From an uncultured Algibacter sp. (GTDB lineage Bacteria; Bacteroidota; Bacteroidia; Flavobacteriales; Flavobacteriaceae): a DNA stretch of 64,000 nucleotides. A program made the position numbers and the translations under genes. A model generated the notes under the pieces. It was not told the DNA's origin and did no database searches. It was given only the letters and a program-made list of their open reading frames with translations. Below, piece by piece: positions 1 to 64,000 of this stretch. The DNA is taken from assembly GCA_947502405.1 (NCBI GenBank), contig CANMZT010000003.1:124001-188000 (forward strand). The letters are read 5' to 3'. The first letter of the stretch is position 1. Each line of letters opens with the position of its first letter.

Positions 1-2287
1 TATCAGAAACTTTAACACATTGGGTACTTTCAAGTATGTTTGGGATGGCCGTTGGTTTGTTAAAAAACTCTCCCGAACCATTATTTATATATAACCTATC
101 TTTTAATAACCTGTTGCCTTTTCTAAATTCATTACCACCACTTGTTACATAAAGGTCTATATCTTTGTCTCCGTCGGCATCAAAAAATATTGCACCTAAA
201 TCCTCCGAGGCTTTATGCATAGACCAAGGTTGTGAATCACTTTTTACAAAACCTCCTTTATTATTTTGCAAATACATGACTCCTGACTGACCTGCTGCCC
301 CTCCTATAAATAAATCGTCTAATCCATCTCCATTCACATCAGCCACAGTTGAAAATGGTCCATTATTTGATAATTTATGTGGTAATAAAATCTCTTCCTT
401 AAAATCGTCATACTCATTTTCTTGATGGGCAAAATCAATGCCTACTTTCTTTTCGTCTAACTTAGCCAATAATGTGTTAGCTTTGTTTGGTTCATTAATT
501 CGTAAAGTAGCATCAGAATGTTTGGCGGTAAGTATTTTATTAGCAGAAACATCCTTATAAACATTACTTTTACCGTCTGGCCAAGTCACTTCAACCTTTT
601 CTACTTTAGTATCTTTACCAAGACCGAAAAACACACCAGGTTCAACAGAAGAAATAAACCCACGAGTTGTACTATTCTCTCCAACCTGTAATTTATTATT
701 ATGATAGATAGTTACCTTGGCTCCGATACCAAATCTATTACTAGGAGCACCTTCAAAATTTATTTTTATAAAATTACCTGTGGCATTATTTTTATAAACA
801 AATGCTGGAGCATCCATATTGTTGGTAACAACATCTAAATCTCCATCGTTATCCAAATCTCCATAAGCCATTCCGCTTGAAAAACTAGGTTTATCAAAAC
901 CCCATTCTTTAGCTACTTTTTTAAATCTTAAATTACCTTGATTTTTAAACACATAATTAGATATGGGTTGTGATGGTGCATCCTTACTAATTTGGAATAA
1001 TTCTTCTGCTGTTATTTTTTTAGAATCAAGTCCCTCCAAAAGCGTTAAATAGTCATTATTATCAACGTCTTTTTTTATACCATTTGATACAATAATATCT
1101 TTCCAGCCATCATTATCCAAATCAACTAAAAGACTTGCCCAACTCCAATCTGTATAAGATACGCCAGCTACATTTGCAACATCTGAGAAACTACCCATTC
1201 CTGTATTTATTTGCAAAGCATTTGCCATATATTGGTGGTGCGCACCACCATTAACCATAGCATTAAAAGCTTCAGTACTCATAGACCCCATATTTGTTTT
1301 AGAACGGTAATGATCTTCTGGAGTCATATCTGTAGTGAATATGTCCATCAAACCATCATTATTAATATCGCCTGTATCAGAGCCCATACTTAGTTGAGTA
1401 ATATGGTTCATTTGTTCGTTAATAACATTTTTGAACGTTCCATCTCCATTATTATAATACATAAAATCTGGCTCAGCGTAATCGTTTGCTACGTAAAAAT
1501 CCATCCATCCGTCATTATTAAAATCAGAAACACTAACACTAAGTCCGTAAGAGATGTCTCTTGAAATTCCAGACTCTTCTGAGACATCTACAAATCTTCC
1601 ACCATCATTTCTGTAAAGTTTATCAAGAAAATGCTGGTAACGTTCTTTAGTTATTTTATTAACTAACATCAGTTTTTTATCCATTAACTGATTGACTTGG
1701 TACATATCCAAATCGCCATCATTATCCATATCAAAAAAAACAGCTTGAGTAGAATAACCCACATCTGCTAGACCATAAGCTAATGCTGATTCTGTGAAGG
1801 TTAAATCCTGATTGTTGATGTACAGTTGGTTTCTACAATCTTCTAACTCGAGAGAATGCCCATTTCTACTTACATAAATATCTAAATACCCGTCACCATT
1901 AACATCTGCCATAGTTACACCCCAGGTCCACCCTGAGTTTTTAGCTACTCTAGATTTTTTTGTAATGTCTTCAAATTTAAAATCACCTTTATTCAAGTAC
2001 AATCTGTCCGCTACTTGATTTCCACCGAAAAACACATCTGATAGGCCATCATTATTAATATCTCCAATAGCAACACCAGCACCTACGTATATTTGACTAT
2101 AGAAATAATGATTTAAAAACTTACTTTCCGTCATTGTATTGCTGAAGTCTATCCCAGTAGTTTCAGGAGTTAATAATTCAAATCCTGCCTCCAAAGATTC
2201 TGGATTTAGGTCTCTAATAGGTTTATCACAACCGATAAATAACAACGTGCTAAAAGCAAAAACACTGAAGTATCTTATAATATTCAT
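1..2287 (-). CDS. FG-GAP/VCBS repeat lipoprotein with ASPIC/UnbV domain (partial, C-terminus off left edge)
   Basis: This minus-strand frame stays open from the ATG at 2287 to the window edge, giving at least 762 residues, so the C-terminus is missing. The protein begins MNIIRYFSVFAFSTLLFIGC, a lipoprotein signal with the lipobox Cys at residue 20. It then carries many calcium-binding-like FG-GAP/VCBS repeats of the type DxNxDGxxD (for example GDINNDGLSD, DVNGDGYLDI, DMDNDGDLDM), which predict a beta-propeller. An ASPIC/UnbV-type module follows, recognisable by FGIGAKVTIY and the later VTWPDGK, and then further VCBS repeats. Proteins of this CRTAC1-like architecture are common next to SusCD loci and are thought to be surface-exposed; their ligand is unknown. 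It lies at the end of the minus-strand group that starts at 6453, seven bases after the remnant at 2294. The family assignment is firm; the role is not. Confidence 0.85.
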   Translation of the reverse strand, partial: MNIIRYFSVFAFSTLLFIGCDKPIRDLNPESLEAGFELLTPETTGIDFSNTMTESKFLNHYFYSQIYVGAGVAIGDINNDGLSDVFFGGNQVADRLYLNKGDFKFEDITKKSRVAKNSGWTWGVTMADVNGDGYLDIYVSRNGHSLELEDCRNQLYINNQDLTFTESALAYGLADVGYSTQAVFFDMDNDGDLDMYQVNQLMDKKLMLVNKITKERYQHFLDKLYRNDGGRFVDVSEESGISRDISYGLSVSVSDFNNDGWMDFYVANDYAEPDFMYYNNGDGTFKNVINEQMNHITQLSMGSDTGDINNDGLMDIFTTDMTPEDHYRSKTNMGSMSTEAFNAMVNGGAHHQYMANALQINTGMGSFSDVANVAGVSYTDWSWASLLVDLDNDGWKDIIVSNGIKKDVDNNDYLTLLEGLDSKKITAEELFQISKDAPSQPISNYVFKNQGNLRFKKVAKEWGFDKPSFSSGMAYGDLDNDGDLDVVTNNMDAPAFVYKNNATGNFIKINFEGAPSNRFGIGAKVTIYHNNKLQVGENSTTRGFISSVEPGVFFGLGKDTKVEKVEVTWPDGKSNVYKDVSANKILTAKHSDATLRINEPNKANTLLAKLDEKKVGIDFAHQENEYDDFKEEILLPHKLSNNGPFSTVADVNGDGLDDLFIGGAAGQSGVMYLQNNKGGFVKSDSQPWSMHKASEDLGAIFFDADGDKDIDLYVTSGGNEFRKGNRLLKDRLYINNGSGEFFNKPTAIPNILESTQCVKVSD

Positions 2288-2293
2288 AGTCAA

Positions 2294-2494
2294 TTAATCT
2301 TTTAAAAAATTTATATTCTTATTTCTTCTGGTAGTTTTAGTAGAAGTAAAATATAATACTGTAGTTAAATCAGAAATATCTATTCGTATTTTGTTGTAAG
2401 ATAATTTGAAATATTTTACTAGTTTACCAAAGATATCAAATACCTTAATAACTTCTATGCTTTGATTCTTGGTTTTAATATACAAAAACTCCAT
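2294..2494 (-). pseudogene. Stray T9SS type A sorting-domain remnant
   Basis: This 66-residue frame has no signal peptide and reads like an isolated T9SS type A C-terminal sorting domain: IKVFDIFGKLVKY, then IDISDLTTVLYF, then a Lys/Thr-rich strand ending FLKD. The usual GLYF turn is changed to VLYF, and the next strand (TSTKTTRRNKN) has lost the normal alternating hydrophobic pattern. Intact domains of this class sit at the C-terminus of large secreted proteins; here only the sorting tail remains. It is squeezed between the CHU_C protein (stop at 2517) and the FG-GAP protein (start at 2287). It is most simply the 3' relic of a deleted secreted-protein gene. A short expressed peptide cannot be excluded. 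Confidence 0.55.
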
Positions 2495-2516
2495 TACTGA
2501 ATTTCTTTTAATACTG

Positions 2517-4343
2517 TTATCTTTTTAATGTAAAATGTGCCTTATATGTATTTAACTTACCACTTGCAGGTTCAAAATATTCTACTGTAAACCAATAATC
2601 GTCGGTTTTCATTAGCCGCCCATTGTAACTTCCATCCCAACCCATGTTTAATGGGTCAATTTGTTTTAAAAACTTACCATACCTATCGAACAAATAAATT
2701 TTTGCTTGGTATTGATGTGATAATCCAACAATATTCCAGTAATCATTAACCCCATCTCCATTGGGAGTAAAATAATTTGGGTAATCTATAACCATTACCT
2801 TTTTTGAAGACTTTCCGCACCCGTTCTTATCTCTAGAAATAATCTCATGTTCACCAAACGTTACATTATCAAAAACCCCATTTTCTTGCCATAAACCTCC
2901 GTCTAAACTAAATAAGAACTCTTCATTTCCTTCACCTGTTGCAGATGCCTCAATCCTATGATTATTAGCAAAAGCTAAGGTTGTAACTTTTACGCTTATA
3001 ATAGGAGGGGAGCTTACATTAACAACTGTTGTTATCATGGTTGTACAACCAGATACTTTGTCTGTTATTTCTACTGAATAATCGCCTTCTTTTTCTGCAA
3101 ATAAAAATGCGTCATGTTCTGTTTGTAATGTACTATTATTAAGTGACCATAAAAAACGATAATCATTACTATTAAGCCGAGTATCTATAAGCGGTGGAGC
3201 GCTAACTTCTTCTGTTCCATTCGTGTTTACACACAAAATATATTCCTCCTCAAGACTAGTAATGGGTAAAAGATTAACTTTAATCTTAAACTTACTAACG
3301 TCAAAACATGATGCACCTCCTGATTGAATATTTTCTACTCTAACATAAATTTCTTCTAGGGTTGATTTATTATTGTAAATATAAGGCAGTTGAGGGAATC
3401 CTTTAGTAGCATCAGTACTTGAAGCATAATAGGATACCAAAAACAGGCTCGGATCTAATCCGTTTAATATTTCTGAATTTTTAGTTGTTAAATCAAATTC
3501 TCCTAAGCCATCATTCTCAAAAAATATATCACAGATTGTATAATCCTCAATTGGATTTGGAATACGAGGAATACCATGAAATATAGCATTGAATTCAAAC
3601 CTTTCCAAAAGCACATTATTTACATCAAAAGCTTCTGCTTTATAGGTGTTTGAGGTTGTCACATTATACTCAGGTGTATTCACTCCATTTATAATTTTAT
3701 AATTACCCATAGCATCTTGTTCATACCATTTGTAATTTACAGCCTTATTTATGGTAGCATTTAAAGTTAATTCATCTTCTTCACACGTTTCAAAAGTTTC
3801 TACAATTGGATTTTTTAAAAACACACAGTTGGAGGTCGCAGCGCCTGCAGTTTGTGTTACAGAAATAAATCCTGGATCTCCTGAAAAATTAGTGATTAAA
3901 AGTAAGTAATACTCACCCGAATTTGTGTTTTGAAGATTAGCATACTCTACAACATTATTTGAGTAACTACAATCAATAGTATTGCTATTTGTTAAATCTG
4001 AAAAACAAGGAGTTCTAGGGTCGTTAAATGGGCCATAGACAATAAAATCCACATCTAAATTTGGAGTCCCTCCATCAATTGTACTTTGTTCTATTTTAAA
4101 TTGTAAATCGCCATCTTCTGCTATTTGGAAATAAAACCAAGAGGGGTTACGTTGTGCTCTAAGGCATCCATAATCTGGACCTGTTTCAGACAAAATTAAT
4201 CCCGATGTGTTAGGATATGAAAACTGACTAGAACCGCAAATAGGTAATGCTTCAATACAATGAATAGCTGCTTCTGCTTGACTATAAATCATACTTGATT
4301 TTACAATTAAAATTATTATTATATGTATTAACCTCTTTTGCAA
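2517..4343 (-). CDS. Secreted protein with gliding-motility-associated (CHU_C, T9SS type B) C-terminal domain
   Basis: The 608-residue protein has an N-terminal signal peptide (a hydrophobic stretch after MQKRLIHIIII, with predicted cleavage near SQA). A Cys-containing N-terminal domain follows, then Ig/PKD-like segments. The C-terminal ~85 residues form a textbook CHU_C domain: YFTPNGDGVNDYW, IYLFDRYGKFL, WDGSYNGRLM, YWFTVEY, ending FTLKR. That domain directs export by T9SS and is typical of very large or surface-attached flavobacterial proteins. No catalytic motif was seen. The gene is 100 bp downstream of the 669-residue T9SS protein, with a strong hairpin between them, so it may be expressed by read-through or from its own start. 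Its function within the glucan locus is unknown; a structural or adhesive surface role is inferred from domain type only. Confidence 0.85.
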   Translation of the reverse strand: MQKRLIHIIIILIVKSSMIYSQAEAAIHCIEALPICGSSQFSYPNTSGLILSETGPDYGCLRAQRNPSWFYFQIAEDGDLQFKIEQSTIDGGTPNLDVDFIVYGPFNDPRTPCFSDLTNSNTIDCSYSNNVVEYANLQNTNSGEYYLLLITNFSGDPGFISVTQTAGAATSNCVFLKNPIVETFETCEEDELTLNATINKAVNYKWYEQDAMGNYKIINGVNTPEYNVTTSNTYKAEAFDVNNVLLERFEFNAIFHGIPRIPNPIEDYTICDIFFENDGLGEFDLTTKNSEILNGLDPSLFLVSYYASSTDATKGFPQLPYIYNNKSTLEEIYVRVENIQSGGASCFDVSKFKIKVNLLPITSLEEEYILCVNTNGTEEVSAPPLIDTRLNSNDYRFLWSLNNSTLQTEHDAFLFAEKEGDYSVEITDKVSGCTTMITTVVNVSSPPIISVKVTTLAFANNHRIEASATGEGNEEFLFSLDGGLWQENGVFDNVTFGEHEIISRDKNGCGKSSKKVMVIDYPNYFTPNGDGVNDYWNIVGLSHQYQAKIYLFDRYGKFLKQIDPLNMGWDGSYNGRLMKTDDYWFTVEYFEPASGKLNTYKAHFTLKR

Positions 4344-4369
4344 TTTATTTTTTACTTAGATTAAAAAGA

Positions 4370-4406
4370 AAAGAAGTGTAATTAACTTAAGTAACTACAC
4401 TTCTTT
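4370..4406 (-). terminator. Hairpin terminator between the 669- and 608-residue genes
   Basis: A perfect 11-bp stem (4370-4380 with 4396-4406; arms AAAGAAGTGTA and TACACTTCTTT) has a 15-base loop. Read on the minus strand it is followed by a T-rich run (TTTTCTTTTT). It lies after the stop of the 4444-6453 gene and only 27 bp before the next start, so it probably reduces read-through into the CHU_C gene. Confidence 0.7.
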
Positions 4407-4443
4407 AATAATTATAATCAAAAACTAAGGAAATAGGTTTCTA

Positions 4444-6453
4444 CTATTTCTTTATTAGTTTTATACTTTCTGATTGTGTATCTGTAGCTACTTTTGCAAA
4501 GTATAAACCTTCATTTAAACTCGACCCATCAATAACTACATCTATTTTATTTGGTGCTAATGTTAACACCTCTTTTCCTAATACATTGTATATTGTTATA
4601 GATGTTATGTTAGAGTCTTGTGATTTAATATTCCATTCATCCTGAGTTGGATTAGGAAATACTTTAAACTTAGATAGTGCAGCGTCTTTTACACTTGCAG
4701 TAGGCTCTTTATAAAAGTATATATTGTCTACATAAGCTTCAGATATTGATCCGCCTGGATCTAATAAAAATTGAGTTAAAGCTTCTCTTGCATCAATTCC
4801 TAACCCCTTAGCGTTGGCCCACAAACCACCATCATCTGTTGATAATAATTCAACATCTAGAGATACCCAAGTCTGGTTTTGGCTGCTATCTCCTGGAAGT
4901 GCTAAAGTTACTAACCCCGCATCTGTTTCTCCAGCTGCTCCTGTATGATTAGACCACTTAGGGTTTAATACTTGACCAGCAACCCAAGCATCAGCTACCC
5001 AAAAATCCATATGGAAATGTGTCATGTTTGTAGCATCAACTACTGAACCTAAATCTGTTCCCAAAAACACTCCATAGTCTATTTTTAATACATTATCAGC
5101 ACCTACAATTACTTCTGTAAATTCTGAAGGACTATCCCAAGGCACGTTACTTAACCCTACTGGCGAAGGATAGAAATCACCATATATAGATATTACATCT
5201 GCAGCGTTTCTTGCTGGAGGATCCGTAGGACCTTCAGTAGGAGGTACGTTTGGCAATGTGCAAGGGTCGCATGATCCTCCACAATCAATTCCTGTTTCAT
5301 CTCCATTTTGTTCACCATCAGTACATGTTGGTCCTGAATCTAAAAATAATTCTATATCATCAATATAATATGTGAAGTTTGAGCTTCCATCACCTTCGGT
5401 TCCGTTGTCAAATATAATTACAAGCTTGTCATAATCCCTATCATCTATTCCTGAATAATCAAATGTTAAAGTCTCCCATGCATTAGTTGTCGTCATTGTA
5501 ACTTCTTGTTCAAACTGAATACCTCCAGGGTTTCCAGAGTTTTCAACTTTCAATAACACATTTGTATTTGCCTTAACGGTATAAACCTTCATTGTGAAAG
5601 TATTGTTATTGGCAAAATCGATTGGAGTATTAAAAAGCAATGAACTTCCTGCCCATGTAGCACCAGCATTTTTTACCATTTGCCCAACGTTAGCAGAATT
5701 ATTATCCGAATTACTTTGAGGGTTTGGTATAGTAGTTACTTCTCCACCATCAAAATCAGCCCATGTTGTAGCTGTTTCGAAATCGATTGGAAATTCTGGT
5801 CCAGATGCACAAGGGTCGCACGATCCTCCACAATCAACACCTGTCTCATCTCCATTTTGTATGCCATCTGTACAGGTAGGTTCTGCAACTACAGCGGCAA
5901 CTCCTGTAACAGTATTTACAAGAAATGTTTTTCCATCTACAGGGTTAAACCAATTGGCATTATCAGTATTATCACCAGAACCTCCACCGGCCCAACTAGG
6001 GAAAAATGATATTTGTGTATATGGTCCATCACCAGGAACACCTCCACCATCTGGATTTCCTGTAAAGTTAAAATCTAGAGTTTCCCAACCTGTTCCGTTG
6101 TGTTGTGCTTCAGCTGTAGAATGACCAATGACACCAGGGTCTTCAGTTCTAGATAAAATATTTATGGCTGTTGCAGAATAAATTTCTACACTTACCACAG
6201 GGTCTGATGATAAATCGAGTTTATCATCTTGAAAAATAAGATTTGCTTGTTGCCATGGTGCACCAGCAGCAGCAGATATAACTTCTAATACATTACCCTT
6301 TCCCTCTCCTGTTGGGTCTGTTATAATGTTAAAAGAACCAAGACCATTATTCTCGGTGACTGTTGGCGGATCGCCTTCAAAATCTTCCAGTACTATTTGC
6401 GAATAGCTAAAAGTACATGCTAAGAATGTGAATAAAAAAATAATTTTTTTCAT
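4444..6453 (-). CDS. T9SS type A secreted protein with three carbohydrate-binding-like modules and two Cys-rich linkers
   Basis: The 669-residue protein starts MKKIIFLFTFLACTFSYSQ, a signal peptide. Three beta-sandwich-like modules follow (about residues 20-190, 220-375 and 405-585), opening with LEDFEG, DFETATTWADFDG and VISIYGDFY. The first two have the look of CBM4/11/16-type jelly rolls. Modules are separated by two near-identical Cys-rich linkers, each of the form TCTDGxQNGDETGxDCGG followed by SCDPC. The third module resembles the C-terminal module of the PUL lipoprotein at 21026-22465 (IISIFSDVF... DNIYFYTE against VISIYGDFY... DNIYFYKE). The last ~75 residues are a T9SS type A sorting domain (KVFPNPTQDEW, ITIYNVLGKEVL, LNEGLYFAKV, ending IKK). 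No catalytic motif was seen. Its promoter region shares a motif with susC, so a surface glucan-binding role is a reasonable inference. Confidence 0.8.
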   Translation of the reverse strand: MKKIIFLFTFLACTFSYSQIVLEDFEGDPPTVTENNGLGSFNIITDPTGEGKGNVLEVISAAAGAPWQQANLIFQDDKLDLSSDPVVSVEIYSATAINILSRTEDPGVIGHSTAEAQHNGTGWETLDFNFTGNPDGGGVPGDGPYTQISFFPSWAGGGSGDNTDNANWFNPVDGKTFLVNTVTGVAAVVAEPTCTDGIQNGDETGVDCGGSCDPCASGPEFPIDFETATTWADFDGGEVTTIPNPQSNSDNNSANVGQMVKNAGATWAGSSLLFNTPIDFANNNTFTMKVYTVKANTNVLLKVENSGNPGGIQFEQEVTMTTTNAWETLTFDYSGIDDRDYDKLVIIFDNGTEGDGSSNFTYYIDDIELFLDSGPTCTDGEQNGDETGIDCGGSCDPCTLPNVPPTEGPTDPPARNAADVISIYGDFYPSPVGLSNVPWDSPSEFTEVIVGADNVLKIDYGVFLGTDLGSVVDATNMTHFHMDFWVADAWVAGQVLNPKWSNHTGAAGETDAGLVTLALPGDSSQNQTWVSLDVELLSTDDGGLWANAKGLGIDAREALTQFLLDPGGSISEAYVDNIYFYKEPTASVKDAALSKFKVFPNPTQDEWNIKSQDSNITSITIYNVLGKEVLTLAPNKIDVVIDGSSLNEGLYFAKVATDTQSESIKLIKK

Positions 6454-6507
6454 TTTTATTTAATCGTTTAGTTAGTAATTGTGTAGGTGTTAAAATTTGA
6501 GAGTTTA

Positions 6508-6577
6508 CAAAAATAGTGTTAAAAAGATGTGGTATTATAAATCAATAGCTATACAAAAAACATACAATTCAAAAAAA
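6508..6577 (-). promoter_or_regulatory. Promoter/operator region of the 4444-6453 gene, with motif shared with the susC promoter
   Basis: A 25-bp block at 6553-6577 (core AAAAACATACA on the plus strand) matches the block at 31931-31955 upstream of susC at 24 of 25 positions. Read on the minus strand it ends in TTTG (6554-6557), which is followed 19 bp later by a TA (6527-6534, TACCACAT, a poor -7). An exact TAnnTTTG box (TATTTTTG) lies at 6508-6515, an alternative -7 without a clear -33. The block sits 100-124 bp upstream of the start codon. The match is seen directly; its role as an operator is inferred. Confidence 0.55.
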
Positions 6578-6925
6578 CTCATAAAATGCATGTAACTTGT
6601 ATTTAATCTGTATTTAAGCACAGTTTATCCCTTGTTTGAGCAAAAAAAGACCTTTTAAAAGGTTGTAGTTGCAATGAAAAAACTGATGTGTTGTAGTGAT
6701 GTTGTGGTAAGGAAAAACATAATAACCTTATTGTATATGTGTTTTGCTTTACTTTGAATAAAAATGCCACTGTTTTAAACTAAAAATGTTCAATAAGAGT
6801 ATTAAAAATATCACAACTATAAAAAAGGTTTGCATTAAAGAAATATCTATAGTTCACTTGACTAACTCCATTATAATAATTCTGATTAACTCAATATATC
6901 TTAATTGATAATCTTTTTTCGCAAA

Positions 6926-6957
6926 AAAAAATCGCTTGATTATATCTAGCGATTTTT
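6926..6957 (-). terminator. Terminator at the 3' end of the 15-gene PUL operon
   Basis: A perfect 10-bp stem, AAAAATCGCT (6926-6935) and AGCGATTTTT (6948-6957), has a 12-base loop. On the minus strand the second arm runs into T residues. It lies 29 bp past the stop of the last GH17 gene, where the long minus-strand gene series ends. Confidence 0.85.
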
Positions 6958-6985
6958 ATGAATCTATTAGCTATTTAGCATCCCA

Positions 6986-7927
6986 CTATATCCATTTCTT
7001 AGCAGCTAATCTATTTTTGATATTAGTCAAGTTATTGTTATCAACAAAATTTAAATTTTCATTTTTATCCCATAAACCCCAATAAGCCCCGACATCCCCT
7101 TCTGAACCAACTTTCCATGATTCATCAAACGATGAAAAATAAAATATGTCGATATCATCTTCTTTCGACCACTTTTGAGTATTTATAAAATATTTCATGG
7201 CATTACCCTCAGAAGGGAACGCTCCATTAAGTCCTTCTCCTTGACTAGGCCATCCAGTTTCTGTTATAATTACCTTTTTACCTTTTGCAGCCTTTACTGC
7301 TTGATTATACATATCTTTCATGTAAATCAATGAATACTCAATACTGCAACCTTCCCAATACGGATAACAGTTAGCTAAAATAACATCACAAGCTTCAGTT
7401 ATTTTAGGACGGTGAACAAATTCATAATAAGCATCAACATAACCAACTGGTATATCGGTAATTTCACTTTTTACATTATGAATAAAACCTATAAGTTCTT
7501 CTTCGGTTAAATCCCCTCTATACATAACTTCATTACCTACAGCAGCAACATCAATTAATCCTTCAGATGCTAATTTTTTAAGTCCTTCTATTTCTTTATG
7601 GTTCATTTCAGATTCATTACCTAACCAAGCACCTACTAGGGTTTTCATACCCATTTCTTTAGCAATCTTAGGAATTAACTCATTACCTTCAGTACATGAA
7701 AAAGACCTTACCCATTTAGTGTGCGGTTTTATAATCTTTAATCGTTTTCGTATCTGTTTTTCGGTTAGTTGGTCACCAGGTTGTTGACCTTCCTGATAAG
7801 GACTAAAACATAAACCATGCATACCGCTTTTAAGAACTCTCTTAAAACAATTTTGTAACCCTTTGGTTGTTTTATTGTCTAATTCTGCTCCCGACAATGA
7901 CATTATTTTATCTGACCTGTACGACAT
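6986..7927 (-). CDS. GH17 family glycosidase, cytosolic (beta-1,3-glucan-active)
   Basis: The 313-residue protein is a single GH17 (beta/alpha)8 domain with no signal peptide or lipobox, so it is predicted to be cytosolic. Both catalytic glutamates of the family are present: Glu133 in AAVGNEV (acid/base) and Glu223 in ITETGWPS (nucleophile). The C-terminal YFSSFDESWK and AYWGLWD segments are also family-typical. GH17 enzymes hydrolyse or transglycosylate beta-1,3-glucan. It is clearly paralogous to the gene at 9417-10328 (shared EGNE, TLVGAWL, VGYVDAYYEF, ILANxYPYWEGC). It is the last gene of the operon, 9 bp after a GPH sugar symporter, which suggests action on imported laminari-oligosaccharides. 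Whether it is a hydrolase, a glucosidase or a transglycosylase cannot be told from sequence. Confidence 0.9.
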   Translation of the reverse strand: MSYRSDKIMSLSGAELDNKTTKGLQNCFKRVLKSGMHGLCFSPYQEGQQPGDQLTEKQIRKRLKIIKPHTKWVRSFSCTEGNELIPKIAKEMGMKTLVGAWLGNESEMNHKEIEGLKKLASEGLIDVAAVGNEVMYRGDLTEEELIGFIHNVKSEITDIPVGYVDAYYEFVHRPKITEACDVILANCYPYWEGCSIEYSLIYMKDMYNQAVKAAKGKKVIITETGWPSQGEGLNGAFPSEGNAMKYFINTQKWSKEDDIDIFYFSSFDESWKVGSEGDVGAYWGLWDKNENLNFVDNNNLTNIKNRLAAKKWI

Positions 7928-7936
7928 GATTTTAAG

Positions 7937-9373
7937 TTAACTTTTTAATTTTCTTTTTCTTTCATCTAGTGCTTCCCTAATTTCACTGGCCCGTTTTTCA
8001 GTAACATCATAATTACGCATCACATACATGGCAATAAGTGTACCTACCATAGGAAAAAAACAAAAGAAAGCATGTAGCCCGTCAACAGCTGATTGCTGAC
8101 CTAAGGTTGCAATATCAGGATTAAATCCAACTACAGATATTATTACGCCGCTTAAGGCTCCTGCAATGGCAAAACCAACTTTAACCATCCACCAATAAAT
8201 AGCTCCAAAAATACCTTCTCTTCGTAAGCCAGAATTTAATTCGTCTATATCAATAACATCAGCTGTCATAGACATCATGATGGTAAATAAGCTTCCTATT
8301 CCGAAAGAAAAAAATGGTAGTGCAATAATATACAACCAAGGCTTACCTGGTACAAAAAGAAACCAAAGCATAATATACCCGATAACCGAAATACTTTGCG
8401 ATACCATAAATGCCTTTTTCTTTCCTATAATTTTAGACATCCATGTTACAATAGGTATAACAATAAATGTAGTGCCTAATGCTCCTAGACATCCAAATAG
8501 AGATACCCAGATACCACTAGCAGCAGCATCACCATTAAAGAGTTTATACACAATAACAAAAAAAGTTAGCGACGCTACAGTATTAAACGCATTAAACACC
8601 AGAAACGTGGCGGCACATAATTTCCTAAACTCTTTTATCTTAAATGCTTCAGCAAAACTATCAACGAAAATCTTTTTCAAACTACTGCCAATATTTTTCA
8701 AATTTAATGGCTCGTAATTTTCATTTACGGTAGATTTACTTTTTATAAATATTGCGGGAACCATGGCGCAAATAGTACAAGGTATAGCCACCCAAACCGC
8801 CAACTGTCTTACCGCCACATCGGCAGATGGAAACCACTCTGGATCGTACATAATAATCCAAAATAAAGGAGCAATTACCCAAGCCCATTGTCCAATCCAT
8901 TGCGCAACTGCCATAATATTGGTACGCTCATGAAAATCGTCACTCATTTCGTAACCCATAGCTACGTATGGTACACTAAAAAGTGTTAATCCTAGATAAA
9001 AAACGATGGACCATAAGAAGAAATACCAGAAATTGAATTGCAAGGTGTTTTCCCTGAAGAGTTGCCACATAAAAACATAGGCTATTCCCATCATTATTCC
9101 ACCTAATAGTACGTATTGTCTTCTTCGTCCCCATTTAGATTTTGTGTTATCTGAAATATATCCCATTATCGGGTCAGTGATAGCATCAAATATTCTAGGG
9201 AAAAAATATATAAGTGACCACATCCAACCTGTAAATCCAAGATCTTGTACTAAAACAACCATAAATATGCCTAGAATAGCTGGAAACATTTGGTTAGCTA
9301 GCATACCAACTCCAAAGGCTATTTTTTGCCCTACAGGAACTTTGCTTCTAGATGCTATTTTAACTATTGACAT
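7937..9373 (-). CDS. GPH-family (MFS) sugar:cation symporter
   Basis: The 478-residue protein has about twelve hydrophobic membrane segments and the glycoside-pentoside-hexuronide (GPH) symporter signature near the N-terminus: FDAITDPIMGYISDNTKSKWGRRR (residues about 61-84). It has a later MSMTADVIDIDELNSGLRREG loop typical of this group. GPH transporters bring mono- or oligosaccharide glycosides across the inner membrane with H+ or Na+. It is paralogous to the symporter at 11061-12491, and each is followed downstream by a cytosolic GH17 gene. That context implies uptake of laminari-oligosaccharides or gentiobiose-like products from the periplasm. Substrate is inferred, not shown. The start MSIVKIASRSKVPVGQK agrees with family members. 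Confidence 0.9.
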   Translation of the reverse strand: MSIVKIASRSKVPVGQKIAFGVGMLANQMFPAILGIFMVVLVQDLGFTGWMWSLIYFFPRIFDAITDPIMGYISDNTKSKWGRRRQYVLLGGIMMGIAYVFMWQLFRENTLQFNFWYFFLWSIVFYLGLTLFSVPYVAMGYEMSDDFHERTNIMAVAQWIGQWAWVIAPLFWIIMYDPEWFPSADVAVRQLAVWVAIPCTICAMVPAIFIKSKSTVNENYEPLNLKNIGSSLKKIFVDSFAEAFKIKEFRKLCAATFLVFNAFNTVASLTFFVIVYKLFNGDAAASGIWVSLFGCLGALGTTFIVIPIVTWMSKIIGKKKAFMVSQSISVIGYIMLWFLFVPGKPWLYIIALPFFSFGIGSLFTIMMSMTADVIDIDELNSGLRREGIFGAIYWWMVKVGFAIAGALSGVIISVVGFNPDIATLGQQSAVDGLHAFFCFFPMVGTLIAMYVMRNYDVTEKRASEIREALDERKRKLKS

Positions 9374-9416
9374 ATTGTATTTTATACTGATCTTATGCTG
9401 TTTATAACTGTTGATT

Positions 9417-10328
9417 TTAGAACTTTAAGTTTTCATGCTTATTCCAAAGCCCCCAATAGGCTCCAACGTCACCTTCATCACCAGTTTTCCATGACTCATC
9501 AAAAGATGAAAAATAGAAAATTGGGATATTGTTAGCTTCTGTCCAACCAATGGTATCAATAAAGTATTTCATAGCGGCCTCACTAGAAGCAATTGCTCCA
9601 TCTAAACCACCCCCTTGACTTGGCCATCCAGTTTCTGTTATAATGATTGGTTTTCCTTGTGCAGCATCAACGACAGAACCATACATAGCCTGCATGTGTC
9701 CTAACGCATATTCAATTGGGCAACCTTCCCAATAAGGATATAAATTTGCCAATATAACATCAGTACTTTCAACTAAAATAGGATGCCTTGAAAACTCATA
9801 ATAAGCATCTACATAACCCACAGGAATATCTAATCCTACCAAAGCTTCTTTAACTCGATTGATGTAACCTACTAATTCATTTAAAGTCAAATCATTTCTA
9901 TATAAAACCTCATTACCTACAGCAGCAACATCAACATGACCTGCCTTAGCTAGTGCTATTAAACCTTCTATTTCTCTTTCATTATCATCCTTATCATCGC
10001 TAAGCCATGCACCAACCAAAGTTTTAAGACCATGCTTTTTTGCTGCAATTGGTACATACTCATTACCTTCTATACAGGAAAATGACCGAATAGCTCCAAC
10101 ATGTGGTTTCAATATACTAACGCGTTGCTCCACCTGTTCCATACTTATATCATCTCCGGGAGATTGTCCGTCTTTGTACATGCTAAAGCATATACCATGA
10201 AAGCCATTTTGTATAGTTTTATGCCATAAGGCTTTTAATTCTTCCAATGAATAATCTGAAAGATTAATTCCTTGGGTTGCTATTTGACTATAACTGGATT
10301 TATAATATGATTCTTCTCTATAAGACAT
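9417..10328 (-). CDS. GH17 family glycosidase, cytosolic (beta-1,3-glucan-active)
   Basis: The 303-residue single-domain GH17 protein has no signal peptide and is predicted to be cytosolic. Catalytic glutamates are visible at Glu140 (AAVGNEV) and Glu232 (ITETGWPS), so the active site appears intact. It is the paralogue of the 6986-7927 protein, differing mainly at the N-terminus and ending ten or so residues earlier (WGLWNKHENLKF). It lies between a 210-residue membrane protein (61 bp upstream) and a GPH symporter (44 bp downstream). The repeated order symporter then cytosolic GH17 suggests duplication of a transport-plus-cleavage unit. Activity on laminari-oligosaccharides is inferred from family and context; a transglycosylase role is an alternative. 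Confidence 0.9.
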   Translation of the reverse strand: MSYREESYYKSSYSQIATQGINLSDYSLEELKALWHKTIQNGFHGICFSMYKDGQSPGDDISMEQVEQRVSILKPHVGAIRSFSCIEGNEYVPIAAKKHGLKTLVGAWLSDDKDDNEREIEGLIALAKAGHVDVAAVGNEVLYRNDLTLNELVGYINRVKEALVGLDIPVGYVDAYYEFSRHPILVESTDVILANLYPYWEGCPIEYALGHMQAMYGSVVDAAQGKPIIITETGWPSQGGGLDGAIASSEAAMKYFIDTIGWTEANNIPIFYFSSFDESWKTGDEGDVGAYWGLWNKHENLKF

Positions 10329-10388
10329 TTTTCTTTTAATTTTAATTCTCCGTTAAAGGATAACTCATATTTTTTAGAATAGGTTTGA

Positions 10389-11021
10389 TTAAAATACCCC
10401 TCTACAATTCTTTCTAGTGTATACTTTTATTTTGTCTACTTGTTTTGCTCCAGTTGGTATTTCTTCTAGTTTTAATCCTGGATAATCATCAGCTTGCTTC
10501 CATTGCTCTATTGTAGAAGAGAAAAATGATGATGCGTCTGAATTAGCCTCGTAAACAATTAAATCATAGACTTCTCCTAAATCTCCACCAAAACGAACTA
10601 CAACCTGCCATTCCCCATCTCTTTTATAAGAGGTATTTGTATGATCTGACTGAGGGTAATAACGATCATCCGAAGGACGAACCAATACCCAAATATCATT
10701 CGTGTTTGATTCTGGATAAACGCCCATAGTTAAAATCCTGCAATCAACAGAATCTTTATCTATTGGAGAAATCACCTTAGTGGCTTTAACTTCACCTTTA
10801 ACTTTTAATTTGTTTCCAATTGAAACTTGCTCAATTTGACTGTTATATTTAACTAAATCTGACGAATAGCTGGCATAAATCATCATTAAAACACCTATAA
10901 TTCCAGCTGGTATTCCAAGCTTAGTACTAATAAACCTAGTACCCGAGTTCTTTTTTATACTGCTTAGGATTGCAATTAATATAAGTACAAGCCCTACTAT
11001 GATTAATATTTTTGTTGACAT
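10389..11021 (-). CDS. Uncharacterised membrane protein of the PUL operon
   Basis: The product (210 residues) is not recognised. Residues 4-21 (ILIIVGLVLILIAILSSI) and about 38-50 (AGIIGVLMMIYASYS) are two hydrophobic segments, predicting two membrane passes or a signal anchor plus one helix. The remaining ~150 residues are soluble, beta-rich and polar, with no Cys cluster, lipobox or known catalytic motif. The gene sits inside the operon between the first GPH symporter (40 bp upstream) and a cytosolic GH17 gene. An accessory role with the transporter or in the envelope is possible only by position. The second symporter/GH17 unit has no copy of it, so it is not essential to that arrangement. 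Confidence 0.75.
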   Translation of the reverse strand: MSTKILIIVGLVLILIAILSSIKKNSGTRFISTKLGIPAGIIGVLMMIYASYSSDLVKYNSQIEQVSIGNKLKVKGEVKATKVISPIDKDSVDCRILTMGVYPESNTNDIWVLVRPSDDRYYPQSDHTNTSYKRDGEWQVVVRFGGDLGEVYDLIVYEANSDASSFFSSTIEQWKQADDYPGLKLEEIPTGAKQVDKIKVYTRKNCRGVF

Positions 11022-11060
11022 TCTATTTTGGTTTATTTTTTATTAATTAACCGTTCGCAA

Positions 11061-12491
11061 TCATATCACGCCTCTACGCTCTTCTAATTGCTCCTTAATT
11101 TCCTTGGCTCTTTCTTCAGTCAAGTTATATTTCCACATCACCCATATTGCTAAACCAGCCGTTACAACAGGAATAACAATATCAGCTATTCTAAGTTGTG
11201 TTAATGTTTCTGCTGATTGGGTTACTGCGTTACCATCAAATCCAATAAGGCTTAATACAAGACCTCCTAACACTAAAGCTAAACCTTGACCAAGCTTTAC
11301 AACCCACCAGTATAATGCCCCAAAAGTTCCTTCTTTTCTAGGCATCCCGTTAACAAGTTCATCTAAATCACAAACATCTGCCGTCATACTCATCATCAAA
11401 GTAAAAAGACTTCCTAAACCGAATGACATTAAAGGAATTGGAATAAAAGATAGCCAAACATTATCTGGAGTAAAAGACCACCATTTTAAAAGATAACCAA
11501 CAATAGAAAGTGCTGTTGAAATAATAAAAGCTTTCTTTTTACCCCACTTAGTAGCCATTTTTGATACTATTGGAATCACTAAAAAAGCTGAAACTAGTGC
11601 TCCTACAGAACTGAACCACGCTGGCCATGTAGCTGTAGCTTCATAACTTCCATTAAATATGTAAAAAACGAAAATGAAAAAACTAAAAGATGCAACAATT
11701 TGATAACCATTAAAAACTAAAAATGTTGCTCCACATAATTTCATAAAAGGCTTATTTTTAACTGCCTCTCCAATACTTTTAAATAAGTCTTTTACATTAC
11801 TAAAGATGTTCTTTAATGTTAAAGGCTTCCTATCTCCCATATTTGCAGAATCTGTTCCCCTACAAAAAATAGCAGGTAAGAGTCCAAGTATTAAACATGC
11901 TACTCCAACATATATCGCCATTGTTCTAACACCTTCGGCTTGGTTTTCGAAAATATCTGGGTCTGCAATAATTACCCAAAACCACGGTACAATTACCCAT
12001 GCTATAAGACCTACAGTTTGCGAAAACGCCATGAGCCTTGTTCGTTCATTATAATCAGAAGTCATCTCATATCCTAAGCCTACTAAAGGTGTGGCAAACA
12101 TTGTATTTCCGATGAGGAATACCATAGACATGATTAGAAAGTACCAAAAATTATATTCTGATGAATTGTTCTCGTCAAGCTGCCAAAGCAAGACAAATGT
12201 AATGGCACTTAAAATACCTCCAATAAAAATGTATGGCCTCCTTCGACCCCATTTTGAACTTGTGTTATCAGATATGAATCCCATAATTGGGTCAGTTATC
12301 GCATCAAAAAACCTAGGTAATCCTCCTAAAAGACCTGCTAGAAATGGATCCATTCCAAATGCAGTTAGTAAAAAGAACATAAAGAAACCTAAAGCTCCTG
12401 GATAAAGATTTAAAACCAAATGGCCTGCTCCAAAAGCGGCTTTTTGGCCCAATGGTACTCTATCACTTGCGGGTGTTTTTACATTTGGCAT
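11061..12491 (-). CDS. GPH-family (MFS) sugar:cation symporter
   Basis: This 476-residue, twelve-helix-type transporter carries the GPH signature FDAITDPIMGFISDNTSSKWGRRR near residues 61-84 and the MSMTADVCDLDELVNG loop before the last helices. It is a clear paralogue of the 7937-9373 protein (same VPxGQKxAFG start, same GALYWWxVKxG segment) but diverged in the membrane segments, so the two may prefer different chain lengths or linkages. It follows the GH30 gene by 29 bp and is co-directional with all PUL genes. The inferred role is inner-membrane import of beta-glucan oligosaccharides released in the periplasm; the true substrate is unknown. Confidence 0.9.
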   Translation of the reverse strand: MPNVKTPASDRVPLGQKAAFGAGHLVLNLYPGALGFFMFFLLTAFGMDPFLAGLLGGLPRFFDAITDPIMGFISDNTSSKWGRRRPYIFIGGILSAITFVLLWQLDENNSSEYNFWYFLIMSMVFLIGNTMFATPLVGLGYEMTSDYNERTRLMAFSQTVGLIAWVIVPWFWVIIADPDIFENQAEGVRTMAIYVGVACLILGLLPAIFCRGTDSANMGDRKPLTLKNIFSNVKDLFKSIGEAVKNKPFMKLCGATFLVFNGYQIVASFSFFIFVFYIFNGSYEATATWPAWFSSVGALVSAFLVIPIVSKMATKWGKKKAFIISTALSIVGYLLKWWSFTPDNVWLSFIPIPLMSFGLGSLFTLMMSMTADVCDLDELVNGMPRKEGTFGALYWWVVKLGQGLALVLGGLVLSLIGFDGNAVTQSAETLTQLRIADIVIPVVTAGLAIWVMWKYNLTEERAKEIKEQLEERRGVI

Positions 12492-12520
12492 AATTTAATT
12501 TTTTAGTTAGTTAGTTTTGG

Positions 12521-14014
12521 TTATGCTTTTGGAATTACAATAGTTTGAATTGCTTGAGCATCTATTGAAAATTCTACATTCTCTTCATTAAGTGATAAGC
12601 TTATAGTTTTTGGGGTTTTTGTTTCATTAAAAAGTACAATAGCAAAAGAGCCGTCAGGGTTTTGTGCAGCAGTTGCCATTAATGTATCATCTGAATTTTC
12701 TAATTCTATAATTTTTGCTTCTGGCCTAATATATTTACTAAAGTGGGCCATAGTATGGTAAATAGGAGTGAAGTACACCTCATCTGTATTAGGATTAACT
12801 ATAATAGGGGCTATGCACCAATTTTTAAACCAATTCGGTCCACCTTTGGTGTCTAGTACCATATTCCAATCTACCCAACCATCTACCCAATTATTTAGGC
12901 ACCCAATAATATCTCTAGCATATCTATTTACCGGTGCATATTTTGGGTGTAGGTGTTTATCTTTTTCAGGTGCCCAATCCCAACCCCAATCGGTTGCTTC
13001 TTTCTTCCAGTACCATGCATCATCCTCCCAAACAGGTGTTTCTGCATCTACACAAGCTTCAGATTGAATTAAAAGCTTATTTGGTGCTTTGTGATGCGCA
13101 TACTGCAATTCTTCTGGGAACACTTCAAAAGTACTTGCATACCAATGAATGGCTGTACCGTCAAAATATTTTGATGTGTCTTCATTTTTAAATTGAGAGT
13201 CTACCCATTCTTTTAAATGCTCTCTGTTCTGATCATATCCTAATATTTTTAAATGACCTTTACCATCTGCTTCTAACTTTGGCCCTAAGTGGTTTTGGAC
13301 AAAATTGGTCATTTCATCAGGTGTATAATGCATACTCTCCCAATTATTACCGTTGCCTAAGGGTTCATTTTCTACTGTAAAACCCCAAATATCAATACCT
13401 TCAGCTTTGTACGCGTCTGCATATTTTGAAAAAAATAAGGCCCAAGTATCATAATATTTAGGTAGTAATTTACCTCCTACCCATTTGTTGTTATCTTTCA
13501 TCCAAGGTGCTGCCGTCCAAGGGGAGCCGAAAATTTTGAACCCATCAGTAGACGCTGCCATAGCCTCTTTTATAAATGGAATCAAATCGTCTTTATCTTC
13601 TTCAATAGTGAAATGCTCAAGGTTTTTATCGCCTTCAACAGGAGTGTATGAATAGTTTGAAACAGAGAAATCACAAGAATTCATGTGTGTTCTTGTTAGA
13701 GAATAATGAGCACCTTCTTTACTAAAATAGGCATCGATTATTTTTTTACGATTCTCTTTACTTAACTTATTTAATAAGTAGGCCGACGACTCTGTGAATG
13801 CACCACCAAATCCTGTAATAGTCTGAAATGTTTTTTCAGGGTTTAATTTAAGTACTACTTTATTTTCTGAATTTTGAAACTCTGTTATTCTAGACAGCTT
13901 ATTACCTGCTTCTGAAGTTTCGTAAACCTCAACTAGCAATGTTTTGTCCTCACTATTACAACTTATCATAAGCACAATTACTATTAAAAGTGATATGTTT
14001 TTTAATGCCCTCAT
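12521..14014 (-). CDS. GH30 family glycosidase lipoprotein (probable exo-beta-1,6-glucosidase/glucanase)
   Basis: The start chosen is the ATG at 14014 (MRALKNISLLIVIVLMISC), because it gives a proper lipoprotein signal with the lipobox Cys at residue 19 and avoids overlap with the upstream GH17 gene (stop at 14031). The 497-residue product is GH30-like: TGFGGAFTESSAYLL near residue 67, acid/base Glu217 in VENEPLG, nucleophile Glu319 in IQSEACV, and a C-terminal beta-sandwich (GSFAIVLFNET). In flavobacterial laminarin loci GH30 enzymes remove beta-1,6-linked glucose side chains; that function is inferred here from family and neighbours. As a lipoprotein it acts in the periplasm or at the outer membrane, while the phosphorylase works on debranched chains inside the cell. 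Confidence 0.9.
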   Translation of the reverse strand: MRALKNISLLIVIVLMISCNSEDKTLLVEVYETSEAGNKLSRITEFQNSENKVVLKLNPEKTFQTITGFGGAFTESSAYLLNKLSKENRKKIIDAYFSKEGAHYSLTRTHMNSCDFSVSNYSYTPVEGDKNLEHFTIEEDKDDLIPFIKEAMAASTDGFKIFGSPWTAAPWMKDNNKWVGGKLLPKYYDTWALFFSKYADAYKAEGIDIWGFTVENEPLGNGNNWESMHYTPDEMTNFVQNHLGPKLEADGKGHLKILGYDQNREHLKEWVDSQFKNEDTSKYFDGTAIHWYASTFEVFPEELQYAHHKAPNKLLIQSEACVDAETPVWEDDAWYWKKEATDWGWDWAPEKDKHLHPKYAPVNRYARDIIGCLNNWVDGWVDWNMVLDTKGGPNWFKNWCIAPIIVNPNTDEVYFTPIYHTMAHFSKYIRPEAKIIELENSDDTLMATAAQNPDGSFAIVLFNETKTPKTISLSLNEENVEFSIDAQAIQTIVIPKA

Positions 14015-14030
14015 CTCAATCAGTTCTCTA

Positions 14031-15320
14031 TTAGTGGTTGTTTTGACTTGCATGCCACGCTTCAGGTGTTGGAGGAACTTCCACATCCTTCATCAGGGCT
14101 TCTTTATCGCCACCATACGTTTTTGTTATTGGATTGCCGTTTCTTGTTAGACCTTCAAACGTCCCTTTGTCCACTTCATCCCAAAGCACATATTTTGCTT
14201 TTCCATCAACAGTAAATAGTCCAAAATGCTTTTCTGAATTTCCTGGATTATCACCACCTTTCCAAGGCTCATCAAATCCTTCAAAATAAAAACATGACAT
14301 TCCTGCTTCATTTGTCCAATCTCTCATATGCTGATAATACAATGCTTCTTTATACTCATCACACGCTTTAGAACCATTAGTACCATAATGCCCAGAAGAA
14401 AAACTTGCCCAACCTGTTTCTCCAATATGTATAGGTTTATCAATACCAAGACTTTGCATATATTTTTTTACATTACTGGTTTGTGTCATGGCATATTCCT
14501 TAGCCCTTAACATGGAAATTTCTATTTTTTCCATATCTGTTTTACCTTCAAGTCCTTCTTGATTTAACCAAAACTCTGGTTGGTAATGTGTATCATGCAT
14601 AGGGTAGGTGTGGACAGATAAAAAATCTACAGCTTTAATTAGATTATTTAAATCTTCTACATGGTATTCTTCTCCACCGCCACCCCAAGAGGCAAAATTA
14701 TCTGAACTGGTTACCCATAAATCTTTGGGAAGCTTTCCTTCTTTTTTTAAGTCTTGAAGATGTTTTACCCATTTTAAGATAATCCAAGGTTCCACATAAT
14801 AGGTAGTCGCCCATTTCACCATAGCTTCGTTGCCTACGGCAATGGCTTTTACGATATCAGGATATTTATTTGCCAAATGGGCTGTAACTAGAATTTGCGC
14901 TTCATTAGCTGCGCTCTCTTCGTTATGATTTGGCGCTCCATCTGTCCAAGCATTTTTACAGTCAATCCAAGCGCCTAACATGACGTACATTTCAAAACTT
15001 GAATCTTCTTCTTTTAACTCACTTATTGCTTTTAGCAGATTAATCGCTTGTGGTTTGTGTACTTTATAGGTGCGAAGTAATTTAATGTTTAAGGCCGCCA
15101 ATAACTTAAGGTCTTCTTTAAGTTGGTCTATTGTTGGCTCCTTACCATGATCCTCATACCTGTAGCCACCATAAGACATAGCCAAATAGTCTGGATTACC
15201 AAAAATATCCTTAGCAGTTAACTGCACTTTTTCTTCTGCCTGCTTTGTATCCTTTGTTTTGGAATTATTACAGGACCACATCATGCAAATTGAAAGTATC
15301 AGCAATAGTTTTTTCATCAT
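14031..15320 (-). CDS. GH17 family lipoprotein, envelope-located (beta-1,3-glucanase-like)
   Basis: The 429-residue protein starts MMKKLLLILSICMMWSC, giving a lipobox with Cys17. The GH17 barrel carries Glu165 in IAVGNEAM and Glu301 in HIGETGWAS as the expected catalytic pair, and the FYFEGFDEPWKGG segment near the end of the barrel. It is a longer form than the cytosolic GH17 proteins of the same operon and is paralogous to the 15325-16536 protein, which lies 4 bp upstream and lacks a signal. GH17 laminarinases of marine flavobacteria cut beta-1,3-glucan; the lipid anchor points to action at the outer membrane or in the periplasm. An endo- versus exo-mode cannot be judged from sequence. Confidence 0.9.
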   Translation of the reverse strand: MMKKLLLILSICMMWSCNNSKTKDTKQAEEKVQLTAKDIFGNPDYLAMSYGGYRYEDHGKEPTIDQLKEDLKLLAALNIKLLRTYKVHKPQAINLLKAISELKEEDSSFEMYVMLGAWIDCKNAWTDGAPNHNEESAANEAQILVTAHLANKYPDIVKAIAVGNEAMVKWATTYYVEPWIILKWVKHLQDLKKEGKLPKDLWVTSSDNFASWGGGGEEYHVEDLNNLIKAVDFLSVHTYPMHDTHYQPEFWLNQEGLEGKTDMEKIEISMLRAKEYAMTQTSNVKKYMQSLGIDKPIHIGETGWASFSSGHYGTNGSKACDEYKEALYYQHMRDWTNEAGMSCFYFEGFDEPWKGGDNPGNSEKHFGLFTVDGKAKYVLWDEVDKGTFEGLTRNGNPITKTYGGDKEALMKDVEVPPTPEAWHASQNNH

Positions 15321-15324
15321 TGAT

Positions 15325-16536
15325 TTATATTGTTATTTCTTCTCGTTTAGGAGGTACATGCACATCCTTTAGCAAATCTTCCTCTTTGCCATTATAGGTT
15401 TTTGTAATAGTTTTACCATCTCTAGTTAACCCATTAAAAGCACCTTTATCTACTAAGCCCCATATAGCGTATTTTGCCTGCCCTTTAAGGTTGATTAATC
15501 CAAAATGATTTTCAGATCCTAATGGGTTTGCGGCATCTTTCCACTGCTCATCAAAAGCTTCAAAATAAAAGCATGAAATTCTTTCTTTATTAGTCCATTC
15601 TCTAGTCAACTGATAATACTTTCCAGATTTGTATTCATCTGCAGCCTTAGATCCATCTGCACCATAATGTTCATTGGAAATAGTTGCCCAACCTGTTTCT
15701 CCGATATGTACAGGTTTGTTTATGCCCAAGCTTCTCATATAGTTAGCAACACTATCATATTGCTTTTGGGAAAACAATATGGCTCTTTGCATTGCCGAGT
15801 CTACTTTTTCTTTATCTGATAGTTCTAATTCTTCTTCAGAAACTAACCAAAAGGCAGGATTATAATGAGAGTTGTGCATAGGATAGGTATGCATTGATAT
15901 ATAATCTACTGCCCTGATTAGGTTATTTAAATCTTCGTTATGGTAATTAGGGTCTCCTCCCCAAGACGAAAAATCATCTGAACTTGTTATCCATAAATCT
16001 CCAGGTAATTCGCCTTTATGCTTTAAATCTTGTAAATAATTTACCCATTTTAAAATTACACGAGGACGCACAAAATAGCTCGTGGCCCAATTAACCATTG
16101 CTTCGTTACCAACAGCAATAATTTTAACAATATTTGGGTACTGTTTTGCTAAAGCTACTGCTCGCTCTATTTCACCTGCATTTTGTTCACTCTCTACCTC
16201 ATGATTTGGAACTTTATCTGTCCATGCGTTTAAGCAATCAATCCAAGCTCCCAGCATCACATACATTTCAAACGAGGAATCTTCATTCTTTAATTCACTA
16301 ATGGCTTTAAGTAAATTGGAAGCCTGTTGTAATTGTACGTTATAGGTTCGCAATATTTTAATACCCATAGCCGATAATAATTTCATATCATCCTTAAGCT
16401 CATTTATGGTGGGTTGGATATCTCTTGTTTTTTGACGATAACCGCCGTAGGAAATGGCTAAGTAATCAGGGTTTCCTAAAATATCGGCAGCACTTAATTG
16501 CTTTTCCGTATGTGTCTTTTTCTTAGATTCTAGCAT
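15325..16536 (-). CDS. GH17 family glycosidase without signal peptide (beta-1,3-glucan-active)
   Basis: The 403-residue GH17 protein has an intact catalytic pair, Glu145 (IAVGNEAM) and Glu280 (HIGETGWAT). The start is firm, since the codon just before the ATG at 16536 is an in-frame TAA, and the N-terminus MLESKKKTHTEKQLS is charged, so there is no signal peptide and the product should stay in the cytosol. Its body matches the lipoprotein paralogue at 14031-15320 from LGNPDYLAxSYGGYR onward. The pair looks like a tandem duplication in which one copy lost or gained the export signal. It lies 48 bp after the phosphorylase gene, which fits a joint cytosolic pathway for imported beta-1,3-oligoglucans. 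Confidence 0.88.
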   Translation of the reverse strand: MLESKKKTHTEKQLSAADILGNPDYLAISYGGYRQKTRDIQPTINELKDDMKLLSAMGIKILRTYNVQLQQASNLLKAISELKNEDSSFEMYVMLGAWIDCLNAWTDKVPNHEVESEQNAGEIERAVALAKQYPNIVKIIAVGNEAMVNWATSYFVRPRVILKWVNYLQDLKHKGELPGDLWITSSDDFSSWGGDPNYHNEDLNNLIRAVDYISMHTYPMHNSHYNPAFWLVSEEELELSDKEKVDSAMQRAILFSQKQYDSVANYMRSLGINKPVHIGETGWATISNEHYGADGSKAADEYKSGKYYQLTREWTNKERISCFYFEAFDEQWKDAANPLGSENHFGLINLKGQAKYAIWGLVDKGAFNGLTRDGKTITKTYNGKEEDLLKDVHVPPKREEITI

Positions 16537-16584
16537 TTATAAAAATATTGGTTGTAAATATTTTGACTTACTTGAATTTCATTT

Positions 16585-19500
16585 TTACTTCTTTATGGAT
16601 ACAATAATCATCTTAACCTCTCCATTTCTTTCAAAAAGTGATTTTGAAACAGATTCATCTAAAATAATATTGTTGTATTTAAGCTGTTTTCCATCATTAT
16701 AAACAACTTCCAAACCTTCTGCTTCTGATAATTTATAAATGATTGGAACTTGACAATATGTAAAACATAACGAGTCTTTATCAAGTGTAAGTTCTTGCTC
16801 TACTTTATTTACATCTATATAATTGAATGTTTTTGGAGTATTCAAAAACTCTTTTTCTTGAAGCATACTTGGTTTAAAAATAATTTTTCCCGCTTGAACA
16901 AATACACCTAATTCTCCAAACCTACTTAGTACATCTTCTTTTACCTGACCCGTCATTCCTGGCTGTTGAGCACCTTTAGTTGCTGGTGTATGCGAATAAG
17001 GGTCTGTTGGGAAAGCACCATATAATTCTGGCGACTTGTGCACCCCGATTCCTGCATTTATTTCATAATAATGATCGAAAAGTCGTCCAATTATTGCAGC
17101 ATCCTCGTTCTCGTTAACTGCTCTTAAACAATTTTCTTGAACCGCTAATAATAACTTAGAAACCATATGCCAATAAATAGACCCTAAACCTTCATAACCA
17201 AAAAATGTACCTGAGCGACCTGTAAAAGACTTATGATCAAAAATATCTTCAAAGGTTTGAAGCAAAAATGCTTCGTCTTTTTTAGCTAAAGATTTATAGT
17301 TTTCATCTAAATTAGATAAAGCTTCTTTTAAACTATTTGCGTTATTAAATGCGCCATTAAAATGATATCCTCCATTTACATCCTTCTCAACAACTTGTCT
17401 ATTGCCATCTGCAATAAGGCGTTTAAGTAGTTCTGAGTGCTCTACTTTACTTGCTGGAATATTGTTCTTTTTATCAAATCGAGGAAGTTCCTTGTTGGGG
17501 TACAAAATATAGCTATACTGGTCTTCTCTAAATAGCGCGCTACTTTTCAATCCATCTAATAAACTTAATGCTTGAGTAGGAGAGAGGTAGCCAGCACTTA
17601 AAGCTGCTACTTGACCTTCTAACATTTCAGATAGATATGAAATGGAAACCTCTGAGTAATTTTCAACCGTCATTAAATTATAAGCATGATACATATTATC
17701 ATCACGCTTATTGGCATTAATGCTATGTTCAAAATAAGATTTTGAAATCTCAATAAAGCTTGATATATCTGCTAAACTTAATTCTGTTTTGGAACTTGAA
17801 AATCCATATTTGTAAATTTTAGCTCTGTATTTACTTCCTGCGCCGCCCAGTCCATCGAGTACTGTTTTACGATCTTTATCAGAAATATTTCCTGATAAAA
17901 TATTTGCGTTACCTTGAAGTGTTTCAGAAACTTGATTGAAGAAATTTGCTAATTCTTCTGAAACTTTTACGGATTCAATATCCGATTTTGAAACAATACC
18001 TTCAAAGAAACTTAAGAACCTATAGATGTAGTATAGCGTTACCATAGATACACCATTACCCACCAAAGCATTATTTGCATCATTCCATTCTGGCCTTTGT
18101 GTATTTAACCAAATACCGCCTTCTGGAATAAAGTTTGAAATTTTTGAAAGTACGGTAGCCAATATTTTTTCAATAAAATTAACTCTATAAATATTTGCAT
18201 TTTGATCTAGTAACAAGGCACCGTCGGCACCTAATTGATCTCTACGTTTATGAATTGTTCTATCTAATTCATAGTTAAAATCAATGGTGTCTTTAGGGTT
18301 CTTGAGTGTATCCTCGTAACTTTTAATAATATAAGGTACATTAGCATATACGAATACATCTTGATTGAAGCGTTTCTCTAAAGCTCCGGGATAATGACCC
18401 TCAATAATTTCCAAGAATTTTAACAGGTAGATAATTTGATGATCGCCCCAGTAACCAATGTAAGACCAAGGATCGTGTTCTTCAATAACTTCCCAATCAA
18501 AACCACCTTTAGTTACTCGGTATGGATTATACCCTTCAAAAGTTGTGGCGTTTAAGAACTTATGAATCATGCCTTCTATATACTCAGGATAGGAATGCGC
18601 TAAAGCTTCCCAATTTTGGAAAATATCTCGCCAATTACCTTCATAATCTAAAATCTTTGAACCATCAACTTCACTTGTTGTGTTAATAGAAAATTTGTTC
18701 CAAGGTCTACTTGGATCACCATGTCTCCTACTAAATTTTAACGGTAAATATTCAAAACATAAACGTTGAAAATCTTTGTTGTTATGGTTTTCGGTAAGCT
18801 TTTGAATGTCTGCTAAACTAAATGTGTCGTTTAACCCATTTAAAACCGATTGCTTTTCTTTGAAAACATCTTTATTTGCGCCAATAATGTATTTTAAGAA
18901 ATCGGACTTCTCAATGGTATAACCATCGTCAAAAATACCACCACGCATGATGTTAAACAACGTGTTCGAGAAGTGCCTCATGTTAGTTAAAGGATCCTCT
19001 GTTTGTTGTAATCCGTCAGATGCAGCGGTTAAATCGATTAGATTCTTTGTTCCTAGATCAATATCATTTTGAACTAAGCTTTCTAAATCAGCTTCATTTT
19101 TAATTGTTTCCGAAATTTGAACTACATCTGTAATAGATTGATTCACATTAGTAACAAAACTCCAACTCTTAGAAGCTTCTTCAGCTAATTCCATTTTAGA
19201 AACAGTAAAATAGGCTCCTTTTTCTGCTTTGATATCTACTTCTTGGGATACCGCATTGCCTTTTCTAAAATTATCTAACTGCAATGAGGAAATTAAATAG
19301 GTTGGGGAGTCTAATCCAAAAGACCATACAACATTTGATTTTAAAGCTTCACTAGGTTCAGCCTTATCAACAATTACAGAACTTAAAGCATAGACACCTA
19401 AACCAACTTCTTCTTGTAACTCACTCTTTTTGTATGCATCAACTAAGTTGCTTCTTGAATTTTGCAAATCTGCTGAAACCGTTGCAGGCAAAATATTCTG

Positions 19501-20031
19501 AAAACCATCAAGAATAGAAACTTCAACTTTATCATCAAAGTTGTTAATTAGGGTAGATTTTTTTACAAATCCAAACCTGTTACTTGAATTCCATTGGTAT
19601 CTAAAAGTTAATCCTAAGTCTAAATTATTTTCTTCAAAAACAACCTTATTTCCATATCTGTTTTTATACAGATTGGTTTGTGTTTTATAAATCCCTGTTT
19701 GACGAATAGAAAATGGCTCCCAAAGATACTTTTTACCGTTTTTTATCACATGAAAAATAGCTTTACTGCCTGTGGTTTCAGCCATTTCAGTAATTTTATC
19801 ATCAGTGTAATAAGGGAATAACGAATAATCAGCATTTTTACGTCCTGCTGTTAAACCTCCGTTACTTGAAATAAACATCCAATGGTTGGAGTCACTAACA
19901 ATACTCATAAAAAACGGTCGCATTTTATCACTATTCGAAATCTTATAATACATTTCGTTATTAAAAGTGATTAATTCGCCTTTTATATCCATTGTTTCGT
20001 TTGAAACATTATGCGCTTCTGTAGTAATCAT
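16585..20031 (-). CDS. GH149-like beta-1,3-oligoglucan phosphorylase
   Basis: The 1148-residue protein has no signal peptide. Its size and layout fit GH149 rather than the shorter GH94: an N-terminal beta-sandwich region with WMFISSNGGLTAGR near residue 51, then an (alpha/alpha)6-barrel with EGNWRDIFQNWEALA (about 464-478), YWGDHQIIYLLKFLE (about 527-541) and RPEWNDANNALVG (about 646-658). Asp651 in that last motif is the probable general acid, and QPGMTGQVKEDVLSRFGELG lies near the C-terminus. GH149 enzymes reversibly phosphorolyse beta-1,3-glucan chains to alpha-glucose-1-phosphate in the cytosol. The assignment rests on remembered family motifs, so GH161 or GH94-like alternatives remain possible. 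It is preceded by an intra-operon hairpin and followed by a cytosolic GH17. It would save ATP in laminarin use. Confidence 0.8.
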   Translation of the reverse strand: MITTEAHNVSNETMDIKGELITFNNEMYYKISNSDKMRPFFMSIVSDSNHWMFISSNGGLTAGRKNADYSLFPYYTDDKITEMAETTGSKAIFHVIKNGKKYLWEPFSIRQTGIYKTQTNLYKNRYGNKVVFEENNLDLGLTFRYQWNSSNRFGFVKKSTLINNFDDKVEVSILDGFQNILPATVSADLQNSRSNLVDAYKKSELQEEVGLGVYALSSVIVDKAEPSEALKSNVVWSFGLDSPTYLISSLQLDNFRKGNAVSQEVDIKAEKGAYFTVSKMELAEEASKSWSFVTNVNQSITDVVQISETIKNEADLESLVQNDIDLGTKNLIDLTAASDGLQQTEDPLTNMRHFSNTLFNIMRGGIFDDGYTIEKSDFLKYIIGANKDVFKEKQSVLNGLNDTFSLADIQKLTENHNNKDFQRLCFEYLPLKFSRRHGDPSRPWNKFSINTTSEVDGSKILDYEGNWRDIFQNWEALAHSYPEYIEGMIHKFLNATTFEGYNPYRVTKGGFDWEVIEEHDPWSYIGYWGDHQIIYLLKFLEIIEGHYPGALEKRFNQDVFVYANVPYIIKSYEDTLKNPKDTIDFNYELDRTIHKRRDQLGADGALLLDQNANIYRVNFIEKILATVLSKISNFIPEGGIWLNTQRPEWNDANNALVGNGVSMVTLYYIYRFLSFFEGIVSKSDIESVKVSEELANFFNQVSETLQGNANILSGNISDKDRKTVLDGLGGAGSKYRAKIYKYGFSSSKTELSLADISSFIEISKSYFEHSINANKRDDNMYHAYNLMTVENYSEVSISYLSEMLEGQVAALSAGYLSPTQALSLLDGLKSSALFREDQYSYILYPNKELPRFDKKNNIPASKVEHSELLKRLIADGNRQVVEKDVNGGYHFNGAFNNANSLKEALSNLDENYKSLAKKDEAFLLQTFEDIFDHKSFTGRSGTFFGYEGLGSIYWHMVSKLLLAVQENCLRAVNENEDAAIIGRLFDHYYEINAGIGVHKSPELYGAFPTDPYSHTPATKGAQQPGMTGQVKEDVLSRFGELGVFVQAGKIIFKPSMLQEKEFLNTPKTFNYIDVNKVEQELTLDKDSLCFTYCQVPIIYKLSEAEGLEVVYNDGKQLKYNNIILDESVSKSLFERNGEVKMIIVSIKK

Positions 20032-20057
20032 AGTTTGGTAATAATCTGTGTACTATT

Positions 20058-20094
20058 TTAAAGATTAGCCCATTTATAAGGAGCTAATCTTTAA
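20058..20094 (-). other. Intra-operon hairpin between GH16 and the phosphorylase gene
   Basis: A perfect 12-bp inverted repeat (20058-20069 with 20083-20094, arm core AAAGATTAGC) has a 13-base loop. It lies in the 105-bp gap after the GH16 stop. There is no T-run behind it on the minus strand, so it is more likely an mRNA stabiliser, processing site or partial attenuator than a full terminator. Confidence 0.6.
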
Positions 20095-20136
20095 CAATTT
20101 ATTTATAGCTCATTGAAGAATATCCTGAACTCAAGT

Positions 20137-21012
20137 TTAATCTATAGACCCTCCATAGTATACTCTCACGTAATCAACATACATAGTTTGAGGAAATACA
20201 GTATCTTCTGTAGGGTTGCCATCAAAATTACCACCAACAGCCAAATTAATAATCATAAAAAATGGACCATCATTGAAAACCCAATCAGAGCTATCAACAT
20301 CCTCTTCATCATCTAAGTCTTGTGGTGCAATCCTGTTATATAAAACATCATCTACATAATAATTGATATAATTTGGGCCCCATTCAACACCGTAAATATG
20401 AAATTCTGTATCAACGCGAGAATTTTCAAACTCATATTTTTTCAATAAAGGGTTTGCTCCCGAATACCCTGGACCATGCACAGCGCCACTTACAATTGTT
20501 GGTTGTGAACCAGCATTTTCCATAATATCAATCTCACCACAAAAAGGCCAAGTAACCTCATCAATATTAGCACCCAATAACCAGAAAGCTGGCCACATGC
20601 CTTTGCCATATGGCAATTTCATTCTAGCCTCAAACCTTCCGTATTTTTGTTTAAATAATCCTTTTGTTAATATTCTAGCTGATGTATATCCTGAGCCTTC
20701 AAAATCTTCCTTGATAGCAGTAATTTTTAGCATACCATCTTCTACAACAACATTTTCTGGTCTATCTGTATAATATTGAAGTTCATTATTACCCCATCCA
20801 TTATCACCTGTCCCTATGTCATAAGTCCAGAGGTCACTATTTAATGCTCCATTCTTGTCAAACTCATCAGCAAAAGTTATCTGATTGAAAGTTGTAACCT
20901 TTTGCGTTTCATCTGGATTACAACTTAATGTAATCGCTCCTGTAATAAAAAGTACTAATGAAGTACTCAGTAAACGGAGTGATCTTGATTCTACTTTATT
21001 CTTGAAATTCAT
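20137..21012 (-). CDS. GH16 family endo-beta-1,3-glucanase (laminarinase-like) lipoprotein
   Basis: The ATG at 21012 is chosen over the longer frame because it yields a lipoprotein signal with lipobox LSC (Cys31) and does not overlap the preceding gene (stop at 21026). The 291-residue product carries the GH16 catalytic signature GEIDIMENAG with Glu160, Asp162 and Glu165. Laminarinase-type flanks are also present: FADEFDKNG, WGNNELQYYTDRPENV, and the C-terminal YVDYVRVYY strand. GH16 laminarinases cut beta-1,3-linkages inside the chain. The anchor and the SusCD context place it at the cell surface or in the periplasm, making oligosaccharides for import. It has one catalytic domain and no appended binding module. 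Confidence 0.93.
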   Translation of the reverse strand: MNFKNKVESRSLRLLSTSLVLFITGAITLSCNPDETQKVTTFNQITFADEFDKNGALNSDLWTYDIGTGDNGWGNNELQYYTDRPENVVVEDGMLKITAIKEDFEGSGYTSARILTKGLFKQKYGRFEARMKLPYGKGMWPAFWLLGANIDEVTWPFCGEIDIMENAGSQPTIVSGAVHGPGYSGANPLLKKYEFENSRVDTEFHIYGVEWGPNYINYYVDDVLYNRIAPQDLDDEEDVDSSDWVFNDGPFFMIINLAVGGNFDGNPTEDTVFPQTMYVDYVRVYYGGSID

Positions 21013-21025
21013 GTTTTCTTTTTTT

Positions 21026-22465
21026 TTAATTTTCGGTATAGAAATATATATTATCCAGAGACACGTTAGCAATTGTGCCGTCAGATACAAATAACATCAT
21101 ACCAATAGCTTCTCTTGCGCTTAATCCACTAAAACTGGATAAAGGAATATCAAACTGTACCCAATCGTTACTTGTTAAATCAGAGCCATTTACCCTAAAC
21201 GTGCCTGATACCTCATTGCTTTGTGTGAAATTATTATGCAATGATATATCAATATAATCAGCTGCATCTACAATTTCGTTCGCTCTAATATCAATATGTA
21301 AGAACTCCATTTCAGTAGCATCTACTGGCGGTACTCCGCTTCCTCCTCTTCCATAAAACTCAATAGCTACAAAATTTAGTAAGGTGTAATTTATTACGTT
21401 ACCTCCATCTTCCTCAATAGATCCCCCAAGAGTTGTTTGAAAAGGTTCGTAGAAGCCATTGTAGTTATCTACCGCAACATTGGCAAATACATCACTAAAT
21501 ATTGATATAATATCAATATCCACCGCTTCAACAGTCAATGACCCAGCGGCATTCAAACCACCAAGGCTTGCTGTTATGGTAGCAAAAGCATCTGGTTCTC
21601 CTGTTTCGGGGTCTACATCACCAGCACCATCAACCGATACAACACCTTGTTCATTTACAGAGGCTACAAATGGATTTGATGTTTCAAAATCAAAATAGTA
21701 AGGTGTCACAGAAACTGTAACATCTTGTCCATTAGGAAGATTGGCTGTATAAGTAAAGCTGGTTAATGGGACAGTAGTATCAACATTTGCTTGTGCTGTT
21801 TGATCTTGCCCTCCAAGAATTGCAGGTCTAGGCTGTCCTATTGTACCTAATTTTTCAAACTTTACTTCATCTAACCAAAAAGTAAAGCCTATACCATTGT
21901 TATTTGATGTGCCAGCAGAAAAAAGAAACATACCTCTTTCCTGAACTAGCTTTGATGCATCTGGAATTGGAATAATATACTTTTTCCACTTAGTAGACAA
22001 TTCAATATTAGACATATTTACCGCATACTTGTTTTTATCAAAATCAGTCCCAAAACCTACCTGATCAATTGTAGTTGTTGTAGAACCTTTAGCCCAAAAC
22101 GTCAAAGCGTCGTATTCCGTTAAATCTCTACCTTTTCCCCTATCTCTAAAAATACCTCCTATGTATCCTCCATCGGGATCTGTTGGAGAAGGCACATCAA
22201 TCCTTATAGATGACCTACCGCTGTATGCTTCATTTTCATCTGTACCAAATCCTTCTGGATTAGCACCTGTTGCGGGATCAAAAGATTCAAAAAACTCGTC
22301 TGTAAGTCCTACTGGTGCATCTGTGTATATTTCTGGATTACTACCAAAAGTAGCAACTTCAACATCGTCAGAAAAACCTCTTTCACAACTTATCAATGCA
22401 ATACACATTAATGCTATAAAAGGAAAGACAATGTGATATTTATAAATTAATTTTTTCATGATCAT
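21026..22465 (-). CDS. PUL lipoprotein with carbohydrate-binding-like modules (candidate surface glycan-binding protein)
   Basis: The 479-residue protein has a lipobox LISC (Cys27). About residues 35-210 form a jelly-roll-like module (EAYSGRSSIRIDVPSP, ALTFWAKGS, FWLDEVKFEKLG). About 215-325 look like a bacterial Ig-like (Big_2-type) domain with NPFVASVNEQGVVSV and ATITASLGG. About 326-479 form a second module (IDIISIFSDVF, MEFLHIDIRA, VSLDNIYFYTE). No catalytic residues were seen. The last module closely resembles the third module of the T9SS protein at 4444-6453. A lipoprotein with multiple binding-like modules just downstream of SusCD fits a surface glycan-binding protein (SusE/F-like role). 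Both the ATG at 22465 and the one at 22459 are usable as start. Confidence 0.8.
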   Translation of the reverse strand: MIMKKLIYKYHIVFPFIALMCIALISCERGFSDDVEVATFGSNPEIYTDAPVGLTDEFFESFDPATGANPEGFGTDENEAYSGRSSIRIDVPSPTDPDGGYIGGIFRDRGKGRDLTEYDALTFWAKGSTTTTIDQVGFGTDFDKNKYAVNMSNIELSTKWKKYIIPIPDASKLVQERGMFLFSAGTSNNNGIGFTFWLDEVKFEKLGTIGQPRPAILGGQDQTAQANVDTTVPLTSFTYTANLPNGQDVTVSVTPYYFDFETSNPFVASVNEQGVVSVDGAGDVDPETGEPDAFATITASLGGLNAAGSLTVEAVDIDIISIFSDVFANVAVDNYNGFYEPFQTTLGGSIEEDGGNVINYTLLNFVAIEFYGRGGSGVPPVDATEMEFLHIDIRANEIVDAADYIDISLHNNFTQSNEVSGTFRVNGSDLTSNDWVQFDIPLSSFSGLSAREAIGMMLFVSDGTIANVSLDNIYFYTEN

Positions 22466-22473
22466 ATTGTTTT

Positions 22474-25400
22474 TTATTTACCAATGTTAATATGTATGTA
22501 CGTTCTTATTTCCCACTCAGTGCCATCTGGGAATCCAGCAGGACTAATAGTTGGCTCTGTTGCAAATTCTGGAGTTTGATTTGGTAAGAAACGTGGTGAA
22601 TTTTGATCTAAAGAACGCCACATTCCTCTGATACCAATTTGAGTACTAGGTAAAATAAACCAATCTGGTTTTCCTAGAGTAGTAGATACATCTAACATTA
22701 ATTGAAGTGGATATGTTAAGTTAAAATCGCGGTGGTAATCAAATGGCCCCCAATCATTTATTTTAACATGAGACTGTACTTTAAACTTGTTATAAAGCAT
22801 TCTTATATCTCCACCGAAACGTTTTATTGTTCTTTGGGAGTCTCCATTTGCTTGTCCATTACCATAATAGAAGTTACCTATAATACCTAAATCACGGTTA
22901 AATTTTGAAACTATGCGAGTGTGAGCTTCCCACAAGTCTTGAGCAGGTGCAGATTCGCCAAAAGCAAAGAATGTTCGATCTGCTAAAAACCCTATGTGGC
23001 CATCCATTTGTGTTGGTAAATGTCTATATACAAACCCAGCACTGACAGCAAATTTGGCGTCTTCAGATCTATCATTATCCCAAGCATACATCCAAGAACC
23101 TGGTGTTGGGTCATAAGTTAGTAATATTTCACCTGCTGTAGTTTCTCTATTACCATTTCTAACCGCAAAAGGATCATCAATTACGTTTCTTAAACGTCCC
23201 GGTCCTGGTGCGTTATTAGGCATCGCATCAACAAGTGGCTTTTGCCACATAAAATTAGGAGCGATTTGTAAATCTCCAGCAGAAAATGTGAAACCAGACA
23301 AGAAATTAGTCATGTTCCCACTCCCAGAATCTTTAAGTCTCCATCCTGTAAACGTTCTAGTTTGATCTACACCTCCATTAGCGACTAAGCCCATGTATGA
23401 TCCTTGAGCATACATATTAAAACTACCTTTTTGATAGGTAATTTTAGCTTTAGCACCCCAATTATCTTCACTATTAATCTTATCTACAACAACTACATCT
23501 GTATTTTCTTGAAACATTTGGAAAGAACTACCGTTTAGAGGATTACCACCCCACATACCCCCTAGGGTTACCCCAAAATGACCAAACTCTCTTTCCAAAG
23601 CAAGTGTTGCTCTTTCTGTTGGCCAAGGAGTAATAACACCTGAACGTATTTGATTTGTATTTAATACACGACGTCCTGAATCATCAAACTCTAGGTCTGT
23701 ATTAAAATCCCTGTGATATATTCCTGTTACATCCCATTTAAGAATGTGTTTTGAGTATTTTAATAACATTGTTGGGTTGGCTCCCCACCATAGTTGCGGA
23801 CCAAAAGCTGCCTTTAAGCCTTCTAATTCTCCTTTAGCATCTACTTCTATTCCTAAAATTTCTCCATTATAGATATCTAGGTTTGGACCATAGTTTGCTT
23901 CAGGGTAAAGGTTAAAAAAATCACCTTCATAAGCCCAATGATAATGCCCTGTTCTGTAAAACCCTCTTAAATCAAATTCTTTTGCATTCCACTCAAATTC
24001 AGCCTGATAAACTCGTAAACGGTTGTTATCAGTAATGGTTATTGGTTCCCCTTCTGAATTATTGACCGTTACTGGTCTACCAACGTTCTCATAAAATATT
24101 TCATTTATTGGATTACTAGCAACATTACCTAAAATATTGAAGTCAACATTAGCTTTCATATTTGAAGCTGGTTTTCCTTCAACACCAACAAAATAAGATT
24201 GCATATGGTCAAACCCTAATTGGTTTGGAAAGGTTTGTGTATCAGTAGGGTCTGCTGTCTCTGGCGTAGTTATTAAACTGCCGCCAGTGTTAAATGTGGT
24301 AAATTGAGCTGACAATCTGCTTATACTTAATTTTTGTGAATCACTTCCACCAAGTGCAGCTTTGTCACCACGCGCTCTTAAAACGGCATCCATGATATTA
24401 ATATTATCAAAATAATTTTGAATAAAATCCAAATCTACACCTTCTCCATAAGGGTTTAATGCGTGTGCGTCTTTTAATGTGTAATATGAAGCACGAGGAT
24501 ATAAATCATATAAACCACGAGCATCAGTTGGCCCTTTAGCACAAATTCCAAACCATTCTTCATTCATGTTATTAGAGCCATCTTTTGTATCATGATAATA
24601 CCCACCATTGCTCCATGAAGCACCTGTTTCATGTGAATCGGCATTTTCTCTATCATCAAAACCTAACTTCCACCAACCATCACTAAATTGAAAAGTAAAT
24701 CCACCTATTGAATTTCCTACTTTTCCTAATCCAGCAGCATTCTCGTAAATCTCTTTCCAGTTTAATAAATTGTAATGTGCTTGCCAATATTGATCTTCTT
24801 TGTCTGCCAATGCATTGTATGCATCAGCACCAAATTCTGTAAACATTACAGGTATGTCTAATTGATCTTTAACTACTTGAAAGAAATCTCCAAAAGATTC
24901 ACCTCTATATGTATTAGCACCGTAAACATCAACGTCCTTACATTCTTCAGCTATAATATCTATAAATAATACATCACCATTACAAATCGCAACTGGGTGA
25001 TTTGAATCCATTGCCTTCATTTTTTTAGCAACTTCATTCATCAATCGATACATTGGTCTTCCTCTATTTTCTCCAACTGCTCTTTTCTGTTCTTCACCTT
25101 CTGGGAAGTCTTCAGTTTCTGCACCTTGCCAGAATAAACCATAGTTATTCTCATTACCCATCATATACATCAAAATTCCGGGAACGTCTTTATAGTCTTC
25201 AACCAGTTTAATCATTTCAGAAACAAGTAACTCTTGTGTTTTCTCATCTGAGTAATCAGTAACTGGTGTCCAAACCCCATCCAACGTTAAACCGTAACGT
25301 CCGAATTGATGATTTAATAAGGTATAAATGCCATATTTTTCGTAAATATATTTTACCCATTTAGCAGGTACACCTACATATTGTCTAACAACATTGACAT

Positions 25401-25656
25401 TCATGTTTTTTAGAAGTCCCATTTCAGTGTCAAGACCAGCCTTAATAACATCGTCTGATTTTTCATAGAAATTCGCATTTGTTACATCAGTGCCAATAGG
25501 AACATAATCCCAATTCACACCATTAATCATAAAGTCTTTACCATCTACAACTAATTTGGTTCCTTGATCATTTTTTACTACTTCAACTTTATTGGCCTGA
25601 GCAAAAATTGCTGAGGTAAATAAGAGAAACACTAATTTTAATAAATTGTTTTTCAT
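22474..25656 (-). CDS. Clan GH-A glycoside hydrolase fused to a probable outer-membrane beta-barrel
   Basis: The start is set at the ATG at 25656 (MKNNLLKLVFLLFTSAIFAQ), giving a 20-residue signal peptide and 1060 residues; the longer frame would place 21 polar residues before the signal. Residues about 22-410 read as a (beta/alpha)8 hydrolase of the GH2/GH5 kind: FMINGVNWDY, acid/base-like Glu169 in YMMGNENNYG, nucleophile-like Glu274 in MFTEFGADAY, and GGFTFQFSDGWWK. Residues about 440-1060 have no enzyme motif. They are rich in aromatic, Gly and alternating hydrophobic stretches (FDLRGFYRTGHYHWAY, FNMYAQGSYMGLV, KFAVSAGFVYRHLP) and end EIRTYIHINIGK, like a 16-plus-strand porin. GH2, GH5 or GH158-like assignment of the N-part is open. 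Flanked by PUL lipoproteins, it could be an enzyme tethered on its own pore. Confidence 0.75.
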   Translation of the reverse strand: MKNNLLKLVFLLFTSAIFAQANKVEVVKNDQGTKLVVDGKDFMINGVNWDYVPIGTDVTNANFYEKSDDVIKAGLDTEMGLLKNMNVNVVRQYVGVPAKWVKYIYEKYGIYTLLNHQFGRYGLTLDGVWTPVTDYSDEKTQELLVSEMIKLVEDYKDVPGILMYMMGNENNYGLFWQGAETEDFPEGEEQKRAVGENRGRPMYRLMNEVAKKMKAMDSNHPVAICNGDVLFIDIIAEECKDVDVYGANTYRGESFGDFFQVVKDQLDIPVMFTEFGADAYNALADKEDQYWQAHYNLLNWKEIYENAAGLGKVGNSIGGFTFQFSDGWWKLGFDDRENADSHETGASWSNGGYYHDTKDGSNNMNEEWFGICAKGPTDARGLYDLYPRASYYTLKDAHALNPYGEGVDLDFIQNYFDNINIMDAVLRARGDKAALGGSDSQKLSISRLSAQFTTFNTGGSLITTPETADPTDTQTFPNQLGFDHMQSYFVGVEGKPASNMKANVDFNILGNVASNPINEIFYENVGRPVTVNNSEGEPITITDNNRLRVYQAEFEWNAKEFDLRGFYRTGHYHWAYEGDFFNLYPEANYGPNLDIYNGEILGIEVDAKGELEGLKAAFGPQLWWGANPTMLLKYSKHILKWDVTGIYHRDFNTDLEFDDSGRRVLNTNQIRSGVITPWPTERATLALEREFGHFGVTLGGMWGGNPLNGSSFQMFQENTDVVVVDKINSEDNWGAKAKITYQKGSFNMYAQGSYMGLVANGGVDQTRTFTGWRLKDSGSGNMTNFLSGFTFSAGDLQIAPNFMWQKPLVDAMPNNAPGPGRLRNVIDDPFAVRNGNRETTAGEILLTYDPTPGSWMYAWDNDRSEDAKFAVSAGFVYRHLPTQMDGHIGFLADRTFFAFGESAPAQDLWEAHTRIVSKFNRDLGIIGNFYYGNGQANGDSQRTIKRFGGDIRMLYNKFKVQSHVKINDWGPFDYHRDFNLTYPLQLMLDVSTTLGKPDWFILPSTQIGIRGMWRSLDQNSPRFLPNQTPEFATEPTISPAGFPDGTEWEIRTYIHINIGK

Positions 25657-25703
25657 ATTTTCTTTAGTTATGTTGATTTCAGTTAGTAATCTATATTCTA
25701 GGC

Positions 25704-25738
25704 TACAAAGCGATATCATGAATTGATACCGCTTTGTA
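25704..25738 (-). other. Intra-operon hairpin before the hydrolase/barrel gene
   Basis: A 9-bp perfect stem (TACAAAGCG at 25704-25712, CGCTTTGTA at 25730-25738) is extended inward by six more pairs with one mismatch (25713-25718 with 25724-25729), leaving a 5-base loop. It lies in the 102-bp gap after the 465-residue lipoprotein gene. No T-run follows, so an RNA-processing or stabilising role, or partial termination, is more likely than full termination. Confidence 0.6.
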
Positions 25739-25758
25739 TCTAAAATATTTAAAGCTGG

Positions 25759-27156
25759 TTATTGCTTAATCATTCTAAAATACCAATAGGCATTATTAGC
25801 AACATCAGTGATAATGTATACTTCTAACATATCACCATTTAGTTTGGCAATATAGGTTATGGAGTCTGGTGCTGCACTTGGCGAACCTAACTCGCCTTCA
25901 TTAACAACTTTTGCTAACCCTAAATGCGCTCCTTGACCCTCAATTGTCAAACTCTCACCCGCTTCATCAAACGTATACGTTGCAGGGTTAGATCCATTAT
26001 GAGGAAAAATAGGTGTTCCACAACCCTCAGGGTCCATACCTTGGAATGGTTCTAACCATGTTTCTGTTCCAAAAACATTTTGGAATGTGCCGTCTTCATT
26101 AAATATGTATTGATCATCATATAAGCATGGTCTCATATCTAACTGCTCTTGGTTTATAGAGAACCATGGGCCTCCGCCGTTAATAATATCTGGTCCAACA
26201 GCTAACGACCCTGGTGTTGGATCTAATTGCCATGTTCCAACAATAGATGGCGCTGCATCTCTAACAAGCTTAAAGTACCAATAAGCGTTATTTGCCACAT
26301 CTGTTAGAATAAAAATATCTAATACATCACCGTTTAATTTTGCTATGTAAGTTATTGAGTCTGGTGCATCAGCAGGAGACGCTAATTCTCCTTCGTTAAC
26401 TACTTTTGCTAAACCCAAATGTGCTCCTCTTCCGGTAATTGTTAAACTTTCGTTCGCTTGATCATAAACATACTCAGCAGCTGGTGCGTTATGTGGAGAT
26501 AAAGGTGCCCCACAACCTTCTGGATCCATGCCTTGGAATGGTTCTAACCATGTTTCAGCTCCAAAAACATTTTGAAATGTTCCGTCTGCATTAAAAACAT
26601 ACTCGTCATCATATAAACACGGTCTCATCTCTAACTGTTCTTGGTTAATTGAAAACCATGGGCCTCCACCATTAATAATATCTGGACCCACAACTAAGGA
26701 TCCTGGTTCTGGAGCTAGTCTCCATGTACCCACTATTGGTGATGTTTCTGTACCTGTTCCTGGATTAGTAACCACAGGTTTATAAATAACCGTGTGATCT
26801 TTTGAAATTGACACATCGTCTCTACCATCTAGTGCCGCAGTAACTGTAATTGTATATGTAACAGACTCTTCAACCTCTGGATAAGTATATGTAACCATAG
26901 GACCGCTTGTTTCTCTGATTACTTCTGCAATGTCTCCGCTTGGGTCTCCAAAATCTACTGTATATAGAATTCTACCATCTGGCGGAACTGTTGTTGCAAT
27001 AACACCAACCTCATTACCTTCTGGGTTTAATGTGGCTATATTAAAATCTAATCCTTCAATAATATTTAATTGATCATCGTCTTCACAGGCTACTGAGACA
27101 CCTAGTAAAAGTAACAATGCCAAGACTTTGTATATTCCTTTTTTTAATAGTTTCAT
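25759..27156 (-). CDS. PUL lipoprotein with PKD-like domain and a duplicated C-terminal domain (candidate glycan-binding protein)
   Basis: The 465-residue protein has a lipobox VAC (Cys24). Residues about 30-130 form a PKD-like module (VDFGDPSGD, VTYTYPEVEESVTYTITVTAAL). Two copies of a ~160-residue domain follow, at about 141-299 and 305-465. Each opens IVGTWxLxPxPGSL, contains GPDIINGGGPWFSINQEQL, MRPCLYDD and WLEPFQGMDPEGCG, and ends NAYWYF. The copies agree at roughly four residues in five. Two conserved Cys per copy could form a disulfide. No catalytic motif was seen. Directly following susD, the gene is in the usual place for a surface glycan-binding protein, and the many conserved Trp/Phe/Tyr residues fit sugar stacking. 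The domain family is not one I can name with certainty. Confidence 0.8.
   Translation of the reverse strand: MKLLKKGIYKVLALLLLLGVSVACEDDDQLNIIEGLDFNIATLNPEGNEVGVIATTVPPDGRILYTVDFGDPSGDIAEVIRETSGPMVTYTYPEVEESVTYTITVTAALDGRDDVSISKDHTVIYKPVVTNPGTGTETSPIVGTWRLAPEPGSLVVGPDIINGGGPWFSINQEQLEMRPCLYDDEYVFNADGTFQNVFGAETWLEPFQGMDPEGCGAPLSPHNAPAAEYVYDQANESLTITGRGAHLGLAKVVNEGELASPADAPDSITYIAKLNGDVLDIFILTDVANNAYWYFKLVRDAAPSIVGTWQLDPTPGSLAVGPDIINGGGPWFSINQEQLDMRPCLYDDQYIFNEDGTFQNVFGTETWLEPFQGMDPEGCGTPIFPHNGSNPATYTFDEAGESLTIEGQGAHLGLAKVVNEGELGSPSAAPDSITYIAKLNGDMLEVYIITDVANNAYWYFRMIKQ
25762..26736 (-). repeat. In-frame tandem domain duplication (two copies of about 480 bp)
   Basis: Copy 1 is at 26260-26736 and copy 2 at 25762-26244, both within the 465-residue lipoprotein gene. 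Protein conservation is high and long stretches are unchanged (for example 20 residues around QGMDPEGCG and AHLGLAKVVNEGEL), indicating a fairly recent duplication or ongoing gene conversion. Confidence 0.85.
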
Positions 27157-27185
27157 TTTCTATAGTTTTATTGTTTAGTTTATTA

Positions 27186-28748
27186 TTAATATCCTTGGTT
27201 TTGTCCCCATCTTTGTTCTGCCTGAGCCAACTCTAATTCAACTCTTGGAATAGGAAAAACCTCGTGTTTGTTTTCAACAAAAGTGATTACTTCAAAATCA
27301 TCAGGTTTTGAAGCATTATATGCATCAAAAGCTGCTTTAGCACGACCTGTTCTAACAAGATCGAAAAAACGATGTCCTTCTCCTGCTAATTCTTTACGAC
27401 GTTCTTCAAAAATAGCATCAACTAGAGACCCTTCACTTGTAGAGTAATCATTACTATTATCTCCATTGGCTCTTGCTCTTACCATGTTCAAGTAAGTTTC
27501 AGCATTAGCACCACCACTTTTAGCTTCAGCTTCAGCTGCCATTAACAGAACATCTGCATAACGAATAGCTCTGTAGTTGTTTTTATGAACAAGTGCTTGT
27601 TCATTAGCATTTCCTGCTTTATCGTCTTTTCGAGGAATATATTTCTGATTATAAAATCCTGTATCTTCTCTTGGAGCAGAATACAATGAATTATCTTCTA
27701 AAGCTTTTACATCTCTTAAATCTAAAATAGTAATATCACGTCTTACATCATTTGCATCAAAAGTGTCATATAATGCTTGAGAAGGCAATAAAAACCCCCA
27801 ACCCGTAGCGTATACGTCATCAGTAAATGGTGATCTTGGTCCATTAAATTGAACAAAATAAGACCCTTCACTACATTGCAAACACTCCCAACCAGCACCT
27901 TCTATATTGGTGTATTGAATTTCGAAAACTGATTCTGGTCCATTTTCTCCAGCTGTAGTAAACATATTTGTATAATCATCTCCCATTGTCAAACGATACT
28001 GATTACCTGATATCACTTGGTTTAGTACTGTAGCGGCATCTTCAAATTCACCATCATACAAATAGGCCTTTCCTAGTAATGCTTGAGCTGCCCCCTTAGT
28101 TACTTTGTACGGTAAATCTTGGGTTATTGGTAAATTAGGTATAGCCTCCTTTAAGTCCTCTTGAATAAGCCCAAAAATCTCAGAAGTACTACTAACTCGT
28201 TCTATGGTCAGTTGGTCTGTAGCTGATATTCGAGAATCTACAATTCTATTAACACCTCCTCTTTCTTCAACTTTTAACGGCACATTCCCAAAAAATTTAG
28301 CTAATTCAAAAACATAGTAAGCTCTTAAAAAATAAGCCTGTGCAATAATTTCATCTTTTCCTGAAAAATCTAACGCATCTTTATTTTCTAATAAATAATT
28401 CACTCTACTTAATCCGGCATACATTAATTGCCAAATACTTCTTAATTGTTCCTCATCATCAGGACTGTGGAGCATGAAATTCACATTTTGAACTACAGGC
28501 TGATCATAATTAAATGCATCCCCGCCAGAGCCATAATCATCTGAAGCTGAAACCGCTATTAAATTGTTCCAAAATGTTGCTTGTAATAAATCGTAAGCTC
28601 CGACTAGAGCTTGCTCATACTCTTCTTCTGTATTGAAAAAATCTCCTGCATTTGGCCCTATCGGGTCAACTTCAACAAAATCATCACAAGCTACCAAGAC
28701 AGTGAATACTGTAAATAATATGTACTTTAATTTTTTAATTTTTTTCAT
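27186..28748 (-). CDS. susD-like: SusD-like nutrient-binding outer-membrane lipoprotein
   Basis: The 520-residue protein has lipobox VAC (Cys21) and a typical SusD/RagB layout: an N-terminal SusD-like segment (DPIGPNAGDFFNTEEEYEQALVGAYDLLQ), tetratricopeptide-like helices (IIAQAYFLRAYYVFELAKFFGNVPL) and the C-terminal RagB/SusD region with YADVLLMAAEAEAKSGG, YLNMVRARA and IFEERRKELAGEGHRFFDLVRTG. It forms the lid of the SusC channel and binds the glycan at the surface. The gene lies 6 bp after susC, as expected for a co-translated pair. Substrate specificity is inferred from the surrounding beta-1,3-glucan enzymes. Confidence 0.97.
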   Translation of the reverse strand: MKKIKKLKYILFTVFTVLVACDDFVEVDPIGPNAGDFFNTEEEYEQALVGAYDLLQATFWNNLIAVSASDDYGSGGDAFNYDQPVVQNVNFMLHSPDDEEQLRSIWQLMYAGLSRVNYLLENKDALDFSGKDEIIAQAYFLRAYYVFELAKFFGNVPLKVEERGGVNRIVDSRISATDQLTIERVSSTSEIFGLIQEDLKEAIPNLPITQDLPYKVTKGAAQALLGKAYLYDGEFEDAATVLNQVISGNQYRLTMGDDYTNMFTTAGENGPESVFEIQYTNIEGAGWECLQCSEGSYFVQFNGPRSPFTDDVYATGWGFLLPSQALYDTFDANDVRRDITILDLRDVKALEDNSLYSAPREDTGFYNQKYIPRKDDKAGNANEQALVHKNNYRAIRYADVLLMAAEAEAKSGGANAETYLNMVRARANGDNSNDYSTSEGSLVDAIFEERRKELAGEGHRFFDLVRTGRAKAAFDAYNASKPDDFEVITFVENKHEVFPIPRVELELAQAEQRWGQNQGY

Positions 28749-28754
28749 AACGTT

Positions 28755-31700
28755 TTAAAAATTTAAATTAACACCTAGCAAATATGTTGCTGCTATTGGG
28801 TAGAAACCCTTATCGATTCCACCACCAAGAGGAGAACCATTTGTAGCAGATGGGTCAAAACCAGTATAGTCTGTAATAGTAACTAAATTGTTACCAGAAA
28901 CATATATTCTAAATTTACTAACACCTAACTTGTCAAGTGTGTTCTGGTTGAAAGAATAGCCTACCTGTACATTTTGTAGACGAACAAATGATGCATCCTC
29001 AACATGAAAATCATTAAAAATACTCGTGTTAATTGATCCTCCAGAAGAAGCTCTAGGTACGGAATTACTTGTTCCTGTTCCTTGCCATCTTTCTAACATG
29101 TAAGTACCTCTGTTAGCAAACAAATCTATACGCTCATAATCTCTAATCATATCGTTCCCTAAAGAGGCAAATGCATTTGCGCTAAAATCTATGTTTTTAT
29201 AATTAAAACCGATATTAAAGCCCATAGTTATCTCTGGAATTGGGTCTCCAATATTCGTTCTATCACCATCATCAATATAACCATTGTTATTAGTATCAAC
29301 GAACTTTAAATCTCCCGGTTGAGCATCAGCATGATAAACATTATCGTTAGCCGTGGCATTTGCGTTAAGCGCATCAATCTCAGCTTGTGTTTGATAAATA
29401 CCATCTGTTTTGTAACCGTGAAAATATCCTAGAGGTAAGCCAATAACCATTCTTGATATACCCGTTTGACTTAATCCAACACCATACTCTCCACCATCAG
29501 GAGGTAGGTTGCCATTAAGTGAAGTTACCTCGTTATCAATTACCGTAAAATTAAATCCTGCATTAAACCTAAAATCATCAGAGAAATCATCACTGAAGTT
29601 AATTCCCAATTCTACACCCTTATTTTCAACTGTTCCAGCATTAATGTATGGAGAGCCCGCTCCTGGAGCGGAAGCACCTAATATACCAGATGCTTGGGGT
29701 TGGATTAAAAGATTTTTTGTTTGTTTTTTAAAAGCATCTAGTGTCAAGCTAAGTTTATTATTAAACATTCTTATATCTAAACCAATGTTAGCCGTTTCTT
29801 GTTCTTCCCAAGTTAAATCTGGGTTTCCTATTTCACCAGCACCAACACCATTAGGTAAAAGTTCTGGATCAACAATATTTGGGTCTCCAGAATCAATGGT
29901 GGCCTCACCATCAAGTCTTGTAACAAAAGCAAAGTTGTTTGGAATTCTATCATTACCTATGATACCATAACTTGCTCTAAACTTTAAAGAATTGACAAAA
30001 CCGTCTTTATTGAAGAAATCTTCGTCTGAAATATTCCAACCTATTGATCCAGACGGAAAATAACCTACATTATTATCTGAATTGAACCTTGAGGATACGT
30101 CTCTACGTATCACACCAGATAACAAATATTTCCCTTTGTAGCTATATTGAAATCTGCTAAAGATAGAAGATAAACGCACATCAAATTGCTCTGCACCACG
30201 TTCAAACTCTCCTGGGTTAAAACGATTCACGATTTGTCCTTCAACTCTATCACCAATCCATCCATCTACCAAAGCATCTGAAGCAGAGTTACTACCATCT
30301 CTTAACATATTTCCTGTATAACCCCAGAAATGACCTCTTGTTCTAAATACTGAAGTCCCTAGCAATAACGTTAGATCATGATCTTCTCCGAACGTATTTG
30401 TATAGTTTATGTAATTATCAAATGTATAATCGTTATACAAATCAACATTATCAACTACCTCATTAATCCTACGAGAATTTGATTTACTAAAATCGTTACC
30501 GTAATCAAATATTGGATTAAAAACGTCATTTAACACATTAGAATAATTTACTTGAATTTTAGAACTGATTGTGAAGTGGTCTAAAAACGTATAATCTAAA
30601 CCTAAAGTTCCACTATATCTATCTACTCTAGTTGTATTATGTGAATTAGCTATTTGAGCTAATGGATTGATAATTTCAATTTGAGAAATATCTGTTGGCT
30701 GTGAAAAATCTCCGTTTTCATCTCTTACAGGTAGGTTGGGATTTATATTAACCGTGCTGTAAAGCACAGAACCAATCCCGCCTTCTGGTAAGTTATTTTT
30801 CTTAGATTTTGTATATAAACCTGTAGCAGATAACTTTAAGTTTTCTAAAATATCGTACTGATATCCTAATCTTGCAGTAAACCTTTCATAATTAGCTTTT
30901 CCTCCTCCAACAATTCCATCTTGAGTAAGGTAGGCAACACCAAAAGAATAAGCTGATTTTTCAGTACCGCCACTACCACTAAAATTTATATCAGAAATGG
31001 CTGCTGTTTCAAAAACTTCATCTTGCCAATCAGTACCTTCTCTTGGGTAAACAAAAAATCTTGTTTCGTCTGCAGCATCGTTAACATACTTAGCAAATTG
31101 TGTTGGATTCAACAAATCTAGTTTGTTACTGGTTTTTTGAAAGCCTGTGTATGCATCAAAATTAAATTTCAATTCTGAATTCTTTCTACCAGACTTTGTT
31201 GTTATTAAAATAACCCCATTGGCACCACGAACACCATAAATACCAGCTGTGGCATCCTTAAGTACATTCATGCTTTTAATGTCATTTGGATTAATTACTG
31301 ATAAATCCTCAATAACATTACCATCAACCAATATTAATGGTCTGTTATCTCCATTTGTGGTAATACCACGAATACGAATATTCGATCCACTACCTGGAGA
31401 ACCAGAGTTAGAAGTTACATTTACACCTGGAATTTGACCTTGCAATGCTTGTTCCACTCTTTGTGGGTTAAGCTTTTCAATTGCCTTAGAATCTACAACA
31501 GAAACGGCTCCTGTTACTTCCTTTTTTCTTTGAGTTCCATAACCCACAACAACGACTTCGTCTAATTTCGCTACATCTTCTTCCAATGTAACAGTTAGAC
31601 TAGCGCTGCTTGTAACAACAACTTCTTTAGTTATATATCCAATATAACTAACAGTTAATGTTGATCCTGATTCCACATCCGTAATTGTGAAATTTCCATC

Positions 31701-31862
31701 AAAATCTGTTACAGCTCCTTTACTTGTGTTCTTAACAATTACATTGGCTCCTGGAATGGGAAAACCTGTATTGTCTTGGACATTACCACTTACATTAATG
31801 TTTTGCGCACTAACTAGAGCAGTAAAAAAGAGTGCTAAAATCTTTAATAGCTTGTGTCTCAT
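28755..31862 (-). CDS. susC-like: SusC-like TonB-dependent outer-membrane transporter
   Basis: The 1035-residue protein starts with a signal peptide (MRHKLLKILALFFTALVSAQ). It has an N-terminal carboxypeptidase-regulatory-like domain (NVSGNVQDNTGFPIPGANVIVKNTSKGAVTDFDGNF), the LDEVVVVGYGTQ segment, a plug domain (about 115-225, including GSNIRIRG and ILKD-like NVLKDATAGIYGVRGANGVILITTKSG) and a 22-strand barrel ending YLLGVNLNF. SusC proteins import oligosaccharides captured by SusD, powered by TonB. It is the first gene of the PUL operon, with a promoter about 50-90 bp upstream and the regulator gene behind it. Laminarin oligosaccharides are the inferred cargo. Confidence 0.97.
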   Translation of the reverse strand: MRHKLLKILALFFTALVSAQNINVSGNVQDNTGFPIPGANVIVKNTSKGAVTDFDGNFTITDVESGSTLTVSYIGYITKEVVVTSSASLTVTLEEDVAKLDEVVVVGYGTQRKKEVTGAVSVVDSKAIEKLNPQRVEQALQGQIPGVNVTSNSGSPGSGSNIRIRGITTNGDNRPLILVDGNVIEDLSVINPNDIKSMNVLKDATAGIYGVRGANGVILITTKSGRKNSELKFNFDAYTGFQKTSNKLDLLNPTQFAKYVNDAADETRFFVYPREGTDWQDEVFETAAISDINFSGSGGTEKSAYSFGVAYLTQDGIVGGGKANYERFTARLGYQYDILENLKLSATGLYTKSKKNNLPEGGIGSVLYSTVNINPNLPVRDENGDFSQPTDISQIEIINPLAQIANSHNTTRVDRYSGTLGLDYTFLDHFTISSKIQVNYSNVLNDVFNPIFDYGNDFSKSNSRRINEVVDNVDLYNDYTFDNYINYTNTFGEDHDLTLLLGTSVFRTRGHFWGYTGNMLRDGSNSASDALVDGWIGDRVEGQIVNRFNPGEFERGAEQFDVRLSSIFSRFQYSYKGKYLLSGVIRRDVSSRFNSDNNVGYFPSGSIGWNISDEDFFNKDGFVNSLKFRASYGIIGNDRIPNNFAFVTRLDGEATIDSGDPNIVDPELLPNGVGAGEIGNPDLTWEEQETANIGLDIRMFNNKLSLTLDAFKKQTKNLLIQPQASGILGASAPGAGSPYINAGTVENKGVELGINFSDDFSDDFRFNAGFNFTVIDNEVTSLNGNLPPDGGEYGVGLSQTGISRMVIGLPLGYFHGYKTDGIYQTQAEIDALNANATANDNVYHADAQPGDLKFVDTNNNGYIDDGDRTNIGDPIPEITMGFNIGFNYKNIDFSANAFASLGNDMIRDYERIDLFANRGTYMLERWQGTGTSNSVPRASSGGSINTSIFNDFHVEDASFVRLQNVQVGYSFNQNTLDKLGVSKFRIYVSGNNLVTITDYTGFDPSATNGSPLGGGIDKGFYPIAATYLLGVNLNF

Positions 31863-31904
31863 AAATTGTTTAGTTTTAGTTTAAGATAAAATTAACAGAA
31901 GTTA

Positions 31905-31955
31905 TTAAAGTATTGACAAAATACACCTCAACAAAAAACATACACTTCAAAAAAA
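31905..31955 (-). promoter_or_regulatory. susC promoter with adjoining operator-like 25-bp motif
   Basis: On the minus strand a -33-like TTTG (31932-31935) is followed after 19 bp by TACTTTAA (31905-31912), one base off the Bacteroidetes TAnnTTTG -7 box. The motif at 31931-31955 overlaps the -33 and runs upstream, the position expected for an activator site. It is repeated almost unchanged at 6553-6577. A further shared 12-mer (ATGTTGTGGTAA) lies at 32048-32059. Confidence 0.6.
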
Positions 31956-31983
31956 TAGTGCATTTTTTAACAAAATCTCAATC

Positions 31984-32014
31984 AACCCTTGCTTTCATTA
32001 AGAAAACAAGGGTT
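31984..32014 (-). terminator. Hairpin after the regulator gene
   Basis: Perfect 8-bp arms AACCCTTG (31984-31991) and CAAGGGTT (32007-32014) lie 78 bp past the regulator stop and upstream of susC. The T-run on the minus strand is weak, so termination may be partial. Confidence 0.45.
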
Positions 32015-32091
32015 TTCAAATTTGGTTCTTTAAATCAAAAAGCCTTAATGTTGTGGTAATGTATAGGTGTGTTTAAGTGTTGTATTGGTAG

Positions 32092-34905
32092 TTATATCTC
32101 TAAGATATAATCAGAAAGGTTAGCTTCATGCGGTAAATCCATCTTTTTGCGCAACCTGTAACGCTTTACTTCTACACTTCTAGAAGATATATTGAGGAGG
32201 GGTGCAATCTCTTTAGAAGACAAATTTAAGCGCAGATAAGCACAAAGCCTTAAATCGTTTGATGTAAGTGCTGGATGTATACTTTTTATCTTTTTTAGAA
32301 AATCTTTATCTGCATTATTAAATGCTTCTTGAAACAAATTCCAGTCATCATTGTTACTAAGATTTCTATCAATAATCTTAATAACATGCTTTACATTTTT
32401 TGTGTCTTCTACATTAACAAGTTCTTTTTTAATGGCGTTCAAGAATTCATTCTTCTTTATCAAACTCATTGTAGATATTCCAAGCTCTCGGTTTTTATTT
32501 TCTATATCTTCTCTTAGCTTTTCATTTTTAAAGCGCATTAACTGCTGTTTATTTTCAAGTTCTTTTAATTCAAACTCTCTAGTTGTTTTTGCAATTAAAC
32601 GTTCTCTTTGTTTTCTGTAATACCGTTTGTATATATTATGCATAAAGAGTGAAAATAATAAAATACCTAAAACATAAAATGCAATTGCTAAGTTTGAAAG
32701 AAACCAAGGTCGCTCAACTTTAAAGGAATAAGAGGCGATATTCTCAGTAAGTTGGTTTCCTACACGGCCTTTTACTTTAAATGTATAATTTCCATACGGA
32801 AGGTTTTCAAAAAAAGCATCTCCCTCAGAATTCCAGTCACTCCATAAATCATAAATCCCCTCAAGCTTATAACTATATTCTGGCTGTTGCGTTTTTAAAA
32901 ACTCTGGAATGTGATATGAGACGTAGATATTGTTTTGATCATTTTCAAAATTAGATTTCGAAGACAGATTAACCAAATGAATAGAGTCATTATCCTTTAA
33001 TTTTGTAACAGATATTCTATTTATACTTATAGAATGTTGCTGTTGCTTAATTTTATTTAAATCTATAATTACGTAACCTGATGAAGATCCCAATAAATAC
33101 TTTTCGTCTTTTAAGTGTGTTATATTCTCGTAACCAGTAATATCTTTTCTAACATCAACAGGGAAGGTGATTTTTTTTAGCTTCTTTTCCCCACTCAATT
33201 TTGAGGTTTCTATATATTTTAATCCGCTTTTTGAAAAACTCCACAACTTATTGGTTTTTTCATCATAAACCAATTTACCTGATTTAAAATCATCCTTATC
33301 AATTAAACTACTTAAAAGTGTGTCTTTTTTAAATTTTCTATCTTTTTTATTAAGCTTGTATACACCATAATTATTAGTGTATAACAACTCATTTTGATAT
33401 TTAATAAAGCTTGAATTGAGCTTTTTTTCAATTAAAGTGTCTTTACTAAAATTCTCTACCTCTAATAAATCGTCATCTAACTTTAATCTATAGACCCCCT
33501 TATACTCATGACTAACATAAACTTCTGATCTGTTAGAAAACTCAAAAAATCTACTTGATATATTAAACCCTTTTAATTTATTTCTTAATTGCCATTTATT
33601 ATTAAACTTATTTAAAACATATAATCCATCATAATTTCCTTGAATTAGCAAATCATTAAAACCTTCTATTTTTTTTATTTGCCACGTTCCCCTTATGTTT
33701 ACAATTTTATTCGCCTCATTATTTTTTATTATGAAGGTTCCTGAATTATGGCCACAAAATAACTCATCGTTTATTTCCTGCAGACACCACACTTGCCCTT
33801 GAGTTCCTTCTATAAATTTAAATTCCTCAGTACTATTTAATGGTTTAAAGAATAACCCCTGATTAGTTCCTAAATACATTTTTTCTTTATGAACCTTTGA
33901 TGTATATACACTACCTATTATTCCATTTTTATCATAATAAATAAGAAATGGTGATTCTATATTTACACAATTAATACCATTATCTAAACCTAGCCATATA
34001 TTACGATCCATATCCTCATGTAATGACAAAACTGTGTTATTACTGAGTCCTTTTGATTGATTAATATTAAAATTAACTTCTCCGTCAGTTGTAATATGTA
34101 TTATTCCGTCAGAAATAGAACCAAGCATATAACTTTCATCTTTCAATTTAATACTACTAAAAACACTTACTTTATCGAGTAAGCTATTTGCTTGAATTTC
34201 CCATTTTTTCAAAACACCTTCCTTTAGCTTATAAAAACCATTATTTTCTGTTAAAAGAAGCAAAGAACCTTGGTGATTATAAACGTTTACGAGTATATTG
34301 TTTTGGATAATAGAATCTGAAGATATTAATACATCTTTACCGTTTTCAATCTTGTATAGGCCATTATTAATGTTTTGAAAGTAGAAGTTTTCTCCAACCT
34401 TGAATAAGCGAGATATATTAGTGACTGAATTTATAACACTATAAGCCTTTGTAGATTTATTATAGATATGAATTCTATCTAAAGATTGAAACAATATCCA
34501 ATTATCAAGAGCATAAATGCCCCAAAATTCTTCGTCTACTAAAAATTCTACGTTAAGTTCTTGTGCAAGAGATGTATAATTTAGTACACCATATTCATCT
34601 CTCTTCCAACATCCAAAATCATGATAACTACCTGTGTAAATTAGATCGTCTATAACTTCTACAGCACGAATTATTGTTTCATTTGGAGAATGATATAAAT
34701 TCCATTTAGCGCCATTATATTCTAACAATCCTTTATTGTTAGCAACATAAATATTTCGGTTATTAGATTGAGCTATAGACCAGTTCTGAGATTCTCCACC
34801 ATAATCCTTTGGGTTAAAAACATTTATTGGAGGCCTTTCTTGAGCATTCGAAATTACACAGCAAAAAAATAATATTAGATAAATTAAACTTCTTATAGTT
34901 TTCAA
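32092..34905 (-). CDS. Membrane-bound one-component regulator (beta-propeller, Y_Y_Y, LuxR-type HTH)
   Basis: The 937-residue protein starts with a signal/anchor (MKTIRSLIYLILFFCCVISNAQ). A long periplasmic sensor follows with regulator-propeller repeats (for example NRNIYVANNKGLLEYNG, MDRNIWLGLDNGINCV), then a Y_Y_Y module (YSYKLEGIYDLWSDW, LPYGNYTFKVKGR). One membrane helix lies at about 733-755 (LAIAFYVLGILLFSLFMHNIY), followed by a cytoplasmic coiled coil and a C-terminal LuxR-type HTH (about 876-937: LTSNDLRLCAYLRLNLSSKEIAPLLNIS, then SVEVKRYRLRKKM). There is no histidine kinase or receiver domain, so it differs from hybrid two-component PUL regulators. It probably senses a glucan oligosaccharide in the periplasm and activates the PUL directly. 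It is the gene next to susC, with its own promoter. Confidence 0.88.
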   Translation of the reverse strand: MKTIRSLIYLILFFCCVISNAQERPPINVFNPKDYGGESQNWSIAQSNNRNIYVANNKGLLEYNGAKWNLYHSPNETIIRAVEVIDDLIYTGSYHDFGCWKRDEYGVLNYTSLAQELNVEFLVDEEFWGIYALDNWILFQSLDRIHIYNKSTKAYSVINSVTNISRLFKVGENFYFQNINNGLYKIENGKDVLISSDSIIQNNILVNVYNHQGSLLLLTENNGFYKLKEGVLKKWEIQANSLLDKVSVFSSIKLKDESYMLGSISDGIIHITTDGEVNFNINQSKGLSNNTVLSLHEDMDRNIWLGLDNGINCVNIESPFLIYYDKNGIIGSVYTSKVHKEKMYLGTNQGLFFKPLNSTEEFKFIEGTQGQVWCLQEINDELFCGHNSGTFIIKNNEANKIVNIRGTWQIKKIEGFNDLLIQGNYDGLYVLNKFNNKWQLRNKLKGFNISSRFFEFSNRSEVYVSHEYKGVYRLKLDDDLLEVENFSKDTLIEKKLNSSFIKYQNELLYTNNYGVYKLNKKDRKFKKDTLLSSLIDKDDFKSGKLVYDEKTNKLWSFSKSGLKYIETSKLSGEKKLKKITFPVDVRKDITGYENITHLKDEKYLLGSSSGYVIIDLNKIKQQQHSISINRISVTKLKDNDSIHLVNLSSKSNFENDQNNIYVSYHIPEFLKTQQPEYSYKLEGIYDLWSDWNSEGDAFFENLPYGNYTFKVKGRVGNQLTENIASYSFKVERPWFLSNLAIAFYVLGILLFSLFMHNIYKRYYRKQRERLIAKTTREFELKELENKQQLMRFKNEKLREDIENKNRELGISTMSLIKKNEFLNAIKKELVNVEDTKNVKHVIKIIDRNLSNNDDWNLFQEAFNNADKDFLKKIKSIHPALTSNDLRLCAYLRLNLSSKEIAPLLNISSRSVEVKRYRLRKKMDLPHEANLSDYILEI

Positions 34906-34928
34906 AACCTTAGGGATATGTTAAGTAG

Positions 34929-34980
34929 ACAAGGTACTAAAATTAAGGGTTAAAAACAATGGTGTATGGTATGTGTATGG
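34929..34980 (-). promoter_or_regulatory. Promoter of the regulator gene with GTGTATGG direct repeats
   Basis: On the minus strand TTG (34957-34959) precedes TACCTTGT (34929-34936) by 20 bp, close to the TTG/TAnnTTTG pattern. Just upstream, two GTGTATGG copies on the plus strand (34962-34969, 34973-34980) are spaced 11 bp apart, about one helix turn. The same core, GTGTATG, occurs on the minus strand in the susC motif, which suggests autoregulation. Confidence 0.5.
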
Positions 34981-35022
34981 TTTTTCAAACTTCATATATC
35001 TTTAAAAATGATTTTTTTAACC

Positions 35023-35053
35023 AAAAAAGGTTTCAATAAATGAAACCTTTTTT
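35023..35053 (-). terminator. Terminator after the GIN-domain gene
   Basis: A perfect 13-bp stem (35023-35035 with 35041-35053; AAAAAAGGTTTCA arm) has a 5-base ATAAA loop and a T-run in the minus direction, 23 bp past the stop at 35076. Confidence 0.85.
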
Positions 35054-35075
35054 GAGTTATAGTTTATATAAAATA

Positions 35076-35753
35076 TTATTCGTCAATAAGTTTAATACGG
35101 CCTCCTAGTACCCTGCTTTCATCAACACGCTCTGGGTTACCGTAAATATAAATATCTCCTCCAGCACGTACTTTAGCTTCTACCTTTTTAGTAGCATTTA
35201 TGTAAGCTTCTCCAGCAGCCCTAATTGAAACATCAGTTACTTCAGTTTTAAGTGCTTTTCCATCATAATCCCCTCCTGTGTAAATAGATACATCTTGGTT
35301 TTTTGCAGTACCCGAAGCTATTATATCTGCACCAGTAACTGCTCTAACATTAACATATTTAACATCTAGCTTTACATTAATTTTACCACCCTCTTGAGCA
35401 TTTAAATCAATTTCAAATTGTTCTATAATGTCGTCTGAATGAATATTAGCTCCCTCATTAGCATCAATCACATCTATATTTGTGTAATATAGCTTCACTT
35501 TTGTTTGGCTTCCATCAAAAGCTTCTCCAATATTCATTTTAATTTTTAATGTTCCGTTTTTATTATTTACTAAAACATCTTTTTTGTTTTTACCAGTTAT
35601 TATTACTTTATCTAAATCTGCCTTAATAAGTTCAACTTCTATTAAATCATAAACTTTTAATTCGTTGAATTCACCAACCGTCTTTTCAATTGGATTCTGA
35701 GCAAATAGAATTGTTGTAATAAATAGGACAAGAACTTTAACAAGCGTTTTCAT
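35076..35753 (-). CDS. Exported head-GIN domain protein (DUF2807)
   Basis: The 225-residue protein has a signal peptide (MKTLVKVLVLFITTILFAQ). The rest is the beta-helix-like GIN/DUF2807 domain: FNELKVYDLIEVELIKAD, VLVNNKNGTLKIKM, VKLYYTNIDVIDANEGANI and repeated short beta-strand turns up to GDIYIYGNPE. The family is widespread in Bacteroidetes and was named from bioinformatic work as putative adhesin or auto-transporter-like; its biochemical role is unknown. It lies upstream of a YbjQ-family gene on the same strand but separated by 146 bp, so co-transcription is uncertain. Confidence 0.85.
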   Translation of the reverse strand: MKTLVKVLVLFITTILFAQNPIEKTVGEFNELKVYDLIEVELIKADLDKVIITGKNKKDVLVNNKNGTLKIKMNIGEAFDGSQTKVKLYYTNIDVIDANEGANIHSDDIIEQFEIDLNAQEGGKINVKLDVKYVNVRAVTGADIIASGTAKNQDVSIYTGGDYDGKALKTEVTDVSIRAAGEAYINATKKVEAKVRAGGDIYIYGNPERVDESRVLGGRIKLIDE

Positions 35754-35899
35754 GAATTTCTTTTTTGTTTATAACTACATGTACTTTATGAGATATAACC
35801 GTACTCTTAGTAATGTATATTAGATGAATTTTATTTGAAAACGTAAAATTATTAATAATTGTTTTGAGAAAGATTAACTTTATGAAAACATTATAATAC

Positions 35900-36193
35900 T
35901 TACACAACTTTAACAGCTGTTCCTGTAATGGAAACAAAAAAATAAGAATTGGGAGAGGTTTCAATATCTATAGTTATTCCAACAACTGCATTTGCTTTCA
36001 ACTTAATAGCATTCTCTTTTAAATCCTGAAAAGCTTCTTCTTTAGCTTCATTAATAAAATCTTTATATAAACTTTTGTTCTTTTCTGTTTTAAAAGAAAA
36101 TGATGTTTTAATATTTGTTGAAACACCAGTAATTATACCTAAATAATCTTCTATTTTGTGCCCTTCTATAGAATTTGTTGTTGTTAAAATCAT
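35900..36193 (-). CDS. YbjQ/UPF0145 family protein
   Basis: The 97-residue protein fits the small YbjQ (heavy-metal-binding-domain-like) family: an N-terminal ILTTTNSIEGHKIEDYLGIITG strand-turn, a central helix rich in Glu/Lys (INEAKEEAFQDLKENAIKLKANAVVGI) and a terminal beta-strand pair ending GTAVKVV. These proteins form beta-propeller-like pentamers in known structures; the metal-binding name is not backed by clear function. No Cys is present here. It is transcribed away from the SulP gene at 36312, sharing a 118-bp divergent intergenic region. Confidence 0.8.
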   Translation of the reverse strand: MILTTTNSIEGHKIEDYLGIITGVSTNIKTSFSFKTEKNKSLYKDFINEAKEEAFQDLKENAIKLKANAVVGITIDIETSPNSYFFVSITGTAVKVV

Positions 36194-36251
36194 ATTACTT
36201 TTTTTTACAGAGCTACTAAGATATAAATAATCATAAACAGTTTTGAATAGA

Positions 36252-36282
36252 TTGATTTTATAAAAATTTTGAACTAACTTCG
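36252..36282 (+). promoter_or_regulatory. Promoter of the SulP transporter gene
   Basis: TTG at 36252-36254 and TAACTTCG at 36275-36282 are 20 bp apart, matching the Bacteroidetes -33/-7 pattern with one substitution in the -7 box. The start codon follows 29 bp later. Confidence 0.55.
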
Positions 36283-36311
36283 TCGATATCCATCATAATT
36301 AATTATAACAC

Positions 36312-37967
36312 ATGCTTTCAAAATTCTATAATATTAAAAATTTAAAAGGAGATTTTACAGGAGGTTTAGTTGCTGGCGTAGTTGCGTTGCCGCTGGCCTT
36401 AGCTTTTGGTGTACAATCTGGTATGGGTGCTACAGCTGGATTATATGGTGCTATTGCTGTTGGTATTTTTGCTGCAATGTTTGGTGGCACTGAAACCCAA
36501 GCTAGTGGACCCACAGGACCTATGACGGTAGTTTCTGCAACTCTTGTAGCAGCTGCTATAGAAATGACAGGTAGTCTCGAAAATGCTATGGGTATAATTC
36601 TCGCTGCTTTTCTATTAGGTGGTTTATTTCAAATTGTTTTTGGGTTTTTAAATATTGCTGGATATGTAAAATATTTTCCGTACCCCGTAGTATCAGGTTT
36701 TATGAGTGGAGTAGGGCTTATTATTGTTATTTTGCAACTCTTCCCTTTTGTGGGATTAGGCTCAGCTAAATCTACTGTAGCCGTTATACAAGATTTACCA
36801 AGACTTTTTACTGAAGCTAATCTAAATGCACTCCTTTTAGGAGCTATTACTATTGTAATATATTTTGTGTTTCCTAAAATTACTAAGGCTATACCTAGTG
36901 CTCTAGTAGCATTAATAGTAGCTACACTAATTGCTTATTTTGCTAAAATGGATGTGCCTTTAATAGGAGAAATTCCTTCTGGCTTACCATCTTTTCAATT
37001 GGGTGGTATTTTAGATATTGACTCTAGTGCTTATAGTACCATTCTAGAATACGCTGTAGTTTTAGCTGTTTTAGGTAGTATTGATTCTTTACTTACGTCT
37101 GTTATTGCAGATAACATGACTAAGACTAAACACAACAGTAATCGTGAATTAATAGGGCAGGGTATTGGTAACATGCTAGCTGCAGCCATTGGCGGTATTC
37201 CAGGTGCTGGGGCTACGAAAGGTACTGTAGTTAATATTAATGCTGGCGGTAGAACACGCTTATCTGGTATTTTACATGGTCTTTTTCTTTTGGCTGTACT
37301 GCTAGGTTTAGGACAATTAGCAGCACATATACCACTTTGTGTTTTAGCTGGTTTACTAATTCCTATAGGGTTTAAAATTGTTGATTTTAAAGGATTAAAA
37401 CACCTCCTTAAAGTACCAAGAGCAGATGCTGTAGTGTTAATTTTAGTATTATTAATAACCACTTTTGGGAGTTTAATTCAAGCTGTTGGTATTGGTGTGG
37501 CATTGGCTTGTTTACTATTTATGAAAAAATCGGGAGATATTAGCGAACAAGGTTTAGAAGTAGGCGCGGTTGCTGATATTGATGGCAATAAACCTTGGCA
37601 AGACGAAAAAGAATTTTACGAAGCTTACAAAGATAAAGTGATCATTAAACACTTATACGGCTCGTTATTTTTCGGGTTTACCTCTTTTTTTAAAGATCAA
37701 ATTTCTGAATTGCCAGACGAAATTAAAGCTGTAATATTTAGAATGGATCGTGTGCCTTACATGGACCAATCTGGGTTGTATGCCTTAGAAGATATTGTGT
37801 TTGATTTGCGTGAAGAAGGTATTGAAGTGCTTCTTGTTGGGTTAAAAGAGCAACCTCTTGATATGTTAGAAGCTGTGGATATTATTCCTGATTTGGTACC
37901 TGAAGATGATGTTTTTGATGATATTGATGCTGCTTTTTCGTATTTGAAACAAAAACTGAAAGCTTAA
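36312..37967 (+). CDS. SulP-family inorganic anion transporter with STAS domain
   Basis: The 551-residue protein has the SulP transporter domain (about residues 10-410), including GDFTGGLVAGVVALPLALAFGVQSGMGATAGLYGA, GGTETQASGPTGPMTVV and VLGSIDSLLTSVIADNMT. A C-terminal STAS domain follows (about 430-545) with VIFRMDRVPYMDQSGLYALEDIV. Members carry sulfate, bicarbonate or other anions across the inner membrane; sequence alone does not pick the substrate. No carbonic anhydrase gene is adjacent. It stands alone with its own promoter. Confidence 0.93.
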   Translation: MLSKFYNIKNLKGDFTGGLVAGVVALPLALAFGVQSGMGATAGLYGAIAVGIFAAMFGGTETQASGPTGPMTVVSATLVAAAIEMTGSLENAMGIILAAFLLGGLFQIVFGFLNIAGYVKYFPYPVVSGFMSGVGLIIVILQLFPFVGLGSAKSTVAVIQDLPRLFTEANLNALLLGAITIVIYFVFPKITKAIPSALVALIVATLIAYFAKMDVPLIGEIPSGLPSFQLGGILDIDSSAYSTILEYAVVLAVLGSIDSLLTSVIADNMTKTKHNSNRELIGQGIGNMLAAAIGGIPGAGATKGTVVNINAGGRTRLSGILHGLFLLAVLLGLGQLAAHIPLCVLAGLLIPIGFKIVDFKGLKHLLKVPRADAVVLILVLLITTFGSLIQAVGIGVALACLLFMKKSGDISEQGLEVGAVADIDGNKPWQDEKEFYEAYKDKVIIKHLYGSLFFGFTSFFKDQISELPDEIKAVIFRMDRVPYMDQSGLYALEDIVFDLREEGIEVLLVGLKEQPLDMLEAVDIIPDLVPEDDVFDDIDAAFSYLKQKLKA

Positions 37968-38057
37968 TCATGAAATAATGTTGCTTGAAATTATAAAAAA
38001 CTTCAGTGTAGATATCCTAAGAAGCAATAATTAAACTTGATTTAGATAGATATAAGA

Positions 38058-38909
38058 ATGAATCGTGAAATCATAGACATAAAAGATTATACCATTTTAT
38101 TGGAAGAAGCTTCTACTGATAATCACTTAATCGATTCGTGTTTTTTTGACGAACCTGTTATAGCTATAGCCTTTTATGGTGCAGGTGATGTTGGCCTAAA
38201 AGTGAAATTTGATGAAAAAACAAAACAATTTCATCATACCAAAGGCATGGTACTTTCATTTTACGCAGATAGTAAAGTAGAATTTGAGCATCATGTTTCC
38301 AAGCTAAAATCACTACAGTGCTTAGTAATCGCAACTACTATAAAAAAGATAGACAAGTTGCCGAATGGAGAGGGACAGTTTTTGGAACAATTTTTATATC
38401 AATTAGTACATCCAAAAGATCATTACGTTGAAGGCCCTGTATTTAACATGAATCCAGAAATGTTTCTATTGGTTGAACAATTCTTTAGTAATACTTATGA
38501 AGGCGAAATTAAAATGCTTTTATATAAAAGCCATATCACAGCTTTACTTTCTCATTATTTTGGACAACTATCGAAACAACAAAATGCAACATTAAATACT
38601 TCCCAACTTGAAAAAATTAATCTAGCCCAAGAAATCTTAGTATCCGATTTAGAAAACCCACCTTCCTTAACAGAATTAGCGCATAGAATTGGAACTAATA
38701 CTAACAAACTAAAAATAGAATTCAAAGCGCAGTTTGGTGTGCCTGTTTTTAAATACTTACAAAACGAACGATTAAAAAAAGCCTACAATTTGATAAAAAA
38801 CAAACAAAAAACTATTCAAGAAGCTGCTTGGGCTGTAGGTTACGACAGTTTGGGTTCTTTCTCTAACGCTTTTGAAAAAAAGTTTGGCTACAGGCCTAGT
38901 CAAGTGTAA
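38058..38909 (+). CDS. AraC-family transcriptional regulator
   Basis: The 283-residue protein has a C-terminal AraC-type double HTH (about 185-283): AQEILVSDLENPPSLTELAHRIGTNTNKLKIEFKAQFGVPVFKYLQNERLKKAYNLI, then TIQEAAWAVGYDSLGSFSNAFEKKFGYRPSQ. The N-terminal ~180 residues resemble no cupin that I recognise. It is 91 bp upstream of the DUF5367/DUF1772/NmrA operon in the same direction and is the likely controller of it. The gap between the two contains an exact -7 box, so the operon has its own promoter. Confidence 0.9.
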   Translation: MNREIIDIKDYTILLEEASTDNHLIDSCFFDEPVIAIAFYGAGDVGLKVKFDEKTKQFHHTKGMVLSFYADSKVEFEHHVSKLKSLQCLVIATTIKKIDKLPNGEGQFLEQFLYQLVHPKDHYVEGPVFNMNPEMFLLVEQFFSNTYEGEIKMLLYKSHITALLSHYFGQLSKQQNATLNTSQLEKINLAQEILVSDLENPPSLTELAHRIGTNTNKLKIEFKAQFGVPVFKYLQNERLKKAYNLIKNKQKTIQEAAWAVGYDSLGSFSNAFEKKFGYRPSQV

Positions 38910-38967
38910 AATTCTTTTCGAATAAATCATAATTCTTTCTGAATAAGTCGCTGGAAGACAGCTACTA

Positions 38968-38975
38968 TAGATTTG
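38968..38975 (+). promoter_or_regulatory. -7 box upstream of the DUF5367/DUF1772/NmrA operon
   Basis: TAGATTTG is an exact TAnnTTTG box, 25 bp before the start at 39001. No convincing -33 TTG was found at the usual distance, consistent with an activator-dependent promoter. Confidence 0.5.
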
Positions 38976-39000
38976 TATCATAATTTAAAAACTAAAGATT

Positions 39001-39396
39001 ATGATCAGTAAAAATTTATTTAGCATTGTATGTGGTATACTCGTTTGGATTTTAGGAGTTAGCTTTTACCTCTTATCATTTTATATTCCCATTTTAGAAA
39101 ATCCGGAACTACAATCTAATATTGCATTGGCTTTAGGTATCATACCTAGTGCATGTATAGGAACATATCTGTTCTATACAAAAAGTCACATAAAACCATC
39201 TCAATTAGGGCTTACATTCGTTATGGTGGCTACGCTTCTAGATGTAATAATCACAGTTCCAGTATTTATAATTCCAAATGGTGGAAGCTATTCAGAATTT
39301 TTCGGAGACCCAATGTTTTACACAATTGTAATTGAGTTTTACTTCATTGTATTCTATTTCGGAAATCATTTAACCAATAAAAAAATCAAAGCATGA
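39001..39396 (+). CDS. Small four-helix membrane protein (DUF5367-like)
   Basis: The 131-residue protein is almost entirely hydrophobic with four predicted membrane segments (about 6-28, 38-57, 66-90 and 104-122), short polar loops and a Lys-rich tail. It resembles DUF5367 proteins of Bacteroidetes, whose role is unknown. It overlaps the next gene by four bases (ATGA), showing translational coupling, and lies in the set controlled by the AraC-type gene at 38058. Confidence 0.75.
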   Translation: MISKNLFSIVCGILVWILGVSFYLLSFYIPILENPELQSNIALALGIIPSACIGTYLFYTKSHIKPSQLGLTFVMVATLLDVIITVPVFIIPNGGSYSEFFGDPMFYTIVIEFYFIVFYFGNHLTNKKIKA

Positions 39397-39872
39397 AAAC
39401 TATTGTTTTTTTTATCACGGTTTTATTGAATGCACTTTCTACAGGTTTTTTCTTTGCTTGGTCTGTTTCAGTCGTATTGGGAACAAAAAAAGTTGGTGAT
39501 TTCACTTACTTAGAAAGCATGCAGAGTATCAATAAAGAAATTTTAAACCCAGCATTCTTTATTGTGTTCTTTGGAAGCCTAATTATGCTGGCTATATCCG
39601 CCAGTTTGCAATTTAATAACAAACTTATGTTTGGGTTGGTTTTAGCATCAGCAATAATCTATCTAATTGGCGCTTTTTGTATTACAGCCTTTGGAAATGT
39701 TCCTTTAAATAATGAATTAGAAGCATTAAACATTACCAAACTGAGCATTTTAGAATTAAAAAACTTTAGAACCTACTATGAAAGTGCTTGGAACCAATAT
39801 CATAACATTAGAACTATTTCAAGTTTAATATCATTCATACTATTACTTATATCAATATTTATTAAAAAATAA
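39393..39872 (+). CDS. DUF1772 membrane protein
   Basis: The 159-residue protein has four hydrophobic segments. The first, with LLNALSTGFFFAWSVSVVLG, and FRTYYESAWNQYHNIRTISSLISF near the end match the DUF1772 (anthrone-oxygenase-like) family. Fungal members act in polyketide oxidation, but the bacterial ones are uncharacterised, so no reaction is claimed. It is coupled to the gene before it (ATGA overlap) and lies 17 bp before the NmrA-like gene. Confidence 0.8.
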   Translation: MKTIVFFITVLLNALSTGFFFAWSVSVVLGTKKVGDFTYLESMQSINKEILNPAFFIVFFGSLIMLAISASLQFNNKLMFGLVLASAIIYLIGAFCITAFGNVPLNNELEALNITKLSILELKNFRTYYESAWNQYHNIRTISSLISFILLLISIFIKK

Positions 39873-39889
39873 TTTTAAAACAATTTATT

Positions 39890-40723
39890 ATGAAAACTAA
39901 CATTTTAGTTATCGGAGGAACCGGAAAAACTGGTCGCCGAGTAGTAGAACAATTACAGAAAAAAGGAATTGAGCCTAGAATTGGTTCAAGAAACGCATCA
40001 CCAAGCTTTGATTGGGATGATAAAGAGACTTGGGTAAATGCTTTACAAGGCATAGAAAGAATGTATGTAACCTATTATCCTGATTTAGCTGTCCCAGGAG
40101 CCAAAGAGGCCATACAGAGTTTAACTTATTTAGCCAAAGAGTTAGGTGTTAAAAAAATGGTTTTACTTTCTGGAAAAGGGGAAACAGAAGCAGAAGCGTG
40201 TGAAAAAATTGTGATAAACTCTGGTATAAATTATACCATAATTAGAGCGTCTTGGTTTAATCAAAATTGGAGCGAAAGTTTCTTTTTAGAACCTATTTTG
40301 TCTGGTGAGGTAGCACTACCAATGTCTAATGTTTTAATCCCATTTGTAGATGCAAATGATATTGCTGAAGTTGCTGCTACCGTATTAATTGATGATTCTT
40401 ATAATGGAGAAATCATTGAGGTAACAGGACCAGAATTAATTACATTTAAGCAAATTGTTAACATCATTTCAAAGACTAGTAATAGAAATTTAAATTTCTA
40501 CGACATCACACTAGAACAGTATATTGATGGTATGAAGCAAATGCAAATACCAGATGATGTTGTTTGGTTGATTGAATATTTATTTAGCCATGTTTTAACC
40601 AATCCAAAAAATCAGCTAATTGTTGATGATATTGAGAAAGTTCTGGGCAGAAAAGCAAAAACATTTTTAGAATATGCACAAGAAACTGCTCAAACAGGAA
40701 TTTGGAACCAAGTCATGGTTTAA
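39890..40723 (+). CDS. NmrA-like NAD(P)-binding protein
   Basis: The 277-residue protein opens NILVIGGTGKTGRRVVEQL, a Rossmann dinucleotide-binding motif (GxxGxxG). It continues with NmrA/TMR-type features (VKKMVLLSGKGE, NYTIIRASWFNQNWSE, IPFVDANDIAEVAA). Members are NAD(P)H-dependent reductases or redox sensors; the usual Tyr-Lys catalytic pair of short-chain dehydrogenases is not evident. It closes the small operon with DUF5367 and DUF1772 proteins and is followed by a very strong terminator. Confidence 0.87.
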   Translation: MKTNILVIGGTGKTGRRVVEQLQKKGIEPRIGSRNASPSFDWDDKETWVNALQGIERMYVTYYPDLAVPGAKEAIQSLTYLAKELGVKKMVLLSGKGETEAEACEKIVINSGINYTIIRASWFNQNWSESFFLEPILSGEVALPMSNVLIPFVDANDIAEVAATVLIDDSYNGEIIEVTGPELITFKQIVNIISKTSNRNLNFYDITLEQYIDGMKQMQIPDDVVWLIEYLFSHVLTNPKNQLIVDDIEKVLGRKAKTFLEYAQETAQTGIWNQVMV

Positions 40724-40750
40724 TAGCTATTACTAATAACATTTATAATT

Positions 40751-40790
40751 AATAAGAGCAATTTGAATTAAAATTCAAATTGCTCTTATT
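40751..40790. terminator. Bidirectional terminator between the NmrA-like gene and rnr
   Basis: A perfect 19-bp inverted repeat (40751-40769 with 40772-40790) is separated by two bases, AT-flanked on both sides with T-runs in both directions. It sits between two convergent genes (stops at 40723 and 40867). Confidence 0.88.
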
Positions 40791-40866
40791 TTATAATTTA
40801 CTTTCCGGAAAGTAATGGTTTTATTTCGTTACTATTGATAAAAAACCGTTAACAAAATACTATCAA

Positions 40867-43107
40867 TTACTTCACCTCAACCTTGCCTATCATATTAAAA
40901 TCTAAATGCTTCTTCACTAAATCGGTATTCTTCACTTTTACAACCACCTCATCACCAAGTTGGTATATTATGCCATTACTTCTCCCCACCATAGCATATA
41001 AATCTTGATCAAAAGCATAATGGTCGTCTTTCATATCACGCACACTTACCATCCCTTCACATTTATTTTGAACGATTTCTACGTAAATCCCCCAGTCGGT
41101 TACACCAGAAATTACACCTACAAATTCTTCATCTTTATGATCTTCCATGAAACGAATTTGCATGTATTTAATAGAATCTCGTTCAGCTTTGGTAGCTAAC
41201 ATTTCCATATTACTAGAATGTTGGCATTTTTCTTCGTAATCGGCTTCATTAGCAGATTTACAACCATCTAAATAATGTTGTAATAAACGATGTGCCATCA
41301 CATCTGGATAACGACGAATAGGTGAGGTAAAATGGCTGTAATAATCAAAAGCTAAACCGTAATGCCCAATATTATGCGTAGTATATTCAGCTTTACTCAT
41401 ACTTCGTATCGCCAAAGTATCTACTAAATTTTGCTCTTTTTTACCAACAACTTCTTTTAAAAGATTATTTAAAGATGCGGTTGTAGATTTTCTATCTTTA
41501 AAATTAAGTTTGTATCCAAAACGGCTTACCACATTTTGTAATGATGCTAGTTTACTTTCATCTGGTTCATCATGCACACGATATACAAAAGTCTTTTTAG
41601 GACTTTGTTTTCCTATAAATTCTGATACTTTTCGGTTTGCTAAAAGCATAAACTCTTCAATAAGCTTATTAGCATCTTTACTAGTTTTAAAAAAAACACC
41701 TTCTGGATTATTATCTTCATCTAAATTGAATTTTACTTCAACTTTATCAAAAGAAATAGCGCCAGAGCTCATGCGTTTTCCTCGCATAATTTTAGCTAGT
41801 CTGTCTAGAGTTAAAATTGCTTTTGCTAGCTCTGGTGTGGTCTTGTATGGTTTTCCTGTAAGGGATATTTCTTGTGGGATTTCGGTATTAATTTGAGACG
41901 TTTCGACTGCGCTCAACGTGACAGTCGAATTATTTTCGATGATTACCTGTGCTTCTTCATAAGCATAACGGGCATCACTATAGGTTACTGTTCTACCAAA
42001 CCATTCATTTTTAATTTCAGCCTTATCATTCATTTGAAACACTGCTGAAAATGTATATTTTTCCTCATGTGGACGTAAAGAACATGCATTATTTGATAAC
42101 ACTTCTGGAAGCATCGGTACTACACGATCTACTAGATAAATAGATGTAGCACGCTCATAGGCTTCGTCATCCAAAACAGTACCTTCTTGTAAATAATGCG
42201 ATACATCGGCAATATGAATTCCTATTTCATATAAGCCGTTATCTAAGACTTCAAACGATAAAGCATCATCAAAATCTTTTGCATCTTTAGGGTCTATCGT
42301 AAAGGTTAAATCTTTACGCATGTCGCGTCTATTTGCTATTTCTTTTTCCGTGATTGAAGTATCTAATTCGTTAGCAAACGCTTCCACTTCATGTGGAAAT
42401 TCATGAGGTAAACCATATTCGGCTAAAATGGCGTGAATCTCTGTACTATGTTCTCCGGGTTTACCTAAAATTTGTTTTACCTTACCATAAGGTGAATCTG
42501 CTTTTTCGGGCCAATCTTCAAGTGTTACCAATACTTTATCGCCATCTTCTGCTTTTAAAGTTTTATTGATAGGTACAAAAATATCTTTATACATCTTAGA
42601 ACTATCTGGTACTACAAAGGCATAATTACTATTCTTTTGTATTTGAATAACACCAACATATTCTGATTTTGCACGCTTTATAATACTGGTGATTTCACCT
42701 TCTATCTTTCCTCGTTTTCTGCGTTTATAAACATAAAACTCTACTTCGTCGCCATCTAAAGCTCTGTTTATATTATTAGATGCAATAAATACATCATCAT
42801 CAAAATCATCACAGATGATATAACCGTTTCCTTTAGCAGCTAAATCTAAAATTCCTGTATGGTATTCTGTATTAATTATAGCTTTAAACTTACCACGTTC
42901 AACTTGTAAAATTTCGTCTTTAGTTGCAAGTTTTGCTAAGGTTTTTATAATTTGATTTCTGCTACTTGCATCGTTAACGCCTAATTTAGCAGCTATTTGT
43001 TTGTAGTTAAAACTCTGGTTTCTTTCTTTTTTTAATATACTTAAGATTGTATTTGTTAGGTTAGAAATCCCTTTTTTTCTGGATTTCCCTTTTCTTTTTT
43101 TACTCAT
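40867..43107 (-). CDS. rnr: Ribonuclease R
   Basis: The 746-residue protein has the RNase R layout: an N-terminal winged-helix/HTH segment, cold-shock domains (about 60-215), the RNB catalytic domain (DLTFTIDPKDAKDFDDALSFE near 265-285, with the metal-binding Asp cluster, and TSPIRRYPDVMAHRLLQ) and a C-terminal S1 domain (EFVGVISGVTDWGIYVEIVQNKCEGMVSVRDM). It degrades structured RNA 3' to 5'. An odd stretch near residues 390-405 (STVTLSAVETSQ) is encoded by a palindromic repeat inserted in frame. Otherwise the length is normal for Bacteroidetes. Confidence 0.96.
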   Translation of the reverse strand: MSKKRKGKSRKKGISNLTNTILSILKKERNQSFNYKQIAAKLGVNDASSRNQIIKTLAKLATKDEILQVERGKFKAIINTEYHTGILDLAAKGNGYIICDDFDDDVFIASNNINRALDGDEVEFYVYKRRKRGKIEGEITSIIKRAKSEYVGVIQIQKNSNYAFVVPDSSKMYKDIFVPINKTLKAEDGDKVLVTLEDWPEKADSPYGKVKQILGKPGEHSTEIHAILAEYGLPHEFPHEVEAFANELDTSITEKEIANRRDMRKDLTFTIDPKDAKDFDDALSFEVLDNGLYEIGIHIADVSHYLQEGTVLDDEAYERATSIYLVDRVVPMLPEVLSNNACSLRPHEEKYTFSAVFQMNDKAEIKNEWFGRTVTYSDARYAYEEAQVIIENNSTVTLSAVETSQINTEIPQEISLTGKPYKTTPELAKAILTLDRLAKIMRGKRMSSGAISFDKVEVKFNLDEDNNPEGVFFKTSKDANKLIEEFMLLANRKVSEFIGKQSPKKTFVYRVHDEPDESKLASLQNVVSRFGYKLNFKDRKSTTASLNNLLKEVVGKKEQNLVDTLAIRSMSKAEYTTHNIGHYGLAFDYYSHFTSPIRRYPDVMAHRLLQHYLDGCKSANEADYEEKCQHSSNMEMLATKAERDSIKYMQIRFMEDHKDEEFVGVISGVTDWGIYVEIVQNKCEGMVSVRDMKDDHYAFDQDLYAMVGRSNGIIYQLGDEVVVKVKNTDLVKKHLDFNMIGKVEVK
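41902..41929. repeat. Palindromic repeat element inside the rnr coding sequence
   Basis: Perfect 8-bp arms TTCGACTG (41902-41909) and CAGTCGAA (41922-41929) flank the 12-base loop CGCTCAACGTGA. Elements of this sequence type are familiar to me as intergenic repeats of flavobacterial genomes. Here it lies within the RNase R gene in frame, between the EEAQVIIEN and ISLTGKPYKTTPELA segments. Confidence 0.7.
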
Positions 43108-43129
43108 TTAATTTTGTAATCATTTTCGA

Positions 43130-43159
43130 TTCCTATATCCCGATAGCTATCGAGAGGAA
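43130..43159. repeat. Palindromic intergenic element upstream of rnr
   Basis: A 12-bp perfect palindrome, CGATAGCTATCG (43141-43152), is flanked by TTCCT and AGGAA ends (43130-43159), giving an interrupted larger hairpin. Its GC content is higher than its surroundings. It has the look of a short dispersed flavobacterial repeat, 23 bp upstream of the rnr start. Confidence 0.55.
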
Positions 43160-43264
43160 ATTTTGTTATTAAATAGCATTATACACGTGAAGAAATTGCT
43201 ATTTGTTTTTACAAAGTTAGGGTTTTAATATTAAATAGGTGTTTAGGTAGTGTTAATTAAATAA

Positions 43265-43294
43265 AAAAGACTTTCATTTATTTGAAAGTCTTTT
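43265..43294 (-). terminator. Terminator after the T9SS beta-propeller gene
   Basis: A perfect 12-bp stem (43265-43276 with 43283-43294, AAAAGACTTTCA arm) has a 6-base loop, 22 bp past the stop at 43316 and runs into T residues on the minus strand. Confidence 0.85.
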
Positions 43295-43315
43295 AAAAAT
43301 ATTATAGTCTTAGTA

Positions 43316-44785
43316 TTATTCTACTAGTATCTTTTTAGTAGATTTTCCTTGATTAGTTTCAACCTCAATAAAATACATACCACTTTGTAAATTACTCACA
43401 TCAATTTTTGAGGTTTTTACTGAATATAAATATTGACTTTGTAGATTGTAAATGTTTATTTGTTTTAGTTCTAGGCCTTTATTTAAGTTGATTTTTAAAA
43501 TATCATTTACTGGATTTGGATAGTGTGAAAAATAATCTTTTTCGAAACTTTGTGTTGATAAAACTGCGCTTAAATCATATACACGAACATGACCGGAATC
43601 TATTGAATTGCCATCATTCCCTGATGCACCTATAGCTAAAATACTTCCATCAGTAGATAAACTTACACTTATTCCTGAAAAATCACCGCCTGCTTCACCA
43701 TCTATATCATCACCTATTTGTATCCAAACATCAGAAATATTTCTGTAAATACGTACATGGCCTGAGTCTTCTCCATTACCATCATTTTTTGAAGCACCTA
43801 TAGCAACAATAGTTCCATCGGAAGATAGACTTATACTTCTTCCTAAATAATCGCCTGCTGCTTCTCCATTTATATCATTTCCTATTTGTGTCCAAACTCC
43901 TGATATATTCCTATAAACTCGTACATGGCCTGAATCTTCTCCATTACCATCATTTAAAAATGCACCAACGGCAATAATACTTCCATCAGAGGACAAACTT
44001 AAGCTAGATCCAAAACGATCACCTGCTGCATCTCCATTAATATCATCACCTATCTGTATCCAATTATCTGATACATTTCTATAAATACGTACGTGGCCTG
44101 AATTACTGCCATTTGCATCGTTACCATCAGCTCCTATAACAACAACAGTTCCATCAGAGGATAAGCTTACACTTCTTCCTGAAAAATCACCTACTGCTTC
44201 ACCATCTATATCTTCACCTATCTGTGTCCAAACTCCTGATATATTTTCAAATATCTGTACATTACCAGAAGCAGAACCATTACCATCATTACCAACAGCA
44301 CCTATTGCTACAATACTTCCATCGGAAGATAAACTTAGACTTTCACCAAATCTATCACCTGCTACTTCACCATCTATATCATTACCTACCTGTGTCCAAA
44401 CATCTGATACATTTTTATAGATACGTACGTGGCCTGAAGCATTACCATTACCATCATTCCCTATTACACCTATAGCAACAACAGTTCCATCAGAGGATAA
44501 ACTTATACTATTACCAGAAGCATCACCTGCTGCTTCTCCATCAATATCATCTCCTATTTGGGTCCATACTCCAGATATATTTTCAAGTATTCGAACATGA
44601 CCTGCACGCTCTCCACTTCCGTTATTTGCTCTTGCCCCTATAGCAACAACAGTTCCATCAGAGGATAAACTTATACTATTACCTGAAACATCACCTGTTG
44701 CCTCTCCATCTATATCCTGACCAATTTGAGTTTGTCCAAAAGAAGAAAATGAAATTATTACAAGTAACAGAAAAATCCTATTCAT
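43316..44785 (-). CDS. Secreted T9SS type A protein with seven-fold FG-GAP-like repeats
   Basis: The 489-residue protein has a signal peptide (MNRIFLLLVIISFSSFGQ). Seven repeats of about 53 residues follow, each built on IGxDIDGEAxGDxSGxSxSLSSDGTxVAIGA, then NDGNGxxSGHVRIYxN and xSxVWTQ. Such repeats form a beta-propeller of FG-GAP or integrin-alpha type. The C-terminal ~80 residues are a T9SS type A sorting domain (HYPNPVNDILKINL, IYNLQSQYLYSVK, LQSGMYFIEV, ending ILVE). No enzymatic motif was seen. The repeats are nearly identical, which suggests recent expansion by unequal crossing-over. A surface-adhesion role is possible but not shown. Confidence 0.9.
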   Translation of the reverse strand: MNRIFLLLVIISFSSFGQTQIGQDIDGEATGDVSGNSISLSSDGTVVAIGARANNGSGERAGHVRILENISGVWTQIGDDIDGEAAGDASGNSISLSSDGTVVAIGVIGNDGNGNASGHVRIYKNVSDVWTQVGNDIDGEVAGDRFGESLSLSSDGSIVAIGAVGNDGNGSASGNVQIFENISGVWTQIGEDIDGEAVGDFSGRSVSLSSDGTVVVIGADGNDANGSNSGHVRIYRNVSDNWIQIGDDINGDAAGDRFGSSLSLSSDGSIIAVGAFLNDGNGEDSGHVRVYRNISGVWTQIGNDINGEAAGDYLGRSISLSSDGTIVAIGASKNDGNGEDSGHVRIYRNISDVWIQIGDDIDGEAGGDFSGISVSLSTDGSILAIGASGNDGNSIDSGHVRVYDLSAVLSTQSFEKDYFSHYPNPVNDILKINLNKGLELKQINIYNLQSQYLYSVKTSKIDVSNLQSGMYFIEVETNQGKSTKKILVE

Positions 44786-45389
44786 ATTTTATAAAATTAA
44801 ATAAAAAAGTAAAGTAATATTTATCTTTATATAAGAGATGAAAATTCGATAACAAGTAAATTATTACTATCAACTAATTTAGAAGTAAGCAGTTAAATAA
44901 AACTTCAAAAATCATAGTTATCCACAATATATATTATAATACTATTTTCTTTTAAAAATTTAAAAATATAAATGATGGTTATTATAGTGTGTTAATAGCG
45001 GTATAACTTTTTTAGAGTTTATTTTGATATGTATGTTATTGAATGTTATTGATACGAAATGAACAGTTTTTTAAAAGTTAACTCATTTAAAAAGAACAGT
45101 TTTATAAATTCTATTAACAATTGTTAGAAACCTATATTAACAACTATTTTTAATAAAAATTGATATTAACAGTACTTAAAACTATAAGATTTATTGCTTA
45201 TAACTTAACAAAAAATTTACATTAACTTATTTGTATGTTATGTAAATGTTATGGATTGAAAAAATAAATGGATTCTCCTAATTTTAGTTTTAGAAACTAA
45301 TCAACAGTTATTAACAACTAATGAATATACTAATACACATTGTTTATAATTACTACCTTTGTATAAGGATCCAATAATAAATAAAAATA
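44786..45389. other. Long AT-rich divergent intergenic region
   Basis: This 604-bp gap lies between a minus-strand and a plus-strand gene. It has no convincing coding frame. It has many short direct repeats such as ATTAACAA and GTTATTAACAACTA. It must hold the two divergent promoters; one -7 box is recorded at 45354-45361. Confidence 0.7.
45354..45361 (+). promoter_or_regulatory. -7 box of the rpiB promoter
   Basis: TACCTTTG is an exact TAnnTTTG box, 28 bp before the rpiB start. The nearest TTG (45340-45342) is too close to be a normal -33. Confidence 0.5.
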
Positions 45390-45824
45390 ATGACAATTTC
45401 TATAGGTAACGATCATGCCGGAACAGATTATAAATTTGCTATAAAAACATTTTTAGAAGAGAAAGGTTATACTGTAAATAATTACGGTACTGATACTAAT
45501 GATAGTGTAGATTATGCTGATTTTGTGCATCCTGTTGCTGATGATGTTGAAAACAACAAAGCTACTTATGGTATTTTAATTTGTGGAAGTGCAAATGGTG
45601 TAGCAATGACCGCTAATAAACATCAAAAAATACGCGCTGGTTTATGTTGGAATAATGAAATTGTTGAATTAATTAGACAACATAATAACGCGAATATATT
45701 ATGTATTCCAGCTAGATTTACTGCTATTCCTCAAGCTTTAAAAATGGTAGAAACGTTTTTAAATACCGAGTTTGAAGGTGGAAGACATCAAAAAAGAATA
45801 GATAAAATTCCACTATCTTGTTAA
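45390..45824 (+). CDS. rpiB: Ribose-5-phosphate isomerase B
   Basis: The 144-residue protein matches the RpiB/LacAB family: ISIGNDHAGTDYKFAIKTFLEEKG at the N-terminus (phosphate and sugar binding), then CGSANGVAMTANKHQKIRAGLCWN and NANILCIPARFTAIPQALKMVETFL. It interconverts ribose-5-phosphate and ribulose-5-phosphate in the pentose phosphate pathway in the cytosol. The active-site Cys segment reads CGSANG in place of the more common CGTGIG, a variant seen in Bacteroidetes. It lies 9 bp before the metal exporter, and the two may be co-transcribed. Confidence 0.93.
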   Translation: MTISIGNDHAGTDYKFAIKTFLEEKGYTVNNYGTDTNDSVDYADFVHPVADDVENNKATYGILICGSANGVAMTANKHQKIRAGLCWNNEIVELIRQHNNANILCIPARFTAIPQALKMVETFLNTEFEGGRHQKRIDKIPLSC

Positions 45825-45833
45825 TAGATGTAA

Positions 45834-46748
45834 ATGGGACACTCGCATAACCATTCCCATCATCACCATAACGACTTAAAAGGTCGTAATCTTATTATTT
45901 CTGTTTTTTTAAACATTGCTATAACGGTAGCACAAGTTATTGGTGGATTACTATCAGGTAGTTTATCATTATTAAGTGATGCATTGCATAATTTTAGTGA
46001 TGTTGTATCGCTTATTATAAGTTATATAGCTAATAGACTTGTAAAGAAGAAAGCTTCATCTAAAAAAACATTTGGATATAAACGTGCCGAAATTTTAGCA
46101 GCTTTTATTAATGCTGCTACACTTATAATAGTGGCAGTTTTATTAATAATTGAAGCTGTAGAGCGTTTTCAAAACCCGCAAGAGATAGAATCTAATCTGG
46201 TTATTTGGTTATCTGTTGTTGCTATACTTGGTAATGGTTTTAGTGTATTATTACTTAGAAAAGATTCTGAAGCTAATATGAATATGAAAAGTGCATATCT
46301 GCATTTATTAACTGATATGATGGCTAGTGTAGCGGTATTGGTTGGGGGCTTACTTATGAAGTATTATGAGTTGTATTGGGTGGATAGTGTTTTAACCTTT
46401 GCTATTGCTATATATTTGGTTTGGATGGGTTGGGATCTTTTAAAAAACTCTACTAAAGTATTGATGTTATTTACACCAGATGCTATTCCAGTTCAAAATA
46501 TAGTTGATGAGATAAATGCTTTTGATACGATAAAGAATGTACACCATGTGCATGTATGGCAATTGAATGAAGATGAAATTCATTTAGAAGCTCATATTGA
46601 TTTTCATGATGATATCAGTTTATCAAGATTTGATGAAATTTTACAAGAGATAGAAGTGTTGGTATTTAGTAAGTACGATATTAATCATGTGAATATTCAA
46701 CCTGAATATGGTAAGGATGATGCAAAAGAGGTGATTGTACAGGATTAA
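45834..46748 (+). CDS. Cation diffusion facilitator (CzcD/ZitB-like)
   Basis: The 304-residue protein begins with a His-rich metal-binding tail (MGHSHNHSHHHHND). Six membrane helices follow with the CDF signatures LSDALHNFSDVVSLIISYIA (second helix, metal site) and HLLTDMMASVAVLVGG. A cytoplasmic C-terminal domain ends the protein (VHHVHVWQLNEDEIHLEAHIDFHDD). Such proteins export Zn2+, Co2+ or Cd2+ by proton antiport across the inner membrane. Its link to rpiB is positional only. Confidence 0.95.
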   Translation: MGHSHNHSHHHHNDLKGRNLIISVFLNIAITVAQVIGGLLSGSLSLLSDALHNFSDVVSLIISYIANRLVKKKASSKKTFGYKRAEILAAFINAATLIIVAVLLIIEAVERFQNPQEIESNLVIWLSVVAILGNGFSVLLLRKDSEANMNMKSAYLHLLTDMMASVAVLVGGLLMKYYELYWVDSVLTFAIAIYLVWMGWDLLKNSTKVLMLFTPDAIPVQNIVDEINAFDTIKNVHHVHVWQLNEDEIHLEAHIDFHDDISLSRFDEILQEIEVLVFSKYDINHVNIQPEYGKDDAKEVIVQD

Positions 46749-46767
46749 AAAATGTATTAAACAGATA

Positions 46768-46867
46768 AGTGCGCTAGGGATTGCAGTGGAAAGCCCACAG
46801 CTTTTGCGCCTTAGTGCAGAAGCGAGGACTTGTAACGTAAAGCCCGACCCTTGTGGTAGCGCCCAAA
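46768..46867. repeat. Dispersed intergenic repeat of GC-rich type
   Basis: This ~100-bp block between the CDF and ElaA genes is much richer in G and C than its neighbours. It contains GCGCTAGGGATTGCAG, AAAGCCC, then GCGAGGACTTGTAACG, AAAGCCCGACCC and TTGTGGTAGCGCCC. The doubled AAAGCCC unit hints at an internal repeat or RNA fold. I recognise it as resembling a known multi-copy intergenic element of flavobacteria; no copy number can be given. Confidence 0.6.
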
Positions 46868-46883
46868 TTAAAACTATTTTTAA

Positions 46884-47327
46884 GTGAATATTGTTGTAAA
46901 AACGTTTGAAGAGCTAACTAAATTAGACTTGTATAAACTGCTTCAATTGCGAAGTGAGGTGTTTGTTGTTGAACAAGATTGTGTATACCAAGATATAGAT
47001 TTTAAAGACCAAAAAGCGTTGCATGTTTTAGGTTTTGATGATGATAATATTGTAGCATATACCAGAGTTTTTAAACCTGGAGATTATTTTGAAGTGGCTA
47101 GTATTGGTAGAGTAGTAGTAAGGCAAGATAAAAGGCATCTTAAGTATGGAAATGAGATTATGGAAGCATCTATAAAAGCTATAGAAACACATTTTAAAAC
47201 AACTTTAATTAAGATTTCTGCGCAGTGTTATTTAAAGAAATTTTATAATAATTTAGGGTTTAATGTTATTGGAGAGGAATATTTAGAGGATAATATTCCG
47301 CATATAGCAATGATAAAAGATAACTAG
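46884..47327 (+). CDS. GNAT acetyltransferase, ElaA-like
   Basis: The start is a GTG at 46884. The 147-residue protein shows the ElaA subgroup signature LYKLLQLRSEVFVVEQDCVYQDIDFKDQKALHVLG and the acetyl-CoA loop region SIGRVVVRQDKRHLKYGNEIMEASI. ElaA proteins are GNAT-fold N-acetyltransferases with unknown physiological substrate. The gene ends tail-to-tail with the LRR-CHU_C gene, with stop codons sharing the palindrome CTAG (four-base overlap). Confidence 0.9.
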   Translation: MNIVVKTFEELTKLDLYKLLQLRSEVFVVEQDCVYQDIDFKDQKALHVLGFDDDNIVAYTRVFKPGDYFEVASIGRVVVRQDKRHLKYGNEIMEASIKAIETHFKTTLIKISAQCYLKKFYNNLGFNVIGEEYLEDNIPHIAMIKDN

Positions 47328-48733
47328 CGTTTTAAAGCAAAGTAACCACGCAAAATTTCTCTGGTATTTAAAACAATTTCGTACCAATAACTTCCGCTGT
47401 TAAGTAATTGACCATTAAAGGTGCCATCCCAACTTGAAGCACTACTTGGTAAAAATTTAATGAGTTTACCATGTCTATTATAAATGGATATATTATTAAC
47501 TAGGTTTAATCTATCGTAAACTTGCCAAACATCGTTTGCTCCATCGTTGTTTGGTGTAAAATATTTTGGAATAAAATAGTCATCGTTATTAATTATAACA
47601 CTAAAATTACTCTCATTATTGTTACATATTGTTTGGTTAAAAATATAAATGGTTTGTGATGTGGTGATGATGTCTCCTGGGTTAAGCTGTGCTCCCATCC
47701 CACCAGATTCGGTAAAATACTCACCATTATTTAATTGGGGCAATGTATAACTGGTACCTATTATATTTGGTAGTACATCAACAGAAACAAAATTACTACA
47801 AGCACTTGGTGTCTCTACATAATCAGTAAAGGATGTGGGAATCCAAGTTGAGTGATTTCCGTTTGAATTATCGACTATAACACAATCTAAATCTGGGTTT
47901 GAATCAAAATTTACAGCGGTGAAATTGGTATTATTTCCATTGTTTAGGTTTAGTGTACATAACTGATTGTTACTACAATTTAAATCGGTTAAAATGGAGT
48001 TTTGGGTTAAATCTAAGACAGAAATTTGATTATCAAAACAATAAAGAAAGGCTAAACTATTATTATTTCTGAGGTTTAAATTTGTAATTTGATTTTGCTC
48101 ACAAGACAAGAACGAAAGGTTGGTATTATTATTAACATCTAGATTAGTTAATAGGTTATTTCCGCATTGTAACCTACTTAAATTGGCGCTATCTGAAATA
48201 TCTAATGAAGGGATTTGATTTTGATTACATAATAGAATATTCAAGTTTGTAAGTCCGGAAGTATTTAAAGCAGTTAGTAGGTTGTTTTCACACCTTAAAG
48301 AAATTAAACCAGTGTTTTCAATAACATTTAGATTGGATAACTGATTACTAAAACACCAAAGCCTAACTAAATTAGGTTGATTTGTAACATCTAAATTAGT
48401 TAGTAAGTTATTACCACAATACAGTTCTATAAGGTTTGTGTTTTGAGTAATATTTAAAATGGATAATTGATTTTCTGAACAATCTAAACTTGTTAGTGAA
48501 ATAAAATCTTCAATTCCTGTTAAGTCTGAAATATTTCTTGAAGCTATATCTAAGTTTGTAATAGAGTTAATATTAGCTGTTGGAACATTATCATTTAATG
48601 GTGGAGCATCAAAACCTAAATCTATTAACGCTTGTTCAAAATTATCATCCGGAACAAAAGTGTTTTGAGAGAAGCTGTTAATAGTTAAAATACAACAGAA
48701 ACTAATTAGCAGGAACTTAGTTATGGAGTTCAT
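47324..48733 (-). CDS. Secreted leucine-rich-repeat protein with CHU_C (T9SS type B) domain
   Basis: The 469-residue protein has a signal peptide (MNSITKFLLISFCCILTINSFSQ). About ten leucine-rich repeats of 21 residues follow, each of the form LxxLxCxxNxLxxLDVxxNxN (about residues 60-285). Next comes a spacer with two Cys, and a C-terminal CHU_C domain (DDYFIPKYFTPNNDGANDVWQV, ISIYNRHGKLI, SWDGTFNGQLL, SYWYEIVLN, ending GYFALKR). The Cys at a fixed place in each repeat is typical of bacterial LRRs. It is predicted to be exported by T9SS. The OmpA-like gene is 6 bp upstream on the same strand, so the two are likely one operon. Confidence 0.92.
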   Translation of the reverse strand: MNSITKFLLISFCCILTINSFSQNTFVPDDNFEQALIDLGFDAPPLNDNVPTANINSITNLDIASRNISDLTGIEDFISLTSLDCSENQLSILNITQNTNLIELYCGNNLLTNLDVTNQPNLVRLWCFSNQLSNLNVIENTGLISLRCENNLLTALNTSGLTNLNILLCNQNQIPSLDISDSANLSRLQCGNNLLTNLDVNNNTNLSFLSCEQNQITNLNLRNNNSLAFLYCFDNQISVLDLTQNSILTDLNCSNNQLCTLNLNNGNNTNFTAVNFDSNPDLDCVIVDNSNGNHSTWIPTSFTDYVETPSACSNFVSVDVLPNIIGTSYTLPQLNNGEYFTESGGMGAQLNPGDIITTSQTIYIFNQTICNNNESNFSVIINNDDYFIPKYFTPNNDGANDVWQVYDRLNLVNNISIYNRHGKLIKFLPSSASSWDGTFNGQLLNSGSYWYEIVLNTREILRGYFALKR

Positions 48734-48739
48734 TGGAGT

Positions 48740-49597
48740 TTAGTTAGTAGCATCACCAACGTAGGTGATTAGTATTTCTACTCGTCTATCAAATTTTGGG
48801 TCGCCACCTAAAGGGAATTTTCTTCGCATACCAATATGTCTCATGCGTTTTTTATCTATACCTTTTTTTATAAAATAATCGTAAACATATTTGGCTCTAG
48901 CTTCAGATAAATTACGTTTTTTAGTTTTTCTGTTTACAGCATCTCGGGTGTATTGTGTGCAACATACATGTCCTTGAATAGTAAAATAAATGTCATCGCG
49001 CTCTAAAAGTGCTTGTGCAATGGATTCCAGTACTTTTTTTGAACTCGGTGTTACAGTTGGATATCCTGTTTTAAATAAGATATTTTTAAATAGGATTTTA
49101 TCTCCTTTTTCACTGTCTTTTATAAGTTCAACAGTGTTTTTTTCTTTGGGTGGTTTGATTTCAACCACTTTTTCTTTTTTTGGTTTAGGAGGTTTGGGCT
49201 TTACAATAATTTCAACCTTTCTGTTTAAACCACGAATTTTTAATAGATTTTCTTCTTCTACAATTTTTAATAGAATCTCGCCTTTACCATCTACATTTGA
49301 TATTAAAGTTTCGCTTATTTCATTATTTGCAAAAATTGCCTTTATAGCGTCTGCACGTTGTTGAGAAAGTATAAGGTTATAGGAGTCTGCACCTCTATCA
49401 TCACAAAAACCAAATATTGAAATAGAATCAATATCTACATCGTTTAGGGTGGATATAAATAACAATAATCGGTTTACTTCAGTGTTAGGAACATCGTATT
49501 TATCAGTTTCAAAATATACTTCGTGTGTTAATTTTTCTTGCGAGAAAGAAAAAACACTACTAAAAGCAATTAATATTAAGACTAATAATTTATTCAT
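48740..49597 (-). CDS. Protein with two OmpA-like peptidoglycan-binding domains
   Basis: The 285-residue protein has a signal peptide (MNKLLVLILIAFSSVFSFSQ). An OmpA-like domain (about 25-130: VYFETDKYDVPNTEVNRLL, IFGFCDDRGADSYNLILSQQRADAIKAIF) is followed by a Lys/Pro-rich linker. A second OmpA-like domain (about 165-285) contains ILFKTGYPTVTPSSKKVLESIAQAL, IQGHVCCTQYTRDA, LSEARAKYVYDYFIKKG and FDRRVEILI. Domains of this fold bind peptidoglycan, and here the protein is probably periplasmic. Tandem copies are uncommon. It probably partners with the co-transcribed LRR-CHU_C protein. Confidence 0.9.
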   Translation of the reverse strand: MNKLLVLILIAFSSVFSFSQEKLTHEVYFETDKYDVPNTEVNRLLLFISTLNDVDIDSISIFGFCDDRGADSYNLILSQQRADAIKAIFANNEISETLISNVDGKGEILLKIVEEENLLKIRGLNRKVEIIVKPKPPKPKKEKVVEIKPPKEKNTVELIKDSEKGDKILFKNILFKTGYPTVTPSSKKVLESIAQALLERDDIYFTIQGHVCCTQYTRDAVNRKTKKRNLSEARAKYVYDYFIKKGIDKKRMRHIGMRRKFPLGGDPKFDRRVEILITYVGDATN

Positions 49598-49707
49598 ATT
49601 AGGGCATTGAATAGGTGATAAATATACTATTTTTAATCTAAAATCATGCCAGAAGCCAATATGTATGCGGTTTTGGGCACTATTATTAAACCGTAAAAAC
49701 GGGTTAT

Positions 49708-51342
49708 TTATTTTAAATACCCTTGATAAGTTGATGGATTACTAAGTATATCTGTAGCTTTTTTTATTTCAGCATCATGTACTTCTAGATATTCATATAA
49801 ACCCTCTCTGTACACATAACGTTTAACAATATCTTTGGTTAAAAGCTCCATTAAATAATCCTTGTTTTCATCTATAACCTTAGTTTTTGAGGTATTTAAG
49901 TTTGAAATTAAGGTGTTATAATCCTTCTCAATGTTATCGTTTAATTCTTCTTTTTTAGAGGTTTCAAAAGCCTTTTTAAGCGCTTTTTCTGTGTCAGTTT
50001 CAAATGAGAAATTGTTAGTTCTTAAAAATTGTTTGAAATCTGAAAAATCTTTATCCGTAAGTTTTAAAGTATTGATATCATCAAAATTATGATTGTAATA
50101 GTATTTTGTTGCAAAATCGAAAACTAAATCGTTATTTACAATTGCAGTTGTAATGGGAGATATTTTATAAGACCCTACAGGAACATCAGGAAAAACGCCG
50201 CCACCATCAAATACTTTCCGGCCGTTTTTTGTTTTAAACTCGTTATAATTTTCCTGTTTTACTCTTACCGCTTCTCCCTTTTCGTTTCTATTCCAATAAT
50301 CAAGGGATTGAATGCACCTTCCTGATGGCGTATAATATCTAGAAATGGTAATCTTAACTTGAGTACCGTAAGTTAAAATTTTTGGGCGTTGCACTAAACC
50401 TTTACCAAAACTTCTAGAACCTACAATTACGGCACGGTCTAAATCTTGAAGTGCCCCAGATACAATTTCACTTGCTGATGCACTACTACCGTCTAGTAAA
50501 ATCACTAATGGAATTTCTGTATCAATAGGTTCGTTTGATGTAATATAGGTGCGGTTGTATTTTTTTACTTTTGATTTTGTGGTTACTACCAATTGCCCTT
50601 TAGGCACAAAAAGATTAACAATTTTAATAGCCTCATTAACCAATCCACCAGGATTTCCTCGTAAATCTAAAATAATACTTTCAGCACCTTGAGCTTTTAA
50701 ATCGCGTAAGGCATAATTAGTTTCGGCATGTGCTTTTCTGCTAAATCTACTTAAAACAATATAACCTGTTTTGTCATCAATTAAAGAGAAATGAGGTACC
50801 GCTTTAATTTCAACTTCAGCACGTTTTATTGTGGCTGTTTGTGTTTTTCCTTGACGCTTATAAGTTACTTCAATTGAAGAATCTGGTGCACCTTTCAATA
50901 AATCGCCAGCATAGTCATCATAACCGGCAACCAATGTATTACCAACTTTTATAATTTCATCTCCAGCCTTTAAACCAGCTTTATCGGCAGGATAATCTTT
51001 ATAAGGCTCAACAACAACCAGCTTGTCTTTTAAGGTTTTAATTCTTGCACCAATACCTGTATAATCACCAGTATTGTTAATTCTTGCAGCTTCAACATCC
51101 TGTTCATTCATAAAGTTGGTATACGGATCTAAATCGGCTAGCATGCTTTTTATGGCCGTATCCATTAAATCACCAGGGTTGGTTTCATCCACATAATTCA
51201 TGTTTAATTCTTTAAACAAGGTGGTGAAAATTTCTATTTGCTTAGCAATTTCAAAAAAATCGTTTTTAAATGCGGTTGTAGATAAAAACACTACACAAGC
51301 TAATATTGGTAGTATGATTTTCTTTTTTAATATGTTTTTCAT
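49708..51342 (-). CDS. S41-family C-terminal processing protease (CtpA-like)
   Basis: The start is put at the ATG at 51342 (MKNILKKKIILPILACVVFLSTTAF), ahead of a signal/anchor. The 544-residue product has a PDZ domain (GIGARIKTLKDKLVVVEPYKDYPADKAGLKAGDEIIKVGNTLVAG) and an S41 catalytic domain with VILLDGSSASASEIVSGALQDLDRAVIVGSRSFGKGLVQ, holding the Ser/Lys dyad. A C-terminal helical segment ends the protein. It cleaves periplasmic proteins at the C-terminus. It follows the DUF4349 gene at 51394, in the rnpA-DUF4349-S41 order. Confidence 0.95.
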   Translation of the reverse strand: MKNILKKKIILPILACVVFLSTTAFKNDFFEIAKQIEIFTTLFKELNMNYVDETNPGDLMDTAIKSMLADLDPYTNFMNEQDVEAARINNTGDYTGIGARIKTLKDKLVVVEPYKDYPADKAGLKAGDEIIKVGNTLVAGYDDYAGDLLKGAPDSSIEVTYKRQGKTQTATIKRAEVEIKAVPHFSLIDDKTGYIVLSRFSRKAHAETNYALRDLKAQGAESIILDLRGNPGGLVNEAIKIVNLFVPKGQLVVTTKSKVKKYNRTYITSNEPIDTEIPLVILLDGSSASASEIVSGALQDLDRAVIVGSRSFGKGLVQRPKILTYGTQVKITISRYYTPSGRCIQSLDYWNRNEKGEAVRVKQENYNEFKTKNGRKVFDGGGVFPDVPVGSYKISPITTAIVNNDLVFDFATKYYYNHNFDDINTLKLTDKDFSDFKQFLRTNNFSFETDTEKALKKAFETSKKEELNDNIEKDYNTLISNLNTSKTKVIDENKDYLMELLTKDIVKRYVYREGLYEYLEVHDAEIKKATDILSNPSTYQGYLK

Positions 51343-51393
51343 GTGATATGTTTTTAAAACCTTAAAGTCCAAAGCAAGGAAATATAAAAGGAA

Positions 51394-52197
51394 TTATTTT
51401 TTACTTTTTTTAATCCATTTTCTAATAAAGAAACCAGCAATTATAAGAATTAATATAAAAGGCCAAATATGTAATAAACCTAAGAAAAATATGGAGATTC
51501 CGTTAAAACCAGACTTTATAGCATTCCACATTTTTGTACCATACGATTTAGCTACTGGTGCTTCAGAGGTTAATTTATAAAACTCAATATCCAATGTGCT
51601 TAACGATACTTTGTTTTGAAGGTATTTTAAACGCCCTTGTTTAGCTTCAATTTCTTCTCTTATATTAGACAGTTCTCGCTCTATCTCGAGCATTTCTTTA
51701 ACATTCTTAGCTTTTGAAAGGAGCTCTAAATACCGCTTTTCTAAAGTTTTTTTTGCTTTTAATCGGGCTTCTAAATCTATGAATTCTTCGGTAACATCTT
51801 TAGCCGAAATACGTTTCGTATCAAAATAATCTACATGACTGGTAACCGCATCTAGTGTGCTTTGAAAATTATTAGTTGGAATTCTAATAATTAAATGCCG
51901 TGTGATGGTATTATATGATTTGTTTGAATTATCATCTTGAATAAACCCTTTATTATCCTGAATAGCTTTTTTTATTTGAAGATAGGTTTTATCTAAGTCT
52001 TGTGTTTCAAATTTTAAATAAGATGATTTAATGATTTTTTGAGGAGAAGCTTCAGGGGAATAAACCTTGCTATTTAAGGTTGATGTTTCTTCATAAACAA
52101 TTTCTGAATCTTCATAAGTAGAATCATAGTTTTCATCCTTAGGCGACGAACACATTAAAGGCAACATTAAGACTAAAACATAACCAAATAATTTCAT
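51394..52197 (-). CDS. DUF4349 lipoprotein/membrane protein
   Basis: The 267-residue protein starts MKLFGYVLVLMLPLMC, a lipobox with Cys16. It carries the DUF4349 core, KSSYLKFETQDLDKTYLQIKKAIQDNKGFIQDDNS then LIIRIPTNNFQSTLDAV. A long coiled coil follows (about 150-200, ARLKAKKTLEKRYLELLSKAKNVKEMLEIERELSNIREEIEAKQGRLKYLQN) and a C-terminal membrane helix (FFLGLLHIWPFILILIIAGFF) with a basic tail. The combination of lipid anchor and C-terminal helix could span envelope layers. Function is unknown. It lies 12 bp after rnpA. Confidence 0.85.
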   Translation of the reverse strand: MKLFGYVLVLMLPLMCSSPKDENYDSTYEDSEIVYEETSTLNSKVYSPEASPQKIIKSSYLKFETQDLDKTYLQIKKAIQDNKGFIQDDNSNKSYNTITRHLIIRIPTNNFQSTLDAVTSHVDYFDTKRISAKDVTEEFIDLEARLKAKKTLEKRYLELLSKAKNVKEMLEIERELSNIREEIEAKQGRLKYLQNKVSLSTLDIEFYKLTSEAPVAKSYGTKMWNAIKSGFNGISIFFLGLLHIWPFILILIIAGFFIRKWIKKSKK

Positions 52198-52209
52198 AAG
52201 CAGTGCTAT

Positions 52210-52590
52210 TTAAGATTTAGAAACTTTGCTTGAAAACTTCTCAAACAAGACTTTCATTCTAGTTTCAACTTGGGCAAATGTGGGTTTGTCTTTGCCAATG
52301 TACAAAATCATAAACGCATGTTGTGTTGTTAAATTGTTAAAAAAACCAGCTTTATTTAGTCTGTAAGCTTCTCTTAACAAACGTTTTATACGGTTTCTCT
52401 CAACAGCAGTTTTAAAGTTGCGTTTACTTACCGAAACCCCAGTTTTAGCAATAATACCTTCTTCTTCAAATTTTGTATGCATAAATACCAAACGCAATGG
52501 AAAAGCAGAAACCGATTGTCCTTCAGTAAACAATTGGTCAATTAGTTTTTTGCTTTTAAGCTTTTCTTTTTTCGGATACGTTGTAGACAT
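52210..52590 (-). CDS. rnpA: Ribonuclease P protein component
   Basis: The 126-residue protein shows the RnpA fold motifs: EKLKSKKLIDQLFTEG, RLVFMHTKFEEEGIIAKTGVSVSKRNFKTAVERNRIKRLLREAYRL (the RNR signature) and HAFMILYIGKD. It supports the RNA subunit in 5' maturation of tRNAs. rpmH, which usually precedes it, is not present here. The gene heads a set with DUF4349 and the S41 protease. Confidence 0.96.
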   Translation of the reverse strand: MSTTYPKKEKLKSKKLIDQLFTEGQSVSAFPLRLVFMHTKFEEEGIIAKTGVSVSKRNFKTAVERNRIKRLLREAYRLNKAGFFNNLTTQHAFMILYIGKDKPTFAQVETRMKVLFEKFSSKVSKS

Positions 52591-52723
52591 ATAAAACCTT
52601 AGGATGCAAAAATAGGAATAACAATTAACTCTTAGCCCACTTGATTATGCATGATAAAAATCATATTTAAAGCTCTTGAAACCGAGTAATTTAGTACATT
52701 AAAAATGAATAAAAATTACAGGT

Positions 52724-54577
52724 ATGGGAAATTTAAATGTTACTAAACTAGACACAAAGAAAGATAGGGCTAATTTCATCCATCATTTACTGAATGATAT
52801 AAAGGCATTAGAGTTTATGATTGATAACAATATGATTGAGGAAGGTACTTTTCGTATTGGTGCAGAGCAGGAGTTTTGTTTGGTAAATGACCAATTTTTA
52901 CCAGAGAGTAAGTCTTTAGAATTATTAGAAGATATAAATGATGACCATTTTACAACAGAGATAGGAAATTATAACCTAGAGCTCAATTTAGATGTTTTTA
53001 AGCTTGAAAATGATTGTTTTTCAAAACTCCATAAACAACTAGATGATTATTTAGATAAAGCAAAAAAAGCTTCAGCCAAAAAGGGTATTAAGATTATTTT
53101 AACCGGGATTCTTCCATCTTTATCTGTGAATAATGTTACCGAAGATAATATGACGGATGTAGAGCGCTATTCCGTTTTAAACGATGCTATAAAACAAAGC
53201 CGAAGAAAGAGTTTTGATATTCATATTAAAGGTATTGATGAGCTTAATTTACTACACGACTCTGTTATGCTTGAAGGTTGTAATACAAGTTTTCAAATGC
53301 ATTTACAACTCAGCCCCAAAACCTTTGTTGATGATTATAATTGGGCACAAGCCATAGCAGGCCCTGTTCTAAGTGCTTGTGCTAATTCGCCGTTATTGTT
53401 TGGAAAAGAATTATGGAGTGAAACACGAATTGCGCTTTTTACTCAGAGTATTGATACAAGAGCTAATTCTTATTTGCTAAACGAAAAGCAATCTAGAGTG
53501 AGTTTTGGAAATGACTGGGAAAGAGGAAGTATAACAGATATATTTAAAAATAATATTTCTAGATTTAGAAGTTTTTTAACTACTGATTTTGCCAGAAGTA
53601 GTATGGATTTGCTTGAAAATAATGAAACACCAAAACTTAGAGCATTACAATTGCACAACGGAACAATATATCCATGGAATAGAGTGTGTTATGGTGTTAC
53701 AAATGGCAAGCCTAATTTAAGAATTGAAAATAGATATATACCATCTGGACCAACAACCCTAGACGAAATAGCAAATATGATGTTTTGGGTTGGACTCATG
53801 ATGGGAAAACCAAAAAACTATAAAAATATTCATGAGCAATGGGATTTTAAAGATGTAAAAAATAACTTTTTTAATGCAGCACGGTATGGTATGGCTACAC
53901 AGTTTTACTGGAATGGAAAATATATCTCTAGCCATGAACTAATAATAGATGAATTAATTCCAATAGCCTTTAAAGGGCTGTATTATATGGGAATTAGCCC
54001 AAAAGATGCTGAATATTATTTAAAAGTTATAAAGGATAGAGTTAGAGGGTACAATGGTTCAGAATGGTTAACTAGAAACTACAGAAACTTATTAAAAACT
54101 CATAAACGTTACGAAAGTATGCAACTCCTTACCGCTAATATGTACGAAAAACAGGAAATGGGTTATCCCGTTTCGGTTTGGAGCATGGTACATCATACGG
54201 GTAAATCTAGCTTTAAAGCCAAATATGTTGTAAAGCATGTAATGAGTACTGATATTCTCTCGGTAAGCAAAAAGGATAGTATTGATTTAGTACTTAACAT
54301 GATGAAGTGGAAAAATATTCATCATATGCCAGTTATATCTGGAGATAAAAAGTTAGAGGGCTTAATAAGTTGGACGGATGTTGAGGGGTATTTAGAGACT
54401 CCAAGCAAAAAGCATAATAGTGTAAGTAAGCTTATGAAAACAGACATTATAACTATTGATCAATATGCGCCGCTTGAAACAGCAAAAGCATTAATGGATA
54501 AACATAAAATAGGAAGTTTAGCAGTTATGAAAAATGATAAATTAATAGGTATAATAACAAGAAACGACTTTAATTAA
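52724..54577 (+). CDS. GCS2-type carboxylate-amine ligase fused to paired CBS domains
   Basis: The 617-residue protein has an N-terminal glutamate-cysteine-ligase-2-like domain (about 20-480) with TFRIGAEQEFCLVND, TEIGNYNLELNLDVF, CNTSFQMHLQLSP and GTIYPWNRVCYGVTNGKPNLRIENRYIPSGPTTLDEIANMMF. A CBS pair follows at about 504-617 (HVMSTDILSVSKKDSIDLVLNMM, HHMPVISGDKKLEGLISWTDVEGYL, then LMKTDIITIDQYAPLETAKALMDKHKIGSLAVMKNDKLIGIITRNDF). GCS2 proteins form an amide bond using ATP. CBS pairs usually sense adenine nucleotides, so ligase activity may follow energy state. The next gene, a zinc amidohydrolase-like protein, overlaps by one base (TAATG). The substrate is unknown. Confidence 0.92.
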   Translation: MGNLNVTKLDTKKDRANFIHHLLNDIKALEFMIDNNMIEEGTFRIGAEQEFCLVNDQFLPESKSLELLEDINDDHFTTEIGNYNLELNLDVFKLENDCFSKLHKQLDDYLDKAKKASAKKGIKIILTGILPSLSVNNVTEDNMTDVERYSVLNDAIKQSRRKSFDIHIKGIDELNLLHDSVMLEGCNTSFQMHLQLSPKTFVDDYNWAQAIAGPVLSACANSPLLFGKELWSETRIALFTQSIDTRANSYLLNEKQSRVSFGNDWERGSITDIFKNNISRFRSFLTTDFARSSMDLLENNETPKLRALQLHNGTIYPWNRVCYGVTNGKPNLRIENRYIPSGPTTLDEIANMMFWVGLMMGKPKNYKNIHEQWDFKDVKNNFFNAARYGMATQFYWNGKYISSHELIIDELIPIAFKGLYYMGISPKDAEYYLKVIKDRVRGYNGSEWLTRNYRNLLKTHKRYESMQLLTANMYEKQEMGYPVSVWSMVHHTGKSSFKAKYVVKHVMSTDILSVSKKDSIDLVLNMMKWKNIHHMPVISGDKKLEGLISWTDVEGYLETPSKKHNSVSKLMKTDIITIDQYAPLETAKALMDKHKIGSLAVMKNDKLIGIITRNDFN

Positions 54578-55767
54578 TGATTAAAGTATATAACAAAGCT
54601 CTTGATACCACCATTAAAGTAAACCGAATTATTGGTAAAATTGATGGTGATAATCATGGGCCAACGTTAGTGTTTTTTGGTGGGATTCATGGTAATGAAA
54701 CCTCTGGTGTTTTTGCTTTAAAACGTGTTTTTAATAATATAAAACCGGACCAAGTAAAAGGGACTATTTATGGTATTTCAGGGAATTTAAATGCCCTAGA
54801 AAAACATAAACGTTATATGGAAGATGATTTAAATAGACTTTGGACCAAACAGCAAATAAAAAGTATAAGAGAAAAAACGGATTTAAATTCAGATGAAAAA
54901 GAACTAATAGCATTATTTAATCTCTTAGACGAAATTTTACAGACTAATAAACCACCATTTTATTTTGTTGATTTACATACAACATCCAGCAAAACTCTAC
55001 CCTTTATAACTATTAATGATGCATTAATCAACAGAAAATTTTCTCAACAATTTCCAGTACCTATTGTTTTGGGGATTGAAGAATATCTAAATGGCCCGTT
55101 GTTAAGTTATATCAATCAATTAGGGTATGTATCTCTTGGATTTGAGTCTGGGCAACATGATGATTTATCTGCTATAACAAACAGTGAGGCTTTTGTATAT
55201 TTAACTTTGGTTTATTCTGGTGTTTTAGATGAAAAAGCTGTTGTAAATTACTCGGAGTATGAAAAACAATTAAAAGAGCACGCTAACTATACTAAGGCAG
55301 TTTTTGAGGTGGTGCATTTGCATAAAATCCATCGCGGAGAACGTTTTGAGATGTTAAACGGTTTTAAAAGTTTTGAAGCAGTAAAAAGAGGCACGCCTTT
55401 AGCTTTGAGTAACGCTATTGAAGTTGCATCACCATATACAGGCAATATTTTTATGCCGCTTTATCAGAAAAAAGGCGCTGAAGGTTTTTTTATTATTAAG
55501 CCTATAAAACCTTTCTTTTTAAAATTATCTGCTGTATTAAGGAAAATAAAAACAGACACGTTATTAGCGTGGTTACCCGGAATTTCTTGGGAAAATAAAG
55601 CTGAAGGTGTTTTACAAGTTAATTTAACCGTTGCTAAGTTTTTAGCAAAACCACTTTTTCATCTATTGGGTTATAGAAACCGACAAATTACCAGCACGCA
55701 TTTAAGATTAAATAACAGAGAGCGTGTAGCAAAAACTGAAGTTTATAAAAGTGAACCTTGGTATTGA
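54577..55767 (+). CDS. Aspartoacylase/succinylglutamate-desuccinylase-like zinc hydrolase
   Basis: The 396-residue protein has the M14-like AspA/AstE fold with zinc ligands in FFGGIHGNETSGVFAL (His and Glu) and FVDLHTTSSK (His). A Glu-rich active-site region appears in GFESGQHDDLSAI. Relatives remove acyl or amino-acid groups from small amides. It is translationally coupled (one-base overlap) with the GCS2-CBS ligase, which suggests paired synthesis and breakdown of the same amide. The C-terminal ~120 residues are an extra domain (barrel-sandwich-like, with a basic region at the end). No signal peptide is present. Confidence 0.9.
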   Translation: MIKVYNKALDTTIKVNRIIGKIDGDNHGPTLVFFGGIHGNETSGVFALKRVFNNIKPDQVKGTIYGISGNLNALEKHKRYMEDDLNRLWTKQQIKSIREKTDLNSDEKELIALFNLLDEILQTNKPPFYFVDLHTTSSKTLPFITINDALINRKFSQQFPVPIVLGIEEYLNGPLLSYINQLGYVSLGFESGQHDDLSAITNSEAFVYLTLVYSGVLDEKAVVNYSEYEKQLKEHANYTKAVFEVVHLHKIHRGERFEMLNGFKSFEAVKRGTPLALSNAIEVASPYTGNIFMPLYQKKGAEGFFIIKPIKPFFLKLSAVLRKIKTDTLLAWLPGISWENKAEGVLQVNLTVAKFLAKPLFHLLGYRNRQITSTHLRLNNRERVAKTEVYKSEPWY

Positions 55768-55799
55768 GCTTAATAATTTTATACGTCAATTATAAATAT

Positions 55800-56453
55800 C
55801 TAAGTGTTAGGAAAAATAGCTTTAATTTTATTTTCAGTAACTACTTGACTAGTTGTAATTACTTTAATTTCTGGTGATTCAACTAAATTTAATTGTTTCA
55901 ATTCTTCAATAACACTATCAAAATCAGAATTTGTAGCACAAACAGCACTATCTAAACCAATTACGTCTCCAATTCGTTGTTTGGCATTAACCATTTTTGC
56001 GTCATCTTCTGATAAAGTTATTAAAAAACATTTAGACCTACGATGTACGTATTTCATAGCTATTGATTCTAAATCTGCTTGCTTATATCTTTCTCTGAAT
56101 GATGTTTTAGCACTTAAACAAATCGGACCTCTATCAGTAGAATATAAAAGTAAATCATAATTTATATTAGGGACGAATGCTACTTTGGCATTCATGTAAA
56201 TTGGGTAGATTTTTTCTCTAATTAATAAAGTAGCAATAATTATTTCAAAAATTTTACCGTTTACTCCTCGTTTTTGTTGTTCATTATCTAAAAGATTCTC
56301 CCTTTTTTTTAAATATGCGTTCCAATAAGTTGAAATATACTCACTTGGCTTGTCATATTTAATATCCATAAAAGAAGGGAATAATTGTTCAAAAATTCCC
56401 CCAGCAAGAGTTCCGTTCCCTTTGACTATATCTAAATCTTGTAATAATCCCAT
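55800..56453 (-). CDS. Putative type II restriction endonuclease
   Basis: The 217-residue protein is not a family I can name. Its identification rests on position: it follows the cytosine methyltransferase with a one-base overlap (TAATG). It also has a PD-(D/E)xK-like arrangement: Glu70 in NGKIFEII, Asp100 in NINYDLLLYS, and Ser114/Lys116 in CLSAKTS (the middle acidic position replaced by Ser). The N-terminal ~60 residues are charged and helical. The recognition sequence cannot be read from the protein. Together with the methyltransferase it forms a complete type II system. No signal peptide or membrane segment is present. Confidence 0.75.
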   Translation of the reverse strand: MGLLQDLDIVKGNGTLAGGIFEQLFPSFMDIKYDKPSEYISTYWNAYLKKRENLLDNEQQKRGVNGKIFEIIIATLLIREKIYPIYMNAKVAFVPNINYDLLLYSTDRGPICLSAKTSFRERYKQADLESIAMKYVHRRSKCFLITLSEDDAKMVNAKQRIGDVIGLDSAVCATNSDFDSVIEELKQLNLVESPEIKVITTSQVVTENKIKAIFPNT

Positions 56454-57718
56454 TAATTCTTTTGTAGTTTATCAATAATTTTTTCTGCTATTGCTTGAAC
56501 AACAGGAACTGCAACTGAATTTCCAAACTGTTTGTATGCTTGAGCGTCTGAAACAATAATTTTAAAAGTATCTGGAAAACCTTGAAGTCTTGCCCACTCA
56601 CGTGGTGTCATTTTTCGAATTCCTTCACGATTTACTTTACCTGAAATATTTGTTATTGGTTTGAAATTGGTCAATCGATAGTCTAAAACTAGATTACGTT
56701 CTCTTCCCATTCCTCCACAAACTACTGCATTTGCAGTTCCATCATAAGGAATAATTTCATATCCAAACCCATTCCCTTTGCTTTCGTGACGAGCTCTATG
56801 GTTTTTTAGTGTTTGAACATATGTTGTAGATAAATAATATTTTACTGAAACTTCTTCCTTTTCTAGAATATCTTTAAGAACTGCCGATTTATATGTTGGT
56901 TTAGGATATTGAAAATCAGTAATTCCTAAATCCATTCTAAAACCTACGATAAAAATACGCTCTCTATTTTGGGGAACTCCAAATTCTTTAGCATTTAAAA
57001 CTTTAGGTTCTGGAACATAATAGTTCAAATCCTTACGCAGTACGTTTAAAATTGTTGCTAAAGTTTTTCCTTTGTCATGATTCCTTAAACCTTTTACATT
57101 TTCTAAGAATATTGCTTTTGGTTGTTTTTTCTTGATGATTTCCGCTACATCAAAAAACAATGTGCCCCTAGTATCTTCAAATCCACCACGTCTGCCAGCA
57201 ATTGAAAATGCCTGACAAGGAAATCCTGCACAAAGTACGTCAAAGTTATCTGGAATATAATTTTTAGTTTCGGGTTTTGTGATATCTCCAAAAGGAATTT
57301 CTCCAAAATTGGTTTTATAAGTTTGCTTAGAATATTTATCCCATTCACTTGTAAACACACACTTTCCTTTAAGGTTTTGGAGAGCAAGTCGAAAACCTCC
57401 AATTCCAGCAAATAGATCAATGAATTTGAATTTTGGGGTTTCGGGTGAAGGGAATGGAACCGATTTGTGTAAATTAAAAATTAGATACTGAAGCGCTTCT
57501 TCTGCAATTTTATTAGTGATTTCTTCAGTTGGATATTCTTTTTTTAGCACCTCGCTTACAAATGAAAGAGCATCTTTTTTGTAAAATTGAGAAACACCAT
57601 TTTTATAATTATGTAAATAATGTGTGAATGAAGCGGGCTTAGAACTATCAGGGTCAACTATTTTTATTTCAAATAGTTGGTTGCCAATATTTTCTATGTT
57701 AATTTTCTCTTCAGTCAT
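56453..57718 (-). CDS. C5-cytosine DNA methyltransferase (type II R-M)
   Basis: The 421-residue protein has an N-terminal ~97-residue extension, then the C5-methyltransferase motifs in order: I FKFIDLFAGIGGFRLAL (about 97-113), IV GFPCQAFS with catalytic Cys168, VI ENVKGL (about 208), VIII QNRERIFIVGF, the variable target-recognition region, and IX/X KMTPREWARLQGFP and QFGNSVAVPVV. It methylates cytosine at C5 within the site cut by its partner. The extension is unusual in length and may help couple it to the endonuclease. The pair is flanked by housekeeping genes and may be an acquired island, although no mobility gene is seen. Confidence 0.95.
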   Translation of the reverse strand: MTEEKINIENIGNQLFEIKIVDPDSSKPASFTHYLHNYKNGVSQFYKKDALSFVSEVLKKEYPTEEITNKIAEEALQYLIFNLHKSVPFPSPETPKFKFIDLFAGIGGFRLALQNLKGKCVFTSEWDKYSKQTYKTNFGEIPFGDITKPETKNYIPDNFDVLCAGFPCQAFSIAGRRGGFEDTRGTLFFDVAEIIKKKQPKAIFLENVKGLRNHDKGKTLATILNVLRKDLNYYVPEPKVLNAKEFGVPQNRERIFIVGFRMDLGITDFQYPKPTYKSAVLKDILEKEEVSVKYYLSTTYVQTLKNHRARHESKGNGFGYEIIPYDGTANAVVCGGMGRERNLVLDYRLTNFKPITNISGKVNREGIRKMTPREWARLQGFPDTFKIIVSDAQAYKQFGNSVAVPVVQAIAEKIIDKLQKN

Positions 57719-57813
57719 AATCCTTAATTTAACTTCACAAGATAATAAAGTTTGTTTGTGTTATCAGGTGGTATTTTAGTTTTTATTCACATTCTTTTAA
57801 CCAAATATTTAAA

Positions 57814-57842
57814 AAACCACTCCGTTTAAAACAAAGTGGTTT
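57814..57842 (-). terminator. Terminator after the M1 peptidase gene
   Basis: Perfect 8-bp outer arms AAACCACT (57814-57821) and AGTGGTTT (57835-57842) enclose an inner GTTTAAAAC mini-palindrome. It is 24 bp after the stop at 57866, with a T-run on the minus strand. It also separates this gene from the R-M pair. Confidence 0.8.
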
Positions 57843-57865
57843 ATTATTTTTTAAAAGTAATTGGT

Positions 57866-59677
57866 TTACTTTTTATTGTTTGTTTTATCTACATCTGCTA
57901 TTAAATGTTTTGGGTCAATCTCAACAGATTTAACTGTTTTTGAAACTTCAAAGGTATATGTAGGGTATGCCCAAGCCCAATCTTTAATAATAGTTGCTGA
58001 GGTAGGTTTTTCACCACGCATCATCTGTAAAGGGATATAAAAATCTTCGGTCGTATCATCAGCATAGGTTAAGGTAACATCAATAGGCATAGGCATTAAA
58101 CCAATACGCTCTAAGGTAACAGCGTTGCCTTCAATAGATTTTACAGCATAGTCAATAGTATTAGTAGTTTGTGCAAAATCTGTTAAATACCAATCTAATT
58201 CTAATCCAGATATTTTTTCTGCGGTTCTAATAAAATCTACTGGTCTTGGGTGTTTAAAACCAAAGTCTTCAAAATATTTTTTTATGGTTTTTTTAAGGTT
58301 ATCCTCACCAATTACATAATTTAATTGAGCTATAAAAACAGCGCCTTTAGCATAAGCAGAAATACCGTAAGCTTGATTGAACTCATAGCGATCTGCGTGT
58401 GTAGTAAGTGGTTGTTCTTTGCCAGATTTAGCTAAATATAAATAACCATTGTAAGAACCGGAGTTGGGATTATCACTTCCTTTTTTAAAGACATAATCTT
58501 CTGCTAGGTTGCTAATATAGGTTGTAAAACCTTCATCCATCCACTCATGCTTAGCTTCGTTAGTAGCAAGTAAAAATTGAAACCAAGTATGAGCCATTTC
58601 ATGAGCTGTAACCCCAACAAGGCTACCAAAATTTCTTTTCCCTGTTATGAGGGTACACATAGCGTATTCCATACCACCATCGCCTCCCTGAATAACAGAG
58701 TATTGCTTATAAGGATACGTACCTATATGCTCATTAAAATATTGCATGAGTTCCACGGTTTTAGGTTGTAATTTTTTCCAGTTCTCAAGCTTATCTGCTT
58801 CTAAGGTGCTTTTGTAGAAAAAGTTTAGCAAAGGGCCGTTAGGTACTTGTAATGTATCATGAATATATTCAGGATCTGCTGCCCAAGTAAAATCATGGAC
58901 TTTAGGAGCTTTAAAATGAAGCGTTTTTTTACTACCATTTACTTGCTCACTTTCAAGATAACCTGTACCACCTACAACGTAGTTTTTATCAATAGTTAAT
59001 TTGAGATCGAAATCTCCCCAAACACTATGAAATTCTCTTCCAATGTAAGGGTCGGCATGCCAACCTTCAAAATCATATTCTGCTAATTTAGGGTACCACT
59101 GCGTCATTGAAAGCGCAACACCTTCTTTGTTGTTTCTTCCAGAACGACGAATTTGTAATGGAACTTGAGCATCAAAATCCATTGTAAATGTTACTTGTGC
59201 ACCTGGTTGTATAGGTTTGGCTAATTCAACTTCTAAAACCGTACCAACAGTATTGTATTCTAAAGCCATACCATTTTGCTTTAAAGTATTTACTTTGATA
59301 TAGCCTATTTCATTTGGCTTTAATTTACTAATTCGATCACCAACTCTAGGGTCAGGATCGGCAATAGTTCTAGAACGCACATCCATTTCACTTCCTGGTT
59401 GAAACGCATTAAAATATAAATGATAGAATACTTTATTTAAAACATCAGGAGAGTTATTAGTATAAATAAGCTTTTGTTTTCCTTTGTATTGATAGGTGTT
59501 TACATCCATATCAATCTCCATTTGATAATCTACATGTTGTTGCCAATATCCGCTAGATAATGTACTGGTTGGAGTTGGTGTTGCAGGAGATTCAGGAGCA
59601 GCTACAACAATATCTTTTGAACTCTTACATGAAAGCAAAAAGACGATACTAAAGATTGAAATATAAAAGCGATTCAT
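57866..59677 (-). CDS. M1-family metallopeptidase lipoprotein
   Basis: The 603-residue protein has lipobox LLSC (Cys17) and a Pro/Thr linker. The M1 zinc site is HEMAHTWFQ (His359, Glu360, His363) with the third ligand Glu382 in HEWMDEGFTTYIS. The exopeptidase-like GGMEYAM motif lies at about 334-340. The N-terminal beta-domain and C-terminal parts are family-like. It is an envelope aminopeptidase-type enzyme acting on peptides; exact specificity is unknown. Monocistronic, with a strong terminator. Confidence 0.94.
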   Translation of the reverse strand: MNRFYISIFSIVFLLSCKSSKDIVVAAPESPATPTPTSTLSSGYWQQHVDYQMEIDMDVNTYQYKGKQKLIYTNNSPDVLNKVFYHLYFNAFQPGSEMDVRSRTIADPDPRVGDRISKLKPNEIGYIKVNTLKQNGMALEYNTVGTVLEVELAKPIQPGAQVTFTMDFDAQVPLQIRRSGRNNKEGVALSMTQWYPKLAEYDFEGWHADPYIGREFHSVWGDFDLKLTIDKNYVVGGTGYLESEQVNGSKKTLHFKAPKVHDFTWAADPEYIHDTLQVPNGPLLNFFYKSTLEADKLENWKKLQPKTVELMQYFNEHIGTYPYKQYSVIQGGDGGMEYAMCTLITGKRNFGSLVGVTAHEMAHTWFQFLLATNEAKHEWMDEGFTTYISNLAEDYVFKKGSDNPNSGSYNGYLYLAKSGKEQPLTTHADRYEFNQAYGISAYAKGAVFIAQLNYVIGEDNLKKTIKKYFEDFGFKHPRPVDFIRTAEKISGLELDWYLTDFAQTTNTIDYAVKSIEGNAVTLERIGLMPMPIDVTLTYADDTTEDFYIPLQMMRGEKPTSATIIKDWAWAYPTYTFEVSKTVKSVEIDPKHLIADVDKTNNKK

Positions 59678-59694
59678 AGAAATATAAATTAAAA

Positions 59695-59722
59695 AGAGGT
59701 TGTTATGCGACTGACAACCTCT
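59695..59722 (-). terminator. Terminator after the S8 peptidase gene
   Basis: A perfect 9-bp stem AGAGGTTGT (59695-59703) and ACAACCTCT (59714-59722) has a 10-base loop and is followed on the minus strand by TTTTTAATTT. It lies between the stop at 59738 and the next gene. Confidence 0.88.
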
Positions 59723-59737
59723 ATATTTTAAATAATT

Positions 59738-61345
59738 TTATTTTGACATTTTAGCTGCCATAATCAATGCATTGTAAGCATTAACCATTTTTGCAGATTT
59801 ACTTAAATCTGCAAAAGGTCTTATATCTTCTGAATTACCGCCAACAATAACTTTAGTTTTGATAGCTAAACCAGAATCCATAATAATTTGTTTTACCTGT
59901 GCAGCACTTAAGTTAGGATAATAAGAACGAATTAAAGCTGCAATACCTGCAACACCTGGAGCAGCCATTGATGTTCCGCCTTTAGTTTTATATTCGTTTT
60001 CTGGAGTTGTAGAATACACGCTTGCTCCAGGAGCAAAAACATCTACATTTTTCTTTCCGTAGTTTGAAAAACCAGCAATCATACTAGAGCCATATTTAGG
60101 CGCTAAAGCACCAACTCTAATATAAGTGTTTGATACTTCTACACCGCTTACATTATCATCTGGGAAATTAGGCTTAGTATCAACATCCTTACTATCGTTA
60201 CCAGCGGCATGTACAAAAACCACATCATTTTCGCTAGCATAAGCAATAGCATCACGAACCCAATCGCTGTGTGTAGAGAAGCTTTTTCCAAAACTACCAT
60301 TAATTACTTGTGCGCCATTATCAACAGCATAACGAATGGCTAGAGCTACATCTTTGTCATATTCATCACCGTTTGGAACCGCTCTAATACTCATAATCTC
60401 AACATTATTAGCAACACCATTTGCGCCTTTGCCATTATTACGTTCTGCTGCAATAATTCCAGCCACATGCGTACCATGACTCTCACTCTTTTTAACAGGT
60501 TTTACATTCCCATTTCCATAATATTTTGTAGACATATCATCTGGATTATCACCAGTTACACGACCTTTTAATTCTTTATTTAAGTTGTAGTTTAAACGGT
60601 CGTTTATGCTTTCCAAACCGTCTTCAATCTCTTTAACAGCATCACCCATAGAATCCATACCGTTACTAAACATATAGTTTGCTATTTGTTGCGCCTGAGC
60701 TAAAGCCTGATCTTCAGTTTTAATGGCAGCAACTTCTTTTTTTGTATAATCTTTTTTACCAAAATGCTTTTTTAAAGTATCATCGGCGCCCTTAATTTGC
60801 TGATAAATTTGCTCGTATTGTGTTTTTCTACCTAACCATTTTTCATATTCTTTTTCATACTCAGCTTTTGCTGCAGCAAATTCTGGATGACTCGTGTTAC
60901 CACTTGCAATAATTCTAACAAACTCTAGTTGCTCATTATAGCCATCACCTAAAAAATTCCAACCATGAACATCGTCTACATATCCATTTTTGTCATCATC
61001 AATACCATTATTAGGTTTTTCATCCTTATTTGTCCAAATGTTATCATCTAAATCTTCATGATCAATATCAATACCAGAATCAATCACTGCAACGATTACT
61101 TTTTTACCTTTTCTATTTTTAATAATATCAGAGTAAGCTTTATCAACACTCATTCCTGGAATCGTGTCTTTTTCAAGGTCTAAATGCCCCCAATTATGCT
61201 TCTCCGCCTCAGTAAGTTCTGAAACTTTTAAGGGAGATGTATCAATGTTTTCAACGGGAGTTGATAAAATGTCTGCAGTTCCGCCGCAGCCAAAAATAAA
61301 TACTGCTAAAAAAGCAGATGTTGCTATTGTTTTAATTGTTCTCAT
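59738..61345 (-). CDS. S8 (subtilisin-like) serine protease lipoprotein
   Basis: The 535-residue protein has a lipobox FGC (Cys20) and the catalytic triad Asp89 (VIAVIDSGIDIDHEDL), His290 (SHGTHVAGIIA) and Ser459 (GGTSMAAPGVAG). The spacing between Asp and His is unusually long (about 200 residues; ~60 is normal). The insert (about 115-285) is highly charged and contains helices such as AEYEKEYEKWLGRKTQYEQIY. This insert could regulate access or bind a partner. No T9SS sorting domain is present, so the protein is expected to be lipid-anchored in the envelope. Confidence 0.94.
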   Translation of the reverse strand: MRTIKTIATSAFLAVFIFGCGGTADILSTPVENIDTSPLKVSELTEAEKHNWGHLDLEKDTIPGMSVDKAYSDIIKNRKGKKVIVAVIDSGIDIDHEDLDDNIWTNKDEKPNNGIDDDKNGYVDDVHGWNFLGDGYNEQLEFVRIIASGNTSHPEFAAAKAEYEKEYEKWLGRKTQYEQIYQQIKGADDTLKKHFGKKDYTKKEVAAIKTEDQALAQAQQIANYMFSNGMDSMGDAVKEIEDGLESINDRLNYNLNKELKGRVTGDNPDDMSTKYYGNGNVKPVKKSESHGTHVAGIIAAERNNGKGANGVANNVEIMSIRAVPNGDEYDKDVALAIRYAVDNGAQVINGSFGKSFSTHSDWVRDAIAYASENDVVFVHAAGNDSKDVDTKPNFPDDNVSGVEVSNTYIRVGALAPKYGSSMIAGFSNYGKKNVDVFAPGASVYSTTPENEYKTKGGTSMAAPGVAGIAALIRSYYPNLSAAQVKQIIMDSGLAIKTKVIVGGNSEDIRPFADLSKSAKMVNAYNALIMAAKMSK

Positions 61346-61374
61346 TGTAATTATATGAATTAGTCATTTTTAAA

Positions 61375-62235
61375 TTAATTGAATATGTCTCTAGTAGTGA
61401 AAATATCTTTCAGACGCACACCTTTTTCTGTTTTTTGTACCGTTATAATTTCGTTGTGGGCATCGTGTTCTAAAAATAAATAGAAATTGTTATCTGCTGC
61501 CATGTTTAGGAAACATTCTTTTTCATCAAGTGTTAGTAATGGCCTAGTATCATATCCCATAACATAGGGAAGGGGTATGTGTCCCACGGTAGGTAATAAA
61601 TCTGCCATAAAAGCGATGGTTTTATCTTGATATGTAATTAACGGAATCATTTGTTTGTCGGTGTGTCCGTCTGCAAAAAAGATATTAAAACCCAATTCTG
61701 AATTCTCTAGAGTTTTATCTTTTGGAATTGAAGTGAATTTCAATTGACCACTTTCTTCCATTGGTAAAATATTTTCCTTTAAAAACGATGCCTTTTCTCG
61801 TCTGTTTGGTTTTGTAGCCCATTCCCAGTGGTCTTTATTGCTCCAAAAATGCGCATTTTTAAAAGCAGGTTCATAACCTGTTCTATCTTTATTCCATTGA
61901 ATACTACCGCCACAATGATCAAAATGTAAATGCGTCATAAACACATCAGTAATATCATCACGGTGAAACCCAAATTGTTTAAGGGATTTATCTAAATTAA
62001 AATCACCCCACAAATGGTAGTGGCTATAAAACTTATCAGACTGTTTGTTTCCCATTCCAGTATCTATCAAAATCAAACGGTTATCGTCTTCAATCAACAA
62101 ACAGCGTGTTGCAATATCAATCATGTTGTTAGCATCAGCAGGATTGGTGCGCGACCATATTGATTTAGGCACTACCCCAAACATGGCACCTCCATCAAGC
62201 TTCATATGTCCAGCGTTTATGGGATATAAGTTCAT
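61375..62235 (-). CDS. Metallo-beta-lactamase-fold hydrolase
   Basis: The 286-residue protein has the MBL zinc motif FMTHLHFDHCGG (HxHxDH). Its N-terminal CLLIEDDNRLILIDTGMGNKQ and later FFADGHTDKQMIPLI and EHDAH supply further metal ligands. The layout resembles AHL-lactonase or glyoxalase-II-like MBL proteins; substrate is not known. There is no signal peptide. It lies 54 bp after the SulP gene on the same strand. Confidence 0.92.
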   Translation of the reverse strand: MNLYPINAGHMKLDGGAMFGVVPKSIWSRTNPADANNMIDIATRCLLIEDDNRLILIDTGMGNKQSDKFYSHYHLWGDFNLDKSLKQFGFHRDDITDVFMTHLHFDHCGGSIQWNKDRTGYEPAFKNAHFWSNKDHWEWATKPNRREKASFLKENILPMEESGQLKFTSIPKDKTLENSELGFNIFFADGHTDKQMIPLITYQDKTIAFMADLLPTVGHIPLPYVMGYDTRPLLTLDEKECFLNMAADNNFYLFLEHDAHNEIITVQKTEKGVRLKDIFTTRDIFN

Positions 62236-62289
62236 AGGAATGTAAAATTAAGAAATCTATATCATATCCTTAAAAAACTTAAGAATATA

Positions 62290-64000
62290 TTAAGAAATAA
62301 CTTGCTTTAAACGCTTGCCAAAATCGTAAAGCGCTTTAATTTCTTTAATGCTAGCTAAACGCTCTTTTCCAAAAATTAGTAAAGCGTTTTCATTTGATTC
62401 CACATGGTAATAAGGGTTGCTTTCAAAAAAATGGGTCACATCATCGTCAAAAAACCTGGCAATACCCGTTTCGTTTTCACCTTTAAGATAGAAACGATTA
62501 GAGAAATCATCATGATTTTCGATAGGAATGTCTTTAAATCCCGCAAATGCAGATACTTTTTCTAAAAACCCCTCTTTGTCAAGTGTAAATTCAGGTATTG
62601 AAACATTTAAATCAACATAAAGCATGGTTTTTCTAATGACTTCTTTTGCGATAAATTCGCCTTCGGAAAACTCAATGTCAAAGAGTGTAATATGGTTGTT
62701 TTTGTCGGATAGTTTATTGTAAATATGATTGATTTGTTTTGTTCTGAAAAAAGCAAAATTATTTAAGAATAATACCTCTTTTTTCTTTTCAGATTGGTAG
62801 CTTAAGTTATAATCTTTGGCTAGAGCCTCCATACTCGATTGTCTTCTGGTAAGACTATTTTTTATGATATTTGGAACTGGTAATAATCGTCTTGAAGCAA
62901 ATGGATGCTTGGTTTCAGTATCGTGCATATCTAAACCAACAACATCAAAATGCCCACCACGTTTAGTAAATAATTCCTGGTAATTATTAATATTTTCTAG
63001 TACAGTATCATCAACAAAATTACAAAGCGAAAAATCTAAAATCACATCCTGATCTTCCGGTATGGCGTCTAAGTGATTTTTTAATCGGAAGTAGTTTATA
63101 AAGCTACAAAAGTGCTTAACGCTCACATAGTAATTATCTTTGTCTCCTTGTTCCTTATACATAAGAACATTTGGTTTCAACAGATTCCTAATGAATAAGC
63201 CATAACCTAAATGCTTATTTATTATAACATGGATAATAAATGTAGCTAAAACACCTGCTAGAATACCAGATATTAAGCCAATTTTTAAAGTAATAATTAA
63301 GGTTACAAAAAATATAATAAGTTGCTCTTTACCGATTGAGAACATTTTAGTTATTACCTTGGGTGATGCCAACTTATAGCCAGTATATACCAAAATAGCC
63401 ATAAGCGCAGGAAGAGGAATTCGAGTTAATTGTGTGCTAAAAAACGCTATAAATAATACCAAGAAAAATGCATGAAAAAAGTTTGAAGAACGATTACTAG
63501 CACCTTGATTTACATTTACGGAGCTTCGAGCAATTACCGTAACTACATTTAACCCACCTAATAAACCACTGCCAACTGTTGCTAAACCAAGAGCTTTTAA
63601 ATCTCTATTAACGTTAGAACGACGTTTTTCAGGGTCTAATTTATCAACAGCTTTGATACTTAAAAGTGATTCAATACTTGCAATAAGTGTTAATGCTAAA
63701 ACGCTTCCCCAGAAAGAAAAACTCCAGACATTGCTAAAATCGGGTACAGGTAAATCGGCTATAATATTTTTAAGGCTTGGTATTCCTGAAATCATATATT
63801 CTGGAGCGATGGGATTTGGTTCATGCAGTCCCAATTCAAAATAATAACTAAACCCTACTGATAAAATAACAATCCACATAGGAGCTGGGATTAGTTGCAA
63901 ATATTTATTTCTAATTTTTGAATAAAAGAGCATAATGGTTAAGCTTATTACACCCGCCAAAGCAGCAAAAATTAACCCCTTATTTTCATAATGAACAGCA
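62290..64000 (-). CDS. SulP-family anion transporter with extended C-terminal domain (partial, N-terminus off right edge)
   Basis: The frame stays open to the window end, reading AVHYENKGLIFAALAGVISL before the first Met-like codon, so the true start is outside and the TTG at 63960 is not the start. SulP core motifs are visible (SFWGSVLALTLIASIESLLSIKAVDKLDPEKR, GLLGGLNVVTVIARSSVNVNQGASNR, then the helical segments up to LFIRNLLKPNV). A STAS-like domain follows (LDFSLCNFVDDTVLENINNYQELFTKRGGHFDVVGLDM), then about 200 further residues with no recognised motif (from RRQSSMEALAKDYNLSYQ to LKQVIS). The tail is far longer than in the SulP protein at 36312. The likely cargo is an inorganic anion such as bicarbonate or sulfate. 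Confidence 0.9.
   Translation of the reverse strand, partial: AVHYENKGLIFAALAGVISLTIMLFYSKIRNKYLQLIPAPMWIVILSVGFSYYFELGLHEPNPIAPEYMISGIPSLKNIIADLPVPDFSNVWSFSFWGSVLALTLIASIESLLSIKAVDKLDPEKRRSNVNRDLKALGLATVGSGLLGGLNVVTVIARSSVNVNQGASNRSSNFFHAFFLVLFIAFFSTQLTRIPLPALMAILVYTGYKLASPKVITKMFSIGKEQLIIFFVTLIITLKIGLISGILAGVLATFIIHVIINKHLGYGLFIRNLLKPNVLMYKEQGDKDNYYVSVKHFCSFINYFRLKNHLDAIPEDQDVILDFSLCNFVDDTVLENINNYQELFTKRGGHFDVVGLDMHDTETKHPFASRRLLPVPNIIKNSLTRRQSSMEALAKDYNLSYQSEKKKEVLFLNNFAFFRTKQINHIYNKLSDKNNHITLFDIEFSEGEFIAKEVIRKTMLYVDLNVSIPEFTLDKEGFLEKVSAFAGFKDIPIENHDDFSNRFYLKGENETGIARFFDDDVTHFFESNPYYHVESNENALLIFGKERLASIKEIKALYDFGKRLKQVIS

Follow-up and report, generated by a model that had tools for sequence, protein, structure and literature searches.

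A glycoside hydrolase joined to a predicted outer-membrane beta-barrel in a laminarin PUL of Algibacter

Laminarin is a major storage glucan of diatoms and of brown algae. Its principal consumers include the marine Bacteroidota, and its import is thought to run via SusC/SusD. The DNA analyzed here, a 64,000-nucleotide stretch from an uncultured Algibacter sp. (the window), contains a laminarin PUL in which one gene appears to encode both a glycoside hydrolase and an outer-membrane barrel. What does such a barrel do for the enzyme, and on which side of the membrane would the enzyme work? We found no published description of this enzyme-barrel fusion in the open-access literature, and the fusion may, together with a partner lipoprotein, be a so far undescribed route to take up and digest an algal sugar.

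An enzyme domain and a predicted barrel in one chain

The open reading frame of the fusion was confirmed, with its ATG at 25656 (Table 1). An alternative ATG upstream at 25719 would give a protein of 1081 aa; ortholog alignments begin at the MKNN start. The N-terminal residues, MKNNLLKLVFLLFTSAIFAQ, have the appearance of a cleavable signal peptide, and a lipobox pattern was matched in 4 of 90 fused rows, all four of which have FAQ or LAQ after the Cys.

Clan GH-A enzymes carry an Asn-Glu acid/base after strand 4 and a Glu nucleophile after strand 7. The original prediction had placed such a pair at Glu169 (MGNEN) and Glu274 (FTEFG), and both residues are found there. Four residues, N168, E169, Y250 and E274, show no variation across 36 of 36 full-length orthologs in the alignment. 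The same holds for a larger set of 67 distinct enzyme domains, which includes 18 stand-alone ones. Moreover, the fold is a predicted TIM barrel, and GH-A enzymes top the fold lists.

To which family does the enzyme part belong? Pfam, searched with the whole protein, returned only Glyco_hydro_2_C (residues 33-292; 22.2 bits, cut-off 21). GH2 enzymes have N-terminal beta-sandwich domains before the TIM barrel. Here the TIM barrel begins soon after the signal peptide and no further GH2 domain was found at E <= 1, and we rejected GH2 membership. Searched directly against the PDB, the sequence matched nothing beyond a beta-galactosidase (E 0.0018) and a GH158 enzyme (E 0.088); in this search the earlier view that the N-terminal part fits no single CAZy family holds. 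Assignment to GH158 by sequence was also rejected, as phmmer gave 9oro at that E value and left 6pal unreported at E <= 10. A 36-row profile reaches both structures (Table 1), along with GH157 and GH2 enzymes. Both catalytic motifs are aligned in the profile match, which makes the pair equivalent to E137/E220 of BuGH158, as numbered in PMC7157763.

Profile search, Foldseek and VIA-align agree in placing beta-1,3-glucanases of GH158 and GH157 closest to the enzyme part among solved structures; the VIA-align matches span residues 14-419 only, that is, without the barrel. GH158 (BuGH158 6pal; GH158(Pro) 9oro/9p2f) shares the clan GH-A fold, the catalytic pair and a beta-1,3-glucan PUL, and heads the match lists of both Foldseek and VIA-align (Z 27.5-28.6), but identity in structural alignment is 17-20% and the direct sequence match is not significant. 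BuGH158 is described as ending in a C-terminal Ig-like domain (PMC7157763), where the fusion has its predicted membrane barrel instead. The GH157 laminarinase LaGH157 (9g4n, 9fz9) is similar in its TIM barrel (Z 26.3, rmsd 3.3 over 307 residues) and in profile matches (E 1.9e-4 for 9fz9, 1.8e-3 for 9g4n); it differs in its 18% identity and in having no membrane barrel. This relationship to GH158 and GH157 suggests that the enzyme part is an endo-beta-1,3-glucanase, one of a GH-A group without an assigned family.

The C-terminal part was modeled by AlphaFold2 from a 36-row alignment as long antiparallel strands over residues 443-1057, with moderate confidence (mean pLDDT 72, pTM 0.50). By our count the model has 22 strands, or 24 with 601-607 and 614-620 included, rather than the 16-18 expected beforehand. 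Hydrophobicity alternation in the 24 predicted strands is 2.53, compared with 1.39 +/- 0.20 when residues are shuffled within strands, and none of 2000 shuffles reached the observed value; strands 443-459 and 923-935 hardly alternate. Lipid-side positions are made up of L/F/A/G/V/Y/I, and short turns alternate with long loops. Together with the signal peptide, the amphipathic antiparallel strands and the turn/loop alternation of the predicted model are features of the outer-membrane-barrel class. Foldseek matched many outer-membrane barrel families (TonB receptors, MOMP, LptD, chitoporin, OccAB3) with no clear favourite, and the TM-scores of these matches are low (0.29-0.43 on target; rmsd 12-16 A). 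Conservation is 0.78 in the enzyme, 0.75 in the barrel and 0.58 in the linker, the least conserved part. Lumen-facing positions score 0.80 and lipid-facing positions 0.71, a difference given without a significance test, and 3 of the 11 long loops are strikingly conserved (0.87-0.96, against 0.60-0.81 in the remaining loops). Predicted structure, fold search, strand amphipathicity and conservation thus agree with the earlier claim of a barrel of about 620 residues (about 615 in the model), no soluble beta-sandwich or beta-helix was predicted for this part, and an architecture of hydrolase and outer-membrane barrel in one chain is well supported by these predictions.

The barrel part has no Pfam match above cut-off and no NCBIfam or PDB sequence match. 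Searched against Pfam/NCBIfam, the whole protein gave no Plug, TIGR04056 or TonB-receptor match at E <= 1 and no autotransporter family match. Derivation of the barrel from SusC, with the enzyme replacing the plug, was considered and rejected on sequence profiles, though not on fold: hhalign against 20 SusC rows gave a probability of 0.3, with both alignments of low diversity.

Distribution, barrel loss and the partner lipoprotein

How widespread is the fusion? Of 395 genomes sampled from the phylum, at least 33 encode the whole protein; they include the window's own genome, and in one of them (G260) the copy is split over two contigs. The genome counts are lower bounds because at most 2 to 4 candidates per genome were scored, depending on the search. 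Apart from that in the window's own genome, whole copies are 53-73% identical to the window protein. The fusion was also found in 79 of 80 named loci, which, as the 80 best-scoring of at least 584 matching stretches, come mostly from close relatives. One locus, L189, has a barrel piece and the partner lipoprotein without the enzyme. We also considered whether the barrel is a free family paired with other enzymes, and rejected this, as the at least 33 intact copies in a profile search of the 395 genomes are all in the fusion. The barrel profile was found in at least 35 genomes, comprising these intact copies, a stub (G176), a broken copy (G291) and the split-contig piece of G260.

Related enzymes also stand alone, aligning up to residue 405-429 of the fusion. 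The enzyme tree (midpoint root) has 8 label changes, at least 6 of them forced by well-supported branches; the barrel was lost in several lineages, and therefore the enzyme can work without it. Among the 18 distinct stand-alone rows in the tree, one (L186) ends within the enzyme, possibly as a broken gene or an assembly error, and another (L053) runs into the end of its contig. Stops interrupt the fused gene of L183, which had been scored as stand-alone alongside the partner.

One partner lipoprotein seemingly always accompanies the fusion. It is the next downstream gene in all 73 scored named loci (7 of the 80 were unscored; best 80 of at least 584). The genomes that carry an intact barrel (at least 33) and those with the lipoprotein at E < 1e-100 (at least 33) are the identical set. 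Among 20 genomes that carry a stand-alone enzyme, a partner extending beyond its C-terminal part is present in one alone, G474, where there is also a fused copy. The best copy of the lipoprotein in G201 is about 10 kb away from the fusion, whose neighbouring lipoprotein matches only weakly (E 2e-37), and G361 has its copy divided between two contigs. In its regular place beside the barrel gene the partner is analogous to SusD beside SusC, but it is not a SusD homologue. It possibly binds glucan.

Laminarin loci with and without SusC/SusD

The window's fusion sits among genes for beta-1,3-glucan degradation and transport (Table 1).

Table 1. Features of the fusion gene and its neighbourhood (window positions)
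Feature	Position	Strand	Basis
MFS sugar transporter	11061..12491	-	
GH30	12521..14086	-	
GH17	14031..15320	-	
GH17-related	15325..16536	-	Pfam 26.0 bits (cut-off 28.2)
GH149 beta-1,3-glucan phosphorylase	16585..20031	-	NCBIfam NF058639, 1800.7 bits
GH16; TTG-start ORF, true start probably further in	20137..21090	-	Pfam Glyco_hydro_16 E 5.6e-24
Partner lipoprotein, 479 aa, CERGFSDDVE after lipobox, possibly glucan-binding	21026..22465	-	next gene downstream; co-occurrence
GH-barrel fusion gene, 1060 aa, including stop codon	22474..25656	-	ORF; at least 33/395 phylum genomes with whole protein
Predicted outer-membrane beta-barrel, residues 443-1057	22486..24330	-	AlphaFold2, Foldseek, strand amphipathicity
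Loop GPFDYHRDFNL, residues 970-980, nearly invariant	22717..22749	-	conservation 0.96
Long loop, residues 756-781, nearly invariant	23314..23391	-	conservation 0.87
Long loop, residues 568-600, nearly invariant	23857..23955	-	conservation 0.91
Linker, residues 401-442, helices 409-417 and 421-435	24331..24456	-	AlphaFold2; conservation; end of stand-alone alignments
Clan GH-A TIM barrel, residues 22-400	24457..25593	-	AlphaFold2; VIA-align Z 28.6 GH158, 26.3 GH157; profile 6pal E 8.7e-7, 9oro 9.7e-5
Glu274 codon, predicted nucleophile (TEFG)	24835..24837	-	invariant
Glu169 codon, predicted acid/base (GNEN)	25150..25152	-	invariant
Signal peptide, residues 1-21, SPI type (...FAQ/A)	25594..25656	-	sequence
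PKD-type lipoprotein (CEDDD)	25759..27156	-	PKD match below cut-off
SusD	27186..28748	-	Pfam
SusC	28755..31862	-	TIGR04056, 838 bits
Y_Y_Y/LuxR-type PUL regulator	32092..34905	-	

SusC/SusD homologues lie near the fusion in 28 of 67 loci, as they do in the window's own operon, and are absent from the fetched stretch in the other 39, in 34 of which the fusion directly follows the PUL regulator. In many loci the laminarin enzymes have no other predicted outer-membrane channel nearby than the fusion barrel. SusC genes are present elsewhere in all 38 searched genomes of loci without nearby SusC/SusD (L169 was left out), so the loci alone do not establish replacement of TonB-driven uptake. This SusC search scored up to 16 candidates per genome and covered 39 genomes, one of which (L096) belongs to a locus outside the SusC/SusD-lacking group. 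As to a separate promoter of the fusion, a Bacteroidetes-type motif precedes it in 3 of 43 gaps, compared with 1.3 in shuffles.

Like the SusC/SusD importer, the fusion pair combines a large predicted barrel with a regularly adjacent surface-type lipoprotein in a PUL, and in many operons it occupies the SusC/SusD place. Unlike that importer, the fusion has a catalytic domain, has no plug or TonB-receptor match, and its barrel shows the low hhalign probability to SusC given above. The MFS-GH17 fusion FbGH17b of Formosa, as far as described in PMC6246565, is likewise a transporter-CAZyme fusion from a laminarin PUL of marine Flavobacteriia, but there a helical MFS transporter carries a C-terminal GH17, whereas here an N-terminal enzyme precedes an outer-membrane barrel.

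A candidate import mechanism and its alternatives

On which side of the membrane is the enzyme? Short turns of outer-membrane barrels face the periplasm, an established rule by which the turn/loop alternation of the model would start the first barrel strand in the periplasm. Acidic surface-export signals of lipoproteins were worked out in Capnocytophaga, Bacteroides and Flavobacterium (in the account given in PMC5080379). At +2 to +7 the mean number of acidic residues is 1.0 in lipid-attached stand-alone enzymes and 0.87 in GH17, compared with 2.2-4.2 in SusD, PKD, GH16 and partner lipoproteins. The lipobox pattern was recognized in 7 of 19 stand-alone rows, most of the rest looking SPI-cleaved; three further rows (L051, L195, L197) have a plausible lipid-attachment Cys by eye. 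An adjacent acidic pair in this range fails to separate the groups (stand-alone 0/7, partner 1/84, GH17 3/52, GH16 44/67, SusD 20/25, PKD 13/13), and the partner's pair lies mostly outside it. Most stand-alone enzymes are from families other than those in which the acidic signal was worked out. Two mechanisms had originally been suggested, cutting at the surface mouth of the pore and release into the periplasm; the turns of the model and, weakly, the acidity of the stand-alone enzymes favour the periplasmic side. The evidence leans to a periplasmic enzyme domain.

We consider it about an even bet that the protein is a single-chain outer-membrane beta-1,3-glucan channel and hydrolase, with the enzyme on the periplasmic side and a surface lipoprotein as partner. 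Its C-terminal residues would form a barrel of about 22-24 strands, whose conserved lumen side and three long loops would make up the substrate path. The adjacent lipoprotein would bind glucan and deliver it at the mouth of the barrel, in the way SusD serves SusC, and the GH-A domain, hanging from the periplasmic end, would cut the arriving glucan. Because the hydrolase would remove the incoming chain, cleavage could drive uptake without TonB. Substrate, channel activity, periplasmic position, lipoprotein role and TonB independence are all inferred. A pore of this size without a plug would be leaky unless closed by loops. A more far-reaching version, which we put forward tentatively and think somewhat more likely wrong than right, is a two-component, TonB-independent 'digesting porin': an endo-beta-1,3-glucanase below its own specific pore would draw laminarin inward through cleavage, with an obligate surface lipoprotein feeding it, and in many marine Bacteroidota this system would take the place of SusC/SusD in laminarin operons. 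If true, fusion and lipoprotein would be a second laminarin import route, which could explain laminarin clusters seemingly without SusC/SusD.

Could the barrel instead carry the enzyme outside, in the manner of an autotransporter, so that laminarin is cut at the cell surface beside SusC/SusD? The order of passenger, linker and C-terminal barrel resembles type V secretion, helix 421-435 stands directly before the first strand in the AlphaFold2 model, and the GH16 and binding proteins of the PUL have surface-type lipoprotein signals. Type V autotransporters and the patatin-like PlpD also join an N-terminal enzyme and a C-terminal barrel in one chain. However, these proteins have 12- or 16-strand barrels, classical autotransporters having 12, far from the 22-24 of the model, and they are not known to have a glycan partner lipoprotein. 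The stand-alone alignments assign much of the helix region to the enzyme rather than to a pore-spanning segment, the linker shows the lowest conservation, display would require neither conserved loops nor a fixed lipoprotein partner, and after the Cys the stand-alone lipoproteins carry fewer acidic residues than the surface ones. We regard display as rather unlikely, even though BuGH158 is described as a predicted cell-surface enzyme (PMC7157763).

The barrel might also be mainly a non-conducting anchor or scaffold for enzyme and lipoprotein, with SusC/SusD importing. The SusC/SusD genes near the fusion, or the SusC genes elsewhere in the genomes, would serve such an arrangement, and barrels have been lost, some stand-alone versions having a lipid anchor instead. 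Yet the lumen-facing conservation and the three nearly invariant loops are more than a mere anchor would need, and the 39 loci lacking SusC/SusD in the fetched stretch also speak against it; we think an anchor improbable. That the C-terminal part is a large soluble beta-structure and no membrane barrel seems to us very improbable indeed. The mean pLDDT, the low TM-scores to solved barrels and the lack of a sequence match to any outer-membrane family would suit it, as would the chain end ...INIGK, which lacks the terminal aromatic residue with which outer-membrane barrels usually end. Against this stand the strong amphipathicity of the strands, the lipid-side composition, the regular alternation of short turns with long loops, and the matches to many unrelated outer-membrane barrels.

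How has this gene been annotated elsewhere? In the parts of PMC13188888 that describe Muricauda laminarin PULs, a 'GH2 beta-glycosidase' is listed with no mention of a barrel, and its main text contains neither the word SusD nor the words outer membrane. In VCNI01000001.1 (L107), from strain AsT0115 cited in that paper, the fusion lies between a regulator and the lipoprotein-GH16 pair. The listed GH2 enzyme is very probably the same gene as the fusion, in which case a 'GH2' label in a widely occurring marine gene cluster would stand corrected.

The fusion protein and its predicted domains

The original prediction of a glycoside hydrolase joined to an outer-membrane barrel in one chain holds: the reading frame is genuine and uninterrupted, the arrangement is conserved in orthologs, and AlphaFold2, given an alignment of 36 full-length orthologs, placed a TIM barrel before long antiparallel strands (mean pLDDT 72, pTM 0.50). 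We are highly confident in the two core points, the conserved fusion of hydrolase and barrel and its constant lipoprotein partner. Pfam gave a marginal GH2 TIM-barrel match to residues 33-292 and no convincing match beyond 292, and no NCBIfam family scored above cut-off for the protein.

Many core blocks of the TIM barrel were modeled at pLDDT 80-94, with 330-366 mostly <50. VIA-align, in which rows differing by ≤1 are ties, ranked GH158 on top for the enzyme part (9p2f, Z 28.6, rmsd 8.2 over 303; 6pal, Z 27.5). Next came beta-glucuronidases and GH5 mannanases, along with 9g4n, a GH157 laminarinase (Z 26.3, rmsd 3.3 over 307). A profile of 36 enzyme domains matched 6pal (8.7e-7), 9oro (9.7e-5) and 9fz9 (GH157, 1.9e-4) in the PDB. 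The catalytic Asn-Glu and Glu show no variation among the 36 orthologs or among 67 distinct domains, 18 of them stand-alone (encoded without a barrel). From these profiles and models we infer a probable endo-beta-1,3-glucanase outside known families.

A helix up to residue 435 leads into the strands at 443-1057. The TIM barrel is separate, as anticipated, but with short turns taken as periplasmic we count 22 barrel strands, or 24 if 601-607 and 614-620 are included, rather than the expected 16-18. Hydrophobicity alternation over 24 strands was 2.53 versus 1.39 ± 0.20 in within-strand shuffles (0/2000 as high), with almost none in strands 443-459 and 923-935. When faces were assigned by hydrophobicity, the lipid side held mainly L, F, A, G, V, Y, I, T and W and the lumen side mainly polar residues; conservation was nominally higher on the lumen side (0.796) than on the lipid side (0.711). 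Foldseek matched the fusion model to glycosidases (GH158, GH2 and others) and, weakly, to the barrels BtuB3G3, MOMP, LptD, PirA, PfeA, FepA, chitoporin, ZnuD and OprC (TM-score 0.29-0.43 on target, rmsd 12-16 Å).

Distribution, the partner lipoprotein and barrel loss

The fusion recurs across many genomes. Among 60 relatives (own genome counted), 12 had the whole protein and 4 more a distant enzyme match alone. Phylum-wide, 47/395 genomes matched at E ≤ 1e-8: 33 hold the whole protein (own included; in one it is divided between two contigs), 10 have just the enzyme at E < 1e-100 (among them G291, with a damaged fused copy), and 4 match weakly. A scan of 84,980 species, one genome each, found at least 584 stretches encoding a barrel relative. 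In 79 of the best 80, enzyme and barrel share one ORF (the enzyme part is broken in one), and the sole exception lies at a contig end. Genera in this best-80 set include Winogradskyella, Kordia, Flagellimonas, Psychroserpens, Nonlabens, Maribacter and Polaribacter.

The lipoprotein tracks the barrel, not the enzyme, as its co-occurrence indicates. It is the next gene in 73/73 scored loci of the best 80 (7/80 not scored). In a second locus set it accompanies 59/59 fused copies (50 distinct genomes) and 1/25 loci scored as enzyme alone, that one being a fused gene interrupted by stops; many stand-alone loci have a flank of just about 1.5 kb. When the 395 genomes were searched throughout with a 21-row profile, 33 had a copy at E < 1e-100, exactly the intact-barrel genomes, including one copy divided over contigs (G361) and one about 10 kb from the fusion (G201). 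Fifteen more genomes match at E ≤ 1e-30, all but G183 over the C-terminal part; in G183 the match spans most of the length, which makes it the sole near-exception to the co-occurrence. Five of the 20 genomes whose enzyme is stand-alone or broken match at E ≤ 1e-5. In four of these the match is confined to the C-terminal part or to 48 positions; it reaches further in G474, a genome that has a fused copy as well.

Such tracking is the pattern expected if barrel and lipoprotein form a complex, as in SusC-SusD or BtuB-BtuG (PMC10404256). The lipoprotein has no Pfam domain above cut-off; in the PDB, its profile hits Ig-like repeats from several proteins as well as one carbohydrate-binding protein.

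Barrel-free enzymes occur in several genomes, often beside GH149, GH17 or GH16. In the enzyme tree the fused/alone label switches at least 8 times, at least 6 of them forced by supported branches. In G176, sequence after the enzyme's stop still resembles the barrel start, so the barrel was lost from that copy.

Placement of the enzyme and possible mechanisms

In known outer-membrane barrels, short turns lie on the periplasmic side. In the model, the strands are joined by tight turns (e.g. 497/500, 557/561, 638/641, 691/694, 743/746, 793/796, 920/923, 955/958) and, in alternation, by loops that are mostly 11-37 residues long, an arrangement that would put both barrel ends in the periplasm. Loops 568-600, 756-781 and 970-980 are nearly invariant and the remaining eight are at 0.60-0.81 conservation. 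The turn at 849-869 may act as a gate; a similar loop on the periplasmic side is present in AlgE.

The stand-alone enzymes bear on the same point. By pattern, 7/19 are probable lipoproteins; in others the signal ends as it does in soluble SPI proteins. Acidic residues at +2 to +7 average 1.0 in the recognised stand-alone lipoproteins and 0.87 in GH17, versus 2.2-4.2 in SusD, PKD, GH16 and the partner lipoprotein. Set against the acidic surface-export signals of this phylum (PMC5080379), this paucity weakly suggests a periplasmic enzyme domain, with the caution that the signal was defined in other families. A second caution is that a stricter rule, two neighbouring acidic residues within +2 to +7, is not satisfied by the partner lipoprotein either (1/84).

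We regard the fusion as a probable outer-membrane part of loci that take up glycans. The best single mechanism, to which we give about an even chance, is that the barrel would be a glucan channel with the fused enzyme at its periplasmic side. Display of the enzyme at the cell surface by the barrel seems unlikely to us, and a barrel that merely anchors more unlikely still. The bolder reading of the channel-enzyme fusion, a categorically new uptake machine, is tentative and somewhat doubtful.

The surrounding PUL and loci without SusC/SusD

The laminarin PUL runs on one strand: regulator, SusC, SusD, PKD-type lipoprotein, fusion, partner lipoprotein, GH16, GH149, GH17-related, GH17, GH30, MFS and, further along, GH17, MFS, GH17. 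Among the best 80 of at least 584 loci, including loci cut by contig ends, the lipoprotein occurs in 78, GH16 in 76, GH149 in 64, GH17 in 60, SusD in 27, SusC in 26 and the PKD-type lipoprotein in 22.

Sixty-seven of the best-80 loci extend 8 kb or more upstream; within the sequence fetched for them, 28 show a SusC or SusD homologue and 39 show none. A regulator homologue lies directly upstream of the fusion in 43/80 (median gap 288 bases), including 34 of those 39. SusC genes occur elsewhere in 38/38 genomes searched, so SusC/SusD encoded at another locus may do the work. In a Muricauda paper on such clusters (PMC13188888), GH16 and GH149 are listed together with an upstream 'GH2 beta-glycosidase'; neither SusD nor outer membrane appears as a term in the main text.

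Features in the window and related loci (genome, contig or locus named where outside the window)
Feature	Position (strand)	Remarks
PUL regulator, Y_Y_Y/LuxR-type	32092-34905 (-)	
PKD-type lipoprotein	25759-27156	two very similar lipocalin-like halves, ~150 residues each (IVGTW...DGTFQNVFG... twice): internal duplication
Fusion	22474-25656 (-)	1060 residues
Fusion turn 849-869	23050-23112	DPTPGSWMYAWDNDRSEDAKF; unusually long, conservation 0.82, presumed periplasmic
Partner lipoprotein	21026-22465 (-)	479 residues
GH16	20137-21090	TTG start; overlaps end of partner-lipoprotein ORF by 65 bases
Four GH17-type genes, one GH30, two MFS transporters	6986-16536	all within PUL
GH17-type gene	15325-16536	under Pfam cut-off
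Type IX secretion sorting domains (CHU_C, Por_Secre_tail)	2517-4343, 4444-6453, 43316-44785, 47324-48733	one protein with FG-GAP repeats
Distant enzyme-domain relative (L017), window's own genome	G000:C14:84664-85389	25% identity, 606-residue frame
Lipoprotein relative, genome without barrel	G183:C1:379424-380620	positions 44-470, E 1.5e-84
Stand-alone enzyme gene (locus L054, genome G176)	about 2037-3464	then, after stop, in frame, decayed barrel start

Translation of GH16 probably begins downstream of the TTG.
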